From Megalodesulfovibrio gigas DSM 1382 = ATCC 19364 (GTDB lineage: Bacteria; Desulfobacterota; Desulfovibrionia; Desulfovibrionales; Desulfovibrionaceae): DNA of 61,242 nucleotides. The stretch covers positions 1,527,092 through 1,588,333 of the forward strand of contig NC_022444.1 of NCBI RefSeq assembly GCF_000468495.1. Reading direction: 5' to 3'. Below the pieces are notes generated by a model that did not search any database, was not told the origin of the DNA, and worked only from the letters and a program-made list of their open reading frames with translations. Shown here piece by piece: positions 1 to 61,242 of the stretch (its first letter is position 1; every line of letters starts with the position of its first letter). The position numbers were made by a program, and so were the translations under genes.

Positions 1-60
1 AAAGGGGGTTCGGGGGAAGAACCTTTCTTTAGAAAGGTTTTCCCCCGAGGACTCCTTTTA
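1..60. repeat. Family A hairpin repeat (truncated by window start)
   Basis: The core hairpin spans 11-47. The left arm CGGGGGAAGAACCTTTCT pairs with AGAAAGGTTTTCCCCCG across a TT loop, with one bulge, and outer bases 1-5 can pair with 54-58. It lies 14 bp beyond the stop of the minus-strand FMN dehydrogenase gene. The same unit recurs at 24503-24538, 46452-46485 and 61190-61226, and in damaged form at 48521-48571 and 54817-54864. A strong GC-rich stem next to a stop codon suggests a transcription terminator. Confidence 0.85.
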
Positions 61-73
61 AAGAGAACTTGTC

Positions 74-1111
74 CTAGCCGAGGGCAGAGGCCTGGCGCAG
101 GAAGAGGATTTTGCGGTCCACGTGGCGCACATCCGCCGTGGCCGTGAGCAGCATGGACTGGATGAGTTCCGTACGCATGTTGTTCAGCAGCAGGGCCACG
201 CCTTCGGGGCCACCGCCCACGGCGCCGATGGCCAGGGGACGGCCCACCAGCACGGCCTGCGCGCCCAGGGCCAGGAGCTTGAGCACGTCCGCCCCGTTGC
301 GCACGCCGCCGTCGGCCAGCACCACGGTGTGGTTGCGGACTTTTTCGGCAATCCAGGGCAGCACCTCGGCCACGCCGGGGGTGGAATCCAGCACCCGGCC
401 GCCATGGTTGGAGACCACAATGCCGGCCGCGCCGGCTTCCACGGCCATTTCCGCTTCCACGGGGGTCATGATGCCCTTGATGATGAAAGGCAGGCTGGTG
501 GCCTGGATGATTTCGCGCAGTTCGCGCAGGCTCTTGGGCCCCACGGGTTGACCCTTGAGGCTCATGGTGATGAGCCCTGCGCCGTCGATGTCCACGCCCA
601 CCGCCGCCGCACCGGCGGCTTCCGCTTCCTGGATGCGGGCGATGATTTCCTTCTGGCCGCGCGGCTTGATGATGGCGATGCCGCGGCCTTTGGTTCCCCG
701 GATGGCAGCCAGGCCGGAGGCGTACATGGTGGGGTCGGCGCCGTCGCCAATCATGCCCATCACTCCGGCCTGCAGGCTGCCCATGAGCAGGGAGGTGGCG
801 AGGTCTTCTTCGGAGATGGCCCCGCCCATATTGTATGTGGAGCCGGTCATGGGCGCCGCCATGACGGGCATGTCCAGCTCGCAGCCAAAGAGCGTCAGGT
901 TGGTGCGAGGGTCGCGCACCTCGTGAATGGTGCGCATGTTCAGCAGGTGATGGGCCAGGGCCTCCACATTGGCCTTGAACGAACTGCCGGAGCCTACGCC
1001 GCCCATGCCGGGGACTTCACCGCGGCAGGCAATGCCGTTGCAGAAGGAGCAGACGCGGCAATAGCCTTTGAGCTTTGCCCGTGCCGTCTCTCTGAGCGTG
1101 TTCAGATCCAT
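74..1111 (-). CDS. FMN-dependent 2-hydroxyacid dehydrogenase with N-terminal Cys cluster
   Basis: Predicted cytoplasmic flavoenzyme of 345 aa in the FMN_dh (lactate/glycolate oxidase) TIM-barrel family. It probably oxidises L-lactate or a related 2-hydroxyacid. The barrel motifs are visible: APMTGS near residue 87, the catalytic His/Arg motif SNHGGRVLD near 235, and the phosphate-binding LADGG and LVGRP strands. The N-terminus carries C18-x2-C21-x2-C24-x4-C29, which ordinary lactate oxidases lack, so an Fe-S or metal site is possible. It is the last gene of the lactate cluster, 39 bp after the LutB/A gene, with AGGAG about 9 nt before the ATG. Substrate is inferred from context. A type 2 IPP isomerase-like enzyme is a less likely alternative. 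Confidence 0.85.
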   Translation of the reverse strand: MDLNTLRETARAKLKGYCRVCSFCNGIACRGEVPGMGGVGSGSSFKANVEALAHHLLNMRTIHEVRDPRTNLTLFGCELDMPVMAAPMTGSTYNMGGAISEEDLATSLLMGSLQAGVMGMIGDGADPTMYASGLAAIRGTKGRGIAIIKPRGQKEIIARIQEAEAAGAAAVGVDIDGAGLITMSLKGQPVGPKSLRELREIIQATSLPFIIKGIMTPVEAEMAVEAGAAGIVVSNHGGRVLDSTPGVAEVLPWIAEKVRNHTVVLADGGVRNGADVLKLLALGAQAVLVGRPLAIGAVGGGPEGVALLLNNMRTELIQSMLLTATADVRHVDRKILFLRQASALG

Positions 1112-1150
1112 GGCCCAATCTCCTGTCTCTGTGGGGGTATGCGTCAGGAA

Positions 1151-3316
1151 TTAGCCAAGCAGTTCAGCGATGTGCTTGACTTCGACCTTCTGCCCTTGGC
1201 GTTTTTCCATCCCGCCCCGGATCTGCATGACACATCCGGGACAATCAGTAACGATTACTGATGCGCCGGAAGCTACGATATTGTCCAGCTTTTTCTGCAG
1301 CAGGGTATTGGAGATCTCGGCGAACTTCATGCCGTACGTGCCGCCAAAGCCGCAGCAGACTTCCTCTTCGGCGCAGGGCACGTATTCGTTGCCGCTGGCG
1401 CTGATAAGCGCCCGCGGGGCCTCGCGCACGTCCAGCCCGCGGCAGAGGTGGCAGGGAGCGTGGTAGGTGACTTTCTTGCCTGCACCCGTCTTGGGGGCCA
1501 CCTTGAGCACATCATGCACAAAGGAGGAGAAGTCGATGACCTTTTCGGCGAACTGGGTGGCCTTGAAGGCGAGGTCCGGCCGATCCTCAAGCAGTTTCGG
1601 GTAGTTGTGCTTGAGATGGGAGGCGCAGGAGGCGCAGGAGGTGACGATGTAGTCGTACTCTGCGGGGTCCATGGCCAGGAGGTTCTGCAAGGCCACGTCG
1701 CGGGCGGCAGGCAGCTCGCCCATCATCTGCAGGGGCAGGCCGCAGCAGCTCTGCTGCATGGGGTAGTCAATCTGGGCGTTCTTGCCGGCCATGGCCTTGG
1801 CAGCAGCCACGAACTGCTCAGGGTACACGAAGTCGTGCACGCAGCCGGAGAACAGCGCCACCTTCATGCTGGCATGCTGGCCGGGCTTGGGGTTGATCTC
1901 CTGCTTGAGCCCTTTTTCCCAAAGATCGCGGAAGGGCGTTTCGGCCACGGCTGGCAGGGCGCGGAAGTCCTGATCCTTGGCGAAGACCATGGGCAGGTGC
2001 CGGATGAACCGGCCGCCGGTTTGCCCCTTGCCCACGAAGGGCCGCTGCGCCCAGTTGGCCGCGCGCAACAGGCCGTGGAACAGCTTGCGATTCTTCATCA
2101 TCATGCCCAGCAGCTGCCCCTGCATGGGGTGGCCTTCCTCATTCTGGATGCGGGCGTGAATTTCCTTGATGAGCCGGGGCAGGTCGATCCCGGCAGGGCA
2201 GATGGCCTTGCAGCTCTGGCAGTTGATGCAGTTTTGCACCAGATGCTTGGCTTTTTCCCGGCCATGGAAGAAGTACGTGAGGATGAGGCCGATGGCGCCA
2301 ATATAGATGTGCCCGTACTTGTGGCCGCCCACCATGCGGTACACGGGGCAGACGTTGGCGCACGCGCCGCAGCGCACGCAGCGCAGCACCTGCTTGAAGT
2401 CCGGGTCCTTGGCCAGGGCGCGGCGGCCGTTATCCAGGAAGACCACATGCATGATCTTCTTGTTGTCTTCGCAGGCGCCGCATTCGTTGGGGCCGGTGAT
2501 CCAGGTGGCGTAGGAGGTGATCTGCTGGCCGGTGGCGTTTCTGGGCAGGGCGCGCAGCACGCGCAGGGCGTCGTGCAGGGTGGGGGTGAGCTTGTCCAGC
2601 CCCAGCAAGGCCACGTGCACGCGGGGCAGGGTGGTCACCAGGCGGGCGTTGCCTTCGTTGGTCACCAGACCAATGGTGGCGCTGTCGGCAATGGCGAAGT
2701 TGCCGCCGGAGATGCCCATGTCCGCCTCGGCGTATTTCACGCGCAGTTCGCGGCGGGCCACCTTGACGAGCTTCTGGATGTCGGAATCCTGATCCTTTTT
2801 GGTGACCTGGGAGAACAGGTCCGCCACCTGATAGCGGGAAAGGTGGATGGCCGGCATGACCATGTGCGAGGGGCCTTCGTGCCGCAACTGGATGATCCAT
2901 TCGCCCAGGTCGGTTTCCGTGACGTGCAGGCCCTTGTCTTCCAGGTGGTGGTTGAGCAGGGTTTCTTCCGCCGTCATGGACTTGGACTTGACGATGGTCT
3001 TGCAGTTGTTCTCTTCGGCAATGCGGGCGATGATTTCGTTGGCTTCCAGGGCCGTCCTGGCCATGTGGACGTGGATGCCGATGGCTTCCGCATTCTTTTT
3101 GAATTCGGCGTACAGCTCGTCCAGGCGGGCCACGGAATCGTCCTTGGCCGCGGCGATTTCGGCAATCAGCCCGGGCAGGTCGATGCCTTTGAAGGCGTTT
3201 TCCCGGCCGGTGCGGTAGGCCACGGCAAAGTTGTCCAGGGTTTTGCGCAGGAACTCGTTGTCCAGGGAATCGCGGAGTTCGGCTTTGTATTGCTCAAGAG
3301 TCTGTGCGGTTTGCAT
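1151..3316 (-). CDS. Fused LutB/LutA-type iron-sulfur lactate dehydrogenase subunit
   Basis: A 721-aa protein that joins a LUD/LutB half to a CCG-domain (LutA/LldE-like) half. Residues 1-300 form the LUD domain. Two 4Fe-4S motifs follow: CVRCGACANVCP near 312 and CINCQSCKAICP near 362. The C-terminal part has two CCG modules (SCCGLP near 523, CCGFGG near 652). Such proteins oxidise L-lactate to pyruvate with LutC in the cytoplasm. Desulfovibrio organic-acid regions have an equivalent fused gene beside a lutC partner. The start is only 3 nt after the lutC stop, with GGAGG about 8 nt upstream, so the two are translationally close and presumably form a complex. Confidence 0.92.
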   Translation of the reverse strand: MQTAQTLEQYKAELRDSLDNEFLRKTLDNFAVAYRTGRENAFKGIDLPGLIAEIAAAKDDSVARLDELYAEFKKNAEAIGIHVHMARTALEANEIIARIAEENNCKTIVKSKSMTAEETLLNHHLEDKGLHVTETDLGEWIIQLRHEGPSHMVMPAIHLSRYQVADLFSQVTKKDQDSDIQKLVKVARRELRVKYAEADMGISGGNFAIADSATIGLVTNEGNARLVTTLPRVHVALLGLDKLTPTLHDALRVLRALPRNATGQQITSYATWITGPNECGACEDNKKIMHVVFLDNGRRALAKDPDFKQVLRCVRCGACANVCPVYRMVGGHKYGHIYIGAIGLILTYFFHGREKAKHLVQNCINCQSCKAICPAGIDLPRLIKEIHARIQNEEGHPMQGQLLGMMMKNRKLFHGLLRAANWAQRPFVGKGQTGGRFIRHLPMVFAKDQDFRALPAVAETPFRDLWEKGLKQEINPKPGQHASMKVALFSGCVHDFVYPEQFVAAAKAMAGKNAQIDYPMQQSCCGLPLQMMGELPAARDVALQNLLAMDPAEYDYIVTSCASCASHLKHNYPKLLEDRPDLAFKATQFAEKVIDFSSFVHDVLKVAPKTGAGKKVTYHAPCHLCRGLDVREAPRALISASGNEYVPCAEEEVCCGFGGTYGMKFAEISNTLLQKKLDNIVASGASVIVTDCPGCVMQIRGGMEKRQGQKVEVKHIAELLG

Positions 3317-3319
3317 GGA

Positions 3320-3946
3320 TTAGTCCTCCAGCAGCAGGATGTGCAGTTCCAGCGGGCCATGGACGCCAATGGCCAGCACGCGTTCGATATCCGCCGTGCG
3401 GGACGCGCCAGTGATGAAGGCCATGTACGAGGGCGCCTTTTTCATGCGGGCGTCGAGCTGCTGTTCGACGTCGTAGGCCATGTGGACCAGATCCTTGAGG
3501 CGCAGCACAGCCACGTGCACTTCGGCAATCATGGTGGCCAGGCGCAGTTCCTCGCTGGCGGAGTCGATGACGATGCTGCCCGTCTCCGCGATGCCGTAAT
3601 CGCAGGTGGTGAAGGCCACGTCGATGCCGGCCAGGTGCTGGCGCATGCCCTGGGTGAGCACCTGGATGCCGCGTTCTTCAGTCAGCTTGGTAAAGGCCTT
3701 GAGCTCCTTGTCCTTGAGCTGCGGGGCCGCGACGATGCGGGGCGCCGGCTTCTGCTCGCACAGCGCCCCGGCTGTATCGGAGATGGCCTCGCCGCAGCCG
3801 CTGATGAGCAACTGGCAGGCCTCCTTGTTCACGCAAGCGTCGATGGCATAGGCGTATGCGTCCTTCATGGAGGCGATGGGAATCACCTTGGCGGAAACCA
3901 GTTCGGCTTTTTGCCGGAACAGGTCGACCATCTCCTGTTTCGTCAT
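3320..3946 (-). CDS. lutC: LutC/LldG-type lactate utilisation protein
   Basis: A 208-aa LUD-domain protein, the usual small partner of LutB. The family motifs GIAETGSIV (near residue 108) and FITGASRTADIE (near 176) are present. The internal ATG at 3946 is preferred over an ATG 33 nt upstream, because AAGGAG lies 5-6 nt before it and the longer form would overlap the ackA stop. The gap to ackA is 10 nt. Role: works with the fused LutB/A protein in L-lactate oxidation. Its exact biochemical contribution is unsettled in the family. Confidence 0.9.
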   Translation of the reverse strand: MTKQEMVDLFRQKAELVSAKVIPIASMKDAYAYAIDACVNKEACQLLISGCGEAISDTAGALCEQKPAPRIVAAPQLKDKELKAFTKLTEERGIQVLTQGMRQHLAGIDVAFTTCDYGIAETGSIVIDSASEELRLATMIAEVHVAVLRLKDLVHMAYDVEQQLDARMKKAPSYMAFITGASRTADIERVLAIGVHGPLELHILLLED

Positions 3947-3956
3947 GGGAATCTCC

Positions 3957-5174
3957 TTAGATGGTTTGCAGCAGCGCAAGCGTCTGCTGGGCGATGGCCA
4001 GTTCTTCGTTGGTGGGCATCACCAGAATGCGGATGGGCGAATCGTCGGTGCTGATGTCGCCGGGCTGGCCGCGCTTGAGGGTCTTGTTCTTTTCGGCATC
4101 GATCTTGGCGCCCAGGTAGCCCAGGGTCTGGCAGACCTGCTGGCGCACGTCCACGTCGTTTTCCCCGATGCCTGCTGTGAAGCTGAGGGCATGGCATTCG
4201 CCAAGCAGCGCCATGTACGCGCCCACGTAATGGGTGACGCGACGGCAGAACATGGTGAAGGCCAGCTGGGCCTTTTCGTCCCCGGCAGCGCGACGGGCAT
4301 GCACATCGCGCATGTCGTTCACGCCGCACACGCCCTTGAGCCCGCTCTGCTTGTTGCAGATGGCGTCAATGTCCTTCACGGTCAGGCCCTTGCGCTCGGC
4401 CAGGAAGGGATAGACGGCCGGGTCCACGTCGCCGCAGCGGGTGCCCATCATCAGGCCGGCCAGGGGGGTGAGGCCCATGGAGGTGTCGATGCACTTGCCG
4501 CGCTTCACGGCGTCCATGGAGCAGCCGTTGCCCAGGTGGATGGTGATGGCGCTGGTTTCCTCGGGGGCGCGGCCCAGGAACTCGGCGGTCTTGCCGAAGA
4601 CATAGCCGTGGGAAGTGCCGTGGAAGCCGTAGCGGCGCACGCGGAGTTCTTCATAGAACTCGTAGGGCAGGGGGTAGAGATAGGCTTCGGGGGCCAGGGT
4701 TTGATGGAAGGCGGTATCGAACACGGTCACCTGGGGCGCGGCGGGCAGCAGTTCGCGCGCCGTGGCAATGCCGGCCAGGTGGCCAGGGTTGTGCAGGGGG
4801 GCCAGCGGGATGATGGAGGTGAGTTTTTCCACCACGGAATCATCCACGATGACCGGCGCGGAGAAGAATTCCCCGCCATGCACGATGCGGTGCCCCACGC
4901 CCGTGATTTCGTCCGGGCTGGCCACCACCGCGGTCTGCCCATTGGTGATGCGGTCCACCACCAACTGCATGCCGATCTTGTGATCGGGGATGGGCAGTTC
5001 ATCCGCAAACACGGCTTCCTCGGGGCTGTCCGGGAATTTCTTGTGCTTGATGGCGCCCATGGGCTCGTGGATGCGTTCCACCAGACCGGAGCAGAGCACG
5101 CGGCCGCTGGCAGCCATGTCGAACAGCTGGTATTTGATGGACGAGCTGCCGGAGTTGATGACGAGAATCTTCAT
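3957..5174 (-). CDS. ackA: Acetate kinase
   Basis: Converts acetyl phosphate plus ADP to acetate plus ATP, the substrate-level phosphorylation step of incomplete lactate oxidation. The 405-aa length is normal. Diagnostic motifs are all visible: N-terminal INSGSSSIKYQLF, RYGFHGTSH near 190, LGNGCS near 211, GLTPLAGLMMGTRCGD near 233, and FTAGIGEN near 336. The start ATG is 4 nt after the pta stop, so the two are clearly co-transcribed. In sulfate reducers this ATP repays the cost of sulfate activation. No missing catalytic residue was seen. Confidence 0.97.
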   Translation of the reverse strand: MKILVINSGSSSIKYQLFDMAASGRVLCSGLVERIHEPMGAIKHKKFPDSPEEAVFADELPIPDHKIGMQLVVDRITNGQTAVVASPDEITGVGHRIVHGGEFFSAPVIVDDSVVEKLTSIIPLAPLHNPGHLAGIATARELLPAAPQVTVFDTAFHQTLAPEAYLYPLPYEFYEELRVRRYGFHGTSHGYVFGKTAEFLGRAPEETSAITIHLGNGCSMDAVKRGKCIDTSMGLTPLAGLMMGTRCGDVDPAVYPFLAERKGLTVKDIDAICNKQSGLKGVCGVNDMRDVHARRAAGDEKAQLAFTMFCRRVTHYVGAYMALLGECHALSFTAGIGENDVDVRQQVCQTLGYLGAKIDAEKNKTLKRGQPGDISTDDSPIRILVMPTNEELAIAQQTLALLQTI

Positions 5175-5178
5175 GCGC

Positions 5179-7290
5179 TTACTTCCCCTGGGCCTGCACG
5201 GCCTGAGCTTGGATGGCAGTGATGGCCACGGTGTTCACAATGTCGTCCACGGTGCAGCCGCGGGAGAGGTCGTTGACCGGCATGTTCAGGCCCTGGAGCA
5301 CCGGGCCGATGGCCACGGCGCCGGCGGACTGCTGCACGGCCTTGTACGTGTTGTTGCCGGTGTTCAGATCCGGGAAGATGAACACGGTGGCCTTGCCGGC
5401 CACGGCGCTGCCAGGCAGCTTGGTGGCGGCCACGTCCGGGTTGGCGGCGGCGTCGTACTGCAGGGGGCCTTCCACCAGCAGCTCGGGCCTGAGCTCGCGC
5501 ACCAGCTTGGTGGCTTCGCGCACCTTGTCCACATCCTCGCCGGAGCCGGATTCGCCGGTGGAGTAGGAGAGCATGGCCACGCGCGGCTCCACGCCGAAGA
5601 TCATGGCCGTCTCTGCGCTCTGGATGGCGATGTCCGCCAGTTCCTTGGCGTTGGGGTTGGGGATGACGGCGCAGTCGCCAAAGACGAGCACGCGGTCGGA
5701 CAGGCACATCAGGAACACCGAGGAAACGATGGACGCGCCGGGCTTGGTCTTGATGATCTGGAACGCCGGCCGGATGGTCTGGGCCGTGGTGGTGATGGAG
5801 CCGGAAACCATGCCGTGGGCGTGGCCCAGCTTGACCATCATGGTGCCGAAGTAGGTGGGGTCGGCCATGGTGTCGCGCGCCACTTCCATGGTCATGCCCT
5901 TGGCCTTGCGCATGTCGTAGAAGGTGTTGACGTAGGCGTCAAACAGGGGCGACTTGGCCGGGCTGACGATGTGCGCGGCGGAGAGATCCAGGCTCATCTG
6001 GGAGATGTCGGAGCGGATCTGGTCCGGGTCGCCCAGGATGGTCAGATCCACCACACCGCGGCGCAGGAGGATGTCCGCAGCCTTGAGGATGCGGCCGGAG
6101 CTTCCCTCGGGCAGAACAATGTGCTTGCGGTCGTTCTTGGCCTTTTCGATGAGGCTGTATTCGAACATCTTGGGCGTAACACGGGTGGACCGCTTGGCTT
6201 CCAGCCGGGTGCGCAGTTCGTTCACGTCCACATTGGTTTCGAAGGTGCCCAGGGCCGTGGCGATCTTCTTCTGATCGTCGGCTTCGATGCGGCCGTACAA
6301 ATCCATGAGCACGCGGGCGGTCTTGAAGGTGTGCCCCTTGGTGAGCAGCACGGGCATGGGGTTGCCAGACCAGCCCTCGATGAGCTTGCGGATGTTGCGC
6401 TGGGGTTCGATGCCGCCGGTGAGCACGATGCCGGCCATGTCCGGATATTCCGTGGACTGGCGCGAGGCGTAGCAGGACAGGATGATGTCCGACCGGTCCC
6501 CGGGCGTGACGACCAGGCAGTTCTTGGAAATGTAGTCCAGGAAGTTGCCCACCTGCATGGCGGCCACCAGGTAGTCATCCACCTGGGCGTCCAGCTGCTC
6601 GCGGCCGATGAGCACTTCGGCGTCCAGCCACTTGGCCACATCCTTGACGGTGGGCTTGCCCAGGGAGGGCTCTTCGGGGATGACGTAATGCAGGCATTCC
6701 GTGGTGCTGCGGAATTTGCAAGAAAGTTGGGAAAGGACGTAGTCCTTGTCCTTGACCTCGGCGCGGTTGATGATGGTGGCCAGGATGTCCAGGCCTTTTT
6801 CCTCGAACCCGTCGATGGCCAGCTGCGTGGAGGAGACGATTTCTTCGGGCGACTTGCCTTGCGCGTTGGTCACCAGCAACACAGGCGCGCCCAGGTTGGC
6901 CGCGATTTCCGAGTTGATGTCCACCTCAAAGGCCGGGTCGGAGCCCAGGAAGTCCGTGCCTTCGCAGAGCACAAAGTCGAAGCGACGCTCCAGGCCCTTG
7001 TACTTGTTGAGGATGGTTTCCACCAGCAGCGCGTGCTCGCCACGGTTGACGATGTCGCGCGCCTCGGCCAGGGTGAAGGCGTAAGTGTCTTCGTAGCGCT
7101 GGTTGAGGTAGAACTGGGAGAGGATGAGGTTGATGTCGTGATCCTTGCGGTTGCCTTGTCCGCCACTGATGATGGGCCGGAAGAAGGCAACGCGTTGGAC
7201 ATCCCGCAGCAGCATCTGGGTCAGGCCAAGGGCGATGGCCGATTTGCCTGTGCGCGGCTCCGTGCCAATGATGTAGAGATTCTTGACCAT
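5179..7290 (-). CDS. pta: Phosphate acetyltransferase
   Basis: Makes acetyl phosphate from acetyl-CoA. At 703 aa it is the long, E. coli-like form: an N-terminal P-loop domain (GTEPRTGKS at residues 9-17, dethiobiotin-synthetase-like), a central DRTGG domain (about 210-320), and the catalytic PTA_PTB domain (about 380-700, with SGSITTTAQTIRPAFQIIK and YSTGESGSG). The extra N-terminal domains are regulatory in studied homologues. It precedes ackA by 4 nt. Unlike the other closely packed cluster genes, it is preceded by a 328-bp gap, so it may have its own promoter. Confidence 0.96.
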   Translation of the reverse strand: MVKNLYIIGTEPRTGKSAIALGLTQMLLRDVQRVAFFRPIISGGQGNRKDHDINLILSQFYLNQRYEDTYAFTLAEARDIVNRGEHALLVETILNKYKGLERRFDFVLCEGTDFLGSDPAFEVDINSEIAANLGAPVLLVTNAQGKSPEEIVSSTQLAIDGFEEKGLDILATIINRAEVKDKDYVLSQLSCKFRSTTECLHYVIPEEPSLGKPTVKDVAKWLDAEVLIGREQLDAQVDDYLVAAMQVGNFLDYISKNCLVVTPGDRSDIILSCYASRQSTEYPDMAGIVLTGGIEPQRNIRKLIEGWSGNPMPVLLTKGHTFKTARVLMDLYGRIEADDQKKIATALGTFETNVDVNELRTRLEAKRSTRVTPKMFEYSLIEKAKNDRKHIVLPEGSSGRILKAADILLRRGVVDLTILGDPDQIRSDISQMSLDLSAAHIVSPAKSPLFDAYVNTFYDMRKAKGMTMEVARDTMADPTYFGTMMVKLGHAHGMVSGSITTTAQTIRPAFQIIKTKPGASIVSSVFLMCLSDRVLVFGDCAVIPNPNAKELADIAIQSAETAMIFGVEPRVAMLSYSTGESGSGEDVDKVREATKLVRELRPELLVEGPLQYDAAANPDVAATKLPGSAVAGKATVFIFPDLNTGNNTYKAVQQSAGAVAIGPVLQGLNMPVNDLSRGCTVDDIVNTVAITAIQAQAVQAQGK

Positions 7291-7618
7291 GGGCGCTCCT
7301 AAGTTCTCCTTGCTAAATCAGCAGGTTGCGCATCCGCCTTCACAGTCGGCCCCAGGGGAGGGCGGCGCGGGGGGAAATCCGATTCTTGTACCAGCTTCTG
7401 ATTGATGAATCAATCGATACATGGCGCGAACAACCGGATTTTTTCCAACTCCCCCCGCAACCGCACGGTTTTCATGTGCGTCTTTGGCGCGAGGCTATCA
7501 TCTGTCAGGGAGCGGCGAAAGCCCTTCCTGGATGTTTGTTTGCGCACCTGCGGGGCAGTGCTGCGGCGGTGCAGCCATGGCCCGTGCAGTGCCCTTGCAG
7601 CGCCCCTTGCCGCGGGGG
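7291..7618. other. 328-bp intergenic gap between the Fe-S subunit gene and pta
   Basis: No convincing gene is visible. The gap splits the lactate cluster into an upstream part (permease, glcD, Fe-S) and a downstream part (pta to FMN dehydrogenase). It contains a 16-nt near-palindrome GATTGATGAATCAATC at 7400-7415 in an AT-richer patch about 110 bp before the pta start. This is a reasonable place for an internal promoter and operator. I found no clear intrinsic terminator after the Fe-S gene. Confidence 0.5.
7400..7415. promoter_or_regulatory. Palindrome upstream of pta (possible operator)
   Basis: GATTGAT-GA-ATCAATC is a perfect inverted repeat with 7-nt arms and a 2-nt centre. The half-sites resemble FNR half-sites (TTGAT/ATCAA), but the spacer is 2 nt rather than 4, so it is not a standard FNR box. 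The regulator is unknown. Confidence 0.35.
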
Positions 7619-8899
7619 TTACAGGGTGTCTGCGTACAGTTCCACCACGTGGCGGACCTTGCGCGAGGCTCCGGCCTTGGACAGCATGTCCGTCATCTGC
7701 ATCATGCACGCCGGGCAGCCGGTGGCCACCGTTTCCGCCTGGGAATCGATGATGTGCTGCGCCTTCTTGCGGCCGATTTCCTGGGAGAGCTCATAGAACT
7801 TCAGGTTGAAGCTGCCGCCGCTGCCGCAGCAGGAGGCGGCGTCCGTCATTTCCACGAACTTCACGCCCGGGGTGGCCTTGAGCAGCGTGCGGGGCTGCGC
7901 GGTCACGCCCAGGGAGTTCCGCAGGTGGCAGGGGTCATGGTACGTCACGGTCTTGGTGCCTTCGGTGTCCATGGGGGACACCTTGAGCACATCCACCAGG
8001 AACGCGCTCACGTCCTTCACCTTATCCACGATCTTGGCCAGGGTGATCTGGTCGGACTTGTCCTCGTAGTATGCAGGCCAAATCTTTTTGATGGTGGAGG
8101 TGCAGGTGGCGCAGGGGGTGATCAGGTAATCGAAGTCGCCCTTGCGGAACAACTCGATGTTGGCTTTGACCATTTTCTGGAAGGACGCCACATCGCCGTT
8201 GGAGATGGCCGGGATGCCGCAGCAGGCCTGCCCCTTGGGCATGAACACGCCCACGCCGTGGTGCTTGAGCACCTTGAGCACGGCATGACCCACGCTGGGG
8301 TAGATTTTGTCCACCACGCAGCCGGGGTAGAAGGCTACCCGCAGGTTGGAGGCGCCGGCCGGGGTGTCCAGGCTGGGCACGTCCGAGTGCAGGGGCTTGG
8401 CGGCCAGGGTTTTGAAGTGCCGGTCGCCGATGATGGGCGCATTGAACCGGGCGCAGGAGGTGCCGAGCATGTCGTTCACCGGTTTGGTGAAGATGCCCTG
8501 GAACTTGGCGCCGAGGTCCAGAATGGTGTTGAACAGCCCGGGGTGGGTCAAGAGTTGCTGGAAGATCAGCTTCTGCGTGGGGCTCATCCCGTTGTAGGCG
8601 GCCATGATGGCCCGGGCCCGCAGGAAGATGTCCGTCACCTTGACGCCGCTGGGGCAGTTGGCCTCGCACGTGCCGCAGAGCAGGCAGCGGTTGAGCTTGT
8701 TGTTGACGCCTTCGGGGTCCTTGATCATCTCTTCGGCCAGGCCGGCCAGCAGGGCGATCTTGCCGCGGGTGACGTCGCCCTCACGCCCGCTCTGGGCAAA
8801 CACCGGGCACTGGGCCTGGCACATGCCGCAGCGCATGCAGGTGACGAGCTGGTCTTCCAGCGACTTGAGCATCTCGACGAGTTTTTTCGGGTCCGCCAT
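7619..8899 (-). CDS. Iron-sulfur subunit of (D-)lactate/glycolate dehydrogenase (GlcF/CCG type)
   Basis: A 426-aa electron-transfer partner of the adjacent GlcD flavoprotein. Two 4Fe-4S motifs occupy residues 21-31 (CMRCGMCQAQC) and 72-82 (CLLCGTCEANC). Two CCG modules follow, with ACCGIP and SCCGSGG. This arrangement matches GlcF and the D-lactate dehydrogenase subunit of Desulfovibrio organic-acid loci. The start at 8899 is chosen because GGAGG lies just upstream, only 11 nt after the glcD stop. Longer in-frame starts run deep into glcD. It probably passes electrons from lactate toward the membrane quinone pool or a cytoplasmic acceptor. Confidence 0.92.
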   Translation of the reverse strand: MADPKKLVEMLKSLEDQLVTCMRCGMCQAQCPVFAQSGREGDVTRGKIALLAGLAEEMIKDPEGVNNKLNRCLLCGTCEANCPSGVKVTDIFLRARAIMAAYNGMSPTQKLIFQQLLTHPGLFNTILDLGAKFQGIFTKPVNDMLGTSCARFNAPIIGDRHFKTLAAKPLHSDVPSLDTPAGASNLRVAFYPGCVVDKIYPSVGHAVLKVLKHHGVGVFMPKGQACCGIPAISNGDVASFQKMVKANIELFRKGDFDYLITPCATCTSTIKKIWPAYYEDKSDQITLAKIVDKVKDVSAFLVDVLKVSPMDTEGTKTVTYHDPCHLRNSLGVTAQPRTLLKATPGVKFVEMTDAASCCGSGGSFNLKFYELSQEIGRKKAQHIIDSQAETVATGCPACMMQMTDMLSKAGASRKVRHVVELYADTL

Positions 8900-8910
8900 C
8901 ACACGCCTCC

Positions 8911-10293
8911 TTAGCCCACAATGAGTTTGCCGGGATTGAGGATGCCCTTGGGATCCAGCACGCTCTTCATGCGCTTGGAGTATTCGATGGCCGCAATGCC
9001 GCATTCCTGCTTCATGTACTTGGCCTTGGCCATGCCGATGCCGTGTTCGCCGGAGAGCGTGCCGCCCAGGGCCAGGGCATGGTCGAAGATTTCGTCGATG
9101 GCGGCTTCCACGCGGTGCCATTCCTCGGTGTTACGCTTGTCGGTGAGGATGGTGGGGTGCAGGTTGCCATCACCGGCGTGGCCGAAGGTGCCGATGGTCA
9201 GGGAGTACTTCTTGGCAATGTCTTCCAGGGCAGACATCATGGCCGGAATCTTGGAGCGCGGCACGGTGGCGTCTTCCAGCACGGTGGTGGGCTTCACCTT
9301 GGCCAGGGCGGGCAGGGCGTCGCGGCGGGCCTGCCACACGGCATTGCGCTCGGCGGCGTCCTTGGCCACGCGCACGGTGGAAGCCTTGTTCTTCTTGCAG
9401 ATATCTTCCACTTTGATGGCGTCTTCTTCCACCATGGCGGGGTGGCCGTCCACTTCGATGAGCAGCAGGGCCCCGGCTTCCGTGGGCAGGCCGGCATTGC
9501 GGAAGTTTTCCACGGTGCGGATGGTGAAGTTGTCCATCAGCTCCAGGGTGGCGGGCACGATCTTGGCGGCGATAATGGCGGCCACGGCGCGGCAGGCGTC
9601 CATCACGGTGTCGAACACGGCCATCATGGCCTTGGCGGCCGCAGGCGGGGGCACGAGCTTGAGGGTGATGGTGTCGTACACGCCCAGGGTGCCTTCGGCG
9701 CCCACCATCAGGCCGGTGAGGTTGTAGCCGGTGACGCACTTGACGGTCTTGCCGCCGGTCTTCACCAGTTCGCCGTTCACGTCATAGAAGGTCATGCCCA
9801 TGACGTAGTCTTTGGTCACGCCGTACTTCAGGCCGCGCAGACCACCGGCGTTTTCCGCCACGTTGCCGCCCAGGGTGGAGACGGTCTGGGAGCCCGGATC
9901 CGGCGGGTAGAACAGGCCGCGCTTGGTCACTTCGCCCGCGAACTTGGACGTGATGACGCCCGGTTCCACCACGGCGTACAGGTCTTCCTCGTTGATTTCC
10001 AGGATGCGGTTGAGCGCCGTGGTCAGCACCACAATGCCGCCCTTGCTGGGGATGGTGCCGCCGGAAAGATTGGTGCCGGAGCCCCGCACGGTCATGGGGA
10101 TGGCGTTGTCGTTGCACAGCTTCACGGTTTTGCCGAGCTGTTCCGAGGTGGTGGGACGCACCACCAGGCCGGGCATGGCGTTGGGCAGCACGGCGGCGTC
10201 GTAGGAGTAGCTGGCGAGGTCGGCCTCGCTGGTCAGCACGTTGTCCTTGCCGACGATGGCTTCAAAGTCCTTGATAAGCGCCTTTGCAGTCAT
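8911..10293 (-). CDS. glcD: FAD-linked (D-)lactate/glycolate dehydrogenase, GlcD type
   Basis: A 460-aa flavoprotein with an N-terminal PCMH-type FAD-binding domain (GSGTNLSGG near 71, PDPGSQTVSTLGGNVAENAGG near 131) and a C-terminal FAD-oxidase domain (FGHAGDGNLHP near 373, SGEHGIGMAKAKYM near 419). Family members oxidise D-lactate or glycolate. The position between lactate permease and the Fe-S subunit favours lactate. Length is normal. It is separated from the permease by 69 bp that hold a 10-bp perfect hairpin, which may tune relative expression. Confidence 0.94.
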   Translation of the reverse strand: MTAKALIKDFEAIVGKDNVLTSEADLASYSYDAAVLPNAMPGLVVRPTTSEQLGKTVKLCNDNAIPMTVRGSGTNLSGGTIPSKGGIVVLTTALNRILEINEEDLYAVVEPGVITSKFAGEVTKRGLFYPPDPGSQTVSTLGGNVAENAGGLRGLKYGVTKDYVMGMTFYDVNGELVKTGGKTVKCVTGYNLTGLMVGAEGTLGVYDTITLKLVPPPAAAKAMMAVFDTVMDACRAVAAIIAAKIVPATLELMDNFTIRTVENFRNAGLPTEAGALLLIEVDGHPAMVEEDAIKVEDICKKNKASTVRVAKDAAERNAVWQARRDALPALAKVKPTTVLEDATVPRSKIPAMMSALEDIAKKYSLTIGTFGHAGDGNLHPTILTDKRNTEEWHRVEAAIDEIFDHALALGGTLSGEHGIGMAKAKYMKQECGIAAIEYSKRMKSVLDPKGILNPGKLIVG

Positions 10294-10317
10294 GCGGATA
10301 GCTCCAGTGAGGATGAA

Positions 10318-10342
10318 GGGCGGGAGCGTGCAGCTCCCGCCC
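10318..10342 (-). promoter_or_regulatory. Intercistronic hairpin between lactate permease and glcD
   Basis: GGGCGGGAGC and GCTCCCGCCC form a perfect 10-bp stem around GTGCA, with no T-tract. It sits between the permease stop and the glcD start. Such stems often stabilise or partly attenuate one cistron of an operon. The role here is inferred. Confidence 0.6.
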
Positions 10343-10362
10343 CGTTGCGAATGATGCGGACG

Positions 10363-12063
10363 TTAGAAGATGGTGGGGTACAGCACGAAGCACAGCACCA
10401 TGCCGATGATGCCGACGATGAGCCCGTACAGCGCCATGGGGATGGCGTTGCGGCGGATGAGCAGGCCTTCCATGCCCACCAGACCCACGGTGGCGCAGGC
10501 GGCCACGATGTTGTGGATGCACACCATGTTGCCCATGGCGCCGCCCACGGCCTGCAGGGAAAGGATGATCTGCCGCGGCAGGTTCAGCGTGGTGGCCACG
10601 CCGTACTGGAATTCGGCGAAGAGCAGGTCAGACACGGTGTTGGAACCGGTGATGAACGCGCCCAGCGCACCCACGAAGCTGGCGAACATGGGCCAGGCCT
10701 GGCCGGCCAGACCGGCCACGAATTCAGCCATGGCCAGGGGCATGGAGGGGTAGCCGCCGGGGTTCACCTTGGACTGCTTGAAGATTTCCACCAGGGCCAC
10801 GGCGAAGAACAGGGCGATGGTGGGGTTCTTCATGCGCTTGAAGGAGTCGGTCCAGGCCAGCTTCACCTTTTCCATGGGCATGCGGTGGATGAAGATGGTC
10901 ATGATGGCCACCAGCACGAAGGGAATGGTGCCGGGCAGATACAGGATGGAGCACACCCAGTTCACGCCCTTGTAGCCCATGATGTCCTTGATGGCGATGG
11001 TCACGGCCGGGGAGGTGAGCATGCCCTTGAGGCCCAGGCTGCCGATGCGGGTGAGCACCAGGATGAGGCCGATGAGCACATACGGCGTCCAGGCGCGAAC
11101 CTGGCTCATGTGCGCGGTGTAGGTGCACTTGTCTTCAGCCTTGATTTCACCAGTCCATTCCTTTTCCCATTCAGCCTGGGGCGCGAAGTCCCAGGTCTGT
11201 GCGGGCAGGAACAGGCCCTTCTTGGCGCCGGTCACCACCAGGCCCAGGCCGATGAGGCCGCCCAAAAGGGCCGGGAATTCCACGCCGATGAGCTGGGCAG
11301 TGGCAAAGTACGGCACGCCGAAACACACGGAGGCGAACAGGGCGAACTTCCATGCGCCCAGGCCTTCGGCAAAGCTGCGGCGCTTGCCGAAGAACATGGT
11401 CATCAGGCCCAGGGTGAACAGGGGCAGGATGAACACCATCGCCAAGTGCAGCATGGAGGACCACTGGCCCAGCAGCTTGAGGAACTGATCCCAGCTGTGG
11501 AAGGCCAGATCCGGGTTGGCGGCGATGGCTTCCGCCACTTTCTCTTTCACCGGGGTCATACCCACGATGAGGGGCGTGCCCACCGCGCCGAAGGTCACGG
11601 GCATGGAGTTCATGATCAAACAGACCATGGCTGCGGCCAGCGGCGGGAAGCCGAGGGAGAGCAGCAGCGGGGCGGCGATGGCCGCGGGCGTGCCGAAGCC
11701 AGCCGCGCCTTCGATGAACGCGCCGAACACAAAGGCGATGATGATCATCTGCACGCGACGGTCACGGGAAAGGCCGTGGAACCCGCAGTTGATGGTCTCC
11801 ATGCCGCCGGAGTCACGCAGCGTGTACAGGATCAGGATGGCCCCGAACACGATGACCAGCACGTTGAACGCGCCGCCGAAGCCGGACAGCGTGGCTGCGA
11901 TAACGAACCCGACATCCATTTTCCAGATGGCGATACCAGCCGCGGCCGTGACCAGCCAGGCCAGGGGCATGGCTTTGGTGGCCGGCCACCGCATGCCGGA
12001 CATCAGAATCAATGCCAGCAAGATAGGCAAGAATGCAACGAGTGCCAACATGCCGATAGACAT
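10363..12063 (-). CDS. lldP: L-lactate permease (LctP family)
   Basis: A 566-aa integral membrane protein with about 12-14 hydrophobic segments, homologous to LldP/GlcA lactate:proton symporters. Recognisable conserved stretches include [19 protein letters not shown], the [13 protein letters not shown] segment, and [18 protein letters not shown] in the C-terminal half. The start at 12063 follows GGGAGG by about 5 nt. An upstream ATG adds only four residues and has no ribosome site. It is the first gene of the lactate cluster, directly behind a sigma-54 promoter match, and brings the substrate into the cell. Confidence 0.96.
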
Positions 12064-12510
12064 ACTACCTCCCAAAAAAACTGTGGTTTGAACCGTCCGG
12101 AGTGCTTACCATTCAGGACCCTGCGCCGCATGCGTCCATCAAGGCGGCTTTGCCCCGTCATTCCGTTTGCCACCTGCATAAGCACAAAACGTGCCGCACG
12201 AAAATAAACAGGAATATCAATGTGCTGAATATTTGAGTCTGAAAAAAAAGACAGGGTTCGTGCCTTTTGGAACATGCGGCATAGCTGCGGGCACTATTTT
12301 GCGCCACAGTGCAGAAGCCGCCTTCCAGTTTTTCAGAATTCTTCCCAAACTGCTTCAATATACAGTATTCTGAAAAAAAAGACTCGGGACCTCGGGAGGT
12401 TTGCCGGCGATCTGGGCAGCTCCCGGGGCCTGCGATGGGCGCGAGGCAGGGCAGGAAGGATGAGGCCTGCCGAAACAGACGGCCCCCCGAAAATCAGCTG
12501 CAAACAGCCC
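12064..12510. other. 447-bp regulatory region of the lactate cluster
   Basis: No gene was found. On the minus strand it holds a sigma-54 promoter match, upstream repeats that could bind the activator, and the 3' end of the regulator gene. The 15-mer TCTGAAAAAAAAGAC occurs at 12238-12252 and again at 12369-12383, each preceded by a similar TCAAT...ATT stretch. TTCAGAAT and ATTCTGAA (about 12332 and 12367) form an inverted pair. On the minus strand the A8 tracts read as T8, and the one at 12373-12380 could also end regulator transcription. Confidence 0.6.
12181..12197 (-). promoter_or_regulatory. Sigma-54 (-24/-12) promoter for the lactate permease operon
   Basis: On the minus strand the sequence reads GCGGCACGTTTTGTGCT. 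It has the invariant GG (12195-12194) and GC (12183-12182) exactly 10 nt apart, a full GGCACG -24 element, and TGTGCT at -12. The predicted transcript would start near 12170, giving a 5' leader of about 107 nt before the permease ATG. The next gene upstream encodes a sigma-54-dependent activator, which fits. Confidence 0.75.
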
Positions 12511-14025
12511 CTACCGCGAGGGCAGCTGGTGTTTTTTCAGCAAGGCGTACAGGTGGGATTTGGACAGGCCGGAGACCGCCGTCATGCGGTCCACATCCCC
12601 GTTGGTATGACGATGCAGGGCCTCAAGGTACACGTGCTCCATGGACGTCTTGAATGTCTTCAGGGTTGGTAGCTGGGCCGGGTCTGTCGGCAGCAAGGCG
12701 TCTGCATGCAGCGCGGGGGGCAGTGCGGTGGTGCTGGCCGGAGCGGGCGCGATCCCGTGCGCCGGTTCCGGGGAGGCAGGGCTGGGGAAGACTGACGGCT
12801 CGTCCGGCAGTGAGGGGAAGGGCGGGCGGCCGTCCTCCCCGCCGTCGCGTTCCAGCTTGCGCCGGGCCACGGCAACGCGCAGGGCGCTGGGCAGGTGGCG
12901 GGGGTAGAGCACGTCGCTGTCCCAGCCGGCCACAAAGGCCGTTTCCATCATGGCAAAGAGTTCCCGCACATTGCCCGGCCACTGGTACAGCCGCAGGTGC
13001 TCCAGGAATTCGGGGTCCAGGGACTTGCGCGACATGCTGTACGCCTGGGCCAGCGCGCCCACACGGTACATGGCCAGCAGCGTGATGTCCTGGGGGCGCT
13101 GCCGCAGGGGGGGCAGGTGGATCTCCATGGTCTTGAGGCGGAAATAGAGGTCCCTGCGGAAGGTGCCATCCTCGATCATGGCGTCCAGGCTGCGATTTGT
13201 GGCCGCAAGCAACCTGAAATTGCTGGAGAATTCTCGGATGTCCCCCACTGGGCGAAAGCGTTTTTCCTGCAGCACGCGCAGAAAGGTCTTTTGGGCGTTG
13301 AGGGAGAGTTCGCCGATCTCATCGAGAAAAAGCACGCCCTGATCCGCGGCGCGGATGAGCCCCAGAGAATCGGCATGGGCGCTGGTGAAGGAGCCCTTTT
13401 TGTGGCCGAACAGCAGGCTTTCCAGCAGATGTTCGGAGAGCGCCGCACAGTCCACCACCACGAAGGGCTTGTCCCGCCGCTGGCTGTTGCAGTGGATGGT
13501 CCGCGCCATCAGCTCCTTGCCGGTGCCGGTTTCCCCCACAAGGAGCACCGGGGCCTCGCTGCGTGCAGCCTTGCCCACATGATCCAGGCAGGCGCGAAAT
13601 CCGGGGCTGACGCCCACCACGTTGTCCAGGCACAGGGGAGCGGCATCCTTGGCGTGCTTGCTTTCCCGGTAGGCCAGGGCCCGTTCCAGGCGCTGCAGGG
13701 TTTCCTGGAGGGACATGGGCTTGACCAGATAATCCCACACGCCGCCGTGAATGGCGGTGGCGGCGCCGTCGGCCGTGCCTTGCCCGGTGAGGACAATGAC
13801 TTCCGGGCGCGACGGGGCATCCAGGATGGAAGGCAGGGCATCAAGGCCGTTGCCGTCCGGGAGGCGGACATCCAGAAAGACGATATCCACAGGCGCGGTG
13901 CGAAGTGTTGCCAACCCTTTGGCAAGGGTGGGGGCGGCAAGGCCCTGGTGGCCGGCGCGGGCCACCATGCGCTGCATGGTCTCACAGATTTGTTCGTCGT
14001 CGTCGATGACCAGAATGACTGCCAT
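12511..14025 (-). CDS. Sigma-54-dependent response regulator, likely lactate-operon activator
   Basis: A 504-aa NtrC-type regulator. An N-terminal receiver domain carries acidic residues D8-D10 and phospho-acceptor D52 (FLDVRLPDG). An AAA+ domain follows with Walker A GETGTGKE, Walker B VLFLDEIGEL and R-finger region. A Pro/Ala-rich linker leads to a C-terminal Fis-type helix-turn-helix. The sigma-54 contact loop reads GSFTSA instead of GAFTGA, an unusual double change. The ATG at 14025 is preferred, since longer forms would begin inside the upstream terminator. It is probably the counterpart of the D. vulgaris lactate regulator LurR, by position. No cognate kinase is adjacent. Confidence 0.9.
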   Translation of the reverse strand: MAVILVIDDDEQICETMQRMVARAGHQGLAAPTLAKGLATLRTAPVDIVFLDVRLPDGNGLDALPSILDAPSRPEVIVLTGQGTADGAATAIHGGVWDYLVKPMSLQETLQRLERALAYRESKHAKDAAPLCLDNVVGVSPGFRACLDHVGKAARSEAPVLLVGETGTGKELMARTIHCNSQRRDKPFVVVDCAALSEHLLESLLFGHKKGSFTSAHADSLGLIRAADQGVLFLDEIGELSLNAQKTFLRVLQEKRFRPVGDIREFSSNFRLLAATNRSLDAMIEDGTFRRDLYFRLKTMEIHLPPLRQRPQDITLLAMYRVGALAQAYSMSRKSLDPEFLEHLRLYQWPGNVRELFAMMETAFVAGWDSDVLYPRHLPSALRVAVARRKLERDGGEDGRPPFPSLPDEPSVFPSPASPEPAHGIAPAPASTTALPPALHADALLPTDPAQLPTLKTFKTSMEHVYLEALHRHTNGDVDRMTAVSGLSKSHLYALLKKHQLPSR

Positions 14026-14104
14026 GGTGCGCAATGGGGAGGTTGCATGTGGAAGAACAGGGCCATGCGTGTGCGCAGCACGATGCCACGCCGCCAGACA
14101 GCGG

Positions 14105-14146
14105 TCAAGAAAACGCAAGGCCGATGCGATAACACATCGGCCTTGC
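14105..14146 (-). terminator. Intrinsic terminator of the rnf-apbE operon
   Basis: On the minus strand GCAAGGCCGATG and CATCGGCCTTGC form a perfect 12-bp stem (14146-14115) around an 8-nt loop, followed by GTTTTCTT. It lies 40 bp beyond the apbE stop. Confidence 0.8.
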
Positions 14147-14186
14147 TGCTTAAATCAAAGAACTGTGTCCGGGCCTTTCAGGGCGG

Positions 14187-15221
14187 TCACACTCGTTCCC
14201 GGCCCCACCCGGAGGAGGAAAGGTGCGCACCGTCTGCGGTGAGGAGCAGGCACTCGTGCTGCGGCAGCATGGCGATCAGGGCCAGGGCCTGCCGCGGCGG
14301 CATGACGCTCAGGGCGGTGGCCAGGCCGTCGGCCTGCATCACCGTGGGGGCCTGCACGCTGACGCTTTTGACCTGCCGCGGGGAGCGGCCGGTGGCTGGG
14401 TCCACCAGATGGTGCGCGGTCTTGCCGGCGTCGAAAAAGATTTCATATCCGCCAGAGGTGGCCACGGCGCCGTCGGCCAGACTGAGCACGGCGGGGTAGC
14501 GGCCGCCCTTGTCGGGATCTTCGATGGCCACGCGCCAGGCCCGGCCGCCGGACAGGCCTTCCGGGGAGCCCTGGACGCGGATGTCTCCGCCGGCGTTGAT
14601 GCAGAAATGGGCCACGCCATGCCGGCGCAGTTCATCGGCGGCACGGTCGGCGATGTAGCCCTTGGCGATGCCGTCCAGGGTGACAGCCATGCCGGCGGCG
14701 TCCAGGCGCAGGGAGTTGGCGTCTTGGCGCAGGCGTGCGGCATCCACCAGCTCCAGGGCCGCGCGCAGGTCGGCGGGGTCGGGCTCGCCGTGGGTGCGTT
14801 CCAGCAGGGCCACCACCGGGGCGATGGTCATGTCGAAGGCGCCTTGGGACTGGCGGGTCAGCAGGCGGCTGTGGTCCAGCACGGTCAGCAGTTCGTCGGG
14901 GGCATGGTCGAGGCGGCCGTGGGCATTGAGGGCGGCCAGAGCGGCATCGTCGTCAAAGCGGCTGAAGATGGCGGCCAGACGATCGATTTCCGCAAAGGCG
15001 TGGGCCATGGCGTCCCGGGCCTGGTCCTTGGACGGAGCCAGGGCGGTCATCTCCACCATGGTGCCCAGCTGGAGCCGGGTTTCGCTGGATTGTTTCAGGG
15101 CAGGCGCGGCCAGGGCCGGCAGCACGCGCAGGGTGGGGGCCAGGGCGAGGCCGCCGGCCACCAAACCAAGACGCTTCAGCACGGCGCGGCGGCTGCAACG
15201 GGTCGAATCTGTGTGTTTCAT
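14187..15221 (-). CDS. apbE: FAD:protein FMN transferase (ApbE)
   Basis: A 344-aa exported flavin transferase that attaches FMN covalently to Thr residues of RnfG and RnfD. The N-terminus CSRRAVLKRLGLVAGGLALA looks like a Tat/Sec signal, as expected for work outside the membrane. ApbE motifs are present: a DGIAKGYIAD segment, NAGGDIRVQG, and ATSGGYE leading to a HHLVDPATGRSP segment. It is the last gene of the rnf operon, 22 bp after rnfB, and is followed by a clear terminator. Desulfovibrio rnf operons commonly end with this gene. Confidence 0.93.
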   Translation of the reverse strand: MKHTDSTRCSRRAVLKRLGLVAGGLALAPTLRVLPALAAPALKQSSETRLQLGTMVEMTALAPSKDQARDAMAHAFAEIDRLAAIFSRFDDDAALAALNAHGRLDHAPDELLTVLDHSRLLTRQSQGAFDMTIAPVVALLERTHGEPDPADLRAALELVDAARLRQDANSLRLDAAGMAVTLDGIAKGYIADRAADELRRHGVAHFCINAGGDIRVQGSPEGLSGGRAWRVAIEDPDKGGRYPAVLSLADGAVATSGGYEIFFDAGKTAHHLVDPATGRSPRQVKSVSVQAPTVMQADGLATALSVMPPRQALALIAMLPQHECLLLTADGAHLSSSGWGRERV

Positions 15222-15243
15222 GTCGATTCTCGCTGGCGGCGGG

Positions 15244-16125
15244 CTAGGCGTTCAGGTCGGCCACGTGGGTTTCGTCGGGGATGTGGGCCGGTTCCTTGTG
15301 CGGGGCCGGGGCCACGGCGTCGGGCGCCAGGCAGCGCAGGATGTCGCGCGGACAGGCCTTGACGCAGGCTTCGCCGCATTCCGGACCGTAGGCCAGACAG
15401 GCAGCCTGATCAATGGCGATGCGGCCGTTCACGGTGCTGATGCATTTGGCCGGACATTTTTTGATGCAGGCCCCGCAGTTGACGCAGCCGGCTTCGCAGA
15501 CGTCCTTGACGGCCTTGCCCTTGTCCTGGGTGGAGCAAAAGACCATCACCCGAGCGCGGCGCGGGATCAGCTCCAGGATGCTGTTGGGGCAGACGCGGAT
15601 GCAGGAGCCGCAGCTGGTGCATTTGTCCGGGGCGATGCGCACCAGACCATTCTCCAGCCACATGGCGTCAAAGGGGCAGGCGCGCACGCAGTCGCCAAAG
15701 CCCAGGCAGGAGTATTTGCAGGCATCGGGCCCGCCCAGCACCAGATTGGCCGCCGCGCAGCTCTGGGCCCCCAGGTACTGGAAGCGTTTGAGCACGCCGC
15801 CCTGATCTTTCACGCAGCGGCGAAAGATCACCTTGGGATCGGCATCGCCCATGGCCTTGCCGGTCAGCTCGGCCACACGCACGGACACGTCGGGACCGCC
15901 GGCGCAGCACAGGTTTGGCGGCATCAGGGGGTCGTTCAGCACGGCCACGGCGTAGGATTCGCAGCCGGCAAACCCGCAGCCGCCGCAGTTGGCGCCAGGG
16001 AGGGCCTCGGTCACCACTTCGATGCGCGGGTCCTCTTCCACATACAGCACGCGGGAGGCCACGGCCAGAATCCCCGCAGCGATGAAGCCCAGGGCGAACA
16101 GCGTGAGAACGGAGATGATAATCAT
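15244..16125 (-). CDS. rnfB: Rnf complex subunit B (polyferredoxin)
   Basis: The ferredoxin-facing entry point of the Rnf complex. An N-terminal membrane anchor (residues 1-25) is followed by the Fe4S4 domain with C47, C50, C55 and C73/C74 (GANCGGCGFAGC). Several ferredoxin-type motifs follow: CLGFGDCVRACP, CTSCGSCIRVCP, CVNCGACIKKCP and ECGEACVKACP. That is more clusters than the two ferredoxin motifs of E. coli RsxB, which is typical of anaerobes. The 293-aa length fits. It lies 16 bp after rnfA. Confidence 0.95.
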   Translation of the reverse strand: MIIISVLTLFALGFIAAGILAVASRVLYVEEDPRIEVVTEALPGANCGGCGFAGCESYAVAVLNDPLMPPNLCCAGGPDVSVRVAELTGKAMGDADPKVIFRRCVKDQGGVLKRFQYLGAQSCAAANLVLGGPDACKYSCLGFGDCVRACPFDAMWLENGLVRIAPDKCTSCGSCIRVCPNSILELIPRRARVMVFCSTQDKGKAVKDVCEAGCVNCGACIKKCPAKCISTVNGRIAIDQAACLAYGPECGEACVKACPRDILRCLAPDAVAPAPHKEPAHIPDETHVADLNA

Positions 16126-16141
16126 CTGGAACTCCTGTGCC

Positions 16142-16717
16142 TTAGGCGATCATGCCTTTGAAGGCCATAAATGCCAGGGACATGAGCCCTGCCATGATGA
16201 GGCCGATGGAGACCCCCTGCATGGACCGCGGCAGCCGGGTGATGACGAAGCGTTCGCGAATCCCCGCCAGCACCACCAGCGCCAGCAAGAAACCAACCCC
16301 TGCCGCAACGGAATACAACAGCGACGTCATGAAGTCGTATTCCTGCCGCTGCACCAGAATGGCCACGCCCAGCACGGCGCAGTTGGTGGTGATGAGGGGC
16401 AGGAAGATGCCCAAAGACTTGTACAGCGGCGGCACCATCTTCTTCAAAAACATCTCCACGAACTGCACCAGCGCGGCGATGACCAGGATGAAGACGATGG
16501 TCTGCAGATACTCCAGGCCAAAGCGGATCATTACGTACTTCTGGATGGCCCAGGTGAAGACGGTGGCCATGATCATGACGAAGATCACCGCGGCCCCCAT
16601 CCCGATGGAGACGCTCTTTTCCTTGGAACACCCCAGGTACGGGCAGTTTCCGAGGTATTGCGCCAGGACGATGTTGTTGACGAAAATGGCCGAGATGAAC
16701 AGCAGGAACGTATCCAT
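16142..16717 (-). CDS. rnfA: Rnf complex subunit A
   Basis: A 191-aa membrane subunit with six predicted helices, homologous to NqrE/RnfA. It contains the conserved FVNNIVLAQYLGNCPYLGCS stretch with two Cys, which in the family binds an intramembrane Fe-S cluster shared with RnfE, and the TTNCAVLG motif in the second half. The gene follows rnfE by 6 bp. It forms part of the ion-translocating core. Confidence 0.95.
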   Translation of the reverse strand: MDTFLLFISAIFVNNIVLAQYLGNCPYLGCSKEKSVSIGMGAAVIFVMIMATVFTWAIQKYVMIRFGLEYLQTIVFILVIAALVQFVEMFLKKMVPPLYKSLGIFLPLITTNCAVLGVAILVQRQEYDFMTSLLYSVAAGVGFLLALVVLAGIRERFVITRLPRSMQGVSIGLIMAGLMSLAFMAFKGMIA

Positions 16718-16723
16718 GCGCTT

Positions 16724-17443
16724 CTACCCCTTGGCGGGCTGGAGTTTTTCCAGCTTTCTCTGGCTGGCGATCTCGTCCAACTTGCGGCATGCCGCGCAGC
16801 CTTTGCAGCCTGCATCGAGAATGGGATCCACGGTCTGGCCTTTACGTTTGGCCTGCCACATTGTCAGGAAGTTCATGCCCGCCAGGATCAGTCCCAGGCA
16901 GACGAAGGCGCCGGGAGCCTGCACCATGAATGCGAAGGGCTTGAAATCCGGCCAGAACATGCTCACCCCGAACAGCGTGCCCACCCCCAGCAGTTCCCGG
17001 ATGCCGCCCAGAAACGTCAGGGACAAGGTGAAGCCGATGCCCATGCCCAACCCGTCCGCCAAAGACAGCAGGGGCGGATTCTTGGCGGCAAAGGCCTCGG
17101 CCCGGCCCAGGATGATGCAGTTGACCACGATGAGGGGCACGAAGATGCCCAGCTGCTGATACAGCGGGTACGAAAACGCCTGCATGAGCATTTCCACCGA
17201 GACCACCAGCGAGGCCGCGATGGCGATGAAACAGGCGATGCGCACTTTCTTGGGGATGATGTTGCGCACCAGCGAGATGATGACGTTGGACAACGCCAGC
17301 ACAAAGATGACCGCCAATCCCATGCCCAACCCGTTGTTGGCCGAGGAGGTTACCGCCAGCACCGGGCACAGGCCCAGCACCAGTCGAAAGGGCGGCAGTT
17401 CTTTCCACAGGCCCTTGGTGAATTCTTGCATCATGCTTGCCAT
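16724..17443 (-). CDS. rnfE: Rnf complex subunit E
   Basis: A 239-aa, six-helix membrane subunit related to NqrD and RnfA. It has LVLGLCPVLAVTSSANNGLGMG near the N-terminus and the VNCIILGRAEAFAA motif near the middle, both conserved in RnfE. The C-terminal tail contains a cysteine-rich CKGCAACRKL segment that is not part of the usual core and could bind a metal or cluster. It sits between rnfG and rnfA in the operon. Confidence 0.94.
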   Translation of the reverse strand: MASMMQEFTKGLWKELPPFRLVLGLCPVLAVTSSANNGLGMGLAVIFVLALSNVIISLVRNIIPKKVRIACFIAIAASLVVSVEMLMQAFSYPLYQQLGIFVPLIVVNCIILGRAEAFAAKNPPLLSLADGLGMGIGFTLSLTFLGGIRELLGVGTLFGVSMFWPDFKPFAFMVQAPGAFVCLGLILAGMNFLTMWQAKRKGQTVDPILDAGCKGCAACRKLDEIASQRKLEKLQPAKG

Positions 17444-17476
17444 GCTCGCTCCTTGCGGCGGGCAGAACCCGCGAGG

Positions 17477-18058
17477 CTACCAGCTCTTCTTGATGTCGTC
17501 CTTCAGGGCCATGTACCATTGCGCCGCCTGCTTCACCGCGTCGGACGCGCCGATGGAGGAGAAGGTGGCGCCGGAAATGGCGTCGATGTCGCCGCCGTCT
17601 TTCTTCAGGCCCACTTTGTCCAGGGCGCGGTTGCGGAACTGCTTGGTGAAGGAGGTGTCTTCAATGCGCGAGCCCAGGCCCGGCGTTTCCTTATGCGTGG
17701 TGACGCTGATGCCGGCAACCTTGTCCTGGGTGACGTCAAAGCCCACCATCACGCCCACCATGCCGCCGTAGCCTTTGCCGGCGGCCTCCACGGCCACGGC
17801 CGTGAGCTTGCCGTCCTTGATGGCCGGGAAGATGAAGAGCGTTTCGCCCGGCGCGCCGGGTTTGGCCATCACCTTGCGGTCGGCGATGGGATTGTTGGTG
17901 GCGTCTTCAAAGATTTTTTTGATGGCCGGGCCTTGCACATACGTCAGCACCTGCTCTTCGATGATGGGCGTCGTCCAGACCTTGAGGCCGGAAAGCACCA
18001 GCCCGGCCAGACCCGTGATCGTGGAGAGCACCACCACCATGCGGATGAGTTCCTTCAT
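17477..18058 (-). CDS. rnfG: Rnf complex subunit G (covalent FMN)
   Basis: A 193-aa subunit with one N-terminal membrane helix (residues 5-25) and an extracytoplasmic FMN-binding domain. The flavinylation site is the Thr of ISGATFSS near residue 163, the substrate of ApbE, whose gene closes the same operon. It passes electrons between the membrane flavins and RnfD or the cytochrome. It follows rnfD by 6 bp. Confidence 0.94.
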   Translation of the reverse strand: MKELIRMVVVLSTITGLAGLVLSGLKVWTTPIIEEQVLTYVQGPAIKKIFEDATNNPIADRKVMAKPGAPGETLFIFPAIKDGKLTAVAVEAAGKGYGGMVGVMVGFDVTQDKVAGISVTTHKETPGLGSRIEDTSFTKQFRNRALDKVGLKKDGGDIDAISGATFSSIGASDAVKQAAQWYMALKDDIKKSW

Positions 18059-18064
18059 GCCAGG

Positions 18065-19021
18065 CTACCTCCCGCCGAAGGGCTTGGGTTGGATGAGGTC
18101 GAACAATGGGGTGAACATGTTCGACAGCAGCACGGCAAACGCCATGCCGTCCGGGTAGATGCCATATGTGCGGATGATGATGAGCAGCGCGCCGCCAAAA
18201 AGTCCGTACAGCAGCATGGCCGTGCGCCACACCGGGGAGGCCGAGGGGTACGGCATGAGGAAGAAGGCCGCCAGCATGGTGCCGCCGGTGAACAGGTGGA
18301 ACAGGGGCGGGGCGTAGCGTTGCGGGTCGATGAGGTTGTACAGCAGCGCCGTGAGGAACACGCCCACCAGGAACGAGACCGGGATGTACCAGCGCAACTG
18401 CTTGCGGGCGATGAGATACGCGCCGCCGAGCAGCAGCATCAGGGACTGTTCCGCCCCCAGGGCCCCCAGGTTTTGTCCCAGCATGAGGCTGGGCAGGCTC
18501 AGGCTGGTCACCGCGCTCAGGCCGAAGAACTTCAGCTCGCTCAGGGGGTGCACCAGATCCCAGTTGAGCAGCATCCCGTTGATATCAATAAGGTCTGGCC
18601 AGGAGATGGTCATGATGCACCAGCCCACGGCCGGGGCGCATACCGGGCTCATGCCGTAGCCGCCAAAGACCATGCGGCCAAGCAGGATGGTCAGGGCGCT
18701 GCCGATGCACACCAGCCAGCCCGGGGCCGTGGCCGGCAACATGAAGGCGAAGAGCAGCCCGCCCACCAGGGCGGTATAGTCGTCTGCCGTGTATTCGCGG
18801 GCCATGAGTTTCTGGGCCAGCGCCTCGGCCAGCACGGCCGCCAGACCAGCCCAGGCCAGCACCTCCACGGCGTGGTAGCCGTAGCGGAACACGGCCATGG
18901 CCATGGCTGGCGCCAGGGCGATCAACGTGTCCGTCATCATGCCTTTGACGGTTCTGCCGCAATGCCAGAACGGCGCCGAAGTCACCGTGAGGGAGGATTT
19001 TGGGAGTGCCGCTTGTGCCAT
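18065..19021 (-). CDS. rnfD: Rnf complex subunit D
   Basis: A 318-aa polytopic membrane subunit of the NqrB/RnfD family. The HLFTGGTMLAAFF segment near residue 248 holds the Thr expected to carry covalent FMN. The start is taken at ATG 19021 (MAQAALPK). Another ATG lies two codons upstream at 19027, after AAGGACG, so the two are hard to separate. It follows rnfC by 75 bp, the longest spacing within the operon. Confidence 0.93.
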   Translation of the reverse strand: MAQAALPKSSLTVTSAPFWHCGRTVKGMMTDTLIALAPAMAMAVFRYGYHAVEVLAWAGLAAVLAEALAQKLMAREYTADDYTALVGGLLFAFMLPATAPGWLVCIGSALTILLGRMVFGGYGMSPVCAPAVGWCIMTISWPDLIDINGMLLNWDLVHPLSELKFFGLSAVTSLSLPSLMLGQNLGALGAEQSLMLLLGGAYLIARKQLRWYIPVSFLVGVFLTALLYNLIDPQRYAPPLFHLFTGGTMLAAFFLMPYPSASPVWRTAMLLYGLFGGALLIIIRTYGIYPDGMAFAVLLSNMFTPLFDLIQPKPFGGR

Positions 19022-19096
19022 GTGCATTCGTCCTTGTCGGTAATGTCCACGTCGCAACGTCTCAACAACCCGTTCGCCAATGGCCTGCCGGTCGTG

Positions 19097-20293
19097 TCAG
19101 TCCGAAAGCCGGCATTCGGCCAACTGGGCGTCCTTGGCTGCCAACAGCTGTTTGGCCAGCCGCAGGTACTGCAGCATGGGCCGGTTGGCCGGGCACACGA
19201 AGGCGCACATGCCGCAATCCAGGCAGGCGGCGATGTGGCGGGACCGGGTTTCCTCCACCAGATCGAATTCCACAAAGCGCGAGAGCATGCCGGGCTGGAT
19301 GCCCGCCGGGCAGGCCAGCACGCATTCCCCGCAGTTGATGCACGGGTTGGGGCCCACGGGCGGGAACTGGCCTTCCTGCACCACGGTGATGGCGGTGCAG
19401 TTTTCGGGCACGCCCACGGAAAGGTCGCACAGGGGGTCGCCACGCATGGGGCCGTCCAGGGCCACCTGCCAGCCCTTGCCATGCGGGGTGTCCGTGGCGT
19501 CCAGCAGGTCGCGCACGGGCATGCCCGTGGGCACGCGGTACACGCCGTCACCCACGGTGACGATGGCCTCCACCAGGGGCAGGCCGGTCTTGCCCACGCG
19601 CCCCACGCGGTACAGATCCGAGATGCTGATCACGTCCACATCGTCGGGCCGTTCCGAGCCGGTGGCTTTGCGCACCACCAGGGGATCGATGGTGTGGGGG
19701 TAGCGATCCGTGGAGGGGACGACGGTGCAGCTATACAGAGAGGTCTTCTTGCTCTCGGCCATCACCAGATAGACCGTGGCCGGCCGGATGGCTCGTTCCA
19801 GCAACTCCAGGCCGCGTTCCAGGGTGGGCTTGGCATCCTTGAGAAGCAGTTCGCTGACGATGACACCTGGCTCGGGGTTTAATCCGTTGATGACCAGGGT
19901 GCGCGAGGGGCGGAACTTGCCGGTATCGATGCCCAGCTCCAGGAGCAGGCGGCAGAGTTCTTCGCCCTTGATGGTGTCCAGATCGGCCACAGGCTCGGGC
20001 CGCTCAAACACGGGCGGGGCTTCGCCTTCCTTGGGAGCCGGCGCCGGGCCGATAACAATGGCCTGGGGCAGAATGTCTTCCACCATACCGTCGATGGTGG
20101 CATGCACATAGCCGGTGCCGTGCGGTCCCTTGGCGGGATTTTCGGCGATGACCTGCCCGCAGCTCACGAGCTGTTTTTTCTTCACCACGGGCTTGTGGAG
20201 GGGTTCGATGGGAATCCGCACCAGAGAGGGAATGGGAGCCTCCCGGAGGGTGTCCTTGATTTCCACGGATGTAGTCAATTGTGGCTTCATCAT
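19097..20293 (-). CDS. rnfC: Rnf complex subunit C
   Basis: A 398-aa peripheral cytoplasmic subunit, the site of NAD(H) or FMN interaction in studied Rnf complexes. Two 4Fe-4S motifs lie near the C-terminus: CINCGECVLACP near 317 and CLDCGMCAFVCP near 356. The flavin/NADH-binding region is N-terminal to these. The length is shorter than enterobacterial RsxC, which carries a long repeat tail. The start is one of two consecutive ATGs (20293 or 20290), only 5 nt after the cytochrome stop, with a weak ribosome site, suggesting coupling. Confidence 0.93.
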   Translation of the reverse strand: MMKPQLTTSVEIKDTLREAPIPSLVRIPIEPLHKPVVKKKQLVSCGQVIAENPAKGPHGTGYVHATIDGMVEDILPQAIVIGPAPAPKEGEAPPVFERPEPVADLDTIKGEELCRLLLELGIDTGKFRPSRTLVINGLNPEPGVIVSELLLKDAKPTLERGLELLERAIRPATVYLVMAESKKTSLYSCTVVPSTDRYPHTIDPLVVRKATGSERPDDVDVISISDLYRVGRVGKTGLPLVEAIVTVGDGVYRVPTGMPVRDLLDATDTPHGKGWQVALDGPMRGDPLCDLSVGVPENCTAITVVQEGQFPPVGPNPCINCGECVLACPAGIQPGMLSRFVEFDLVEETRSRHIAACLDCGMCAFVCPANRPMLQYLRLAKQLLAAKDAQLAECRLSD

Positions 20294-20298
20294 GAGCG

Positions 20299-21036
20299 TC
20301 ACCGGGTGTGGCAGCGGGAGCAGGATTTTTCGCCGAAGGGGCCTGCGCCGGACGTTTCGTGGCAGCCCATGCACTGGCCATGGAAGGCATCCATGCGGGT
20401 GGGCAGCAGGGGGGCTTCGGCGTCGTAATGGCAGGACGCGCAGGAGGGCTGGGCCGGGCCGGCCGCGCCGGGCAACTGCTCGTGGCAGGTTTTGCAGCCC
20501 GCGGTCTTCTGCTCGTACAAATCGCTGTGGCAGGTCTCGCACCGGGTGTGCACAGCCACGCGCAGGGAGGGCGTCTTGCCGTCCGCCGCATTGCCGTGGC
20601 AGCTGCTGCAGGCCGTGGGCTCGGGTTCGATGTCCGGCCCGTGGTGGCAGTCGGTACAGCTCGTGGCGTACTGGTCCACGTGCTCCTGGTGATTCCAGGT
20701 CAGCTTGCCAAACGTGGCGTGATGGCAGCGGGTGCAGGTGGCGGGACTCAGCGTGGTCTTGTGGGCGTCGATCCACCGGGCGTCGAATTCCGCCGGATGA
20801 CAGGACCCGCATGGCACAGGCTGGGGTTCCGGCGTGGCGCTTTCGTGGTGGCAGTCGGCACAGGCGTTGCCCATGTCCACATGCCGCGAATGGGTGAAGA
20901 CGACATCTCCGCCCTTGTTGTCGAACCTGAACCGTACGGGCGGCTGGTCCGAGGGCGCATGCACGAACTGGCCGCCAAGGGCCAGCACAGCCATGATGCC
21001 ACAACCAGTGATGATGGGCGCGTAGCGTCTTTTCAA
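20299..21036 (-). CDS. Decaheme cytochrome c of the Rnf operon
   Basis: A 245-aa exported protein with a signal anchor at residues 7-27 and exactly ten CxxCH motifs (CADCH, CGSCH, CTRCH, CTDCH, CSSCH, CETCH, CKTCH, CASCH, CMGCH, CSRCH). Extra His residues can supply distal ligands. Desulfovibrio rnf operons start with a comparable multiheme cytochrome (DhcA in D. vulgaris). It should link Rnf to the periplasmic cytochrome c pool. The start is TTG at 21036 with AAGGA about 8 nt upstream. A nearer ATG at 21044 opens only three codons. Confidence 0.93.
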   Translation of the reverse strand: MKRRYAPIITGCGIMAVLALGGQFVHAPSDQPPVRFRFDNKGGDVVFTHSRHVDMGNACADCHHESATPEPQPVPCGSCHPAEFDARWIDAHKTTLSPATCTRCHHATFGKLTWNHQEHVDQYATSCTDCHHGPDIEPEPTACSSCHGNAADGKTPSLRVAVHTRCETCHSDLYEQKTAGCKTCHEQLPGAAGPAQPSCASCHYDAEAPLLPTRMDAFHGQCMGCHETSGAGPFGEKSCSRCHTR

Positions 21037-21092
21037 AGCGACATTTCCTTGTAATTCAGGGGTGGTGAATCACAACGGCAAAAAACGGCCCC

Positions 21093-21108
21093 GGAAACGT
21101 GCGTTTCC
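21093..21108. promoter_or_regulatory. 16-nt palindrome in the rnf leader
   Basis: GGAAACG-TG-CGTTTCC is a perfect inverted repeat 57 bp before the decaheme cytochrome start. It could be an operator or a leader hairpin. The binding protein is unknown. Confidence 0.4.
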
Positions 21109-21216
21109 AAAGGTGGCTTCTTGTATCCCACGCTGAAAAGAATGGGAAGAATTTTGTGCGGATACGCTATGGCGGAATTATGCATTGTTTTCCAGGCGGT
21201 TGGGCATCAATTGGTG

Positions 21217-21236
21217 AATGTGAATTAAATCACATT
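21217..21236. promoter_or_regulatory. Perfect CRP/FNR-family site AATGTGA-N6-TCACATT
   Basis: Both arms match perfectly over 7 nt with the 6-nt spacer of CRP-type sites (TGTGA-N6-TCACA). It lies in the divergent region about 180 bp from the decaheme cytochrome start and 219 bp from the 21455 start. A Desulfovibrio CRP/FNR family member such as a CRP homologue or HcpR could bind. Which operon it serves is inferred. Confidence 0.7.
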
Positions 21237-21454
21237 ACATATTTGCTTGTCCATTAATTCACAATACCGAAGCGGCCGCCCTGCGCAGGCGTGGTAACCA
21301 CAAAATTTTGGACGGTATGAATTTGTGCTTGACTTGTTCGGGGAACCTCGTAAAAGACGAACAAGTGCTGTACGAAATCTGTACAGAAAAAGAGCGTCGC
21401 GGGCTGCAGTCGGACCAAGGTAGGGCTGGCAACTGCACAGGAAGGATAAGGGTG

Positions 21455-21799
21455 ATGAGCGTGTTCAAGAAAGAAAAAGAGTTCAAGCGGGTCATCTTCA
21501 ATATTGATGCTGAGCTCGCCGAGCGGCTGGAAAAGGCCAAGGAAGAATCCCGTCGGTTCGGCAAGAAGCTGGACGTGGACGGGGCCATGGACAAAGCCCT
21601 GGAAAAATTCCTGAAAAAGGCCGAGAAGAAGCTTGAGGAAATGGCGGAGGACGCCGGCAGGAAGACACTCCGCGGTGAGCGTGCCGAGGCCATTTCCCTG
21701 GGCGGCGAGGTGCGCATGGCTTTGCCGTCTTCCGCATCACTGTCGGAACAGGAGGAAGCCGCCATGGCTGCTCCCTCCATCATCGTTGTTAACAATTAG
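21455..21799 (+). CDS. Small charged helical protein, possible ribbon-helix-helix-like fold
   Basis: I do not recognise a named family. The 114-aa protein starts with a short predicted strand (FKRVIFNID) followed by two highly charged helices (ELAERLEKAKEESRRFGKK and MDKALEKFLKKAEKKLEEM) and a low-complexity tail. A strand then two helices is the order of ribbon-helix-helix DNA-binding proteins, but it could equally be a coiled coil. The ATG at 21455 follows GGAAGGATAAGG. It is 36 bp upstream of the amphi-Trp gene, probably co-transcribed with it, and divergent from rnf. Confidence 0.6.
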   Translation: MSVFKKEKEFKRVIFNIDAELAERLEKAKEESRRFGKKLDVDGAMDKALEKFLKKAEKKLEEMAEDAGRKTLRGERAEAISLGGEVRMALPSSASLSEQEEAAMAAPSIIVVNN

Positions 21800-21835
21800 C
21801 TTCACATTCATTGCAGAGTCTTAAGGAGTACGATC

Positions 21836-22252
21836 ATGAGCAAGAGCGGTCTGGCCATCAAGGGCGCCATGGATTTCGATTCCGTTTCCACCTTCCTCAC
21901 GGATCTGGTGGCCAGCTTCAAGGAGCGCACCATCTGCGTGCAGCGCGGCGAGGAATTCGTCACCCTCAAGCCTGGCGAGCTCATTGAGCTGGAGCTGGAG
22001 GTGCTGGTCAAGAAGGGCAAGCAGAAGCTCTCCCTGGAACTCGCCTGGCGTGACGAGGTGCTCACCGAGGTGGAAGCGCCCTTCAAGGTCAGCTCCAAGG
22101 AGCCCGAGCCTGTGGTGCCTGCGGAAGACCCCTGCCTGGCCACCTTGCCGGTGGCAGAAGCGGCGGCTCCGGCCACCGTGCTGGTGAAGCCCGAAGAGAA
22201 AAAGGCTGAAGACAAGAAAGAAGACACCAAGCCCGCCGGCGGCAAGAAGTAA
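21836..22252 (+). CDS. Amphi-Trp domain protein with Lys/Pro/Glu-rich tail
   Basis: A 138-aa cytoplasmic protein. Residues 12-72 match the amphi-Trp domain pattern: an alternating amphipathic region ending in KLSLELAWRD, after an acidic ELELEV strand. The tail (about 88-138) is rich in E, P, A and K and probably disordered. The function of the domain is not established. AAGGAG precedes the ATG by about 8 nt. A 6-bp inverted repeat (GCGCCC/GGGCGC, 22264-22281) follows the stop and could be a weak terminator, though it lacks a T-tract. Confidence 0.7.
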   Translation: MSKSGLAIKGAMDFDSVSTFLTDLVASFKERTICVQRGEEFVTLKPGELIELELEVLVKKGKQKLSLELAWRDEVLTEVEAPFKVSSKEPEPVVPAEDPCLATLPVAEAAAPATVLVKPEEKKAEDKKEDTKPAGGKK

Positions 22253-22357
22253 CGCCACCCTGTGCGCCCCATGCAGGGCGCGTAGGTGATTTCCGTAACG
22301 GTCCGCCTGCATCCGCCCCTGCGTGGGTGCGGCGGGCCGCTCCGCAAGGAGGCCAAT

Positions 22358-22819
22358 ATGCCTGGACGTCCTGACGATCCCATCCCTTCTGCTCCGTCTG
22401 TTGCAGGTGCTCGTTGCCGGTGGGTGGTGTGGGGGTGTTGCCTGCTCACGGTGATTGTCGGGGCACTGTGGCTGCACCTGCCGCGCCCGGCTGGGCCATG
22501 GGAGGCAAATGCCCAGGCTGGCGAGGCGGTGCTGCGTCAGGTGATGGCCCTGCGGGCCCAGGCAACGCGCATGTTGGCCCACCCGGACGCCGCCTCCAGC
22601 GCCGTGGCCGAGTTCAATGCCCTGGCGCCTCAGCTTCAGGCCCTGTTGGTCCAGATAGCCCGACGTACCGACCATCCCCAGACCCGCGCGGCGTGCCAAT
22701 GGCTCATGCCCCAGGTGGATATGTTCGAGCGCCAGACCAGAGACGCCCTGGCCGCCGCACGCGCCACCGAGGCCCTGACCCGTCGTCAGGCAATGCATGG
22801 GCAGCAGCCGGCGTCCTGA
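22358..22819 (+). CDS. Small membrane-anchored periplasmic protein, unknown function
   Basis: A 153-aa protein with a Pro-rich N-terminus and one hydrophobic segment (VVWGCCLLTVIVGALWLHL, about residues 22-40), followed by an Ala/Gln/Arg-rich helical domain predicted to face the periplasm. No family was recognised. The ATG at 22358 has AAGGAGG 6 nt upstream, so it is preferred to an upstream in-frame ATG. It stands alone between the amphi-Trp gene and the esterase-like gene. Confidence 0.65.
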   Translation: MPGRPDDPIPSAPSVAGARCRWVVWGCCLLTVIVGALWLHLPRPAGPWEANAQAGEAVLRQVMALRAQATRMLAHPDAASSAVAEFNALAPQLQALLVQIARRTDHPQTRAACQWLMPQVDMFERQTRDALAAARATEALTRRQAMHGQQPAS

Positions 22820-22828
22820 GGGCAGGAC

Positions 22829-22846
22829 TCGTCACCATCTTGTCAC
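22829..22846 (+). promoter_or_regulatory. Possible Pho box before the phytase-like gene
   Basis: TCGTCAC-CATC-TTGTCAC shows the 7+4+7 direct-repeat layout of PhoB sites (consensus CTGTCAT-N4-CTGTCAY). It lies 94 bp before the start of a secreted phytase-like protein. The match is partial, so confidence is limited. Confidence 0.35.
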
Positions 22847-22939
22847 CCGTTCGACGTCCCATGGACGCAGAGGAAGCGCAGGACTGTTCGCACTATGCGG
22901 ACAATCTCTCCATCCATTGTATCCTCAAGGAGTCGAATC

Positions 22940-24364
22940 ATGCATCGCAACCTGAAAGGCTTGCTGGCGGGCGCGGTCTGTCTGGCGGTAAGCGCAGCCG
23001 TCCCCGCCTGGGCTGGTCAGACCGGCAGCGCCGAGCGTGATGCCGCGCTGGCCAAAATCGGCCTCACGGGCGCGCGCCTGCCCCATGCTGTGCTCAAAAA
23101 CGACGTGCCCGACACGGCTCGTGCCGGCGAGATGATCGAAATCCGCAATGGCGGTTTCGGTTCCGACATGGCCGCCCACCCCACCGTGGCCACGCAGTTC
23201 TACGCCCTCACCGATCGCGGCCCCAATGCCGACCACGAGGGGCCCCAGGGCAAGGGCAAGTTCTTTCCCACCCCGGACTACACGCCGCGTATTGGCCTCT
23301 TTGCGCTTCAGCCCGACGGCAGCGTGACCCTGGAAAAGACCATCCTCCTGCGCCGGCCCGATGGCACGCCCATCACCGGCCTGCCCAACGCCAAGGGCCT
23401 GGGCGGCACCAGCGAGACGCCCTACAGCGCCGACGGCTCGCCCGTGCTCGTCCATCAGGACAAGCCGTTCAATGACAACGCCACCAGCCCGGACTACAAC
23501 CCCCTGCGCCTGGACGAATACGGTCTGGACAGCGAAGGCCTGGTGGCCCTTTCCGATGGCACGTTTTGGGTGAGCGACGAATACGGCCCGCACATCGTCC
23601 ACTACGACGCCGAAGGCAAGGAAATCGGCCGCATCAACCCCTTTGCCAAGGACGCCCGCGCCTCCATCAAGCTCCCGGCGGAATTGGGCAAGCGGTGGCC
23701 CAATCGCGGCATGGAAGGCCTGGCCATCACCCCGGACGAGAAAACCTTGGTGGGGCTGATGCAGTCCACCTTGAACAACCCCGACAAGTCCGCCCAGGGG
23801 CAGACGGCCACGCGCATTGTCACCGTGGACCTGGCTACGGGCAAGGTGGCCCAATACTTGTACAAGCAGGAAAAGCCCAAGAACGCCAACTCGGGCATTG
23901 CGGCGCTTTCTGCCACACAGTTCCTGCTTATTGAGCGCGATGGCGCCTTTGCCGGCAAAAAGCCCGAGGCCATGAAGCACCTGTATCGCATCGACCTCTC
24001 CACGGGCACGGATCTGGAAACCGTCACCGCCCCTGGCACCACGCAGGATGAGGCGTTGGGACTGCTCATCGACGGCAAGCCCCTGGAGCAGGCAGTGCTG
24101 GAAGGCGGCTGGGAAGCCCTGGCTGCCAAGGGTGTGAAGCCTGTGGAAAAGACGCTGGTGGCGGATTTGGTCAAGCTGAACGGCTACCCCCACGACAAGC
24201 TGGAAGGGCTGTGGGTGGTGGACGACAACACCGTGGCGGTGATCAACGACGACGACTTTGCCCTCTGGGGCTCGGACAAGGGCATGGAGCAGAAAATCCT
24301 CTCCAACGGCCAGTTGGATGGCAACACCCTCTATGTGATCAAGGCCCCGCTCCTGGCCAAATAG
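22940..24364 (+). CDS. Secreted esterase-like domain protein (phytase-like superfamily)
   Basis: A 474-aa exported protein. Residues 1-25 form a signal peptide ending PAWAG. The rest matches the esterase-like activity of phytase domain, a beta-propeller-like fold: a DRGPNADH segment near 92, DSEGLVAL and FWVSDEYGPHIVHYDAEGK near 200-225, GMEGLAITPDEKTLVGLMQS near 258, and ELFLIERD-like and KLEGLWVVDD blocks later. Substrate is unknown; phosphate release is only suggested by the family name and the upstream Pho-like repeat. AAGGAG lies 8 nt before the ATG at 22940. The compound B-A hairpin repeat follows. Confidence 0.82.
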   Translation: MHRNLKGLLAGAVCLAVSAAVPAWAGQTGSAERDAALAKIGLTGARLPHAVLKNDVPDTARAGEMIEIRNGGFGSDMAAHPTVATQFYALTDRGPNADHEGPQGKGKFFPTPDYTPRIGLFALQPDGSVTLEKTILLRRPDGTPITGLPNAKGLGGTSETPYSADGSPVLVHQDKPFNDNATSPDYNPLRLDEYGLDSEGLVALSDGTFWVSDEYGPHIVHYDAEGKEIGRINPFAKDARASIKLPAELGKRWPNRGMEGLAITPDEKTLVGLMQSTLNNPDKSAQGQTATRIVTVDLATGKVAQYLYKQEKPKNANSGIAALSATQFLLIERDGAFAGKKPEAMKHLYRIDLSTGTDLETVTAPGTTQDEALGLLIDGKPLEQAVLEGGWEALAAKGVKPVEKTLVADLVKLNGYPHDKLEGLWVVDDNTVAVINDDDFALWGSDKGMEQKILSNGQLDGNTLYVIKAPLLAK

Positions 24365-24388
24365 CCAGGGCATTTTGATCTTGAAAAA

Positions 24389-24550
24389 GGACATCGCGAG
24401 AGGGGAAACCTTTTGCAAAAGGTTCTCCCTCTCGCGATGTCCCCTTCCAAAACTTTCATAGTGACCTTGCATCACAATAAAAAAGTCTTTGGAAAGGGGG
24501 TTCGGGGGAAAACCTTTCTGAAGAAAGGTTTTCCCCCGAGAGTCCTTTTC
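24389..24550. repeat. Compound repeat B-linker-A (complete copy 1)
   Basis: Hairpin B spans 24389-24442, about 27 bp per arm with two mismatches and no real loop (ACATCGCGAGAGGGG... to ...CTCGCGATGT). A linker of about 60 nt follows. Hairpin A (24503-24538) has a perfect 17-bp stem with a GA loop. The pair lies between two convergent genes, starting 25 bp after one stop and ending 30 bp before the other, as expected of a bidirectional terminator. Confidence 0.9.
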
Positions 24551-24579
24551 AAAAACAACGTGCTCTGGCGTCTTTTGTG

Positions 24580-26280
24580 CTACTCCTGCGCCTCTTTTCC
24601 TTCGTCGCGCAGGCGGATTTCGGCACGTTTGATCTTGCCGCTGATGGTCTTGGGCAGTGCGCCCACGTATTCCACGATGCGCGGATACTTGTAGGGCGCG
24701 GTGACGGTTTTGACGTGCTGCTGCAGGGCCTTGGTCAGCTCGTCGGAGGGTGTGTGCCCTGGCGCGAGCACCACCGTGGCCTTGACCACCTGGCCGCGTT
24801 CGGGGTCGGGCACGCCGGTGACGGCGGCTTCCACCACGGCAGGGTGGGTGATGAGGGCGGATTCCACCTCAAACGGCCCGATGCGGTAGCCCGAGCTTTT
24901 GATGAGGTCGTCGGTGCGGCCCAGGAAGAAGAAGTAGCCTTCCTCATCCATCCAGGCCTTGTCCCCGGTGTGGTACCAGCCGTCGTAGCGGGCGGCGGCG
25001 GTGCGTTTGGGCTCGTCCAGGTAGCCTTGGAACAGGCCGAGGACGGGCTGTTCGCAGCGCACGCAGATTTCGCCTTCCTCGCCAGGAGGGCAGGGCTTGC
25101 CTTCCTCGTTCATGAGCACGAGATCCCAGCCCGGCGTGGGCCGGCCGATGGAGCCGGGCTTGGGCTCCATCCAGGGGAAGGTGGCCAGCTGCAGGGTGGT
25201 TTCGGTCTGGCCGTAGCCTTCGTAGATGGGCAGGCCGGTGGCGGCCTTCCAGGCGATGAAGACGCCGTCGTTGAGCAGTTCGCCGGCGGTGGTGCAGTGG
25301 CGCAGTTTGGAGAGGTCGTAATTGGCGAGGTTCTCCCGCACCAGGAAGCGGTACACCGTGGGCGGAGCGCAGAAGGAGGTGATGCCGTGGCCGGCCAGCA
25401 TCTCCAGCAGGCGCGAGGGCTCGAATTTGCCGCGGAAGTCCCAGGTGAACACCGTGGCCCCGGCCATCCACTGCCCGTAGAACTTGCCCCACACGGCCTT
25501 GCCCCAGCCGGTATCCGCCAGGGTGAGGTGCAGGTCGCCGGGGCGCAGGTTGTGCCAGTACACGCCGGTTACGTAATGGCCCAGGGGATAGGTGTGGCTG
25601 TGGGCCACCATCTTGGGCATGCCGGTGGTGCCGGAGGTGAAGAAGATGAGCAGCGGGTCTTCGCCGCCGGGTCTGCGCGCCAGCACCGGGGGCGTGGCCG
25701 GGGCGGCGTCGAGGATGGCGTCGTAGTTGTGCCAGCCGTCGGCGCGGCCGTCGCCCACCTGCACGCGCACGGTCAGGTCCGGGCACTGGGGCAGGGCCTC
25801 ATCCACGCGGGGGATGACGCCGGTTTCGGCAATGCAGCCCTTGATCTTGCCGAACTGCACGCGGAAGACGATGTCCTTGGGCGTGAGCAGGGCCGGGGAG
25901 GGCACGGGCACGGCGCCCAGTTTGTGCAGGGCCAGCATGGTGACCCAGAATTCCACCCGGCGGTGCAGGATGAGCATGAGGCGGTCGCCCTGACCCACGC
26001 CCAGGGCCTGCAGGGCGTTGGCCAGTTTGGTGGACTGGGTGGAGAAGTAGCCGAGATTGTATTCGCGGCGCACGCCGGCATCGTCCACATGGACCATGGC
26101 CGGCCGGGCAGGATCCACGGCAGCTTCGGCATCCAGAAAATCATAGGCGAAGTTGTAGCCTTCGGGGACGTCCATCCGGAAATCGCGCATGAAGTCGGCG
26201 TACGTGGCAGGCGTGAGACGCTGAACGGGGGGCATGGGCTGCTCGCTGGCGTTGAACGTGATGGTGGAAGGTGAGGACAC
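24580..26280 (-). CDS. Acyl-CoA synthetase (medium-chain/acetyl type, AMP-forming)
   Basis: A 566-aa AMP-forming ligase. Motifs: P-loop FFTSGTTGMPKMVAHSH near 212, YGQTET near 352, GWYHTGD near 434, and the catalytic-Lys region PKTISGKIKRAEIR near 545. The overall pattern is closest to the medium-chain acyl-CoA/benzoate-CoA branch. Substrate cannot be fixed from sequence. The start is GTG at 26280, 17 bp after the cupin regulator stop; an ATG at 26235 is an alternative, and neither has a strong ribosome site. It forms a two-gene unit with the HTH-cupin gene, which may sense its substrate or product. Confidence 0.88.
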   Translation of the reverse strand: MSSPSTITFNASEQPMPPVQRLTPATYADFMRDFRMDVPEGYNFAYDFLDAEAAVDPARPAMVHVDDAGVRREYNLGYFSTQSTKLANALQALGVGQGDRLMLILHRRVEFWVTMLALHKLGAVPVPSPALLTPKDIVFRVQFGKIKGCIAETGVIPRVDEALPQCPDLTVRVQVGDGRADGWHNYDAILDAAPATPPVLARRPGGEDPLLIFFTSGTTGMPKMVAHSHTYPLGHYVTGVYWHNLRPGDLHLTLADTGWGKAVWGKFYGQWMAGATVFTWDFRGKFEPSRLLEMLAGHGITSFCAPPTVYRFLVRENLANYDLSKLRHCTTAGELLNDGVFIAWKAATGLPIYEGYGQTETTLQLATFPWMEPKPGSIGRPTPGWDLVLMNEEGKPCPPGEEGEICVRCEQPVLGLFQGYLDEPKRTAAARYDGWYHTGDKAWMDEEGYFFFLGRTDDLIKSSGYRIGPFEVESALITHPAVVEAAVTGVPDPERGQVVKATVVLAPGHTPSDELTKALQQHVKTVTAPYKYPRIVEYVGALPKTISGKIKRAEIRLRDEGKEAQE

Positions 26281-26297
26281 CGGATGCAGGTCGCCGG

Positions 26298-26888
26298 CTA
26301 GATGATCACATCCAAAAAGGTGGCCGGCTGGTCCGTCAGGCTGCGCATGGCATGGGGAATCATGGCGTTGAAGTACAGGGTGTCATGCGGTTCCAGCACC
26401 ACGGCTTCACCGTCCAGCAGCACTTCCATGGTGCCTTCGAGCATGTAGCAGAACTCCTGGCCAGGATGCGAGTTGCGGTGCAGCTCTTCCCGGGTGCAGG
26501 GGGGGACGGTCACCAGGAACGGTTCCATGGCCCGGTGGGTGAACCGCGAGGCCAGGCTCAGGTAGCTGTAGGCCGAGCGGCGTTCCACGGGCATGCCCTG
26601 GCCTTTCTTCACCACCGTGTAGCGGCGCAGGTGGGCCTCGTGGCCGGAGAGCAGGTCCGTGAGGTCCACACCGGCAGCCTGGGCCACCTTGAAGAGATGG
26701 CTGACGGGAATTTCGCAGGAACCATTTTCATACATGAGCACATCTTCCACCCTGGCGCCGGATTTTTCGGCCATGGTCTCGGGGGACCAGTCCAGGGAAT
26801 CGCGCAGGCCCTTGAGCCGGGCGGCGACGTCACGATCCGGGAAGGCGAGGCAGGTGGAGGCAGCGGGGGGAGAAGCCGGATGGGACAT
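26298..26888 (-). CDS. XRE-family regulator with C-terminal cupin domain
   Basis: A 196-aa transcriptional regulator. Residues 20-80 form a helix-turn-helix of the Cro/XRE type (AARLKGLRDSLDWSPETMAEKSG then VEDVLMYENGSCEIPV). Residues 115-195 form a cupin barrel (HPGQEFCYMLEGTMEVLLDGE, PHDTLYFNAMIPHAM) that normally binds a small ligand. GGAG precedes the ATG. It shares an operon with the acyl-CoA synthetase and probably regulates it in response to an acid or acyl compound. Confidence 0.88.
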   Translation of the reverse strand: MSHPASPPAASTCLAFPDRDVAARLKGLRDSLDWSPETMAEKSGARVEDVLMYENGSCEIPVSHLFKVAQAAGVDLTDLLSGHEAHLRRYTVVKKGQGMPVERRSAYSYLSLASRFTHRAMEPFLVTVPPCTREELHRNSHPGQEFCYMLEGTMEVLLDGEAVVLEPHDTLYFNAMIPHAMRSLTDQPATFLDVII

Positions 26889-27101
26889 GAATCGCTCCAG
26901 GAAAGAGGGATGCCGGGAAAACCTGATTGTATTCAGAATTTCCGCACCCTGTCAAAGGGTGGATGCGGATTGCGCCGCCCAGGTGCGACTGGGAGTATGG
27001 TTGCTTCCCAGGGGTGAAAAAATAAGATATCCTTAATAAAAAGAAGCCGACGCGTCCGCCTTTGGCCGGCCTTGCGCGCGTCATGCGCAGAAGGTGATGG
27101 A

Positions 27102-28550
27102 ATGCTCAAGCTCAAACCAGCCAGCCTCGCCGCCATCTACTTCGTGTTCGGGATGCTCTGGATTCTGTTGTCTGATGAGCTCATGGCCCTGGCGTTCCGG
27201 GCCTCGCCGGATCTGCTCATCCTGGTAAGCAAGATGAAGGGCACGCTGTTCATCTTGTGTACCACCCTGCTGCTGTACGGGCTGCTCAGGCAGTACGAGC
27301 GCAGCCGGCGCATCCAGGACCAGGCCCTGCGCGAAAGCGAGGAAACCTTCCGCAAGCTGTTTGAAGGTTCGCCCGATCCTATTTTATTGATGCGCGGCGA
27401 ACGCTTTATCGAGTGCAACCAGGCCGCGTTGCAGCTCCTGGAAACCGATGACCGCGACCGTCTGGTGGGCGCCACCGCCTTCGATTTTTCCCCGGCCCTG
27501 CAATCCGATGGACGTTCCTCCCGCGAGGCCGGCCTGGGGTTCATTGCCCGCGCCTGGGAGGAGGGCATCAGCCGTTTCGAGTGGCAGTGCACCACGTTCA
27601 AAGACCATCTGTTGATCATTGAGGTGTCCCTTCTCCCCATCACCGTGCATGGGGAGCGGCTGTTGCATAACACCTGGCGCGACGTAACCCTGCGCAAGCG
27701 GGCCGAGGATGCCCTGCGCCAGTCCCATGATGCCCTGGAAAAAGTCGTGGCCCGACGCACCAAGGATTTGCAGCAGGCCAACGACAAGCTGCGCCAGCTT
27801 GATGAGCTCCGGCGCGCCTTCCTTTCCTTTGCGTCCCACGAGCTGCGCACGCCCCTGACCTCGGTGCTGGGGTTCGCCGCCCTGGCCGTCAAAAGCGTCA
27901 CCCGCCACATTGTGCCGGCCCTGGCGCACAACCCCGTGGCCATGCAGCGGGCGCAGACCCTGCTGGCCAATCTGCAGGTCATCGAAAGCGAAGGCCGCCG
28001 TCTGGCCCGGCTGGTGGATGATCTCCTGGACCTGAGCAAGATCGAGTCCGAACAATATGCCTGGAACGACACCCGCCTGCGCCTGGGGGACGTGGTGCAG
28101 GCTGCCGTGGCCACCATCCAGGGCGAACTGGCCGCCAGACCCGAACTGCGGCTGGAACTGATCCTGGACCCAGACGCCCCGGCCATGCTGGCGGACCATG
28201 ACCGCATGCTGCAGGTGTTTCTGAATCTGCTGGGCAATGCCCTCAAGTTCACGCCGGCAGGGTTCATTCGCGTGACGGTGCATCCCGCGTCCGACGGCGG
28301 GCTGGAAGCGCGGGTGGAGGACTCCGGCCGGGGGATTCCCCCCGGGGATCTGGAACGCATTTTTGAACGGTTCTACCAGACTGGGCATGCCGATACCGCG
28401 GCGCATCCCAAGGGCACCGGCCTGGGGCTGGCCATCTGCAGGCAGATTGTGGAGCATTACGGCGGGCACATCCGGGCGGAATCCATGCCGGGCAAGGGCG
28501 CTGCATTCATCATGCGCTGGCCTGCAAATGCGCAATGTCTTGTTGCGTAG
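27102..28550 (+). CDS. Membrane sensor histidine kinase with PAS domain
   Basis: A 482-aa kinase. Two N-terminal hydrophobic segments (about 8-30 and 45-65) enclose a short loop. A PAS domain (about 80-200) is followed by a coiled stretch, the HisKA helix with H246 (SFASHELRTPLTS) and a HATPase domain with N, G1 and G2 boxes (NLLGNALKFT, DSGRGIPP, KGTGLGLAI). AAGGTGATGG lies before the ATG. No receiver domain or adjacent response regulator was found. It is followed after 80 bp by a second kinase, so the two may act in one phosphorelay. Confidence 0.9.
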   Translation: MLKLKPASLAAIYFVFGMLWILLSDELMALAFRASPDLLILVSKMKGTLFILCTTLLLYGLLRQYERSRRIQDQALRESEETFRKLFEGSPDPILLMRGERFIECNQAALQLLETDDRDRLVGATAFDFSPALQSDGRSSREAGLGFIARAWEEGISRFEWQCTTFKDHLLIIEVSLLPITVHGERLLHNTWRDVTLRKRAEDALRQSHDALEKVVARRTKDLQQANDKLRQLDELRRAFLSFASHELRTPLTSVLGFAALAVKSVTRHIVPALAHNPVAMQRAQTLLANLQVIESEGRRLARLVDDLLDLSKIESEQYAWNDTRLRLGDVVQAAVATIQGELAARPELRLELILDPDAPAMLADHDRMLQVFLNLLGNALKFTPAGFIRVTVHPASDGGLEARVEDSGRGIPPGDLERIFERFYQTGHADTAAHPKGTGLGLAICRQIVEHYGGHIRAESMPGKGAAFIMRWPANAQCLVA

Positions 28551-28630
28551 TTATACGAGGCAGGATATTCTTCCCCTGACAACGGGCATGGTGCCCATGC
28601 GCATGCATGTGGCGCTGCTCCGGGGGGAGC

Positions 28631-31342
28631 ATGGAGTCATCATCGGGATTTCACCCTATGGCGCTGGCCATGGTGGTGCTGGCAGGGCTGCTGACGTTCG
28701 CCTGGGGAGTACCCGTGCGCGCAGCCGCCACGTCGGTGCGGGTGGGGGTGTATGAGAACCCCCCCCTGCTTGGTGTGGGGCCGGGCGGCCAGCCCGAAGG
28801 CATCTTTCTGGATGTGCTGCAGGAGGTGGCCCGCCGCGCCAACTGGGAGCTGACATACGTCTATGGCAGCTGGACCAGCATGTTCGAGGCGGTGCAGGCC
28901 GGCGATATCGACCTGCTGCCCGTGGTGGCCTACCGCGAGGACCGCAAACCCCTGCTCGACTATTCCGATCGCCCCCTGCTCACGAACTGGGGACAGGTGT
29001 TCGCCCGCGACGGCGCGCCCATCGATACCCTGACCGCCCTGCCCGGCAAGCGCGTGGGCCTGCTGCTGCATGATGTGCATGCCGAGGCCTTCCGAACGCT
29101 GATCGCTTCCTTCGATATTGCCGTGACCGAGGTCCCCTTTGATTCGTACGAGGCGCTTTTCATCGCCTTGCAGGAGGGGAGGGTGGACGCCGGCGTGGTC
29201 AACCGGATCTATGGCGATATGCAGGGCACCCGCTTTGCCGTGCAACCCACGCCCATCATTTTCAATCCCATCCAGATACGGTTTGCCGTGGGCAAGGGCG
29301 ATCCGCATGGCTTGCTGCCCACCCTGGATGCCGAGGTGGCGCGCCTGATGCATTCCAGGGATTCCGTGTACTATCAGTCGCTGGATCGCTGGCTCACGGC
29401 GTCCGTGCATCAGGAACGGCCTGTATGGCTGCTGCATGCGTTGCTGCTGTTGGTGGCGGCGGTGGCCCTGTTTTTCGGGCTCACTATGCTGCTCAAGCGG
29501 CAGGTGACCCGCAGCACGGCGGCCCTGGCCCGGCAGAACGAGCGCCTGGCCCGCGAGGTGGAGGAACGCCGTCTGGCCGAAGAACGGCTGCAGCGCGAAG
29601 CCTCCTGCAATGAGGCCCAGGCGGCCATTGCCAGGGCCATCACCGCGTATGGCGTGACCATCCGTGCCGTGGCCGAAAACATCTACGATCAGGCCATGCA
29701 GCGCACCGGGAGCCGGTTCGGCTTTGTGGCCAGCATCAATCCGGCGACTGGCGAGGTGCTGGGGCATGCGCTTTCGCCCATGGTGCACGAGGACCGCTGC
29801 GCCCTGCGGCAACCGGCGCTGGTGCTTTCCCGGGGGGCAAAGGGGTATCCCGGCCTGTGGGGGCACGCCTTGAACAGCAGGCAGGGGTTTTTCACCAATG
29901 CGCCGCAGGCGCATCCGCACTATCAGGGGCTGCCGCAGGGGCACGTGCCGCTGGAGCAGTTTCTGGTCATGCCGGCGGTGGTGGGCACGGAGGCGGTGGG
30001 GCTCATCGCCCTGGCCAATCCCGGCCGCGACTACACCGCGGAAGATCTGACCGCCGTCGAGGCGTTGGCGGATCTCTTCGCCATGGCCGTGTCGCGCATT
30101 CGCAGTGTGGAGGCGCTTTCCTGCGCCAAGGAGGCGGCGGAAAAGGCCAGCCTGGTCAAATCCTCCTTCCTGGCCGTGATGAGTCATGAAATCCGCACCC
30201 CGCTCAACGGTGTCATGGGCATGCTGCAACTGCTGCAAACCACCCGCCTGGACGACGAGCAGCAGGAGTATGTGGAGGCGGCCCTGCGCACCAGCGGCAT
30301 CCTGCTGCGGCTGCTGTCGGACATCCTGGACATCTCCCGCATCGAGGCGGACAAGCTGCCCATGGCCCGGGAGGTCTATTGTCTGGAAGATGTCATCCAG
30401 CCCGTGGTGGAACTCTTCGGGCACGAGGCCCGGCGCAAGGGACTGGCGTTCACGCTGCGACAGGATCCCAGCGCCCCGGCCTTCTGCTGGGGAGATGCCG
30501 GCCGGGTGCGCCAGATGCTGTACAATCTGATTGCCAACGCCGTGAAGTTCACCCATCAGGGCGGCATCACCCTGGAAGTGTATGCCACGCCGGCTCCGCC
30601 GCACCCCCCCTGGGCCACGGATGAACGCGTGATGCTGCATCTGGTGGTGGCCGACACCGGCGTGGGCATCGACGATGCCATGCTCGACATCGTGTTCGGT
30701 GACTTCACCCAGGCAGAAGCCGTGTACACCCGAAAGTTTGGCGGCTCCGGCCTGGGGCTGGCCATCGTCAAGCGGCTCACCATCATGATGGGCGGTTCCC
30801 TGTGCATTGAAAACGGCGAGGCCGGCGGCACGATGATGCATCTGGCCCTGCCCGTGGACTGCGTGGCCGAGGAACAGCAGCCAGACTGCCACCAGAAGGC
30901 GAAGGCCGTGCCGGCGGACCCGTCCTTGCTTGATCTGTCCCACTGCAGGGTGCTGGTGGTGGAAGATGAGCAGGTCAACCGCCTGACCGTGACGCGGTTT
31001 CTGGAAAAACTGGGCTGCACCGTGCAGGCTGCCGTCAACGGACAGGAAGCCTTGGCGCTGCTGGCCGACATGCATGCCGGGACCGTGGATGCGGTGCTTA
31101 TGGACATCCAGATGCCGGAAATGGACGGCACCGAGACCACCCGGCGCATTCGCGGCGGCGAGGCCGGGGCGCAACACCGCACCGTGCCCATCATCGCCCT
31201 GACGGCGCATGCCATGGCTGGCGACCGCGAAGCATTTCTCCGTGTCGGCATGGATGCTTATCTGGCCAAACCGGTGGAAATGGACGCTCTGGAGACCGTC
31301 CTGCGCCACGTGCTGCATGGGAAACGGCCTGCAGGCGGCTGA
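28631..31342 (+). CDS. Hybrid sensor kinase with periplasmic SBP_bac_3 sensor, GAF and receiver
   Basis: A 903-aa hybrid kinase. Order: signal/anchor (about 10-30), a periplasmic solute-binding-protein-3 domain (35-265, [11 protein letters not shown]...), a membrane helix (270-292), a coiled linker, a GAF domain (330-490), HisKA with H518 ([12 protein letters not shown]), HATPase ([26 protein letters not shown]), and a receiver with D825 ([11 protein letters not shown]). The sensor resembles amino-acid-type binding proteins, as in BvgS-like kinases. The start is uncertain: ATGs at 28607, 28631 and 28658 are in frame. Output partner is unknown. Confidence 0.9.
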
Positions 31343-31445
31343 AAAGTCCGCGTACAGGTCGTGTCCGGGCTTGTCCTTTGAGGACATTGCCCATATCATG
31401 GCGGATGTTGTCTCGGAGGTCCGAGCTCGGGAGCACACACACGCC

Positions 31446-31838
31446 ATGCTGAACTATCTCTTGTATATTCCCTTGGGACTGGTGTACGCCGCCGTCTGGA
31501 CGAGCTTTGGCCAGCACGTGCTGCGGTACTTCGACAAGGAAATCCCCTTTGACCAGCATTACTGGGTGGTGTGGGGGCTGTGGCTTGCCGTGCCGGCCGT
31601 GGTGTGTGCAGTCATTGAAAAGCTGGCCAGCATCGCCACGTTGCGGGAGCACGAGAGCCTGTTCGACACCGGCCCCATCACCAGCATCGTCGAAACCGTG
31701 GCCCAGGGCGTGCCGGCGTTTTTCCGCGGCTCGATGTATGCCTTCGGCATCATCATCCTGAATCTGATGGCGGCTTCCCTACTGCAGACGAACCTGGTGC
31801 GCGACATCATTGTCTCGCTGGGGTTGCCCCTGCCCTGA
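31446..31838 (+). CDS. Small membrane protein, unknown function
   Basis: About 130 aa with two to three hydrophobic segments: LNYLLYIPLGLVYAAVWTSF at the N-terminus, WVVWGLWLAVPAVVCAVIE near 42 and a third near 105-125 (IIILNLMAASLLQ). No family was recognised. The start could be the ATG at 31446 or one at 31398, and neither has an ideal ribosome site. It follows the hybrid kinase by about 100 bp and precedes thiL by 85 bp, so it may belong to either unit. Confidence 0.6.
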   Translation: MLNYLLYIPLGLVYAAVWTSFGQHVLRYFDKEIPFDQHYWVVWGLWLAVPAVVCAVIEKLASIATLREHESLFDTGPITSIVETVAQGVPAFFRGSMYAFGIIILNLMAASLLQTNLVRDIIVSLGLPLP

Positions 31839-31923
31839 ACGGGCCTGAATGGGCCTGAGCGCGCCTGTGTGTCCCTGGGCGCGCAACGCCACTTGCGGCC
31901 GTGCGCGGCCGTCACGAGGATCC

Positions 31924-32958
31924 ATGACCGCATTGCTGCAGGCGGAGACGCCCACTGCCGTGGCCTCGGAAGACGATTTCCTGGCCCTCATTGACAGCCA
32001 CTTTCCGCGTGAGCACGGCCATGTGGTGCTCGGTCGCGGGGATGACTGCGCCATCCTGACCATGCCCGATGCCCTGTGTCTGTCCACGGACTTGTTTCTG
32101 GAGGACGTGCATTTTCGCCGCGGCTACTTCACCCCGGCTGAGATCGGCCACAAGGCCCTGGCCGTCAATGTGAGCGACATCGCGGCCATGGGCGGCGATC
32201 CCCTGGGCTTCAGCCTGGGGCTCATGGTCCCGCCCGGGCTGCCGCGGGAATTCTGGGACGCCCTCTTCACGGGCATGGCGGCCCACGCCGCGGCCCACGG
32301 CCTGGCCCTCACCGGCGGCGATTTGTCACGCGCCCCGCTGCTGGGGTTCTCCGTCACCATCTGGGGCCGCCCGTTTCCGGGGCGCCCGCTGCTGCGGCGC
32401 GGGCCGGTGCAGCCCGGCGATCGGCTGGTGGTGCTGGGACCATCCGGACAGCTCGGCCTGGCCCGGCAGGGGCTGCGTCTGCTGGAGGCCCACGACCGCG
32501 AGGCCCTGGCGGACTGGCCGGCCTGTACGGCGGCGCATCTGATGCCGGAGCCGCAGGTGGCGGCGGGTCGGACGCTGGCTGCAGTGCAGGGGGTGCATGG
32601 CTGCATGGACCTCTCCGACGGCCTGGCCCGCGATCTGCCCCGTCTGCTGACCTTTGGCCAAGCGCCCGGCCTAGTCCCCGGCGCCCGGCTGGAGCTGGAT
32701 GCGTCCATGCTGCACCCCGAACTGCTGGCCGCCTGCGCTGCCGCCGGGCTGGACCCCGTGGCCGAGGCCTTCCTTGGCGGCGAAGATTATGCCCTGCTGG
32801 CGGCTGTGGACCCTGCCGCCATGCCGGCCCTGCGTCATGCCGCAGCTGCGCTGCCTGCTGCCCTCCTGGACCTTGGCGAGGTCACGGCTGCGCCCGGCGT
32901 GATGCTCAACAACACCCCCATGACAGGACAGGGATTTGATCATTTTTCCAAAAGATGA
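31924..32958 (+). CDS. thiL: Thiamine-monophosphate kinase
   Basis: Phosphorylates thiamine monophosphate to the cofactor thiamine pyrophosphate. The 344-aa protein has the PurM-like ATP-binding pattern: GRGDDCAIL near 47, STDLFLEDVHFRR near 63, HKALAVNVSDIAAMGGDP near 82, TGGDLSRA near 138, MDLSDGLARDL near 230 and GGEDYALL near 290. GAGGA precedes the ATG at 31924. The end overlaps bioB by 23 nt. Thiamine pyrophosphate is needed by pyruvate:ferredoxin oxidoreductase, so the function ties to lactate oxidation. Confidence 0.93.
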   Translation: MTALLQAETPTAVASEDDFLALIDSHFPREHGHVVLGRGDDCAILTMPDALCLSTDLFLEDVHFRRGYFTPAEIGHKALAVNVSDIAAMGGDPLGFSLGLMVPPGLPREFWDALFTGMAAHAAAHGLALTGGDLSRAPLLGFSVTIWGRPFPGRPLLRRGPVQPGDRLVVLGPSGQLGLARQGLRLLEAHDREALADWPACTAAHLMPEPQVAAGRTLAAVQGVHGCMDLSDGLARDLPRLLTFGQAPGLVPGARLELDASMLHPELLAACAAAGLDPVAEAFLGGEDYALLAAVDPAAMPALRHAAAALPAALLDLGEVTAAPGVMLNNTPMTGQGFDHFSKR

Positions 32959-33982
32959 CCGCACCGCGGACGGGCTCGCCGACCTGGCCCGGCAGTGGCT
33001 GGCCAAGCCTTGGGAGGAGGCCGCTGTTCTCCTGCTCGACGCCATCCCCCAACAACCCGAAGCCGTGCTGGCCCTGGCTGGCGCCGTGGCCAGACTGACG
33101 CGACCGCTTGAGATTTCGCGCTGCGCCATCGTCAGCGTGCGCACCGGGGCCTGCAGCGAGGACTGCGCCTTCTGCGCCCAGTCCGCGCACCACGGGGCGG
33201 ATTCGCCGGCGCATGATTTTCTGGATGCAGAGACCATTGCCGCCGCCGCCTGCCGGGCCAGGGAGGCCGGGGCCACCCGCCTGGGTCTGGTGGCCGCGGG
33301 ACGAGGCTTTGACCCCCGCGAGCTGCCGGCCTGGCAGGCCGGGGTGCGCGCCGTGGTGCAGGCCGGCCTGGCCTGTGATGTGTCCCCGGGCATCATCGAC
33401 GAGGCTGCCCTGCGCGCCCTGCGGGAAGCCGGCGCTTCCATGCTGCATCACAACCTGGAGGCGGCGCGTTCCTTTTTCCCATCCCTCTGCACCACGCACA
33501 CCTGGGACGACAGGGCCCGCACCATCCGCGCCGGCCATGCCGCGGGCCTGGCCGTGTGCGCCGGTGGCATCTTTGGTCTGGGCGAGAGCTGGGCCCAGCG
33601 CATCGAACTGGCCCTGGCCCTGCGGGAACTGGTCGTGCAGAGTGTGCCCCTGAATTTTCTGCACCCCATCCCGGGCACGCCCATGGCCCACCGTCCGACC
33701 CTGGGCAAGGACGAGGCGGCAATGATTGTGGCCTGTTTCCGGCTGTTGCTGCCCGATGCCGCGCTGCGGCTGTGCGGCGGCAGGCACCTGTGTTTTCCGG
33801 ATGTGGCAGCCCGGGTGCAGGCGTTGGAAGTCGGGGCGGACGGGATCATGGTGGGGGATTTTCTGACCACGTCCGGCAGCGCCGCGGAGCTGGATGTTCA
33901 GGCCGCCATCCTGGCCGACAGACGGTTCGACAAGCGGTTTTATAGGCGGTTCGGCAATTTTCATCCTCTGGGCAGTGCTTGA
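32936..33982 (+). CDS. bioB: Biotin synthase
   Basis: A radical SAM sulfur-insertion enzyme of 348 aa. The SAM cluster motif CSEDCAFCAQS (near residue 73) is the BioB signature. VSPGI, ASMLHHNLEAAR and FLHPIPGTPM follow in the expected order, and Cys and Arg of the second-cluster region are present. The start is apparently TTG (32936), inside the end of thiL, so translation is probably coupled. Biotin transporter gene bioY follows after 33 bp. No other biotin synthesis genes are in the window. Confidence 0.9.
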   Translation: MIIFPKDDRTADGLADLARQWLAKPWEEAAVLLLDAIPQQPEAVLALAGAVARLTRPLEISRCAIVSVRTGACSEDCAFCAQSAHHGADSPAHDFLDAETIAAAACRAREAGATRLGLVAAGRGFDPRELPAWQAGVRAVVQAGLACDVSPGIIDEAALRALREAGASMLHHNLEAARSFFPSLCTTHTWDDRARTIRAGHAAGLAVCAGGIFGLGESWAQRIELALALRELVVQSVPLNFLHPIPGTPMAHRPTLGKDEAAMIVACFRLLLPDAALRLCGGRHLCFPDVAARVQALEVGADGIMVGDFLTTSGSAAELDVQAAILADRRFDKRFYRRFGNFHPLGSA

Positions 33983-34015
33983 TGCCTGGGCCGCTCCTGG
34001 CGTAAGGATACCGAT

Positions 34016-34576
34016 ATGTCCATGCACACCCTGCACTCCCTCAATCGTCTGGTCTGGACGGCCCTGCTGGCGGCAAGCGTCGCCGTGGGGGCCTTCCTCA
34101 TCGTGCCCATGGCCCCGGTGCCGATCTCCCTGCAACCGTTTTTCATCATGCTGGCGGGCTTTATTCTCGGTCCCCGGGCCGGGGCAGCCTGCCTGCTGCT
34201 CTATGTGGCCGGCGGAACCATCGGGCTGCCCATCTTCGCCGGCGGCAAGTCCGGCTTGGCGCACCTCATGGGGCCCACGGGCGGGTACCTCATTGGGTTC
34301 ATCGGCACGGCGGCCATCTGCGGCTTCGCCACCCGGCGCAGCCTCACCCGGCCAGCCCCGCCGTTGTCCTGGACCCGGGGGGCGCTGTTCGGCCTGGGCG
34401 GTTTGGCCTCCGCCTATGTGTTGGGCCTGCTCTGGCTCATAGTGCGGCTGGAGATTGGCCTGTGGAAGGCGCTGGCCATCGGGTTTGCCCCGTTTTTCCC
34501 CACGGATATCGTCAAGCTGGCGCTGGCCGTGGCCATTTATCGATATTTGCACCGGTTCAACCTGCTTCCCAAATAA
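34016..34576 (+). CDS. bioY: Biotin transporter substrate-binding component
   Basis: A 186-aa polytopic protein, the S-component of ECF-type biotin uptake. The BioY pattern is clear: MAPVPISLQPFFIMLAG, GPRAGAACLLLYVAGGTIGLP, and the signature FAGGKSGLAHLMGPTGGYLIGF. The C-terminal FPTDIVKLALA segment is also typical. It sits directly after bioB, so this locus can both make and import biotin. No ECF ATPase genes are seen here; BioY can work alone or with a shared module elsewhere. Confidence 0.93.
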   Translation: MSMHTLHSLNRLVWTALLAASVAVGAFLIVPMAPVPISLQPFFIMLAGFILGPRAGAACLLLYVAGGTIGLPIFAGGKSGLAHLMGPTGGYLIGFIGTAAICGFATRRSLTRPAPPLSWTRGALFGLGGLASAYVLGLLWLIVRLEIGLWKALAIGFAPFFPTDIVKLALAVAIYRYLHRFNLLPK

Positions 34577-34595
34577 CTGCGGAGGTGCGGCCGTC

Positions 34596-35045
34596 ATGCA
34601 CGCGCACGATTCGGCGGACATGGATGTATTCCCCGTAGGGGTGGTGCGTTCTTCCATCCTCACCAAGGAAGATGCGCCCAAAATGGAGCACGAAGGCGGG
34701 GTGGAGGCGGTGATCGAGATCCTGCCCGAGTTCCGCGAAGGCATGCTCGGGCTGGAGGCCGGGCAGCAGGTGGTGCTGCTCACCTGGCTGCACCTGTCCC
34801 GGCGGGATCTGCTGCAGGTGCACCCCCGGGGCGACCGGACCCGGCCGCTGCAGGGCGTGTTCAACACCCGCTCGCCCAACCGGCCCAATCCCATCGGGCT
34901 GCACGTGACCAACATTGTCCGGGTGGCTCCGGATGGCATCGCCGTGCACCCCCTGGAAGTGCTGGACGGCACGCCCATCATCGACATCAAGCCCCTGCGC
35001 GGGACGCCTTCGCCTGTGCCGGTGGAGACACAGGCCGAGGCATGA
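34596..35045 (+). CDS. TrmO/TsaA-family tRNA methyltransferase
   Basis: A 149-aa protein of the UPF0066/TsaA family. In E. coli TrmO this domain N6-methylates the t6A37 base of some tRNAs. Family motifs: VFPVGVVRSS at the N-terminus and GVFNTRSPNRPNPIGLHV near residue 87, followed by DGTPIIDIKP. GGAGG lies 10 nt before the ATG at 34596. The stop overlaps the start of the next gene by 4 nt (ATGA), so it is coupled to the oxidoreductase. Some homologues sit with metal or molybdenum enzymes, so a non-tRNA role is possible. Confidence 0.85.
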   Translation: MHAHDSADMDVFPVGVVRSSILTKEDAPKMEHEGGVEAVIEILPEFREGMLGLEAGQQVVLLTWLHLSRRDLLQVHPRGDRTRPLQGVFNTRSPNRPNPIGLHVTNIVRVAPDGIAVHPLEVLDGTPIIDIKPLRGTPSPVPVETQAEA

Positions 35046-36727
35046 CCGGCTGGCGCGGCCGGGTGCTGCATGTGGACCTGCAGCGCCGGCGTTGGCGGGT
35101 GGAGTCCGTGGACCGTGCGATCCTGCGGGCGGTCCTGGGTGGCCGCGGACTGGCCGGCTGGCTGCTGGCGTCCGCGCCTGAACCGCCCCTGGTGTTTGTC
35201 GCCGGCCCCCTGACGGCGGGAGTGTTGCCCATGGCCGGCCGGGCCGTGATCGCTGCCGTGTCCCCCCTCACGGGCACCGTGCGGCATGCGCCTGCCGGTG
35301 GTCGTCTGGCCGCGGCCCTGCTGCGGGCCGGACTGGACGCCGTGTGTCTGACCGGCCGGGCCGATGCGCCCGTGACGCTGCACATAGGGGAGGGCTCGGT
35401 GGAATTTGCCGATGCTGCCCCGTTGCAGGGCCTGGAGACGTCGCATCGGCTGAATGCGCTGCGTGCGCCGCGGCGGGCGGTGGTCTGTGTCGGGCCGGCG
35501 GCGGAAGCCGGATCGCCCCTGGGCTGCCTCCTGCAGGAGCACGGCCGGCCCGTGCCCGGCGGCGGACTGGGGCTGGCCATGGCCGGACGCAATCTGCTGG
35601 CCGTGACCGTGGACGGCCGCCAGCCAACAGCCGTGCATGATCCGGAATCCCTGCGGCGCATGCGGCGGGTCTTTCTGCGGCTGATCCACGCCTCGCCGGC
35701 ATTGGCCGGGGCGTCGGGCATCGGCCGGCACGGCGACGGCGCATTCTTCGACCTGTTTGCGGCCCGGCATCTGCTGCTGTCCCCATCGCCCTGCGCCAGC
35801 CATGCCGCGGCGGCCGAACCGCTGGGCGCACTGGCGTATGCCGCCGGCATCGTGCCCGGTCATGTGGGCTGCACCGCCTGCCCCGTGCCGTGCGGCAGGA
35901 CCGTCCACGGGCAGCCGCTGCCGGATCTGGCGGCCATGGCCGGCTTTTCCGTCCGCATCGGCGGCGGATCCCGGGCGCTGGCGGTGCGGGCCTTCCACCG
36001 TTGTCTGGTCCTGGGGTTGGACGCCGGGGAAGCCGCCGCGGCCGTGGCGGACCATCTGGACGCCGTGGGATTGTCCTGCCCGGAGGACGTGGTGCCCGAG
36101 TTGCTCGAAGGCCTGGGCCGGGGCGAGGGATTGGTCAGCTCTCCCGAAGCCGGCATGCGCGTGAAGGGCATGGCCCTGCCGTGCATGGATCCGCGCGGCG
36201 CCTGGGGCCTGGCCCTGGCCCTGGCTGTGGGGGTCCAGGGGCCGCTTCCCGACGCCTGCGTGGTCTGGCATCAGGAAATTCTGCGCAAACCCGTGCCCGT
36301 GGACCGTTTTTCCTGGTCCGGCAAGGCCCGGCTGGTGGCCCGCGGCGAAGACGCCGCTGCCGTGGCCCAGAGCCTGGGCGTGTGCAGTCTGGCCCTGGCC
36401 GCCCTGGGCATGGAGGAGCTGGCCCAGGCCTTGGCTGCGGTGACGGGCTGGAATGTTTCGGCAGGGGATCTCGCGGCCGCCGGCGCCGCCCTGGTGGAGC
36501 AGGACCGCCGCCTGCACTGCGCCGCCGGTTTCGATGCTGCCCAGGATGACCTGCCGCCGCAATGCTTTGAAGCGCCGGCCGGCGACGGTTCCATCCCGCC
36601 GCTGGACAGGCGCGCGTTTTTGGAAGAACGTGCCAAGTACTACAGGATTCGCGGCTGGAGCGCTTCGGGGTGCCCTGCCGGTGCGATCGCCAATCGGCCC
36701 AACAAACAGGGAGGCCGCCATGCGTGA
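35042..36727 (+). CDS. Aldehyde:ferredoxin oxidoreductase (AOR) family protein
   Basis: A 561-aa member of the tungsten/molybdenum AOR family, which oxidises aldehydes with ferredoxin. The N-terminal AOR domain begins GWRGRVLHVDL, with GGRGLAGWLL and PGGGLGLAMAGRNLLAVTV later. The 4Fe-4S ligands appear as C277-x2-C280-x3-C284 (GCTACPVPC) plus a fourth Cys near 449 (LGVCSL). The sequence is Ala-rich and divergent from well-known AORs, so the substrate is unclear. It overlaps both its neighbours and forms a module with the aldolase-like and DUF362 genes. Confidence 0.85.
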   Translation: MTGWRGRVLHVDLQRRRWRVESVDRAILRAVLGGRGLAGWLLASAPEPPLVFVAGPLTAGVLPMAGRAVIAAVSPLTGTVRHAPAGGRLAAALLRAGLDAVCLTGRADAPVTLHIGEGSVEFADAAPLQGLETSHRLNALRAPRRAVVCVGPAAEAGSPLGCLLQEHGRPVPGGGLGLAMAGRNLLAVTVDGRQPTAVHDPESLRRMRRVFLRLIHASPALAGASGIGRHGDGAFFDLFAARHLLLSPSPCASHAAAAEPLGALAYAAGIVPGHVGCTACPVPCGRTVHGQPLPDLAAMAGFSVRIGGGSRALAVRAFHRCLVLGLDAGEAAAAVADHLDAVGLSCPEDVVPELLEGLGRGEGLVSSPEAGMRVKGMALPCMDPRGAWGLALALAVGVQGPLPDACVVWHQEILRKPVPVDRFSWSGKARLVARGEDAAAVAQSLGVCSLALAALGMEELAQALAAVTGWNVSAGDLAAAGAALVEQDRRLHCAAGFDAAQDDLPPQCFEAPAGDGSIPPLDRRAFLEERAKYYRIRGWSASGCPAGAIANRPNKQGGRHA

Positions 36728-37985
36728 GGCCCTGGAGCAGATAGCCCATTCCCTGGTGCAGGCCGGGCTGGCGGTGGGGGCAGGGGAAGATGCTCCGCTC
36801 GTCGCCGCCCTGGACGAAGGCTGCGTCTGGAATCGCCAGCCGGTTGATCCCGCCGCCTGGAACGCCCTCTTTGAGGCGGCGCCCGGCTCGGCCCTGGTGT
36901 GCATCCGGCCGGCGGGGGCGTATGGCGTCGTCATCCGGCATTTGGTCCGCCAGGCCATGCGTCAGGGGGCAACGGCCCTGCAGCCGGCGGACTCCGAAAC
37001 CCGCACTTTTTTGCACGACATCCCCGTGGCTCCTTCCCTGGAGGCCGCCGCCGTGGCCGGGGCACTCAGCCGGCGCAAGGGCTGCATCGTGCTCGACGGC
37101 GACGCCGTACCCCTCGTGCTCGCCGCGGGCGCGCTTACCCCGGGGCAGGCCGCGGTGACCGTGTCCTGCATCTGCTTCGCCACCTTTGTGCAGTTTTTTG
37201 TGGATGCCCTGCTCATGGCCCGCCTGCGCGGCATGGATCGCGCCACCAGCGAGGCCGTGGCGGCCGCCTTCAATGCCCTGCCGGCCATCGTGGACGATCC
37301 GCCCCGGCTCATGACCGGCCCGTTCGAAGACCCCACAGTGGCCCGGGCCGCCATGATGGAAGCCGGCCGGGTGACGGTGACGCTGGGGCTGGTGGATTCC
37401 TGTTTCGGCAATGTTTCCTACGTGATGGATACCATCATGCACATCAGCCAGACCGGTGCGGCCCTGGATGCCCTGGAAGACGCCATCGATGCCTGCCCGC
37501 TGACCGATGACCCTGCCCTGGGCGCGTCCACGGCGGGCATCACTGCATCCAGCGAGTGCGCGGCGCATCAGGCGGTCATCGAGCAGGCCATGGCCGGCAT
37601 GCCCGAGACAGGCTGCCGGGTGCGGGCCATCCTGCACGGGCACCCGCGGTTTGCGGTGATTTTGTCCATGGATTGCCCTGGCCGCGGCACGGGCAACGAG
37701 TCGCCATGCCCGGATGCGGAGTTTTGCCAGATCCGCTGCCCACGGTCGCGGTACCTGGAGGCCGAGGGCTGCCCGGACATTCCCGTGGTCCCCGGCGAGG
37801 TGGGCACCGGCCCCACGGGGCTGTGTCAGACTGTGCCCGTGGCCCTGGCCGGACGGCGCGGGGCCATGGTCTTCGGCCACGGCCTGTTCACCGCGGATCC
37901 CGTGGACTTCAACGGCGCCCTGGCCACCCTGTTGGAAGTGGAAAACGCCTGCCGGCGCGAAGTGGCGCGTCGGCTGGCCTTGTGA
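36720..37985 (+). CDS. Class II aldolase/adducin-like protein with N-terminal extension
   Basis: A 421-aa protein. The C-terminal half (about 200-420) resembles class II aldolases: AGRVTVTLGLVDSCFGNVSY, ISQTG, AILHGHPRFAVILSMDC and VFGHGLFTADPVDF, with His pairs that could bind metal. The N-terminal half (1-190) has no family I can name. CPDAEFCQIRCP adds a Cys-rich insert. The start overlaps the AOR stop by 8 nt, after GGGAGG. It may handle an aldehyde or sugar-derived substrate together with the AOR homologue; that is inference. Confidence 0.75.
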   Translation: MREALEQIAHSLVQAGLAVGAGEDAPLVAALDEGCVWNRQPVDPAAWNALFEAAPGSALVCIRPAGAYGVVIRHLVRQAMRQGATALQPADSETRTFLHDIPVAPSLEAAAVAGALSRRKGCIVLDGDAVPLVLAAGALTPGQAAVTVSCICFATFVQFFVDALLMARLRGMDRATSEAVAAAFNALPAIVDDPPRLMTGPFEDPTVARAAMMEAGRVTVTLGLVDSCFGNVSYVMDTIMHISQTGAALDALEDAIDACPLTDDPALGASTAGITASSECAAHQAVIEQAMAGMPETGCRVRAILHGHPRFAVILSMDCPGRGTGNESPCPDAEFCQIRCPRSRYLEAEGCPDIPVVPGEVGTGPTGLCQTVPVALAGRRGAMVFGHGLFTADPVDFNGALATLLEVENACRREVARRLAL

Positions 37986-38017
37986 TGCGGATCATCAGCA
38001 CGTTCGAGGAGAAGACC

Positions 38018-39127
38018 ATGTCCAGCACGGTACATTTCGTCAATTTCCGATCCCGCTCCCGGGCCGACAGCAAGAGCGGCAAGCTGGTGAAACTGTTTGA
38101 CGCCGCCGGGTTCGACCGGCTCATCACCCCCGGGGCGCTGGTGGCCGTGAAGGTGCACTTCGGCGAGCTGGGCAGCGACTGCTTCGTGCGGCCGGTGTTC
38201 GTGCGCGCCGTGGTGGACCGCATCCGCGAGCTGGGCGGCAAGCCCTTTGTCACGGACACCAATACCCTGTATTCCGGCAGCCGGTACAACGCCGTGGACC
38301 ACATGGAAACCGCCATCCGCCACGGCTTTTCCTTTGCCTCGGTGAATGCGCCGGTGCTCATTGCCGATGGGTTGCTGGGCGAAAGCGTGACGGAATTTCC
38401 CATCAATAAAAAACATTTTCAGCAGGTGAAGCTGGCCGGCGCCTTTGCCAAGGCCGACGTGTGCATCATGTTCTCGCACTTCAAGGGGCACGAGATGGCC
38501 GGCTTTGGCGGGGCCATCAAGAACCTGGCCATGGGCTGCTCGCCGGGCGCTGGCAAGCGGGACCAGCATTCCCCGCGGTTTCAGGTGGATGCCGATACCT
38601 GCATCGGCTGCGGCGAGTGCGAGCGCATCTGCCCCGTGCAGGCGGCGGTGGTGGGGGCGGACGCCAAGGCCGTCATCGACAAGGCCGTGTGCATCGGCTG
38701 CGGCGAGTGCTTCCAGTGCTGCCCCACCAAGGCCGTACAGATCGACTGGGCCACGCAGATTCCGCCGTTCATGGAACGCATGACCGAATACGCCCTGGGC
38801 GCGCATCGGCAAAAGGCCGGGCGCATCGGCTACATCAACTTCGTGATGGATGTCACCCCGGACTGCGACTGTCTGCCCTGGAGCGATGCGCCCATCGTCC
38901 CGGATGTGGGCATCCTTGCCGCCACCGATCCCGTGGCCCTGGACCAGGCGTCCCTGGATCTTGTCAATGCCCAGGAGGCCCTGCCCGGCACGCACCTGTG
39001 CGCGGGCCATGCCTGCGGTGAAAATAAATTCAACCATTTGTGGACACATACCCGGGGCGAGCTGCAACTCTCGTACGGAGAAGAAATCGGCCTGGGCAGT
39101 CGGACCTACACCTTGACGGAGTGCTGA
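38018..39127 (+). CDS. DUF362 protein with two 4Fe-4S ferredoxin motifs
   Basis: A 369-aa cytoplasmic protein. A DUF362 core (VKVHFGELGSDCFVRP near 40, FSHFKGHEMAGFGGAIKNLAMG near 150) surrounds a bicluster ferredoxin domain: CIGCGECERICP near 194 and CIGCGECFQCCP near 227. DUF362 proteins are common in anaerobes and often lie by redox enzymes; their reaction is unknown. GAGGAG lies 7-8 nt before the ATG at 38018; an in-frame ATG at 37984 is also possible. It could be the electron acceptor for the nearby AOR homologue. Confidence 0.88.
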   Translation: MSSTVHFVNFRSRSRADSKSGKLVKLFDAAGFDRLITPGALVAVKVHFGELGSDCFVRPVFVRAVVDRIRELGGKPFVTDTNTLYSGSRYNAVDHMETAIRHGFSFASVNAPVLIADGLLGESVTEFPINKKHFQQVKLAGAFAKADVCIMFSHFKGHEMAGFGGAIKNLAMGCSPGAGKRDQHSPRFQVDADTCIGCGECERICPVQAAVVGADAKAVIDKAVCIGCGECFQCCPTKAVQIDWATQIPPFMERMTEYALGAHRQKAGRIGYINFVMDVTPDCDCLPWSDAPIVPDVGILAATDPVALDQASLDLVNAQEALPGTHLCAGHACGENKFNHLWTHTRGELQLSYGEEIGLGSRTYTLTEC

Positions 39128-40458
39128 TGCCCGAGCCCCAGCCGGACTTTGCCGCCCAGCGCTGCACCTGCGAGGATTGGACCCGACGCCGGGCCCGGTT
39201 CATGCCGGATGATCCGCGACGGTGCTGCGCGCATCTGGTGCAGGGCTATCTGGAAAGCCCTGGCCGTCTGCCGCCGGGGCTGGTGCGGCATGCGCACCGG
39301 CTGGCGTGGTTTGCCGGGGAGGCGGAGGGCTTTCCCGTCACACGGCAGATTCTGGCCCTGACCTTGCCCGGCGGGCAGCCGTGCGAGGCCTATGTGCCCT
39401 GGAACGAGGCCGATCCCTGGATCGCCGTGATGGCGGACGGCGTACGCGCCGCCTTCCACCGCACGCAGCGGCAGTGGCGGGAGGGGCACATGCCGCCGGA
39501 GCCGCTGCGGGCCGAGGTGGAAGCCGCGCTGGGACGGGCGCTGGCCCTGCACAAGGAAGTGCCACGGGAGCGAAGCGCCAGGACTCCGGCCGGGCTGGAC
39601 GATCTCGTGCCGCCCGTGCCGCCCGTTCCATCGGATCTGGCAGCTCCGCCGCCGGCCCCGGTCGGCACAGTTGAGGCGGGCGAGACTGCCGGAGCTGTCG
39701 AAAAGGACGAGACGGCGAGGAAGGCTGAGAGGGAGGCCGCGAGGGAGGCCGAGGACGCGACCGGGCATTCGTCCGCCCCCCCGCCCCGGTTTCACCTGGG
39801 CGACCCCGCGGCGGCCCCGGCGCAGGCTGGGGGCACGCAGGGGCTCTCGCCCTGGAAGGTTGCCGTGGTGGTGCTGGCGCTGGTGGCGGTGCTGGGGGCA
39901 GGATATGCAGTGATTTCCCGGGGGCCGCCGCTGGAGCTGGCCATGTCGCCGCTGCCAGTCACGCCAGTCACGCCAGTCACGCCAGTCACGCCGGCTGCAG
40001 TGCCTGCGGCGGGGAATCTGCCGGTACCAGCGGCCATCCCTCCAGCGCCGGCCCGGCCTGCGCCGCCACCCGGCCCGGAACAGTCCGGCAGCGCATTGCC
40101 CTTGTCCGAACAGCCACCCGCCACGGTGCAGACACGGCACCTGCCGGCGCTGCCCGGGCCGGGCATGCCGGACGATGCCCGCCAGGCTCGGGCCATGCGG
40201 GCCTTCATGGTCGAGCAGCCCGGCGCGCGGCTGTACGTGCTTTCCTGGGACGTGCCTGGCGGGCGCGTGGAGCTGGTGGCCAATCTGGCCCGGGAGGTGC
40301 TGGTTCGGGCAACCATCCGGCCCGACGGCAAGACCGTGGCGGCCGTGTATGACGGCTATGTGCTGGAGCGACTGGCATTGGCGGAACTGGGAAAAACCCT
40401 TGCCGCCACATCGGCAGGGGAACACCCACCCAGGATGGAGGAATTTTTTACAGACTGA
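39127..40458 (+). CDS. SWIM-type zinc-finger protein with one membrane helix
   Basis: A 443-aa protein of unusual make-up. Residues C13, C15, C34 and H36 give the CxC-Xn-CxH pattern of a SWIM zinc finger. A charged linker rich in Ala, Glu and Pro leads to one hydrophobic helix (about 243-264), then a PVT repeat and a Pro-rich spacer, and a globular C-terminal domain (about 350-443). It overlaps the DUF362 stop as TGATG. A 9-bp tandem repeat encodes the PVT units (39955-39990). I do not recognise the whole protein. It might be a DNA- or protein-binding sensor tethered to the membrane. Confidence 0.7.
   Translation: MPEPQPDFAAQRCTCEDWTRRRARFMPDDPRRCCAHLVQGYLESPGRLPPGLVRHAHRLAWFAGEAEGFPVTRQILALTLPGGQPCEAYVPWNEADPWIAVMADGVRAAFHRTQRQWREGHMPPEPLRAEVEAALGRALALHKEVPRERSARTPAGLDDLVPPVPPVPSDLAAPPPAPVGTVEAGETAGAVEKDETARKAEREAAREAEDATGHSSAPPPRFHLGDPAAAPAQAGGTQGLSPWKVAVVVLALVAVLGAGYAVISRGPPLELAMSPLPVTPVTPVTPVTPAAVPAAGNLPVPAAIPPAPARPAPPPGPEQSGSALPLSEQPPATVQTRHLPALPGPGMPDDARQARAMRAFMVEQPGARLYVLSWDVPGGRVELVANLAREVLVRATIRPDGKTVAAVYDGYVLERLALAELGKTLAATSAGEHPPRMEEFFTD
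39955..39990 (+). repeat. 9-bp tandem repeat (4 copies) within the SWIM-protein gene
   Basis: The unit CCAGTCACG is repeated four times with no mismatch and encodes PVT units in the extracytoplasmic spacer. The in-frame unit length permits copy-number change without a frameshift. Confidence 0.9.
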
Positions 40459-40459
40459 A

Positions 40460-40486
40460 AACCCTGAGCGGTTGCTTTTTTTTGGG
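40460..40486 (+). terminator. Weak intrinsic terminator after the SWIM-protein gene
   Basis: AACC-CTGAGC-GGTT followed by GC and T8 lies just past the stop. The stem is only 4-5 bp, so termination may be partial. Confidence 0.4.
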
Positions 40487-40566
40487 GTGCGTGCTCGAGT
40501 ATGAACGATGTTCTCCTGGCATTGGACAGCCCGGGGGAGGCCTTTGACAGACAAGGAGACAAGGAA

Positions 40567-41007
40567 ATGACATCACATTCATGCTGCGCACGATTGTCCA
40601 TGACCCTGGCCATTGCCATGCTGCTGAGTTTCGCACCCGCTGCCGGCGCATGGACGGTGGCATGCCCTTCGGGGTACACTAAGAATTCCGCGGGGCAGTG
40701 CGTCAAGTCGGGCGGAGGGGGGCAGCAGGGCCAGGGCTCGCAATCCCAGTTCAAGCCGCCCACGCAACAAAATCCTCAGCAACAGCAAAAGCCAAAACAG
40801 CAACAACAAAATTCTCAGCAACAACAAAAGCCCAAACAACAGCAACAGAAGCCGCAGCAACAGCAGCAAGGCAGATCTGCGGGATGCAGCCAGGCATATG
40901 CAAACTGCAATGCGGTATGCAGTCAGAACTTTGCGGCGCATCGCAATCAGGCAGCGTACAACGCCTGTATGACGAACTGCAATCTTGGCTACAATACATG
41001 TCGGTAG
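40567..41007 (+). CDS. Secreted Gln-rich protein with symmetric six-Cys C-terminus
   Basis: A 146-aa exported protein with no family I recognise. Residues 1-28 form a signal peptide ending PAAGA. A short CPSGYTKNSAGQC motif follows, then a Gln/Lys/Pro tract (about 66-104). The C-terminal domain has C107, C114, C118, C134, C138 and C145, spaced C6C3C15C3C6C, a mirror-symmetric pattern that suggests a disulfide-locked helical hairpin. The ATG at 40567 is preceded by AAGGAG at a good distance. The HD-GYP gene starts 30 bp later. The presence of four or more disulfide-capable Cys fits a periplasmic or extracellular location. Confidence 0.75.
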   Translation: MTSHSCCARLSMTLAIAMLLSFAPAAGAWTVACPSGYTKNSAGQCVKSGGGGQQGQGSQSQFKPPTQQNPQQQQKPKQQQQNSQQQQKPKQQQQKPQQQQQGRSAGCSQAYANCNAVCSQNFAAHRNQAAYNACMTNCNLGYNTCR

Positions 41008-41037
41008 CTGTCGGGCGTTGTTGCAAGTGCCAGTGTT

Positions 41038-42390
41038 ATGCCAGTAACAGAATATCCCATTGATGTGCGGCAAGTCTGCATCGGACTCTTCGTTCGGCTC
41101 GATGAGCAGGGCGGCGGGGACGATGTGGTGCGCTGGCCGTTCCCGCGCAAGGCGCTCAAGCTCACGGATGAGGGCATGGTCAATGCGCTCAAGGTATCCG
41201 GGGTGCGGCACCTGCTGGTGGTGTTGGACAAAAGCGATGGTATGCCGTTGCCGCTTTCGGGTGGGGCGATCGCGGTGGTGCCTGCCGCGCCGCCTGCCGA
41301 AAATACCGCCCCCGCCGCCCCGCGGGCCGTTCCGACGTTCCGAACGCCGGTCTCTGCCGAGCTGAAGGCCCTCAAGCGCGAAACCCTGGAGCGCAACCGG
41401 GAACGCCACTCCAGGTACACGCGATGCGAGGAGCAGTACACCAAATCGGTGACGCAGGTGGCGGCCATCATCCGTCGGGTGTCTGGCAAAAGCACGGAAG
41501 CCGCCGAGGCGGCAGGCCAGGTGGTGCACTCCCTGGCGCAGACGTTTCTGAGTGAACGCGATGTGTTGCTGAACGTCATCACCTCGAAATCACAGGAAGA
41601 TCGGAATCATTTTCATGCGTTGAACGTGGCGGTGCTGTCCATGATGGTGGGGGCGGAACTTGGCCTGGACGAGTCCGCCCTCAATGCCCTGGGCATGGGC
41701 GCCTTGATGCACGACATCGGCAAGGGGCGCATGCCGGCCACCTCGTTGCAGGGCGGCCAGCTGCAGCTGCAGCTGGCGATCAAGAAGTACTACCGCCAGC
41801 ATCCGCTGGTGGGGGCGCGACTGGCGGCGGATTTCCCCAATGTGCCGCGCGCCGCCTTGCCCGTCATCCTGCAGCACCATGAAGCCATGGACGGCAGCGG
41901 CTTTCCCAAGGGAGCCTCCGGGGAGGGGGTCCATCGCTTGGCGCGTATCGTACACGTGGTGAATCGCTACGACAATCTGTGCGCCCAGGGCGGGCAGCAT
42001 GATGAAAAGCGCGAGCAGGAGGAAGGGCTCATCCCACATATGGCCATGAAGCATCTGTTCAATCGCAGTCGGGCCAAGCTGGACGAGCTGTGCCTTTCCA
42101 CCTTCATCCGGTGCATGGGGGTGTACCCGCCGGGCAGCGTGGTGCAGCTCTCCAACGGGCTGTTCGGGATGGTGGTGTCCACCAATCCCAAGCGGGCCAC
42201 GCGACCTTCGGTGATGGTCTACCATCCCGAGGTGCCGCGCATGGAGGCGCTGGTCATTGATCTGTCCATTGAGGACGGGTTGGAGATTCGCCGATGCATC
42301 CGACCGGAGGCCCTGCCCCGGTCGGCATTCAAGTATCTTTCCCCCGGCCGGCAGCTTGGCTACTACGCCGATGCCGCCCACCGGGCCTAG
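41038..42390 (+). CDS. HD-GYP domain c-di-GMP phosphodiesterase
   Basis: A 450-aa protein. The N-terminal part (1-75) matches the DUF3391 domain often fused to HD-GYP. A Pro/Ala linker precedes the HD-GYP domain (about 150-345): HALNVAVLSMMVG with an early His, H225-D226 in MHDIGKGRMP, H280-H281 in HHEAMDGSGFPKG, and HRLARIVHVVNRYD. The signature reads GFP instead of GYP, a conservative change. Metal ligands appear intact, so it is probably an active c-di-GMP hydrolase. The stop is only 6 nt before the adenylate cyclase start, so the two are almost certainly coupled. Confidence 0.88.
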   Translation: MPVTEYPIDVRQVCIGLFVRLDEQGGGDDVVRWPFPRKALKLTDEGMVNALKVSGVRHLLVVLDKSDGMPLPLSGGAIAVVPAAPPAENTAPAAPRAVPTFRTPVSAELKALKRETLERNRERHSRYTRCEEQYTKSVTQVAAIIRRVSGKSTEAAEAAGQVVHSLAQTFLSERDVLLNVITSKSQEDRNHFHALNVAVLSMMVGAELGLDESALNALGMGALMHDIGKGRMPATSLQGGQLQLQLAIKKYYRQHPLVGARLAADFPNVPRAALPVILQHHEAMDGSGFPKGASGEGVHRLARIVHVVNRYDNLCAQGGQHDEKREQEEGLIPHMAMKHLFNRSRAKLDELCLSTFIRCMGVYPPGSVVQLSNGLFGMVVSTNPKRATRPSVMVYHPEVPRMEALVIDLSIEDGLEIRRCIRPEALPRSAFKYLSPGRQLGYYADAAHRA

Positions 42391-42396
42391 CTGCGC

Positions 42397-45300
42397 ATGG
42401 CCACCGCCGCGGCGCAGTCTCCATTGGCCAGGGTGCTGGCCATGCTCCGGGAAGGGCTGGTCTCTGGGGGCAGACGTTCGCCGACAGAGGCAATGCTGCT
42501 GGCCGATCAGGCCCTGGGATTCCTGCAGCAGACCGATCCCGCCGCGCCAGCCACCGGCATGCAGCGCCAGGAACTGGCCTGTCTGCTGGGGTCGCTGGTC
42601 AGGACGTCGCGCGATGTCGCCTTCGTGAAATTCTGCTGGGAGCGTTTGCCTGCTCTGGGCGCCTGGGGTGAGGTGCTGGCTCTGCAATCCATCCAGACGC
42701 CCCTGACAACGCGACAGGTGGCCGCCGGGATGTTCCGGCAACTGCCTGCGGCGGTGCAGTTGCGCCTTGCCAACCGCATGCTGCTGCTGCCGGGGGCGGA
42801 TCGTGAGCAGACGGACTGGGCGTTGGAGGCCGTGCGGCGCATTGCGGTGGAAGATCCCGAAGAGGTGCTGGTCTGCCTGGAGCAGATGGAACACCACGGT
42901 TCGCCCCTGGCCTGGCCGCTGCAACGTGAACTGTTGCGCAGCCGCTTCGGCATCTGGTTGGGAAAACTGCTGAACATGCCGCTTTCCAGGGAGCAGAGCG
43001 CCTATCTTACCTGCACGGTGCACCGGCTGGGCGTGCGCAGTCTGGCGGCAGCCCTGGTGCGGCACATGCCCAAGGCCGATGTGCCCACCCTGGCGCGCTT
43101 CGGTCGTCTGGCCCGGGATGTCTGCATGCCGGAAGATGCGTCCGTGGCCGGATTGGTGGAGGCGATGCTGCGGCATCCGGCGCGGGATGTGCGTCTGGCT
43201 GCCCTGGACTGTCTGGTGCAGTGGGAATCCGCCAAGGCGGCGGAGGCGGCGCGGCGTCTGCTGACATCCCATCCCAAGGACCGCAGTTTTTTGCTGGCCA
43301 CGGTGCTGCGCGGCGCGCCCGGTCTGTGGCGGGAGGTGCTGGACGGCCTGCCCGAGACGGAGCAGACCGAGGTGGTGCTTGACGCCGTCTGGTTGTTGGC
43401 CCGGGCCGACGTCCGCGGGCTGGACGAGGTGTTGCGGCGGTTGCGCCTGTCTGGCGGGGCTGACGCGGCTGGCGGCCGTGCCGGGCATGACACCAGCACG
43501 GACAGCACGGATATGGGGCTGGTGCTGGAAGGACTGGCCGCCTGGCGGCAGGCTGCCAGCCGCTGGGCACAGGCAACGGCCTGGCCGGATGTTGCGGCGC
43601 CTGTGCCCAGCATGGCCTTGCCGCCATCGTCTGCCGGGGGGGCATCGGGCAAGGCTGCCGTGCTGGGGCCGGCGCGTCAGGAGTCCGGGACGGCCTTTTC
43701 CTCCCTGCGGCTGGAGGCGGTGGACGTCTCCCGTTCGGAATTTGAGCAATGCACCTTTACTGCCTGCCAGTTGCCACGCCTGTTTGCCGAGCAGGCGCGG
43801 TTCGCCGGCTGCGTCTTCAAGCAGGTCGTGTTCATGGGTGGCGAATTCCGGGAAACGCAGTTCGTGGACTGCCGTTTCGAGGACTGCGCCATGGAGGGGG
43901 CTGTCCTGGAACGCACTTCCCTGGCGCGCTGTCAGTTCCTGGGCGTCAGTCTGGCGGGCGTGGTCTGGGAGGCCAGCCGGCTGGAGGATTGCCGGTTCGA
44001 GGCCTGCGACCTGTCCGGCGCGTTTTTTTCGCGCGTGGAGTGCCAGGCCGTGGGGCTGATGGCCTGCTCCCTGCAGGCAAGCCGCTGGAATCAGGTGCGG
44101 GCCAGGGCCGTGGAATGGACCCAGTGCTGCATGGAGGGCATGGCCGTTCGGGAGCTGGACTGCATTGATGGCGCGGTGCTGGCGTGCAATCTGGCCGGGG
44201 CCCGGGTGGAGCGTATCCGCGGCGATGCGCCGCCCCTGCTGGACTGCGCCCGCCAGGCCGTGGAATCCCGCCTGGAGCAGGCCGCTGCTGCGGGCACGGT
44301 TCCTGCGTCGCCGCCGGCAGCCCTGCAGGCCGAGGAAGGCCGGCGCATGCTGGCCGGCTGCATCGAGACATGGATGGAAACCCGGGACGCTGCGCGCCGG
44401 GAAGCGGCCATGCAGGCCAACAATCGCCGCCGGCTGCTCTGGGCGTCCTGTTTGTTTCCGGTCAGGGCCGGTGCCCTGCTTACCGCGTTGCCGGCCTTGC
44501 TGGAGGCAGGCAGCGTGCCCCGGGGCGGCGGTGTGCCACCTGCAGGGCATACCTCCTGCCGCATTCAGGGCTATCATCCCGGCCCTCAGGCTCTGGCCTT
44601 CCTCAGGGAATGGGGGCTGGCGCACCACGCCTTGCCGGGCGCGGCGGCGCTGATTGCCGAGGAGACCATTCCGCTGGAATCGCTGTGCGCCATCGGCAGC
44701 ACCGGGACCATTGCCCAGACCTTGGCTTCGGACCTGGATTTGTGGTGCTGCTACGACAAGGCCGCCGTTTCCCCCGGGCAGCGTGCGGCCCTGGAGCGCA
44801 AGTGCAGGCACATCGAGGCCTGGGCCGCGGAGGTCCTGGGTGTGGAAGTGCATTTTTTCCTGATGGACATGGAGGCCGTGCGGCAGAACCAGTTTGGCTT
44901 CAGCAGCGCTGAGAGTAGCGGCACGGCCCAGGCCCGGCTGCTCAAGGAGGAGTTCTACCGCACCGGCATCCATTTGGCCGGCAAGACGCCCTTGTGGTGG
45001 CGCGCGCCGGCCGGCGCACCCGACACGGTGTACGCCCGGCTGCGCCGGTGGAGCGAAGGGGATGCCTCGTCGTCACGGGTGATGGACATGGGCAGCCTGG
45101 CCGCCATCCCCCGGGAGGAGTATTTCGGCGCGGCGCTGTGGCAGATGGTCAAGGCGCTCAAGAGTCCGTTCAAGTCGGTGATGAAGGTGGCCTTGCTGGA
45201 TCACTACGTGCGGGAAAACGCCGCCTCACCGCTGTTGTGCGACCGCATCAAGGACCGCATTCATCGCGGGGTCCGGGACATGTGGGAGATAGACCCGTAC

Positions 45301-46425
45301 GCCGTCCTGTTTCGCGAGGTGTACGAGCAATACGAGCGGACCGGCAACACGGAGGCCCAGGGGCTCATGCGGCTGGCCTTCCGGCGCAAGACGGGCCTGC
45401 AGTTTGCCCAGGCTTCGGGTGTCGGGCGGGGGATGAGCGCGGCGGATTACTTTTTTCCGCACAGCGAGGCAGGGGTGGCGGTTCAGCTGGAATCACGTCC
45501 CGCCACCGGCGAGGACCCCCGGCGCGAGGCGCAGGCGGCGGATTCCTTTACCGAGGGCCTGAAGCTGGGCGAGCGGATCATGCGGTTTCTGCTTTCCACC
45601 TATGCGCGCATCCATGCCGCCCTGGATTCCGGCGCGGTGGAAGCCCATGTGAGCATGGACGATCTGCGCAAGCTGCAGCGGCGTATCAGCGCCTTTTTCA
45701 CGCCACGGCCGCTGAAGATCATGCGCATTCCGTTTCTGGATCGCCGGCAGGAACCTTTCCGCAGTCTGGAGTTCCTCAGCCGCGGCCAGCCGGGGCAGAT
45801 GCTGGTCTGGGATGTGTTCGGGGAGCCAACCGAGGCCGCCGGCACCACCGGAGCTGTCGGGCCGGGTTCGTCGCCAGGGTCTGGCGGGTCTGGCGGGTCT
45901 GGCGGGTCGGCAGGACCGGCAGGAGCAGGCGCGCCGCGCGCCGCACGCAGCCCGCGGCAACTGCTCAATCGGGAGCATTCCCCCGAGCGCCTCTGCGCCT
46001 GGCTGCACGCCAATGGCCTGTGCGGACCGCACACGCAGATTGCCGCCCAGGCCCTGGTGGCTCCAATGACCCTGGCCGATCTGCAGGTCCTGCTGGAGGC
46101 GGTGCGCCAGTGCTTTCCCCTGGATCGCACCTTTGCCCCGCCCATGGAACAGCTTCTGGCCCCGGAAGTGGTCACGGCCTGCATGGTGATCGGCAATTTT
46201 ACGGCCCAGCGGGAAGAGCGGGCCTTGCGGCAGGCGGCGCTGGTCTACGCCACGTCCTGGGGAGAACTGTTCTGCCGGCCCCAGGTGCGCGACCTGGAAC
46301 GCCTGGAGCACGCCCCCAAGGCCTGCCTGCAGGAGAATTGCCACGCCCCCCTGGCGTCGGGCATGGCTTTCATGTTCCACAAGCCCGCGCGCTCCCAGTG
46401 TCGGGAGGTGTTTCTTGTCAGATAG
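42397..46425 (+). CDS. cyaA: Class I adenylate cyclase with HEAT-like and pentapeptide-like N-terminal regions
   Basis: A 1342-aa protein. The catalytic part (about 715-1140) matches class I adenylate cyclases: GSTGTIAQTLASDLDLW, with the nucleotidyltransferase acidic pair D779 and D781, then VLGVEVHFFLMDM, KTPLWWR and LLDHYV blocks. The N-terminal 400 residues look like Ala/Leu-rich HEAT-type helical repeats. Residues 435-615 form a pentapeptide-like beta-helix (CRFEDC, CRFEACDLSGAFF). A Gly/Ser linker near 1160-1180 leads to a C-terminal helical domain. E. coli CyaA is 848 aa, so about 500 aa are extra. Translation is coupled to the upstream HD-GYP gene. Confidence 0.85.
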   Translation: MATAAAQSPLARVLAMLREGLVSGGRRSPTEAMLLADQALGFLQQTDPAAPATGMQRQELACLLGSLVRTSRDVAFVKFCWERLPALGAWGEVLALQSIQTPLTTRQVAAGMFRQLPAAVQLRLANRMLLLPGADREQTDWALEAVRRIAVEDPEEVLVCLEQMEHHGSPLAWPLQRELLRSRFGIWLGKLLNMPLSREQSAYLTCTVHRLGVRSLAAALVRHMPKADVPTLARFGRLARDVCMPEDASVAGLVEAMLRHPARDVRLAALDCLVQWESAKAAEAARRLLTSHPKDRSFLLATVLRGAPGLWREVLDGLPETEQTEVVLDAVWLLARADVRGLDEVLRRLRLSGGADAAGGRAGHDTSTDSTDMGLVLEGLAAWRQAASRWAQATAWPDVAAPVPSMALPPSSAGGASGKAAVLGPARQESGTAFSSLRLEAVDVSRSEFEQCTFTACQLPRLFAEQARFAGCVFKQVVFMGGEFRETQFVDCRFEDCAMEGAVLERTSLARCQFLGVSLAGVVWEASRLEDCRFEACDLSGAFFSRVECQAVGLMACSLQASRWNQVRARAVEWTQCCMEGMAVRELDCIDGAVLACNLAGARVERIRGDAPPLLDCARQAVESRLEQAAAAGTVPASPPAALQAEEGRRMLAGCIETWMETRDAARREAAMQANNRRRLLWASCLFPVRAGALLTALPALLEAGSVPRGGGVPPAGHTSCRIQGYHPGPQALAFLREWGLAHHALPGAAALIAEETIPLESLCAIGSTGTIAQTLASDLDLWCCYDKAAVSPGQRAALERKCRHIEAWAAEVLGVEVHFFLMDMEAVRQNQFGFSSAESSGTAQARLLKEEFYRTGIHLAGKTPLWWRAPAGAPDTVYARLRRWSEGDASSSRVMDMGSLAAIPREEYFGAALWQMVKALKSPFKSVMKVALLDHYVRENAASPLLCDRIKDRIHRGVRDMWEIDPYAVLFREVYEQYERTGNTEAQGLMRLAFRRKTGLQFAQASGVGRGMSAADYFFPHSEAGVAVQLESRPATGEDPRREAQAADSFTEGLKLGERIMRFLLSTYARIHAALDSGAVEAHVSMDDLRKLQRRISAFFTPRPLKIMRIPFLDRRQEPFRSLEFLSRGQPGQMLVWDVFGEPTEAAGTTGAVGPGSSPGSGGSGGSGGSAGPAGAGAPRAARSPRQLLNREHSPERLCAWLHANGLCGPHTQIAAQALVAPMTLADLQVLLEAVRQCFPLDRTFAPPMEQLLAPEVVTACMVIGNFTAQREERALRQAALVYATSWGELFCRPQVRDLERLEHAPKACLQENCHAPLASGMAFMFHKPARSQCREVFLVR
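45877..45908 (+). repeat. 9-bp tandem repeat encoding the Gly/Ser linker of the cyclase
   Basis: GGGTCTGGC is repeated 3.6 times in frame and encodes the GSG linker between the catalytic part and the C-terminal domain. Confidence 0.85.
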
Positions 46426-46451
46426 GGCAACTTGCTTTTGAAACGCGTTGT

Positions 46452-46590
46452 CGGGGGAACCCTTTCTATAGAAAGGGTTCCCCCGAACCCCCCTCCCAAA
46501 GATTTTTTTGGGAGTACAAGATACTATTAAAGTTTTGGAAGGGGAAAGTGCGAGAGGGGAGAACCTTTTTCAAAAGGTGTCCCCTCTCGC
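46452..46590. repeat. Compound repeat A-linker-B (complete copy 2, inverted)
   Basis: Hairpin A (46452-46485) has a perfect 16-bp stem with an AT loop. Hairpin B (46550-46590) has arms GCGAGAGGGG and CCCCTCTCGC. The 64-nt linker, read on the opposite strand, matches the linker at 24441-24502, so the unit is inverted relative to that copy. It lies between two convergent genes, whose stops are 26 bp away on each side. Confidence 0.9.
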
Positions 46591-46615
46591 CACTCGTTTT
46601 CAAGGGTAAGTTGTC

Positions 46616-48328
46616 CTAAACGTCCACGCCCATTTTTTCCACGCTGGCCAGGCCGCCCTGGACGGCGATGGATTCGCGGCCGGCCTGATCGAGCATGATC
46701 TGCGCCTCGTAGGCCCGGGTGCCGGTGTTGCACAGCAGGACGAGCTTTTTGTCCGCGGGCAATTCGCCAAGGCGGCCCGGGATCTCGTCTTGGGGAATGG
46801 CCAGGTAGTTGGGCATCTTGAGCCGTTCCACGGCGCGCACGCCGTCGGGATTGGCCCGCACATCCAGGAAGCAGAGGCCGTCCTGTTCCGCATCCGCCCA
46901 CATGGTGCCGAATTCGTCGGGGGAGACGGGCCGGTGCCGGCCGGCCAGGAGGTTGTCCGCGGCGTTGGCCAGGGCGTTGAGGATGTCCATGGCGGCGGCA
47001 AAGGGCGGCGAGTAGGCCATTTCTACGTTGGAGAGCTCGTCCACGGTGAGGCCGCGGGGCAGCAGGCCGGCCACCACGTTGATGCGGCCCACCACGGCAT
47101 CCATCTGGCTGGTGAAGCCCTGGATGCCCAGCACGCGCCGGGTGGCCTTGTCCACCACCAGATCCAGATACATCAGGGCCTTGGAGGGGTAGAAGTGGGC
47201 GCGGTCCAGCTGGCTCAGGTGCACGTTCACGGCGTCGTAGCCGGCGCGCTTGGCCCCGGCCAGACACAGGCCCGTGCCGGTGAGGGCATGGTCGAACAGC
47301 TTGACGCAGAAGGAACCCACCGCGCCGGGGAACGTGCGCTGCAGGCCGGCCAGGTTGTCCCCGATGATGCGCCCCTGGCGGTTGGCCATGGAGCCCATGG
47401 GCAGGTGCATGAGCTGGCCCGTGAGCAGGTTGGGCAGGGCGATGCAGTCGCCGCCGGCATAGATGTCCGGGTCGGTGGTCTGGAGGTATTCATTGACCAC
47501 AATGCCGCCGTTGGGGGCCACGTCCAGCCCGGCAGCCTTGGCCAGTTCCGAATTGGGGGTGACGCCCACGGCCACGATGGCCAGATCGGCCTCGATGACG
47601 CGCTTGTCCGTCACCACGCGCTCCAGCTTGCCATCACCCTCGAAGGCCACCACTTTTTCGCCAAAGTGCATGGTCACGCCGTGTTTTTCCAGATTCTGCA
47701 CGGCCATGGTCGCCAGTCCTGGAGACACGAGGTTCGGCATGAGCTGGGGCATGAATTCCACCACCGTGGTCTCAATGCCCCACATGTCCGCAAAGGCCTC
47801 GGCCATTTCCAGCCCGATGAAGCCTGCGCCCACCACCACGGCCTTGCCCACCTTGCCGGCGGCCACCATGTCTTTGATGTAGGCAGCGTGGGCCAGGTTG
47901 GCCACGGCGCTGATGCCGGGCAGGTCTTCGCCGGGGGCATTGAGCCGGCGCGGGGAAGCACCGGTGGCGATGACGAGCTTGTCGTAGGGCAGGTCTTCGG
48001 TGGCGCCGCTGGATTCATGGCGCACGGTGACGGTTTTTTTGTCACGGTTGATGGCCAGGGCGCGGATGTTGGCCAGGATGGCCACGCCCTTGGCGTCGCG
48101 GAAAAACGGGGCGTCGCGCAGCACGTGGAAGGACGTGGTGCTCAGTTCCTTGATGTCACTGACATCGCCGGAAACGTAATACGGAATGCCGCAGCCGCCG
48201 TATGAAAAATGGCTGGTGGCCTCCAACACGGTGACGTCGGCATGAGGATCGAGCCGCTTGATGCGGCATGCCGCCTTTGGTCCCAGGGCCACACCGCCGA
48301 TCACAAGAACACGTTGCGAGATGGACAT
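46616..48328 (-). CDS. CoA-disulfide reductase-like flavoprotein fused to rhodanese domain
   Basis: A 570-aa fusion. Residues 1-450 form a pyridine-nucleotide:disulfide oxidoreductase: FAD motif VLVIGGVALGPKAA, the single redox Cys in SYGGCGIPYYVSGD near 43, NAD motif VVGAGFIGLEMAE and IYAGGDC. Residues 470-570 form a rhodanese domain with active Cys in LLCNTGTRAYEA. Such CoADR-RHD enzymes reduce CoA disulfide, persulfides or polysulfide with NAD(P)H. In a sulfate reducer a role in sulfur or oxidative-stress handling is plausible. AAGGAGG precedes the ATG at 48328. Confidence 0.92.
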   Translation of the reverse strand: MSISQRVLVIGGVALGPKAACRIKRLDPHADVTVLEATSHFSYGGCGIPYYVSGDVSDIKELSTTSFHVLRDAPFFRDAKGVAILANIRALAINRDKKTVTVRHESSGATEDLPYDKLVIATGASPRRLNAPGEDLPGISAVANLAHAAYIKDMVAAGKVGKAVVVGAGFIGLEMAEAFADMWGIETTVVEFMPQLMPNLVSPGLATMAVQNLEKHGVTMHFGEKVVAFEGDGKLERVVTDKRVIEADLAIVAVGVTPNSELAKAAGLDVAPNGGIVVNEYLQTTDPDIYAGGDCIALPNLLTGQLMHLPMGSMANRQGRIIGDNLAGLQRTFPGAVGSFCVKLFDHALTGTGLCLAGAKRAGYDAVNVHLSQLDRAHFYPSKALMYLDLVVDKATRRVLGIQGFTSQMDAVVGRINVVAGLLPRGLTVDELSNVEMAYSPPFAAAMDILNALANAADNLLAGRHRPVSPDEFGTMWADAEQDGLCFLDVRANPDGVRAVERLKMPNYLAIPQDEIPGRLGELPADKKLVLLCNTGTRAYEAQIMLDQAGRESIAVQGGLASVEKMGVDV

Positions 48329-48431
48329 GTTTCCTCCTTGACGAGGCGAAACGGGATTTTCAAGGAGGGAGATACGAAAGATGTGCGGGAAAGGCAAGGC
48401 TGCGTCAAATCAGACAGAATCACTCTGATAA

Positions 48432-48571
48432 GGACATTGCGAGAGGGGACACCTTTTGGAAAAAGGTTCTCCCCTCTCGCGCTCTCCCCTTCCAAAACTC
48501 TGATAGTATCCTGTAATTCTAAAAAAAGTCTTTGGAAGGTGTTCCCCCGAGAGTCCTTTTCACACGTGCAT
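48432..48571. repeat. Compound repeat B-linker-A (copy 3, A hairpin truncated)
   Basis: Hairpin B (48439-48480) is intact. The linker (CCCCTTCCAAAACT... to ...AAAAGTCTTTGGAA) matches copy 1. Hairpin A has lost its left arm and keeps only GTTCCCCCGAGAGTCC. It lies at the end of the dpp operon, 5 bp beyond its last stop, upstream of the divergent-facing side of the flavoprotein gene. Confidence 0.85.
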
Positions 48572-48575
48572 TGCC

Positions 48576-49592
48576 TTAGATCCTGCCGTCGCGCAGGGCG
48601 TGGCAGGCCACCACGGCGCCGTCGGGCTGGGTCAGGGGCGATGGGACTTCCAGGCGGCAGGGCTCGTAGGCATAGGGGCAGCGGGGGTGGAAGACGCAGC
48701 CCCGCGGCAGATTGATGGGCGTGGACAGCTCGCCGGTCAGGCGGATGCGCTTGCGTCGGCCGCGGCCCAGGGTGGGGATGGCCGAAAGCAGGGCCTGGGT
48801 GTAGGGGTGGCGCGGCGTTTCGAAAAGCTGGCGCGCCGTGGCCAGTTCGCACAAGGATCCCAGGTACATCACGGCCACGCGGGTGGCGATGCGGCGCACC
48901 ACGTTCAGGTCGTGGCTGATGAACAGGTACGTCAGGTTGTGGCTTTCCTGCAAATCCATCATCAGATTGAGAATCTGCGCCTGGATGGAGACGTCCAGGG
49001 CGCTGATGGGTTCGTCCGCCACAATGCATTCCGGGTCCACGATAAGGGCCCGGGCAATGGAGATGCGCTGGCGCTGGCCGCCGGAGAACTCGTGCGGATA
49101 CTGCTTGGCCCAGCTGGCGCGCACGCCCACCTGTTCCATCACCGCGGCCACCCGCTCGGCAACCTGCGCCGCATTGAGATTGGGATGATGGAAGCGCAGG
49201 GGCTCTTCCAGGATGCGTTGCACGGGCATGCGCGGGTTCAGGGAGGCGTATGGATCCTGAAAGATCATCTGCAGCCTGGTGCGGAAGGGCAGCAGTTTGG
49301 CCGGGGGCAGGTGGTCGATGCGCTGATCGCGGTAGCGTATCTCGCCGCTGTTGGGCTGGTGCAGGCAGACCACGGCCCGGGCCAGGGTGGACTTGCCGCA
49401 GCCGCTTTCGCCCACCACGGCCAGGGTCTCGCCCTGGCGCACGTCCAGGCTCACGTTGTTCAGGGCGTGCACCACGGTGCGCTTGAGGGTGGGGCGGCCG
49501 CCGGAAAAACGCAGCTGCTCCAGCAGCCCACCGCTGATATCGAAGTGCTTGACGACGTTGCGAATGGAAACGAGTGCCGTGCTCATGATCAT
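48576..49592 (-). CDS. Dipeptide/oligopeptide ABC transporter ATPase (DppF type)
   Basis: One of two cytoplasmic ATPases energising peptide uptake. The 338-aa protein has Walker A GESGCGKST near 56, Q-loop FQDPYASLNPR, signature FSGGQRQRISIARAL near 170, Walker B CIVADEP, and the OppF/DppF C-terminal zinc-like CVFHPRCPYAYEPC motif. Two starts are possible (49592 or 49586). The first overlaps the upstream ATPase stop as ATGA, which is typical of coupled ABC ATPase pairs. It is the last gene of a five-gene operon. Confidence 0.93.
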   Translation of the reverse strand: MIMSTALVSIRNVVKHFDISGGLLEQLRFSGGRPTLKRTVVHALNNVSLDVRQGETLAVVGESGCGKSTLARAVVCLHQPNSGEIRYRDQRIDHLPPAKLLPFRTRLQMIFQDPYASLNPRMPVQRILEEPLRFHHPNLNAAQVAERVAAVMEQVGVRASWAKQYPHEFSGGQRQRISIARALIVDPECIVADEPISALDVSIQAQILNLMMDLQESHNLTYLFISHDLNVVRRIATRVAVMYLGSLCELATARQLFETPRHPYTQALLSAIPTLGRGRRKRIRLTGELSTPINLPRGCVFHPRCPYAYEPCRLEVPSPLTQPDGAVVACHALRDGRI

Positions 49593-50590
49593 TCCACCAG
49601 ATGGCAGGCGGCCAGAACGCCGGTTTGGCCGCAGGGCCGCAGGGCCGGGGCGTCTTCGCTGCAGGCATGGATGCGCACCGGGCAGCGGGGATGGAAGGCG
49701 CAGCCAGTGGGCGTGTTGTACAGGCTGGGCATGATGCCGTGAATCTGCGCCAGCCGGCCGGTGCCGGGCTCGCCGGCATGGGTCTGGGGCAGGGCGGCCA
49801 GCAGGCCCTGGGTATAGGGGTGCTGAGGCGCGTGCACCACCTGCTCCGTGGGGCCGATTTCCACAATCCTGCCGGCGTACATCACGGCCACGCGGTCCGT
49901 CACCTGGGAGACCACGGCCAGATCGTGGGTGATGAGGAGCAGTCCCATGCCTTCATGCTCGGCCAGCTCCAGCAGCAGGTCCAGAATCTCGGCCTGGATG
50001 GTCACGTCCAGGGCCGTGGTGGGCTCGTCGGCGATGATGAGGGACGGCCGGGTGAGCAGGGCAATGGCGATGACGATGCGCTGGCGCATGCCGCCGGAAA
50101 ACTGGTGCGGGTACTGCGCCATCCGCTTTTCCGGCGAGGGGATGCGCACGGCGCGCAGGGTCTCGATGGCGATGTCCTGGGCTTCCCGGCGGCTCAGACG
50201 GCGGTGAGCCTGCAGGGTTTCGACCATCTGCGTGCCGATGGTCAGCACGGGGTTGAGGGTCATCATCGGATCCTGAAAGATCATGGAGATCCGGTCGCCG
50301 CGCAGGGGGCGCATTTCCTGTTCCGAGAGCGGGGCAAGGTCGCGCCCCTCGAACAGGATGGAGCCGCCACTGATGCGCCCGGGCCGGCTGATGAGCTTGA
50401 GGATGGAGAACCCGGTGATGGACTTGCCGGCGCCGCTTTCGCCCACCAGCCCCAGCCGCTCGCCACGGTGGAGGGTGAAGGAGACGTCGCGCACGGCCAC
50501 CAGGGTTTTGGTCTTGGTGGGGAAGCTCACTTCCAGATTTTTTACTTCCAGCAGCGGCGCTGCCGGGGAGGGTGTCGTCATGGCATGCAT
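49589..50590 (-). CDS. Dipeptide/oligopeptide ABC transporter ATPase (DppD type)
   Basis: The partner ATPase, 333 aa. Motifs: Walker A GESGAGKS near 52, FQDPMMTLNP, signature FSGGMRQRIVIAIALL near 163, Walker B IIADEP, and C-terminal CAFHPRCPVRIHAC. The ATG at 50590 lies 3 nt after the permease stop, with AAGGGG 8 nt upstream. Specificity is set by the binding protein, not by this subunit. Confidence 0.93.
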   Translation of the reverse strand: MHAMTTPSPAAPLLEVKNLEVSFPTKTKTLVAVRDVSFTLHRGERLGLVGESGAGKSITGFSILKLISRPGRISGGSILFEGRDLAPLSEQEMRPLRGDRISMIFQDPMMTLNPVLTIGTQMVETLQAHRRLSRREAQDIAIETLRAVRIPSPEKRMAQYPHQFSGGMRQRIVIAIALLTRPSLIIADEPTTALDVTIQAEILDLLLELAEHEGMGLLLITHDLAVVSQVTDRVAVMYAGRIVEIGPTEQVVHAPQHPYTQGLLAALPQTHAGEPGTGRLAQIHGIMPSLYNTPTGCAFHPRCPVRIHACSEDAPALRPCGQTGVLAACHLVE

Positions 50591-50592
50591 GG

Positions 50593-51636
50593 CTACATCC
50601 CCTTGTACAGCCGGGGGTTCATGACATCGCGGCAGAAGTCCCCCAGCAGGTTGATGGACAGGATGAGCACCACCAGCAGCGATCCGGGGAAGATGGTGAT
50701 CCACCACGAGCCGGACAGCAGGTACTCGAAGCCCGCGTTGATGAGCGAGCCCAGGGAGGGTTGCGTCACCGGCATGCCGAAGCCCAGGAAGGAGAGGCCG
50801 GCTTCGGTCATCATGGCGTTGGCCACCTGCACCGTGCTGATGACCAGCACCGGCGAAAGCGTGTTCGGCAGGATGTGCCGCAGCATGATGCGCCAGGTGG
50901 GCAGACCCACCACGCGGGCGGCCTCCACATATTCCTTCTTCTTTTCCGCCAGCACGCTGGCGCGCACGGTGCGGGCGTATTGCGGCCATTCGGCCAGCCC
51001 GATGATGCAGATGAGAATGGGCACGGCCAGCCGTTCGTAACTGGCCACCCCGAACGCCGTGCGGAACATGGCCCCAATGAAGATGGCCACCAGCAGCGTG
51101 GAGAAGGACAGCTGCACGTCCGCCAGACGCATGAGCAGTATTTCCACCCGGTTGCCCAGGTATCCGGCCGTGAGCCCGATGGCGATGCCCAGCACCGCCT
51201 GCACCAGCACCGCGCCCAGACCGATGACCAGGGACACGCGCATGCCGTAGAGCATGGTGGAGAGCAGATCCCGGCCCTGATCATCCGCGCCCAGGACAAA
51301 GGCCGGCAGCTGGTCCGGCGCGCCGCCCTCCATCCAGGCCGGCGGCGTCTGGGCCATCATCAGGTCCAGGGAGGCGGGGTCGTACGGGTTCGTGGGCGCA
51401 ATCCACGGGCAGGCAAAGCTGGAGACCAGCAGCACCAGCAGAATCCCCAGGCTGGCCTTGGCCACGGTGTCGCGCCGGAAGCTGTACATCAGGTGCGAAT
51501 CGGCAAAGCGTCCCCAGGCTGCAGGCATGAGGAACCGGCCGCCAGCCACCCACAGGAAAAACAAGACCAGCCCGGCGATGGCCAGGGCATTGATGGCTGG
51601 TTGCGTCCAGGACAGGAAGAAAAACAAGATCTCCAC
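50593..51636 (-). CDS. Peptide ABC transporter permease (DppC type)
   Basis: A 347-aa inner-membrane permease. Six or more helices, a DDQGRDLLSTMLYGMRVSLVIG segment characteristic of DppC/OppC, and the EAA loop that contacts the ATPases (EYVEAARVVGLPTWRIMLRHILPN). It has an extra N-terminal helix pair compared with E. coli DppC (300 aa). It follows the DppB-type gene by 10 bp. Confidence 0.92.
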   Translation of the reverse strand: MEILFFFLSWTQPAINALAIAGLVLFFLWVAGGRFLMPAAWGRFADSHLMYSFRRDTVAKASLGILLVLLVSSFACPWIAPTNPYDPASLDLMMAQTPPAWMEGGAPDQLPAFVLGADDQGRDLLSTMLYGMRVSLVIGLGAVLVQAVLGIAIGLTAGYLGNRVEILLMRLADVQLSFSTLLVAIFIGAMFRTAFGVASYERLAVPILICIIGLAEWPQYARTVRASVLAEKKKEYVEAARVVGLPTWRIMLRHILPNTLSPVLVISTVQVANAMMTEAGLSFLGFGMPVTQPSLGSLINAGFEYLLSGSWWITIFPGSLLVVLILSINLLGDFCRDVMNPRLYKGM

Positions 51637-51646
51637 GGTTGCGCTC

Positions 51647-52627
51647 CTATTTCCTGCCCACCACGCGAACCATGGGGTTCACCAAGCCGTAAATCACGTC
51701 CACCAAGGTGTTCACCACCACAAACAACGCCCCCACCACCACCATGTACGCCACCAGCAGGGAGGTATCCCCACGATCCACGGCTTCCTTGAACATGCCC
51801 CCCAGCCCCTTCCAGTTGAACACCGTTTCCGTGAGGATGGTGAATGCGATGAGAATGCCCAGCTGCACCCCGCCCACGGTGATGACCGGCAACAGCGTGT
51901 TGCGGAAGGCGTGCACCCAGTAGATGCGCCGCTCCGAAAGGCCCTTGGCCCGGGCGTATTTGACGTAATCCATCTGCAGCACTTCCATCATCTCCGCACG
52001 CACCAGCCGGATGAACAGGGGCAGCATGATGGAGGTGAGGGCAAAGGATGGCATGATCAGGTGCGAAATGCCGCTCCAGGTCAAAAGGCCCGTCTCCCAG
52101 GCCCCGCCGAACAGCGGCGTCAGCTCGCCGCGGCCAAAGCTGGGCAGCCAGCCCAGGGTGATGGAGAACAGCGAAATGCACATCAATGCCGTGAAGAACA
52201 CCGGCACCGAGACCCCCACCGTGGAGACGCCCAGAATCATGCGCGAAAGCAGCCGCCGCGGGTGGATGGCCGAATAGATTCCGCATGGCACGGACAACAC
52301 GGTGATGAGCAGGGCCGAGGAGAACACCAGTTCCAGCGTGGCCGGGGCCTTGGAGAGGATCACCTCCAGGGCCGGCTTCTGGTAAAACAGGGAGTTGCCC
52401 AGATCCCCCTGCACGGCGTTCTTGAGAAAACGGAAATATTGGATGTAGATGGGATCGTTGAGCCCCAGGCGTTCGCGCGCTTCGGCCTTGACCTCGGCCG
52501 AGACGGACATGCCGTACATCTCGCGCACGGGGTCGCCTATGGTATGACGCAGGGAAAAGCCGATGAGGCTGATGACGCCCATCACGATGCAGGCCTGCAG
52601 GATTCGTCGGATGAGAAATGCAATCAT
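51647..52627 (-). CDS. Peptide ABC transporter permease (DppB type)
   Basis: A 326-aa inner-membrane permease with about six helices. N-terminal FLIRRILQACIVMGVISLIGF and the EAA motif YVKYARAKGLSERRIYWVHAFRN are typical of DppB/OppB. It is separated from the binding-protein gene by 77 bp that contain a strong hairpin. Confidence 0.92.
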   Translation of the reverse strand: MIAFLIRRILQACIVMGVISLIGFSLRHTIGDPVREMYGMSVSAEVKAEARERLGLNDPIYIQYFRFLKNAVQGDLGNSLFYQKPALEVILSKAPATLELVFSSALLITVLSVPCGIYSAIHPRRLLSRMILGVSTVGVSVPVFFTALMCISLFSITLGWLPSFGRGELTPLFGGAWETGLLTWSGISHLIMPSFALTSIMLPLFIRLVRAEMMEVLQMDYVKYARAKGLSERRIYWVHAFRNTLLPVITVGGVQLGILIAFTILTETVFNWKGLGGMFKEAVDRGDTSLLVAYMVVVGALFVVVNTLVDVIYGLVNPMVRVVGRK

Positions 52628-52645
52628 GGTGCGCCCGGCATGAAG

Positions 52646-52679
52646 ACGGCGCCGAGGTTCGTTCGAGCCCCGGCGCCGT
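52646..52679 (-). promoter_or_regulatory. Intercistronic hairpin between binding-protein and permease genes
   Basis: Perfect 9-bp arms ACGGCGCCG and CGGCGCCGT enclose a 16-nt loop that can extend the stem. Such hairpins after binding-protein genes usually stabilise the upstream mRNA and limit permease expression. Confidence 0.7.
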
Positions 52680-52704
52680 GGTTAATCAGGAATGATCGTT
52701 CACC

Positions 52705-54249
52705 TTAGTCGATGACCAGGTCGCCGAAGTAAGGGAAGTCCATGATGTTGACGATGGGCTCCAGATGCACGCCCTTCTTGGCAGCCCAGGAAAGGTTCTG
52801 CCAGTGCAGGGGCACGTAGGCGCCGTCTTCGTAGGCGATGCGTTCCACCTTGCGCAGCAGTTCGCTGCGCTTGGCCAGGTCGGTTTCCACGGCAGCCTGC
52901 ATCAGCAGTTCGTCCAGCGCCTTGTTGCAGTAGTTGCCGGAGTTGTACTGGCCGTACCCGGTTTCCTTGTTGGGGCACATCAGCAGGTATTCGCTGTAGT
53001 TGGCGGAATCTTCGGTGTCCGGATGCCAGCCGATGAGCTGGATGTCGGCGATCTGGGCGTCAAAATTGTCCCAGTACTGGGCCTTGGGGTAGGTGGTCAG
53101 GGCCACCTTGATGCCGATCTTGGCCAGCATGCCCACGGTGGCTTCGCAGATCTTTTCGTCGTTGACGTAGCGGTTGTTGGTGCAGATCATCGTGGCTTCG
53201 AAGCCCTTCTCGTACCCGGCTTCCTTCATCAGGGCCTTGGCTTTTTCCAGGTCCTGGCGGGGGGTCAGGGTGGGGTCGAACCCGGCCATGCCCTCGGGGC
53301 CCTGCTGGCCGGCGGGGGTGGCGGCGCCTTTGAGCAGCTTGTCCACCATGGTCACGGAGTCGATGGCATAATCGATGGCCAGGCGCACCTTGGGATTGGC
53401 CAGCTCAGGCTTGCGCTTCTGGTTCAGCTGGAAGGTGATGATGCGCGTGCCGGGCATGGTCACCAGCTGGATGTTCTTTTCCTTTTCCAGGCGGGGGTAG
53501 TCCTGGGGGGGCACGGGCTGAATCCAATCCACGCCACCGGAGAGCAGGGCAGCCACGCGGGCGGCGTTCTCAGGAATGGGCGTGAAGATGATCTTGCTCA
53601 CGTTGCCCTTGGACGCCTTGTCCCAGTAATCGGCAAAGCGATCCAGCTCCAGCACCACGCCGTGCTCGCGCTTGATCAGCTTGAAGGGGCCGGTGCCGGA
53701 GGCGTTCTTGTTGGCGAAGGAGTGATCGGTCTTGACGATGGCATCCTTGGGTTTGCCCTGGTCGTCAGTACCGGTGTAGTAGGCGCTGTCCATGGGGAAG
53801 AGGTAGGTGGCCATGGCCAGCACCAGCGCGTACGGCTTGGAGGTCTTCAGGTCCACGGTGTGGTCGTCCACCGCCACGGCGACGGTGAAGGGCTCAAAAA
53901 GACCCTTGAAGTCGTCGCTCTTCTTCAGCCGGTCCAGCGTCCAGGCCACGTCCTTGGCGGTGAAGGCGCTGCCGCTGTGGAACTTCACGCCCTTGCGCAG
54001 GTAAAAGCGCGTGGTCAGGGGATCGATGACTTCCCACTTCTCCGCCAGCCGGGGCTCGAAGCCGCCTTCCTTGGTGAAGCGCACCAGGGGGTCGAACACC
54101 ATGTGGCTGTACTGAAGCATCCCGCCGGAAAGCTGCACATGCGGGTCAAGGGATTCGGGGTCCGCATCCATGGCCAGCTTCAAGGTTTTGGCGTGCGCCA
54201 TGGCGGGGAGCAAAAGGCAGAAGACCAGCACGAACAACAACCGTTTCAT
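52705..54249 (-). CDS. Peptide ABC transporter substrate-binding protein (DppA type)
   Basis: A 514-aa periplasmic protein of the SBP_bac_5 family. Signal peptide MKRLLFVLVFCLLLPAMAHA (1-20). Family landmarks: LDPHVQLSGGMLQYSHMVFDPLVRF near 34, KWEVIDPLTTRFYLRKGVKFHSG, FTAKDVAWTLDRLK, and the C-terminal YEDGAYVPLHW. AAGGAG precedes the ATG. First gene of the dpp-type operon. Substrate (di- or oligopeptides, or another solute) cannot be fixed from sequence. Confidence 0.93.
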   Translation of the reverse strand: MKRLLFVLVFCLLLPAMAHAKTLKLAMDADPESLDPHVQLSGGMLQYSHMVFDPLVRFTKEGGFEPRLAEKWEVIDPLTTRFYLRKGVKFHSGSAFTAKDVAWTLDRLKKSDDFKGLFEPFTVAVAVDDHTVDLKTSKPYALVLAMATYLFPMDSAYYTGTDDQGKPKDAIVKTDHSFANKNASGTGPFKLIKREHGVVLELDRFADYWDKASKGNVSKIIFTPIPENAARVAALLSGGVDWIQPVPPQDYPRLEKEKNIQLVTMPGTRIITFQLNQKRKPELANPKVRLAIDYAIDSVTMVDKLLKGAATPAGQQGPEGMAGFDPTLTPRQDLEKAKALMKEAGYEKGFEATMICTNNRYVNDEKICEATVGMLAKIGIKVALTTYPKAQYWDNFDAQIADIQLIGWHPDTEDSANYSEYLLMCPNKETGYGQYNSGNYCNKALDELLMQAAVETDLAKRSELLRKVERIAYEDGAYVPLHWQNLSWAAKKGVHLEPIVNIMDFPYFGDLVID

Positions 54250-54879
54250 AGAGTCTCCTTGGGTTGCGCAGAACTGCAATATATCGCGCGGGCCCCATGC
54301 CCGGCGAAAATCCCCGGACATCACGTCCGGAGGAAAAGGCGTATGACGGATTTGGTCCTGTCGCGCCCGCAGGCAAGGCACGCCGCGGGACGACAGCTCA
54401 ACATGGAAGAAATTGGCCCGCTTGGCAAGAAAAATCGAAGATTGCGAAATCAGGCACAATGTTGGAAAATGTTTGAAACATCGCAGGGGCTGGCGAGATG
54501 TGTGACGATACTGCGGCGATCACGTGATTTTTTCTCGACGTTTTGCCTGGTCCTGGGCAGAGCGCATTCTGACCGTGGACGAATGGTAAGGTTTCTGATA
54601 CCCAGACCATGGCCTGTTGTTTTTGATGATCCCGACGCGCACGGGAAGCCGCTCGCCGACGGTCCCCCCCGGTCTTCCTCTGCAGAGGGGTGCCGGGGCG
54701 TGGGACGCCCGAACTGCGAGAGCTTGCTGCGCACGCGAGGGCGGCTCGGATGCGATGACGCTGTGCCGGGCCGCTCTTCGTTATGCTGGTGCACAGTTAA
54801 TATGCTGTCGGTATAATAAAAGTCTTTGGAAAGGGGGGTCTTCCCCCGACAGTTCTTTTCAAAGATACTGTTGCGCTTC
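54250..54879. other. 630-bp region without a convincing gene
   Basis: The region lies upstream of the dpp-type operon and should contain its promoter. I see a short hairpin CCGGAC-N5-GTCCGG at 54313-54329, a moderately AT-rich stretch near 54420-54540, and a damaged family A repeat at the far end. Short open frames on both strands show no recognisable protein. It may hold a degraded gene or a small RNA, but nothing supports either strongly. Confidence 0.5.
54817..54864. repeat. Damaged family A repeat with linker remnant
   Basis: AAAAGTCTTTGGAAAGGGGG followed by TCTTCCCCCGACAGTTCTTTTC matches the flanks of the complete A element, but the inner stem (AACCTTTCT/AGAAAGGTT) is missing. It lies 16 bp beyond the permease stop. 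Confidence 0.8.
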
Positions 54880-55971
54880 TCAGCAGCAGCCGTGCCGCCG
54901 GCCCTGCCGGCGTGCATGCAGCATGGCCGCCAGGGTGCCCAGAGCCAGGAGCATGCCGCAGAGCATGTCCACCAGGCCGGGGCCGCCTTCGCCTTCCCCG
55001 TGCAGCCATTCCCGGGTGCTCCAGCCCATGCCCGCATACAGGGCGTCCGTGCCCAGGCCCAGGCCCAGGGCGCACAGGGCGATGCCCCCCACGTACAGCA
55101 CCATCCCCCAGCGGCCCAGCAGCTGCGTCACCACCGCCAGGGACGCCAGGTTCGTTGCCGGCCCGGCCAGCAGCAGCACCAGCGCACCGCCCGGTGAAAG
55201 CCCCTTGAGCACCAGGGCCGCGGCCAGCGGCGTGGAGGCCGAGGCGCACAGGTACAGGGGTATGGACACCGCCAGCATCACCAGCATGGTGGGCAGGCCC
55301 TGGCCGAGTTGGCGGGTCAGGAAGTCGTCGGGCAGGATGGCGGTGACGAAGCCGGCCAGCAGCGATCCCACCAGAAACCACGGCCCGATGGACGGCAGAA
55401 TGTCATGGACGATGTGCCCGCCGGCCTCGCGGAGTCTGCGCCCCAGGGAACGCTGCGCAGCCGGTGGCGATGGCGCGGCAGCGTCACAGCCGCACCCGCC
55501 TGTGTTGCAGCCGCCGGCCATGCGCATGGGGACAAGCGGCGTCAGGCTCTTGGTGTCGGGCGTGCGGGAGACGGCCATCCCCGTGCACAAGGCCGTGATC
55601 ACTGCCGCCAGCGGCCGCAAGATGGTCATGGGCAGGTCCATGAGGGCGTAGGTGACGGCCACGGAATCCACCCCCGTTTCCGGCGTGGCCACCAGAAAGG
55701 ACGCCAGGGGACCACGCCGTGCGCCCTGGCTCTTGAGGCCCGCGGCCAGGGGCAACACCCCGCAGCTGCACACCGGCAGGGGCGCGCCGATGATCGCCGC
55801 CAGGGCAATGGGTTTGAGCCCCGCGCCGCCCAGGTGCCGGGCCACGAACTGGTCGGGCAGCAGCCCCTTGGCCAGACCGGCCATGACCAACCCCAGCAGC
55901 ATCCACGGCCCGGCCAGGGCCACCATGTTCCACGTGTGCGTGCACAGCTCGAAAAGGAATGTGAGTATCAT
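54880..55971 (-). CDS. SO_0444/ArsP-type permease (putative metal or metalloid efflux)
   Basis: A 363-aa polytopic membrane protein of the DUF318/ArsP_1 permease family. Two similar halves each hold a conserved loop (HLGGAGLKPIALAAIIGAPLPVCSCGVLPLAAG; second half IPLYLCASASTPLAAALVLKG). The PVCSCG motif, a central NTGGCGCDAA loop and a C-terminal HGCC tail supply thiols, as in the SO_0444 branch linked to Cu/Zn efflux. Substrate is uncertain. A 15-nt inverted repeat lies 42-56 bp upstream of the start. Confidence 0.85.
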   Translation of the reverse strand: MILTFLFELCTHTWNMVALAGPWMLLGLVMAGLAKGLLPDQFVARHLGGAGLKPIALAAIIGAPLPVCSCGVLPLAAGLKSQGARRGPLASFLVATPETGVDSVAVTYALMDLPMTILRPLAAVITALCTGMAVSRTPDTKSLTPLVPMRMAGGCNTGGCGCDAAAPSPPAAQRSLGRRLREAGGHIVHDILPSIGPWFLVGSLLAGFVTAILPDDFLTRQLGQGLPTMLVMLAVSIPLYLCASASTPLAAALVLKGLSPGGALVLLLAGPATNLASLAVVTQLLGRWGMVLYVGGIALCALGLGLGTDALYAGMGWSTREWLHGEGEGGPGLVDMLCGMLLALGTLAAMLHARRQGRRHGCC

Positions 55972-56012
55972 GCTGCAGGCTGATAGTCCCTGAGGGGAAA
56001 GAGTGCAACGTT

Positions 56013-56027
56013 CGCAACATGGTTGCG
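56013..56027. promoter_or_regulatory. Inverted repeat upstream of the permease
   Basis: CGCAAC-ATG-GTTGCG has perfect 6-bp arms and lies in the likely promoter region of the permease gene. It might be an operator for a metal-responsive repressor. No regulator gene is adjacent. Confidence 0.35.
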
Positions 56028-56054
56028 CAATGGGTTACACAGTTGCATCAATCG

Positions 56055-57194
56055 TTACACGCAAGCGCGCTCCAGCAGGGATCGATACAACGTCACATAT
56101 TGCCGGGCCATTTCACTGGCGGTGAAGTGCGATTCGAATCGGGCTCGGGCCGCCTGGCCGAACCGGGCCGCCAGGGCCTCGTCCGCAGCCAGGGTGTCCA
56201 TGGCCGCGCGCAGGGCCTGCGGGTCCGAGGGGGCCACGGTCAGCCCGGTGACGTTGTGTTCGTTCACGTAGCTGGTGCCGGTGCCGATTTCCGTGGAAAT
56301 CAGCGGCTTGCCGCACATGGCGCCTTCCAGCAGCGTCACGCCGAAGGCCTCGGAACGCAGGTGGGACGGGAAGACCACGCCGCGGCAGCACTGCAGCAGG
56401 GCCATCTTGTCGGCATCGTCAATGAATCCGAGAAACTGCACCCGGTCCAGCCCCAGCGCCGCGGCCTTGCGCTGCAGCGTCTCGGCATATGGCCCTGCTC
56501 CGGCGATGACCACCCGGTGCGGCGAACCGGCCGCGGCATCCAGCAGGATGTCCAACCCCTTGTAGTACCTGAGCACGCCCACGAACAGGAAGAACGGCTC
56601 CGGCAGCCGGGCCCGCCAGTGCGCCAGGCGCTCCGCCGTGGGCGTGGGGTAGGCGTCGGGGTCGATGCCGATGGGAATCACCGTCACCTTGTCCTTGTAG
56701 CGCTGCAGGATGTCCGAGGTGCGGAAATAGTTGGGCGAAGTGGCCACGATGGACGAGACCTGGCCCAGAAAGCGATGCATCAGCAGCGGCTCGTAAATTT
56801 TTTTGATGCGCTGCTGGCGGATGATGTCCGAATGGTAGGTGACCACCGAGGGTAGCCGCGGCCGGTGGAGCACATGCAGCAGGTCCTGCACGGGGTAGGG
56901 GAAGTGGTAGTGCAGGATGTCCGCCTCACGGACCAGGGCGGGGAAGGCGCGGAAAATTTCCAGGCCGATGGGCGTGGAGGCCTTGTCCAGCAGGGTCTTG
57001 GTCTGATGGACCACGCATTCGGGCCGTTCGATGGGTTGCGGCCGCGGCGTGCGCGAGAGGCAAAGCACGCGGCTGCGCACGTTCATGGCGTTGGCCGCGC
57101 CGGCCAACTGGCAGATGACCTGCTCAATGCCGCCGTGGGAGTCCGGGTAATAGACCTTATAGACGTGCAGCACGCGAAGGGGGGCGTCGGCCAT
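56055..57194 (-). CDS. Glycosyltransferase family 4 (GT-B fold)
   Basis: A 379-aa sugar transferase. An N-terminal acceptor domain with GGIEQVICQLAGAANAM near 18 and a C-terminal donor domain (FLFVGVLRYYKGLDILLDAA near 200, VVFPSHLRSEAFGVTLLEGAMCGKPLISTEIGTG near 280, with the conserved EAFGVTLLEG glutamates). Probably makes a surface polysaccharide or lipopolysaccharide link. It lies 28 bp downstream of the second glycosyltransferase, in the same direction. Donor sugar is unknown. Confidence 0.9.
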   Translation of the reverse strand: MADAPLRVLHVYKVYYPDSHGGIEQVICQLAGAANAMNVRSRVLCLSRTPRPQPIERPECVVHQTKTLLDKASTPIGLEIFRAFPALVREADILHYHFPYPVQDLLHVLHRPRLPSVVTYHSDIIRQQRIKKIYEPLLMHRFLGQVSSIVATSPNYFRTSDILQRYKDKVTVIPIGIDPDAYPTPTAERLAHWRARLPEPFFLFVGVLRYYKGLDILLDAAAGSPHRVVIAGAGPYAETLQRKAAALGLDRVQFLGFIDDADKMALLQCCRGVVFPSHLRSEAFGVTLLEGAMCGKPLISTEIGTGTSYVNEHNVTGLTVAPSDPQALRAAMDTLAADEALAARFGQAARARFESHFTASEMARQYVTLYRSLLERACV

Positions 57195-57222
57195 GCGGAT
57201 CCCTTGTGAGGGTTGCGGTTGT

Positions 57223-58353
57223 TCAGGGGGCAGTGCGGGAGGCCGCCCTGGTCAGCACCTCCCAGGTGGCAGCGGCGGTGCGGTCCCAGGAGAATCGGGC
57301 GGCGTGGGCCAGGCCTTCACGCCGGCAGCGGTGGCGCAGATCGTCGTCTTCGGCAAGGCGGCGCAACAGATCGCCCAGGCCGGCGGCATCATCGGGCGAA
57401 TCCATGTACAGCGCGGCGGTGCCTCCGGCCTCGGGCAGGCTGGCGGCGCGGGTGGTCACCACCGGACAGCCGCAGGCCATGGCCTCCAGCACGGGCAGGC
57501 CAAAGCCCTCGTACCGGCTGGGGTAGACCAGGGCCAGGGCCGTGGCGTACAGGCCGGCCAGGTCTGCATCCGGCACGAATCCCAGGCTGCGTATGCCGCC
57601 GGAAGGATCGTCCCAGCCGCGCCAGCCCACGCCCACCACGGGCACGTCCAGCCCGGCCGCAGCAACGGCCCGGGGGATGAGGGCCGCATTTTTGCGCGGA
57701 TCCCCGCTGCCGAGGAACAGAAAAAAACGCTCGGGCAGGGCGTACCGGGCCCGCACGGCAGCCACCGCGGCCGTGTCCGGCTCGTAAAACAGGGTTCGAT
57801 CATGGGCCAGGGGCGTCACGGTGATGCGCGCCGGCGCAATGTCGGCCCAGGCGGTCAGCTCTCGGGCGGTGAAGGCCGAGACGCTCAGGAAATGTGTCAC
57901 ATCGGGCAGGCGGCTGCGAAAAAACAGCCGCGCATACAGGACGCGCTCCCGCGGGTGCCACTGGGGATGGCGCTGCAGGGAAAGATCGTGCACGGTGAAC
58001 ACCGTGGGCAGCCCGGCCGGGACATGGAATGGAAAAAAGGCGGTCTCGTGATACACATCCACCCGATGCCGGCGCAGCACGCGGGCAAAGGCCAGTTCCC
58101 GGCGGGCGTGCACGGCCAGCCGGGCGGCCAGGGCCGCCGGGGTGGGCAGCCTGCGCAACAGCCCGGCCCGGGCGCTCCAGGCGGCGGGCTCCGGCATGGC
58201 GGGGCTGGCGGTGCTGCCGTCGAAATACAGGAACCGCGCCTCCTGACCGTGGCGGCGCTCCAGGGCGGCGTACACCTGGCGCACGTAACGGCAGATGCCG
58301 GTGGCCACTTGCACCAATGGAATGGCATTGACGAGGATGACGGGCGGTGTCAT
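57223..58353 (-). CDS. Glycosyltransferase family 4 (GT-B fold)
   Basis: A 376-aa enzyme with the same fold as its neighbour. Visible landmarks: GICRYVRQVYAAL near 17, TVFTVHDLSLQRHPQWH near 108, FLFLGSGDPRKN near 206, and YPSRYEGFGLPVLEAMACGCPVVTT near 275 with the catalytic Glu residues. The start is uncertain: ATG at 58353 begins at the domain edge, while ATG at 58368 adds five residues. Neither has a clear ribosome site. It faces away from the DUF2142 gene. Confidence 0.88.
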   Translation of the reverse strand: MTPPVILVNAIPLVQVATGICRYVRQVYAALERRHGQEARFLYFDGSTASPAMPEPAAWSARAGLLRRLPTPAALAARLAVHARRELAFARVLRRHRVDVYHETAFFPFHVPAGLPTVFTVHDLSLQRHPQWHPRERVLYARLFFRSRLPDVTHFLSVSAFTARELTAWADIAPARITVTPLAHDRTLFYEPDTAAVAAVRARYALPERFFLFLGSGDPRKNAALIPRAVAAAGLDVPVVGVGWRGWDDPSGGIRSLGFVPDADLAGLYATALALVYPSRYEGFGLPVLEAMACGCPVVTTRAASLPEAGGTAALYMDSPDDAAGLGDLLRRLAEDDDLRHRCRREGLAHAARFSWDRTAAATWEVLTRAASRTAP

Positions 58354-58478
58354 GCGGGGGCGTTCCATGTTCGGACAGGCTGCTGGAGGAATTGTCCGCT
58401 CCTTACACGTCCAGACGCGGCACATCAACCCGCCAGATGCATTGCTGCCGGATCAGGAACCGGGTAGTGTCACGAATT

Positions 58479-61136
58479 ATGATTCCTCGCGCACCTTCTC
58501 TCTTCTGCTGCTGCATTGTGCCGGCTCTGTGTCTGGCGGTGTTGGCGGCGGCGCTCTGCCTGCCGAGGACGTTCATCAAGGCGTCGGAACTGACGCCCGG
58601 CTTCACCCCCCCCACGGCGCTGCCTCTGGAGCGCGACACCCCAGGCCGATGGCGCCTGCCAGTCACGTTGTATCCCCTGACCGGGGGAGACAGGTTGCGG
58701 GCTGTGGAACTGTATTTTTCCACCAGCCGATACGCCCTGCGCCTGGACAATGCCGTGCTGGAGTTCGAGGGGACCTCCTGCCGGCTGGAGACCGGTCCCA
58801 GACTGCTGTGGGACAGGAGTCCCCTGCGTTTTTTGCCAACGGACAATGCCTGCGCCGGCCTGCCCCCTGGCGAGGTCCTGACGGGAACATTGCGGATGAA
58901 GCTGCTGGATCATGGGTCCGCATCGCTCCTTGTCACCCGGGACGTGCTGACGGAAAGCTTCCTGCAAACCAAAGACGGGTATGCGTCGCTGGGGTTGTGG
59001 TTATGGCAGCCCGAGCCCGCCAGGGCCACGCGGCTCCGGCTGCTGGCCGCCATGTGGGACACACCGCACGGCGGTTGGATTCTTGGCATCCTTGCGGCGG
59101 CGGCGGGTCTGTCCAGCCTTGGCCTGGCGCTGCGGGCCGGGCGTCCTGCCCTGGCCTGCGGCCTGTGCTCCCTGGCCCTGGGGATGGCCTACGCCGTGGT
59201 GACGCCGCCATTCCAGGCGCCGGATGAGCCGGATCATTTCCTGAGTTGGACCCGCCTGACGGACAACCCGGCCCTGGAGACGGACGCCCACCGCCTGGCG
59301 CAGGTGGGGCATTTTCAGCGATTGAAGCATAATCCCTTCGAGACCTTCGGCCCGTGGGACATCGGCGCGCCGTTCCCCGTGCCCTGGGAGGTGGAGGACG
59401 ACGACGGCATTGAGCTGGTGGGCGACTCCATGATGGAAACCCGTTCGGCCCTGACCACGGCCTTCTGGTCTGGCATTCGACCACTCATCGCCATGGATTC
59501 GGCCGCCCGGGCCGTGCTGGGCATCCGCCTGGCCAATGCCGTGTGCTATGCCCTGGCTGTCTGGGCAGGCGCGGCGTTGCTGTTTTCCCTGACCGGCCGG
59601 CAGGCGTGGCCGTGGTTCCTGTTTCTGGTGCCGGCGGCGCCTTTTTTCGCCATGCATGTGTCCAATTATGCGCAGTTCATGTCGGCAAGCGTGCTGCTGG
59701 CCTGCGCCGGGCTGGCCGTGCTCCTGCGGGAAGACGGCGGACGTCAGTTGCTGCTTGGGTGCTGGCTCGGAGCCGGCGCGGCGTTGCTGGTGTTGAGCGC
59801 GAGCACGGGCGTGGCGGCGGGAGCCTTCGTGCTGGGCATGGCCGTGGCCGGCGTGCCCGGGAGGGGGCAGACCCCCGGCGGCGCCTGGCGATTCTGGGCC
59901 GGGCTTGGCCTGGGGGCGTCCTTGCTGGGACTTGGGACGGGATCCGACCAGATGGCGCAGTTGCTGCGCGTGGGCGGCAGGCTGGCCGGCATGGCCGGCC
60001 CTGCGCCATGGTGGACGCCGTTGCTCGTGATCTGGGTCGGCTGCGGGGCGGCATGCGGTCTGGAATGGCTTGTCCGGTACCTTCCCGGGATGCCGGCAGG
60101 GCTGGCGCGGTGGGGGCGGTGCGGCGCGGGCCTGCTGGCCGTGGTTGGGGCAATCCTCTGTGTGTATTCGGGATTTCAGCAGTACCGGATGCAGCCGTGC
60201 ATGCCACCGCCGGGAGGCGAGCCCCGCTTCTGGCTCGATATCCTGCATGGCCTTCCCACATTGCTGTCCTTCCGCGAGCCGGACCTGCTGCTTTCCCGCA
60301 CCTTCTGGGGAGGCTTCGGCTGGCACGACGCCTTGCTGCCGCCGCGCGTGGTGCAGGTGCTGGCCGGTCTGGCCGGAATGGGCGTGGTGCTGCTGGGATG
60401 GAAGGCCTCCCGGCAACGCCAAGGCGCGTTGGGCTGGCGGCTGTGCGGCTGGCTGGCCGGCAGCTGGGGATTCATCGTCGCCACGGGTCTGGCCGCTGCC
60501 GCCGCCGGCCAGGAGCGGGCCTTGCCCAACGTGCACGGCCGGTATCTGCTGGCCGGATACTGCGCGCTGTTGGCCGGAGTCTTTGCCGGCTGGTCCGTGA
60601 CCGTGGGCACGGGCAGGCGGCCCCAGGCGGTGTTGCCGGGTTCCCCCGCCGGGGTGCGACTGCTGACAGGCTGGCTGCTGACCGGCATCGCGCTGGTGCT
60701 GGTGCTGGGCGTGATGCGCTTCAGCTTGCCGCATGTCTTCAACTGGCTGCCCGTGGACGGGCTGCATCTGGCCATGGCGGCGGGGTTTCCGCTGCTGGGC
60801 TGGTGGTGGCTGCGCGGGAGCGTGACGCCCGGCGGCGCCACTTGCGCGGGGCCATCGTGCCGCACCGTGCTGGCCGGCGCTGCGGTGCTGGGGCTGGGCG
60901 TGCTGTATGCGGAACTAGGCTATGGCCTGCCGTGGGTGTTCGTGCGCTACCCGTACGGGTTTTTCGTGGTGCTGGGCCTTGCCGGGCTGGTGTGGCTGGC
61001 GGCGACGCTGCGCGCAGTGACGCTGGAGCCTGCCCCTGCAACGCCGCGACACTGGCCGTCGGCCGTGGCCTGCGTGGCCGCGCATGTGCTGCACACCGGC
61101 ACGCTGGTGTTCCTGCTGGTGCGGTACATGGGCTGA
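58479..61136 (+). CDS. DUF2142 family polytopic membrane protein
   Basis: An 885-aa membrane protein. A first helix (about 10-30) is followed by a large extracytoplasmic domain (30-190), then about a dozen helices. The DUF2142 motif AYAVVTPPFQAPDEPDHFLSW lies after the helix near 240, and YLLAGYCALLAGVFAGW is a later conserved block. These proteins resemble GT-C glycosyltransferases and often sit in surface-polysaccharide loci, which fits the two adjacent GT4 genes. The ATG at 58479 is preferred, because the longer frame lacks a signal-like start. The family A repeat follows the stop by 53 bp. Confidence 0.8.
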   Translation: MIPRAPSLFCCCIVPALCLAVLAAALCLPRTFIKASELTPGFTPPTALPLERDTPGRWRLPVTLYPLTGGDRLRAVELYFSTSRYALRLDNAVLEFEGTSCRLETGPRLLWDRSPLRFLPTDNACAGLPPGEVLTGTLRMKLLDHGSASLLVTRDVLTESFLQTKDGYASLGLWLWQPEPARATRLRLLAAMWDTPHGGWILGILAAAAGLSSLGLALRAGRPALACGLCSLALGMAYAVVTPPFQAPDEPDHFLSWTRLTDNPALETDAHRLAQVGHFQRLKHNPFETFGPWDIGAPFPVPWEVEDDDGIELVGDSMMETRSALTTAFWSGIRPLIAMDSAARAVLGIRLANAVCYALAVWAGAALLFSLTGRQAWPWFLFLVPAAPFFAMHVSNYAQFMSASVLLACAGLAVLLREDGGRQLLLGCWLGAGAALLVLSASTGVAAGAFVLGMAVAGVPGRGQTPGGAWRFWAGLGLGASLLGLGTGSDQMAQLLRVGGRLAGMAGPAPWWTPLLVIWVGCGAACGLEWLVRYLPGMPAGLARWGRCGAGLLAVVGAILCVYSGFQQYRMQPCMPPPGGEPRFWLDILHGLPTLLSFREPDLLLSRTFWGGFGWHDALLPPRVVQVLAGLAGMGVVLLGWKASRQRQGALGWRLCGWLAGSWGFIVATGLAAAAAGQERALPNVHGRYLLAGYCALLAGVFAGWSVTVGTGRRPQAVLPGSPAGVRLLTGWLLTGIALVLVLGVMRFSLPHVFNWLPVDGLHLAMAAGFPLLGWWWLRGSVTPGGATCAGPSCRTVLAGAAVLGLGVLYAELGYGLPWVFVRYPYGFFVVLGLAGLVWLAATLRAVTLEPAPATPRHWPSAVACVAAHVLHTGTLVFLLVRYMG

Positions 61137-61189
61137 GGGGCAAGGATTCCGAAGGGCGGCGAGAGCGTATTGCTCTTGAGAAGAACTCT

Positions 61190-61242
61190 CGGGGGAACAC
61201 CTTTCTGAAGAAAGGTTCTTCCCCCGAACCCCCTTTCCAAAG
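61190..61242. repeat. Family A hairpin repeat (inverted, truncated by window end)
   Basis: A 17-nt left arm (CGGGGGAACACCTTTCT) pairs with AGAAAGGTTCTTCCCCCG (61209-61226) around a GA loop. The flank AACCCCCTTTCCAAAG is the reverse complement of the flank seen at 24489-24502, so this copy is inverted. The window stops inside it. Confidence 0.88.

Follow-up and report, generated by a model that had tools for sequence, protein, structure and literature searches.

The compound hairpin repeat of Megalodesulfovibrio gigas, in which a hairpin B, a linker and a hairpin A follow one another, is the core of an element of about 202 bp (24366-24567 in the window) that has imperfect terminal inverted repeats of the form TAGRGCA...TGCYCTA. 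Since the ends of the repeat also flank an IS630 transposase gene in this genome, the element is most readily interpreted as an IS630-type MITE that duplicates a TA target. As judged from sequence, it is very probably a non-autonomous MITE that is moved in trans by an IS630-family transposase and rebuilds a stop codon on insertion; the transposition itself we infer. The window is the whole stretch of DNA that was analysed, 61,242 nucleotides of the M. gigas genome, and it holds the following copies and parts of the element:

24366..24567, plus strand: full composite element, B left and A right, 202 bp, from the 30-copy alignment, with cmsearch matches at 24366-24465 and 24473-24567
24366..24389, plus strand: left terminal inverted repeat (B end), CAGGGCATTTTGATCTTGAAAAAG, compared with the IS630 ends of locus L093
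24396..24435, no strand: hairpin B (GCGAGAGGGG ... CCCTCTCGC)
24441..24500, no strand: linker, both ends of which pair as a third hairpin (helix 3)
24503..24538, no strand: hairpin A (CGGGGG ... CCCCCG)
24545..24567, minus strand: right terminal inverted repeat (A end), from the copy alignment
46423..46618, minus strand: full composite element in inverted orientation (A left, B right) that takes up the space between convergent genes
46423..46425, plus strand: element-terminal TAG that is the stop of the plus-strand gene 42493-46425
46616..46618, minus strand: element-terminal TAG (CTA on the plus strand) that is the stop of gene 46616-48304
48428..48578, plus strand: copy whose left end is degraded and whose hairpin A is mostly deleted, between tandem minus-strand genes
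48576..48578, minus strand: element-terminal TTA that is the TAA stop of gene 48576-49592 (minus)
1..76, plus strand: A half of a copy, cut by an assembly gap of a single N immediately before position 1
61161..61242, minus strand: A half of a copy that continues past a single N outside the window (130 bp overall)
54810..54878, plus strand: remnant with the linker end, a deleted hairpin A and a degraded right end

The sequence-only reading of this DNA had described the B-linker-A unit at 24389-24550, an inverted one at 46452-46590 and one with a truncated hairpin A at 48432-48571, and all three were confirmed; CCTTCCAAAACT, at one mismatch or fewer, occurs three times in the window against a shuffle mean of 0.11. 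Its proposal that the whole unit is copied, linker included, was also borne out, as the unit recurs across the M. gigas genome, but the length of about 160 bp given to the copied unit was too short. When 30 genome copies were aligned with their flanks, conservation continued past those limits: on the B side it ran to TAGRGCATTTTAATTTTGAAAAAGGAC, and on the A side to TAGRGCAAGTTATCTTTGAAAGGAG or TAGAGCACGTTGTTTTTGAAAAGAAC in inverted form. The linker forms a third hairpin, in which CCCCTTCCAAAACTTT pairs with AAAAAGTCTTTGGAAAGGGG (98.7% of the cells paired in helix 3), and hairpins B and A bear similar CCCC-TTCC-AAA-CTTT tails that face each other and pair to form it. The consensus folding energies are -93 and -99 kcal/mol on the two strands, and the stems are about 96% conserved, against 83-86% for the ends. 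Covariation is small, with a two-sided change in 5 of 51 pairs, and its measures exceed 500 of 500 shuffles. The lengths of N-free end-to-end copies cluster near 97 and near 202 bp. The short forms were considered as separate families and this was partly rejected, N being present in 33 of the 47 forms of 160 bp or less; the N-free A and B forms of about 97 bp are real. That the repeat matches no named family holds for Rfam (0 matches over the gathering score in the window) but not for the ends, which place the element with IS630.

Copies in the window had been placed 5-55 bp from stop codons, and they do lie near stops, but this distance understates the relation, as the terminal triplets at 74-76, 46423-46425, 46616-46618 and 48576-48578 are themselves stop codons. 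The CTA at 74-76 is the stop of gene 74-1111 (minus), and the inverted element at 46423-46618 has the convergent genes 42493-46425 (plus) and 46616-48304 (minus) around it. In G001, the one genome of the genus that the search of relatives gave, the ortholog of the gene ending at 46425 has the same last residue, by eye, and the stop TAA. The stop of gene 48576-49592 is identical in G001, where another palindrome abuts it. In the copy at 24366-24567 the outer triplets are CAG/CTG, one change from TAG/CTA. This copy and that at 46423-46618 lie between convergent genes, as had been claimed for two copies, and a third at 61161 does likewise; the ORF at 24577-26274 (plus) is an antisense shadow, with Pfam AMP-binding on the minus strand there. 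Three copies had been called A-only. That at 54810-54878 is a real remnant; those at 1-60 and 61190-61242 are not A-only, being cut by single-N gaps: past the left N are the linker and a degraded hairpin, and past the right N are the right arm of B and the element end. The window borders themselves, C2:1527091 and C2:1588334, are single-N assembly gaps within repeat copies. A second, small palindromic family with TA ends (TAGTGTTGCGTCC...) is nested against the first at TA at C2:340589-340650, 1708153 and 3189720, and a relative of it (L102) abuts, in the G001 ortholog of gene 48576, the stop that is occupied here by the main repeat. Imperfect repeats in coding DNA were also seen in the window at 2344-2393, 8650-8699, 8803-8852 and 19189-19238; they are perhaps iron-sulfur cysteine motifs.

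The element is abundant in the genome. A blastn search with one copy gave 342 first-look candidates, of which 40 were scored, all at E 1.5e-38 or better. In a sample of 1.224 Mb including the window, 32% of the M. gigas genome, nhmmer found 148 clusters, 131 of them above 25 bits, against 14 hits in total and two above 25 bits in the reversed-sample control; by extrapolation from this sample there would be about 400 copies per genome. Gene calls were home-made, and those of the final caller were used for the junction, stop and protein-length counts. The 131 copies above 25 bits are located at convergent (71), tandem (56) and divergent (2) junctions, with one inside a called gene and one at an edge, and a copy is present at 68 of the 138 convergent junctions, the sample also containing 768 tandem and 139 divergent ones. 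Copies equally common inside genes or at promoters were thus looked for and not seen (one in a gene and two divergent among 131). An earlier gene caller, antisense-prone in places, gave 6 of 148 divergent copies against 2 of 148 with the final calls. The same repeat accounts for most gaps of the M. gigas assembly: 62 of the 68 N-runs in the sample lie in a copy or within 110 bp of one, and N occurs inside or within 60 bp of 67 of the 148 copies. For two Desulfovibrio genomes, the available part of one report describes assembly gaps in GC-rich hairpins, for which terminators were suggested, those of ND132 being all at junctions of two coding regions (PMC3409199); the likeness is one of description only.

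The coincidence with stop codons is exact and frequent. Element ends were counted within five mismatches (197), and for 150 of them a stop on the same strand lies in the range -60 to +300; the end falls exactly on the stop in 98 of these 150, while it is off by 1-3 nt in 2. The earlier gene caller pointed the same way (88 of 135), and for ends at one mismatch or fewer the coincidence is 66 of 93. Seen per element, 43 of the 74 end-to-end elements have one end on a stop, 9 have both and 22 none, and no A/B bias was found at stops (B ends 32/74, A ends 24/60, untyped ends 5/14). Seen per gene, an element end coincides with the stop codon in 95 of the 996 genes that were scored; the codon is TAG in 87 of them and TAA in 8. 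Such a coincidence could in principle arise if insertions fell at random near gene ends and genes were truncated at the TAG of the element, which would stop one frame in three; this is highly improbable, as ends 1-3 nt off a stop are so few, and none of the proteins that end at element stops is shorter by more than 10 aa in 24 comparisons. Among these comparisons 17 are within 3 aa and one protein is longer by more than 10, and for other genes (n=162) the figures are 110 within 3 aa, 14 shorter and 15 longer by more than 10. The G001 orthologs of four stop-coincident genes have, by eye, the same protein end.

The bases around the junctions fit insertion into a TA. T is first in 171 of the 197 repeat ends and A is second in 184. 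Where an element has just one end on a stop, the base beyond its other end is G in 23 cases, A in 15, C in 4 and T in 1, so that the far-side purine is found in 38 of 43, against a background of 0.368 at intergenic TA (p=3e-12); a TA duplication inside TAG or TAA would be expected to leave such a base. Occupied stops are also commoner where C or T precedes (YTAR, 57/169) than where G or A does (RTAR, 38/386; p=5e-11). The word CTAG is rare in genes: with the final gene calls there are 38 in coding DNA, against 61 at stops that are free and 39 at those that hold an element, and with the genes of the earlier caller 65 were observed in coding DNA against 314 by a maximum-order Markov estimate. 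The YTAR preference alone is not an obvious cause of the excess at stops: of the YTAR sites left free, 116 are at stops, 136 fall in the 300 bp downstream, 178 elsewhere in intergenic DNA and 195 in coding DNA.

The ends themselves point to IS630. The end pattern, at one mismatch or fewer, has 191+194 matches in the M. gigas genome, against 3+3 for the reversed pattern. A search with Pfam DDE_3 found two IS630 loci in this genome, L093 and L098. The first (L093 1399-2398, 1000 bp) is bounded by TAGAGCATATTAATTTTGAAA / TAGAGCATTTTAATATTGAAA, ends like those of the repeat, and has a TA at either side. The NCBIfam model of the IS630 transposase, NF033545, matches its DDE frame at 110 bits (cut-off 100), as does Pfam DDE_3, and another frame matches the front part of NF033545 at 54 bits, below the cut-off. 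The second has one recognisable end, with one change, and looks truncated. Since the best-preserved copy spans two overlapping frames, the activity of the transposase is assumed; a relative in another record, L162, has the same layout. Among IS630 relatives in named records, 5 of the 9 checked have ends starting with TAGAG or nearly so, the best of the nine being that of Desulfovibrio sp. Roe453_bin138 (L162 1-998), with TAGAGCATTTTAACTTTGAAA at both ends. The traits of a MITE were found: the element is short, lacks a transposase gene, has terminal inverted repeats and many copies, and its ends are common to IS630 in the same genome. In the available part of its description, the IS630-family element ISY100 inserts at TA and duplicates it (PMC2170065), and the title of a 1991 paper in the reference list of the same source states that IS630 prefers TA in CTAG.

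The claim that the repeat is mobile is thus well supported by the IS630-type ends, the transposase gene with matching ends, the many copies and the few end matches in G001 (3+3). A precise empty site was not seen; at the clearest locus, C2:1923352, G001 is without the element and its spacer differs beyond it. Neither viral contigs (searched with one exact pattern) nor phages or plasmids gave a match. Mobilisation of REP/BIME-type palindromes by a RAYT (TnpA-REP, Y1) transposase would be another route, as the pair of inverted palindromes joined by a linker is BIME-like and, in the available part of PMC3733652, ORFs that flank GTAG-REPs are reported to receive TAG stops from the repeat termini. 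It was rejected for want of a PF01797 (Y1_Tnp) match in the M. gigas genome, where 5 of 14 control genomes have one, and is most unlikely also because there is no GTAG tag (the base before TAG is C in 95 and G in 29 of 197 ends) and because the ends and TA junctions fit IS630.

Related ends are distributed beyond M. gigas. Some copies or fragments are present in G001 (blastn gives 17 matches at E<=1; L132 and L141 are examples), where the end pattern gives 3+3 against 2+0 in the control and the spacers differ at the compared sites. In several other genera of the family the ends are clearly above control, most of all in genome G016 (167+177 against 1+1). In G016, a homogeneous MITE of about 128 bp (L197-L216) has IS630-type ends and an unrelated interior, with 26 end matches in 400 kb. 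A T stands before the end in 24 of these 26, and 12 ends lie in 44 convergent junctions against 10 in 251 tandem ones. Genome G026 contains two IS630 copies with TAGAGCATTTCAACTTTYAAA ends (L092, L096) and five elements of 115-151 bp with similar ends (L217-L236). Ends of the same kind are seldom on stops in these two genomes (2/16 in G016 and 4/14 in G026), which counts against the preferred reading. As related ends differ in interior between genera, different cargoes are carried, and the placement at stops is strongest in M. gigas.

The interior of the element can also be followed on its own. Of 58 other genomes, 16 contain the tail motif, with 1-7 matches each, against 82 in M. gigas, and hairpin A with a CCCCCTTTCCAAAGACTTTT-like tail occurs near gene ends without IS630 ends in G001 (L156), G024 (L133, L142, L150 and L157) and G016 (L134); the neighbour of L156 is presumably a groEL-like gene, as we take it to be from its GGM-rich end. 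Because hairpin A and the tail occur in relatives without these ends, the cargo may be a gene-end hairpin captured by a transposon. The same occurrences at gene ends in the family, as behind the groEL-like gene, the presence of the tail motif in other genomes and the placement of the copies at gene ends would also fit a bidirectional terminator module of the host that had spread through recombination or gene conversion and not by transposition. Such a module is nevertheless improbable given the sharp ends of IS630 kind, the TA/TAR junction signature, the near absence of U-tract terminators inside the element and the G016 MITE, whose interior is unrelated and which has a convergent preference of the same kind.

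This last observation also bears on function; the bidirectional terminator that had been described is here no more than a plausible role. A hairpin followed directly by a U-tract was found on just 2 of the 68 strands of 34 N-free entries, a count that holds one overlapping double entry (S2 3059039) dropped elsewhere (75 pairs becoming 74). No canonical U-tract terminator was found at the copies within 46000-61242 of the window, and such terminators are no commoner at convergent junctions with the element (16/130 strands) than at those without it (17/130). The convergent enrichment was set aside as evidence for termination, because the G016 MITE of unrelated interior has it too. On the other hand, at 21 of the 39 convergent junctions filled by an end-to-end element at most 30 bp remain on either side of it, and transcripts therefore have to end in the element or enter the opposite gene. 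Termination or 3'-end protection by the element is plausible, and could as readily be true as false.

The preferred reading, an IS630-type MITE, can be put together as follows. An IS630-family (Tc1/mariner-type) transposase would move the element in trans; the outermost TA would be the duplicated target, and the element proper would start with G(A/G)GCA. The favoured insertion site would be YTAR, in many cases CTAG, a word that coding DNA here seldom contains and that is frequent at TAG and TAA stops. With G as the first base of the element, an insertion at the TA of TAG or TAA would restore an in-frame TAG; the gene would therefore keep its full length and its native 3' region would be displaced beyond the element. 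Transcripts from either side might then end in, or be shielded by, its very stable structure, a step we infer and judge to be evenly balanced between right and wrong. A further and more doubtful suggestion is that the element has become the standard gene tail of this genome, a cassette bringing a stop codon and a two-way transcript end, whose spread would have been shaped by a transposase target (CTAG/YTAR) that coincides with a word seldom met in coding DNA, and which the host may keep for transcript ending or mRNA protection. Such a cassette would hold about half of the convergent junctions and supply the stop of about 1 in 10 sampled genes. The preferred reading also makes the element a clear and testable case of how a transposon may fill a compact genome with little harm: its target is infrequent in coding DNA and frequent at stop codons, and its first base rebuilds the stop. 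Should its structure end transcripts as well, the 3' ends of many genes would have been rewritten by a single element.

Within the literature examined, the combination of IS630-type ends, a three-hairpin interior, exact and frequent stop placement and presence at half of the sampled convergent junctions appears to be new. No Desulfovibrio MITE of a comparable kind was found among literature titles, which is no proof of absence, and the available part of a MITE review (PMC10969869) makes no mention of IS630, stop codons or Desulfo. Among the closest known systems are three of Streptococcus pneumoniae, in the accessible parts of whose descriptions several likenesses appear. RUP, found with IS630-Spn1, is also small and non-autonomous, with IS630-like ends, a TA target, high copy number and a convergent excess (PMC3049150, PMC2229807), but it is 107 bp long and reported to favour IS elements, whereas the M. 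gigas element has about 202 bp, three hairpins and a preference for stop codons; the likening is by description only. BOX supplies the stop codon of 36 CDSs and, in the portion available, there is no strong evidence that these are truncated (PMC3049150); as described there, BOX is modular and has other ends, while here 95 of 996 scored genes end at one exact terminal triplet. SPRITE is a terminator-like repeat with strong convergent enrichment (PMC3049150), differing, in the part of its description at hand, by a U-rich tract and by the lack of significant similarity to pneumococcal IS ends, in contrast to the IS630-type ends and hardly any canonical U-tract in M. gigas. The GTAG-tagged REPs and BIMEs share palindromes, high copy number and termini that give TAG stops, as far as the available text describes them (PMC3733652), unlike the M. 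gigas element, which has IS630-type ends, no GTAG tag and no RAYT found in its genome. Finally, MITEPsy1 of Pseudomonas syringae is likewise a MITE, inserting at CTAG or YTAA, but it has a 4-nt duplication and ISPsy2-like ends, and the part of its description that is available carries no mention of placement at stop codons (PMC3189936).
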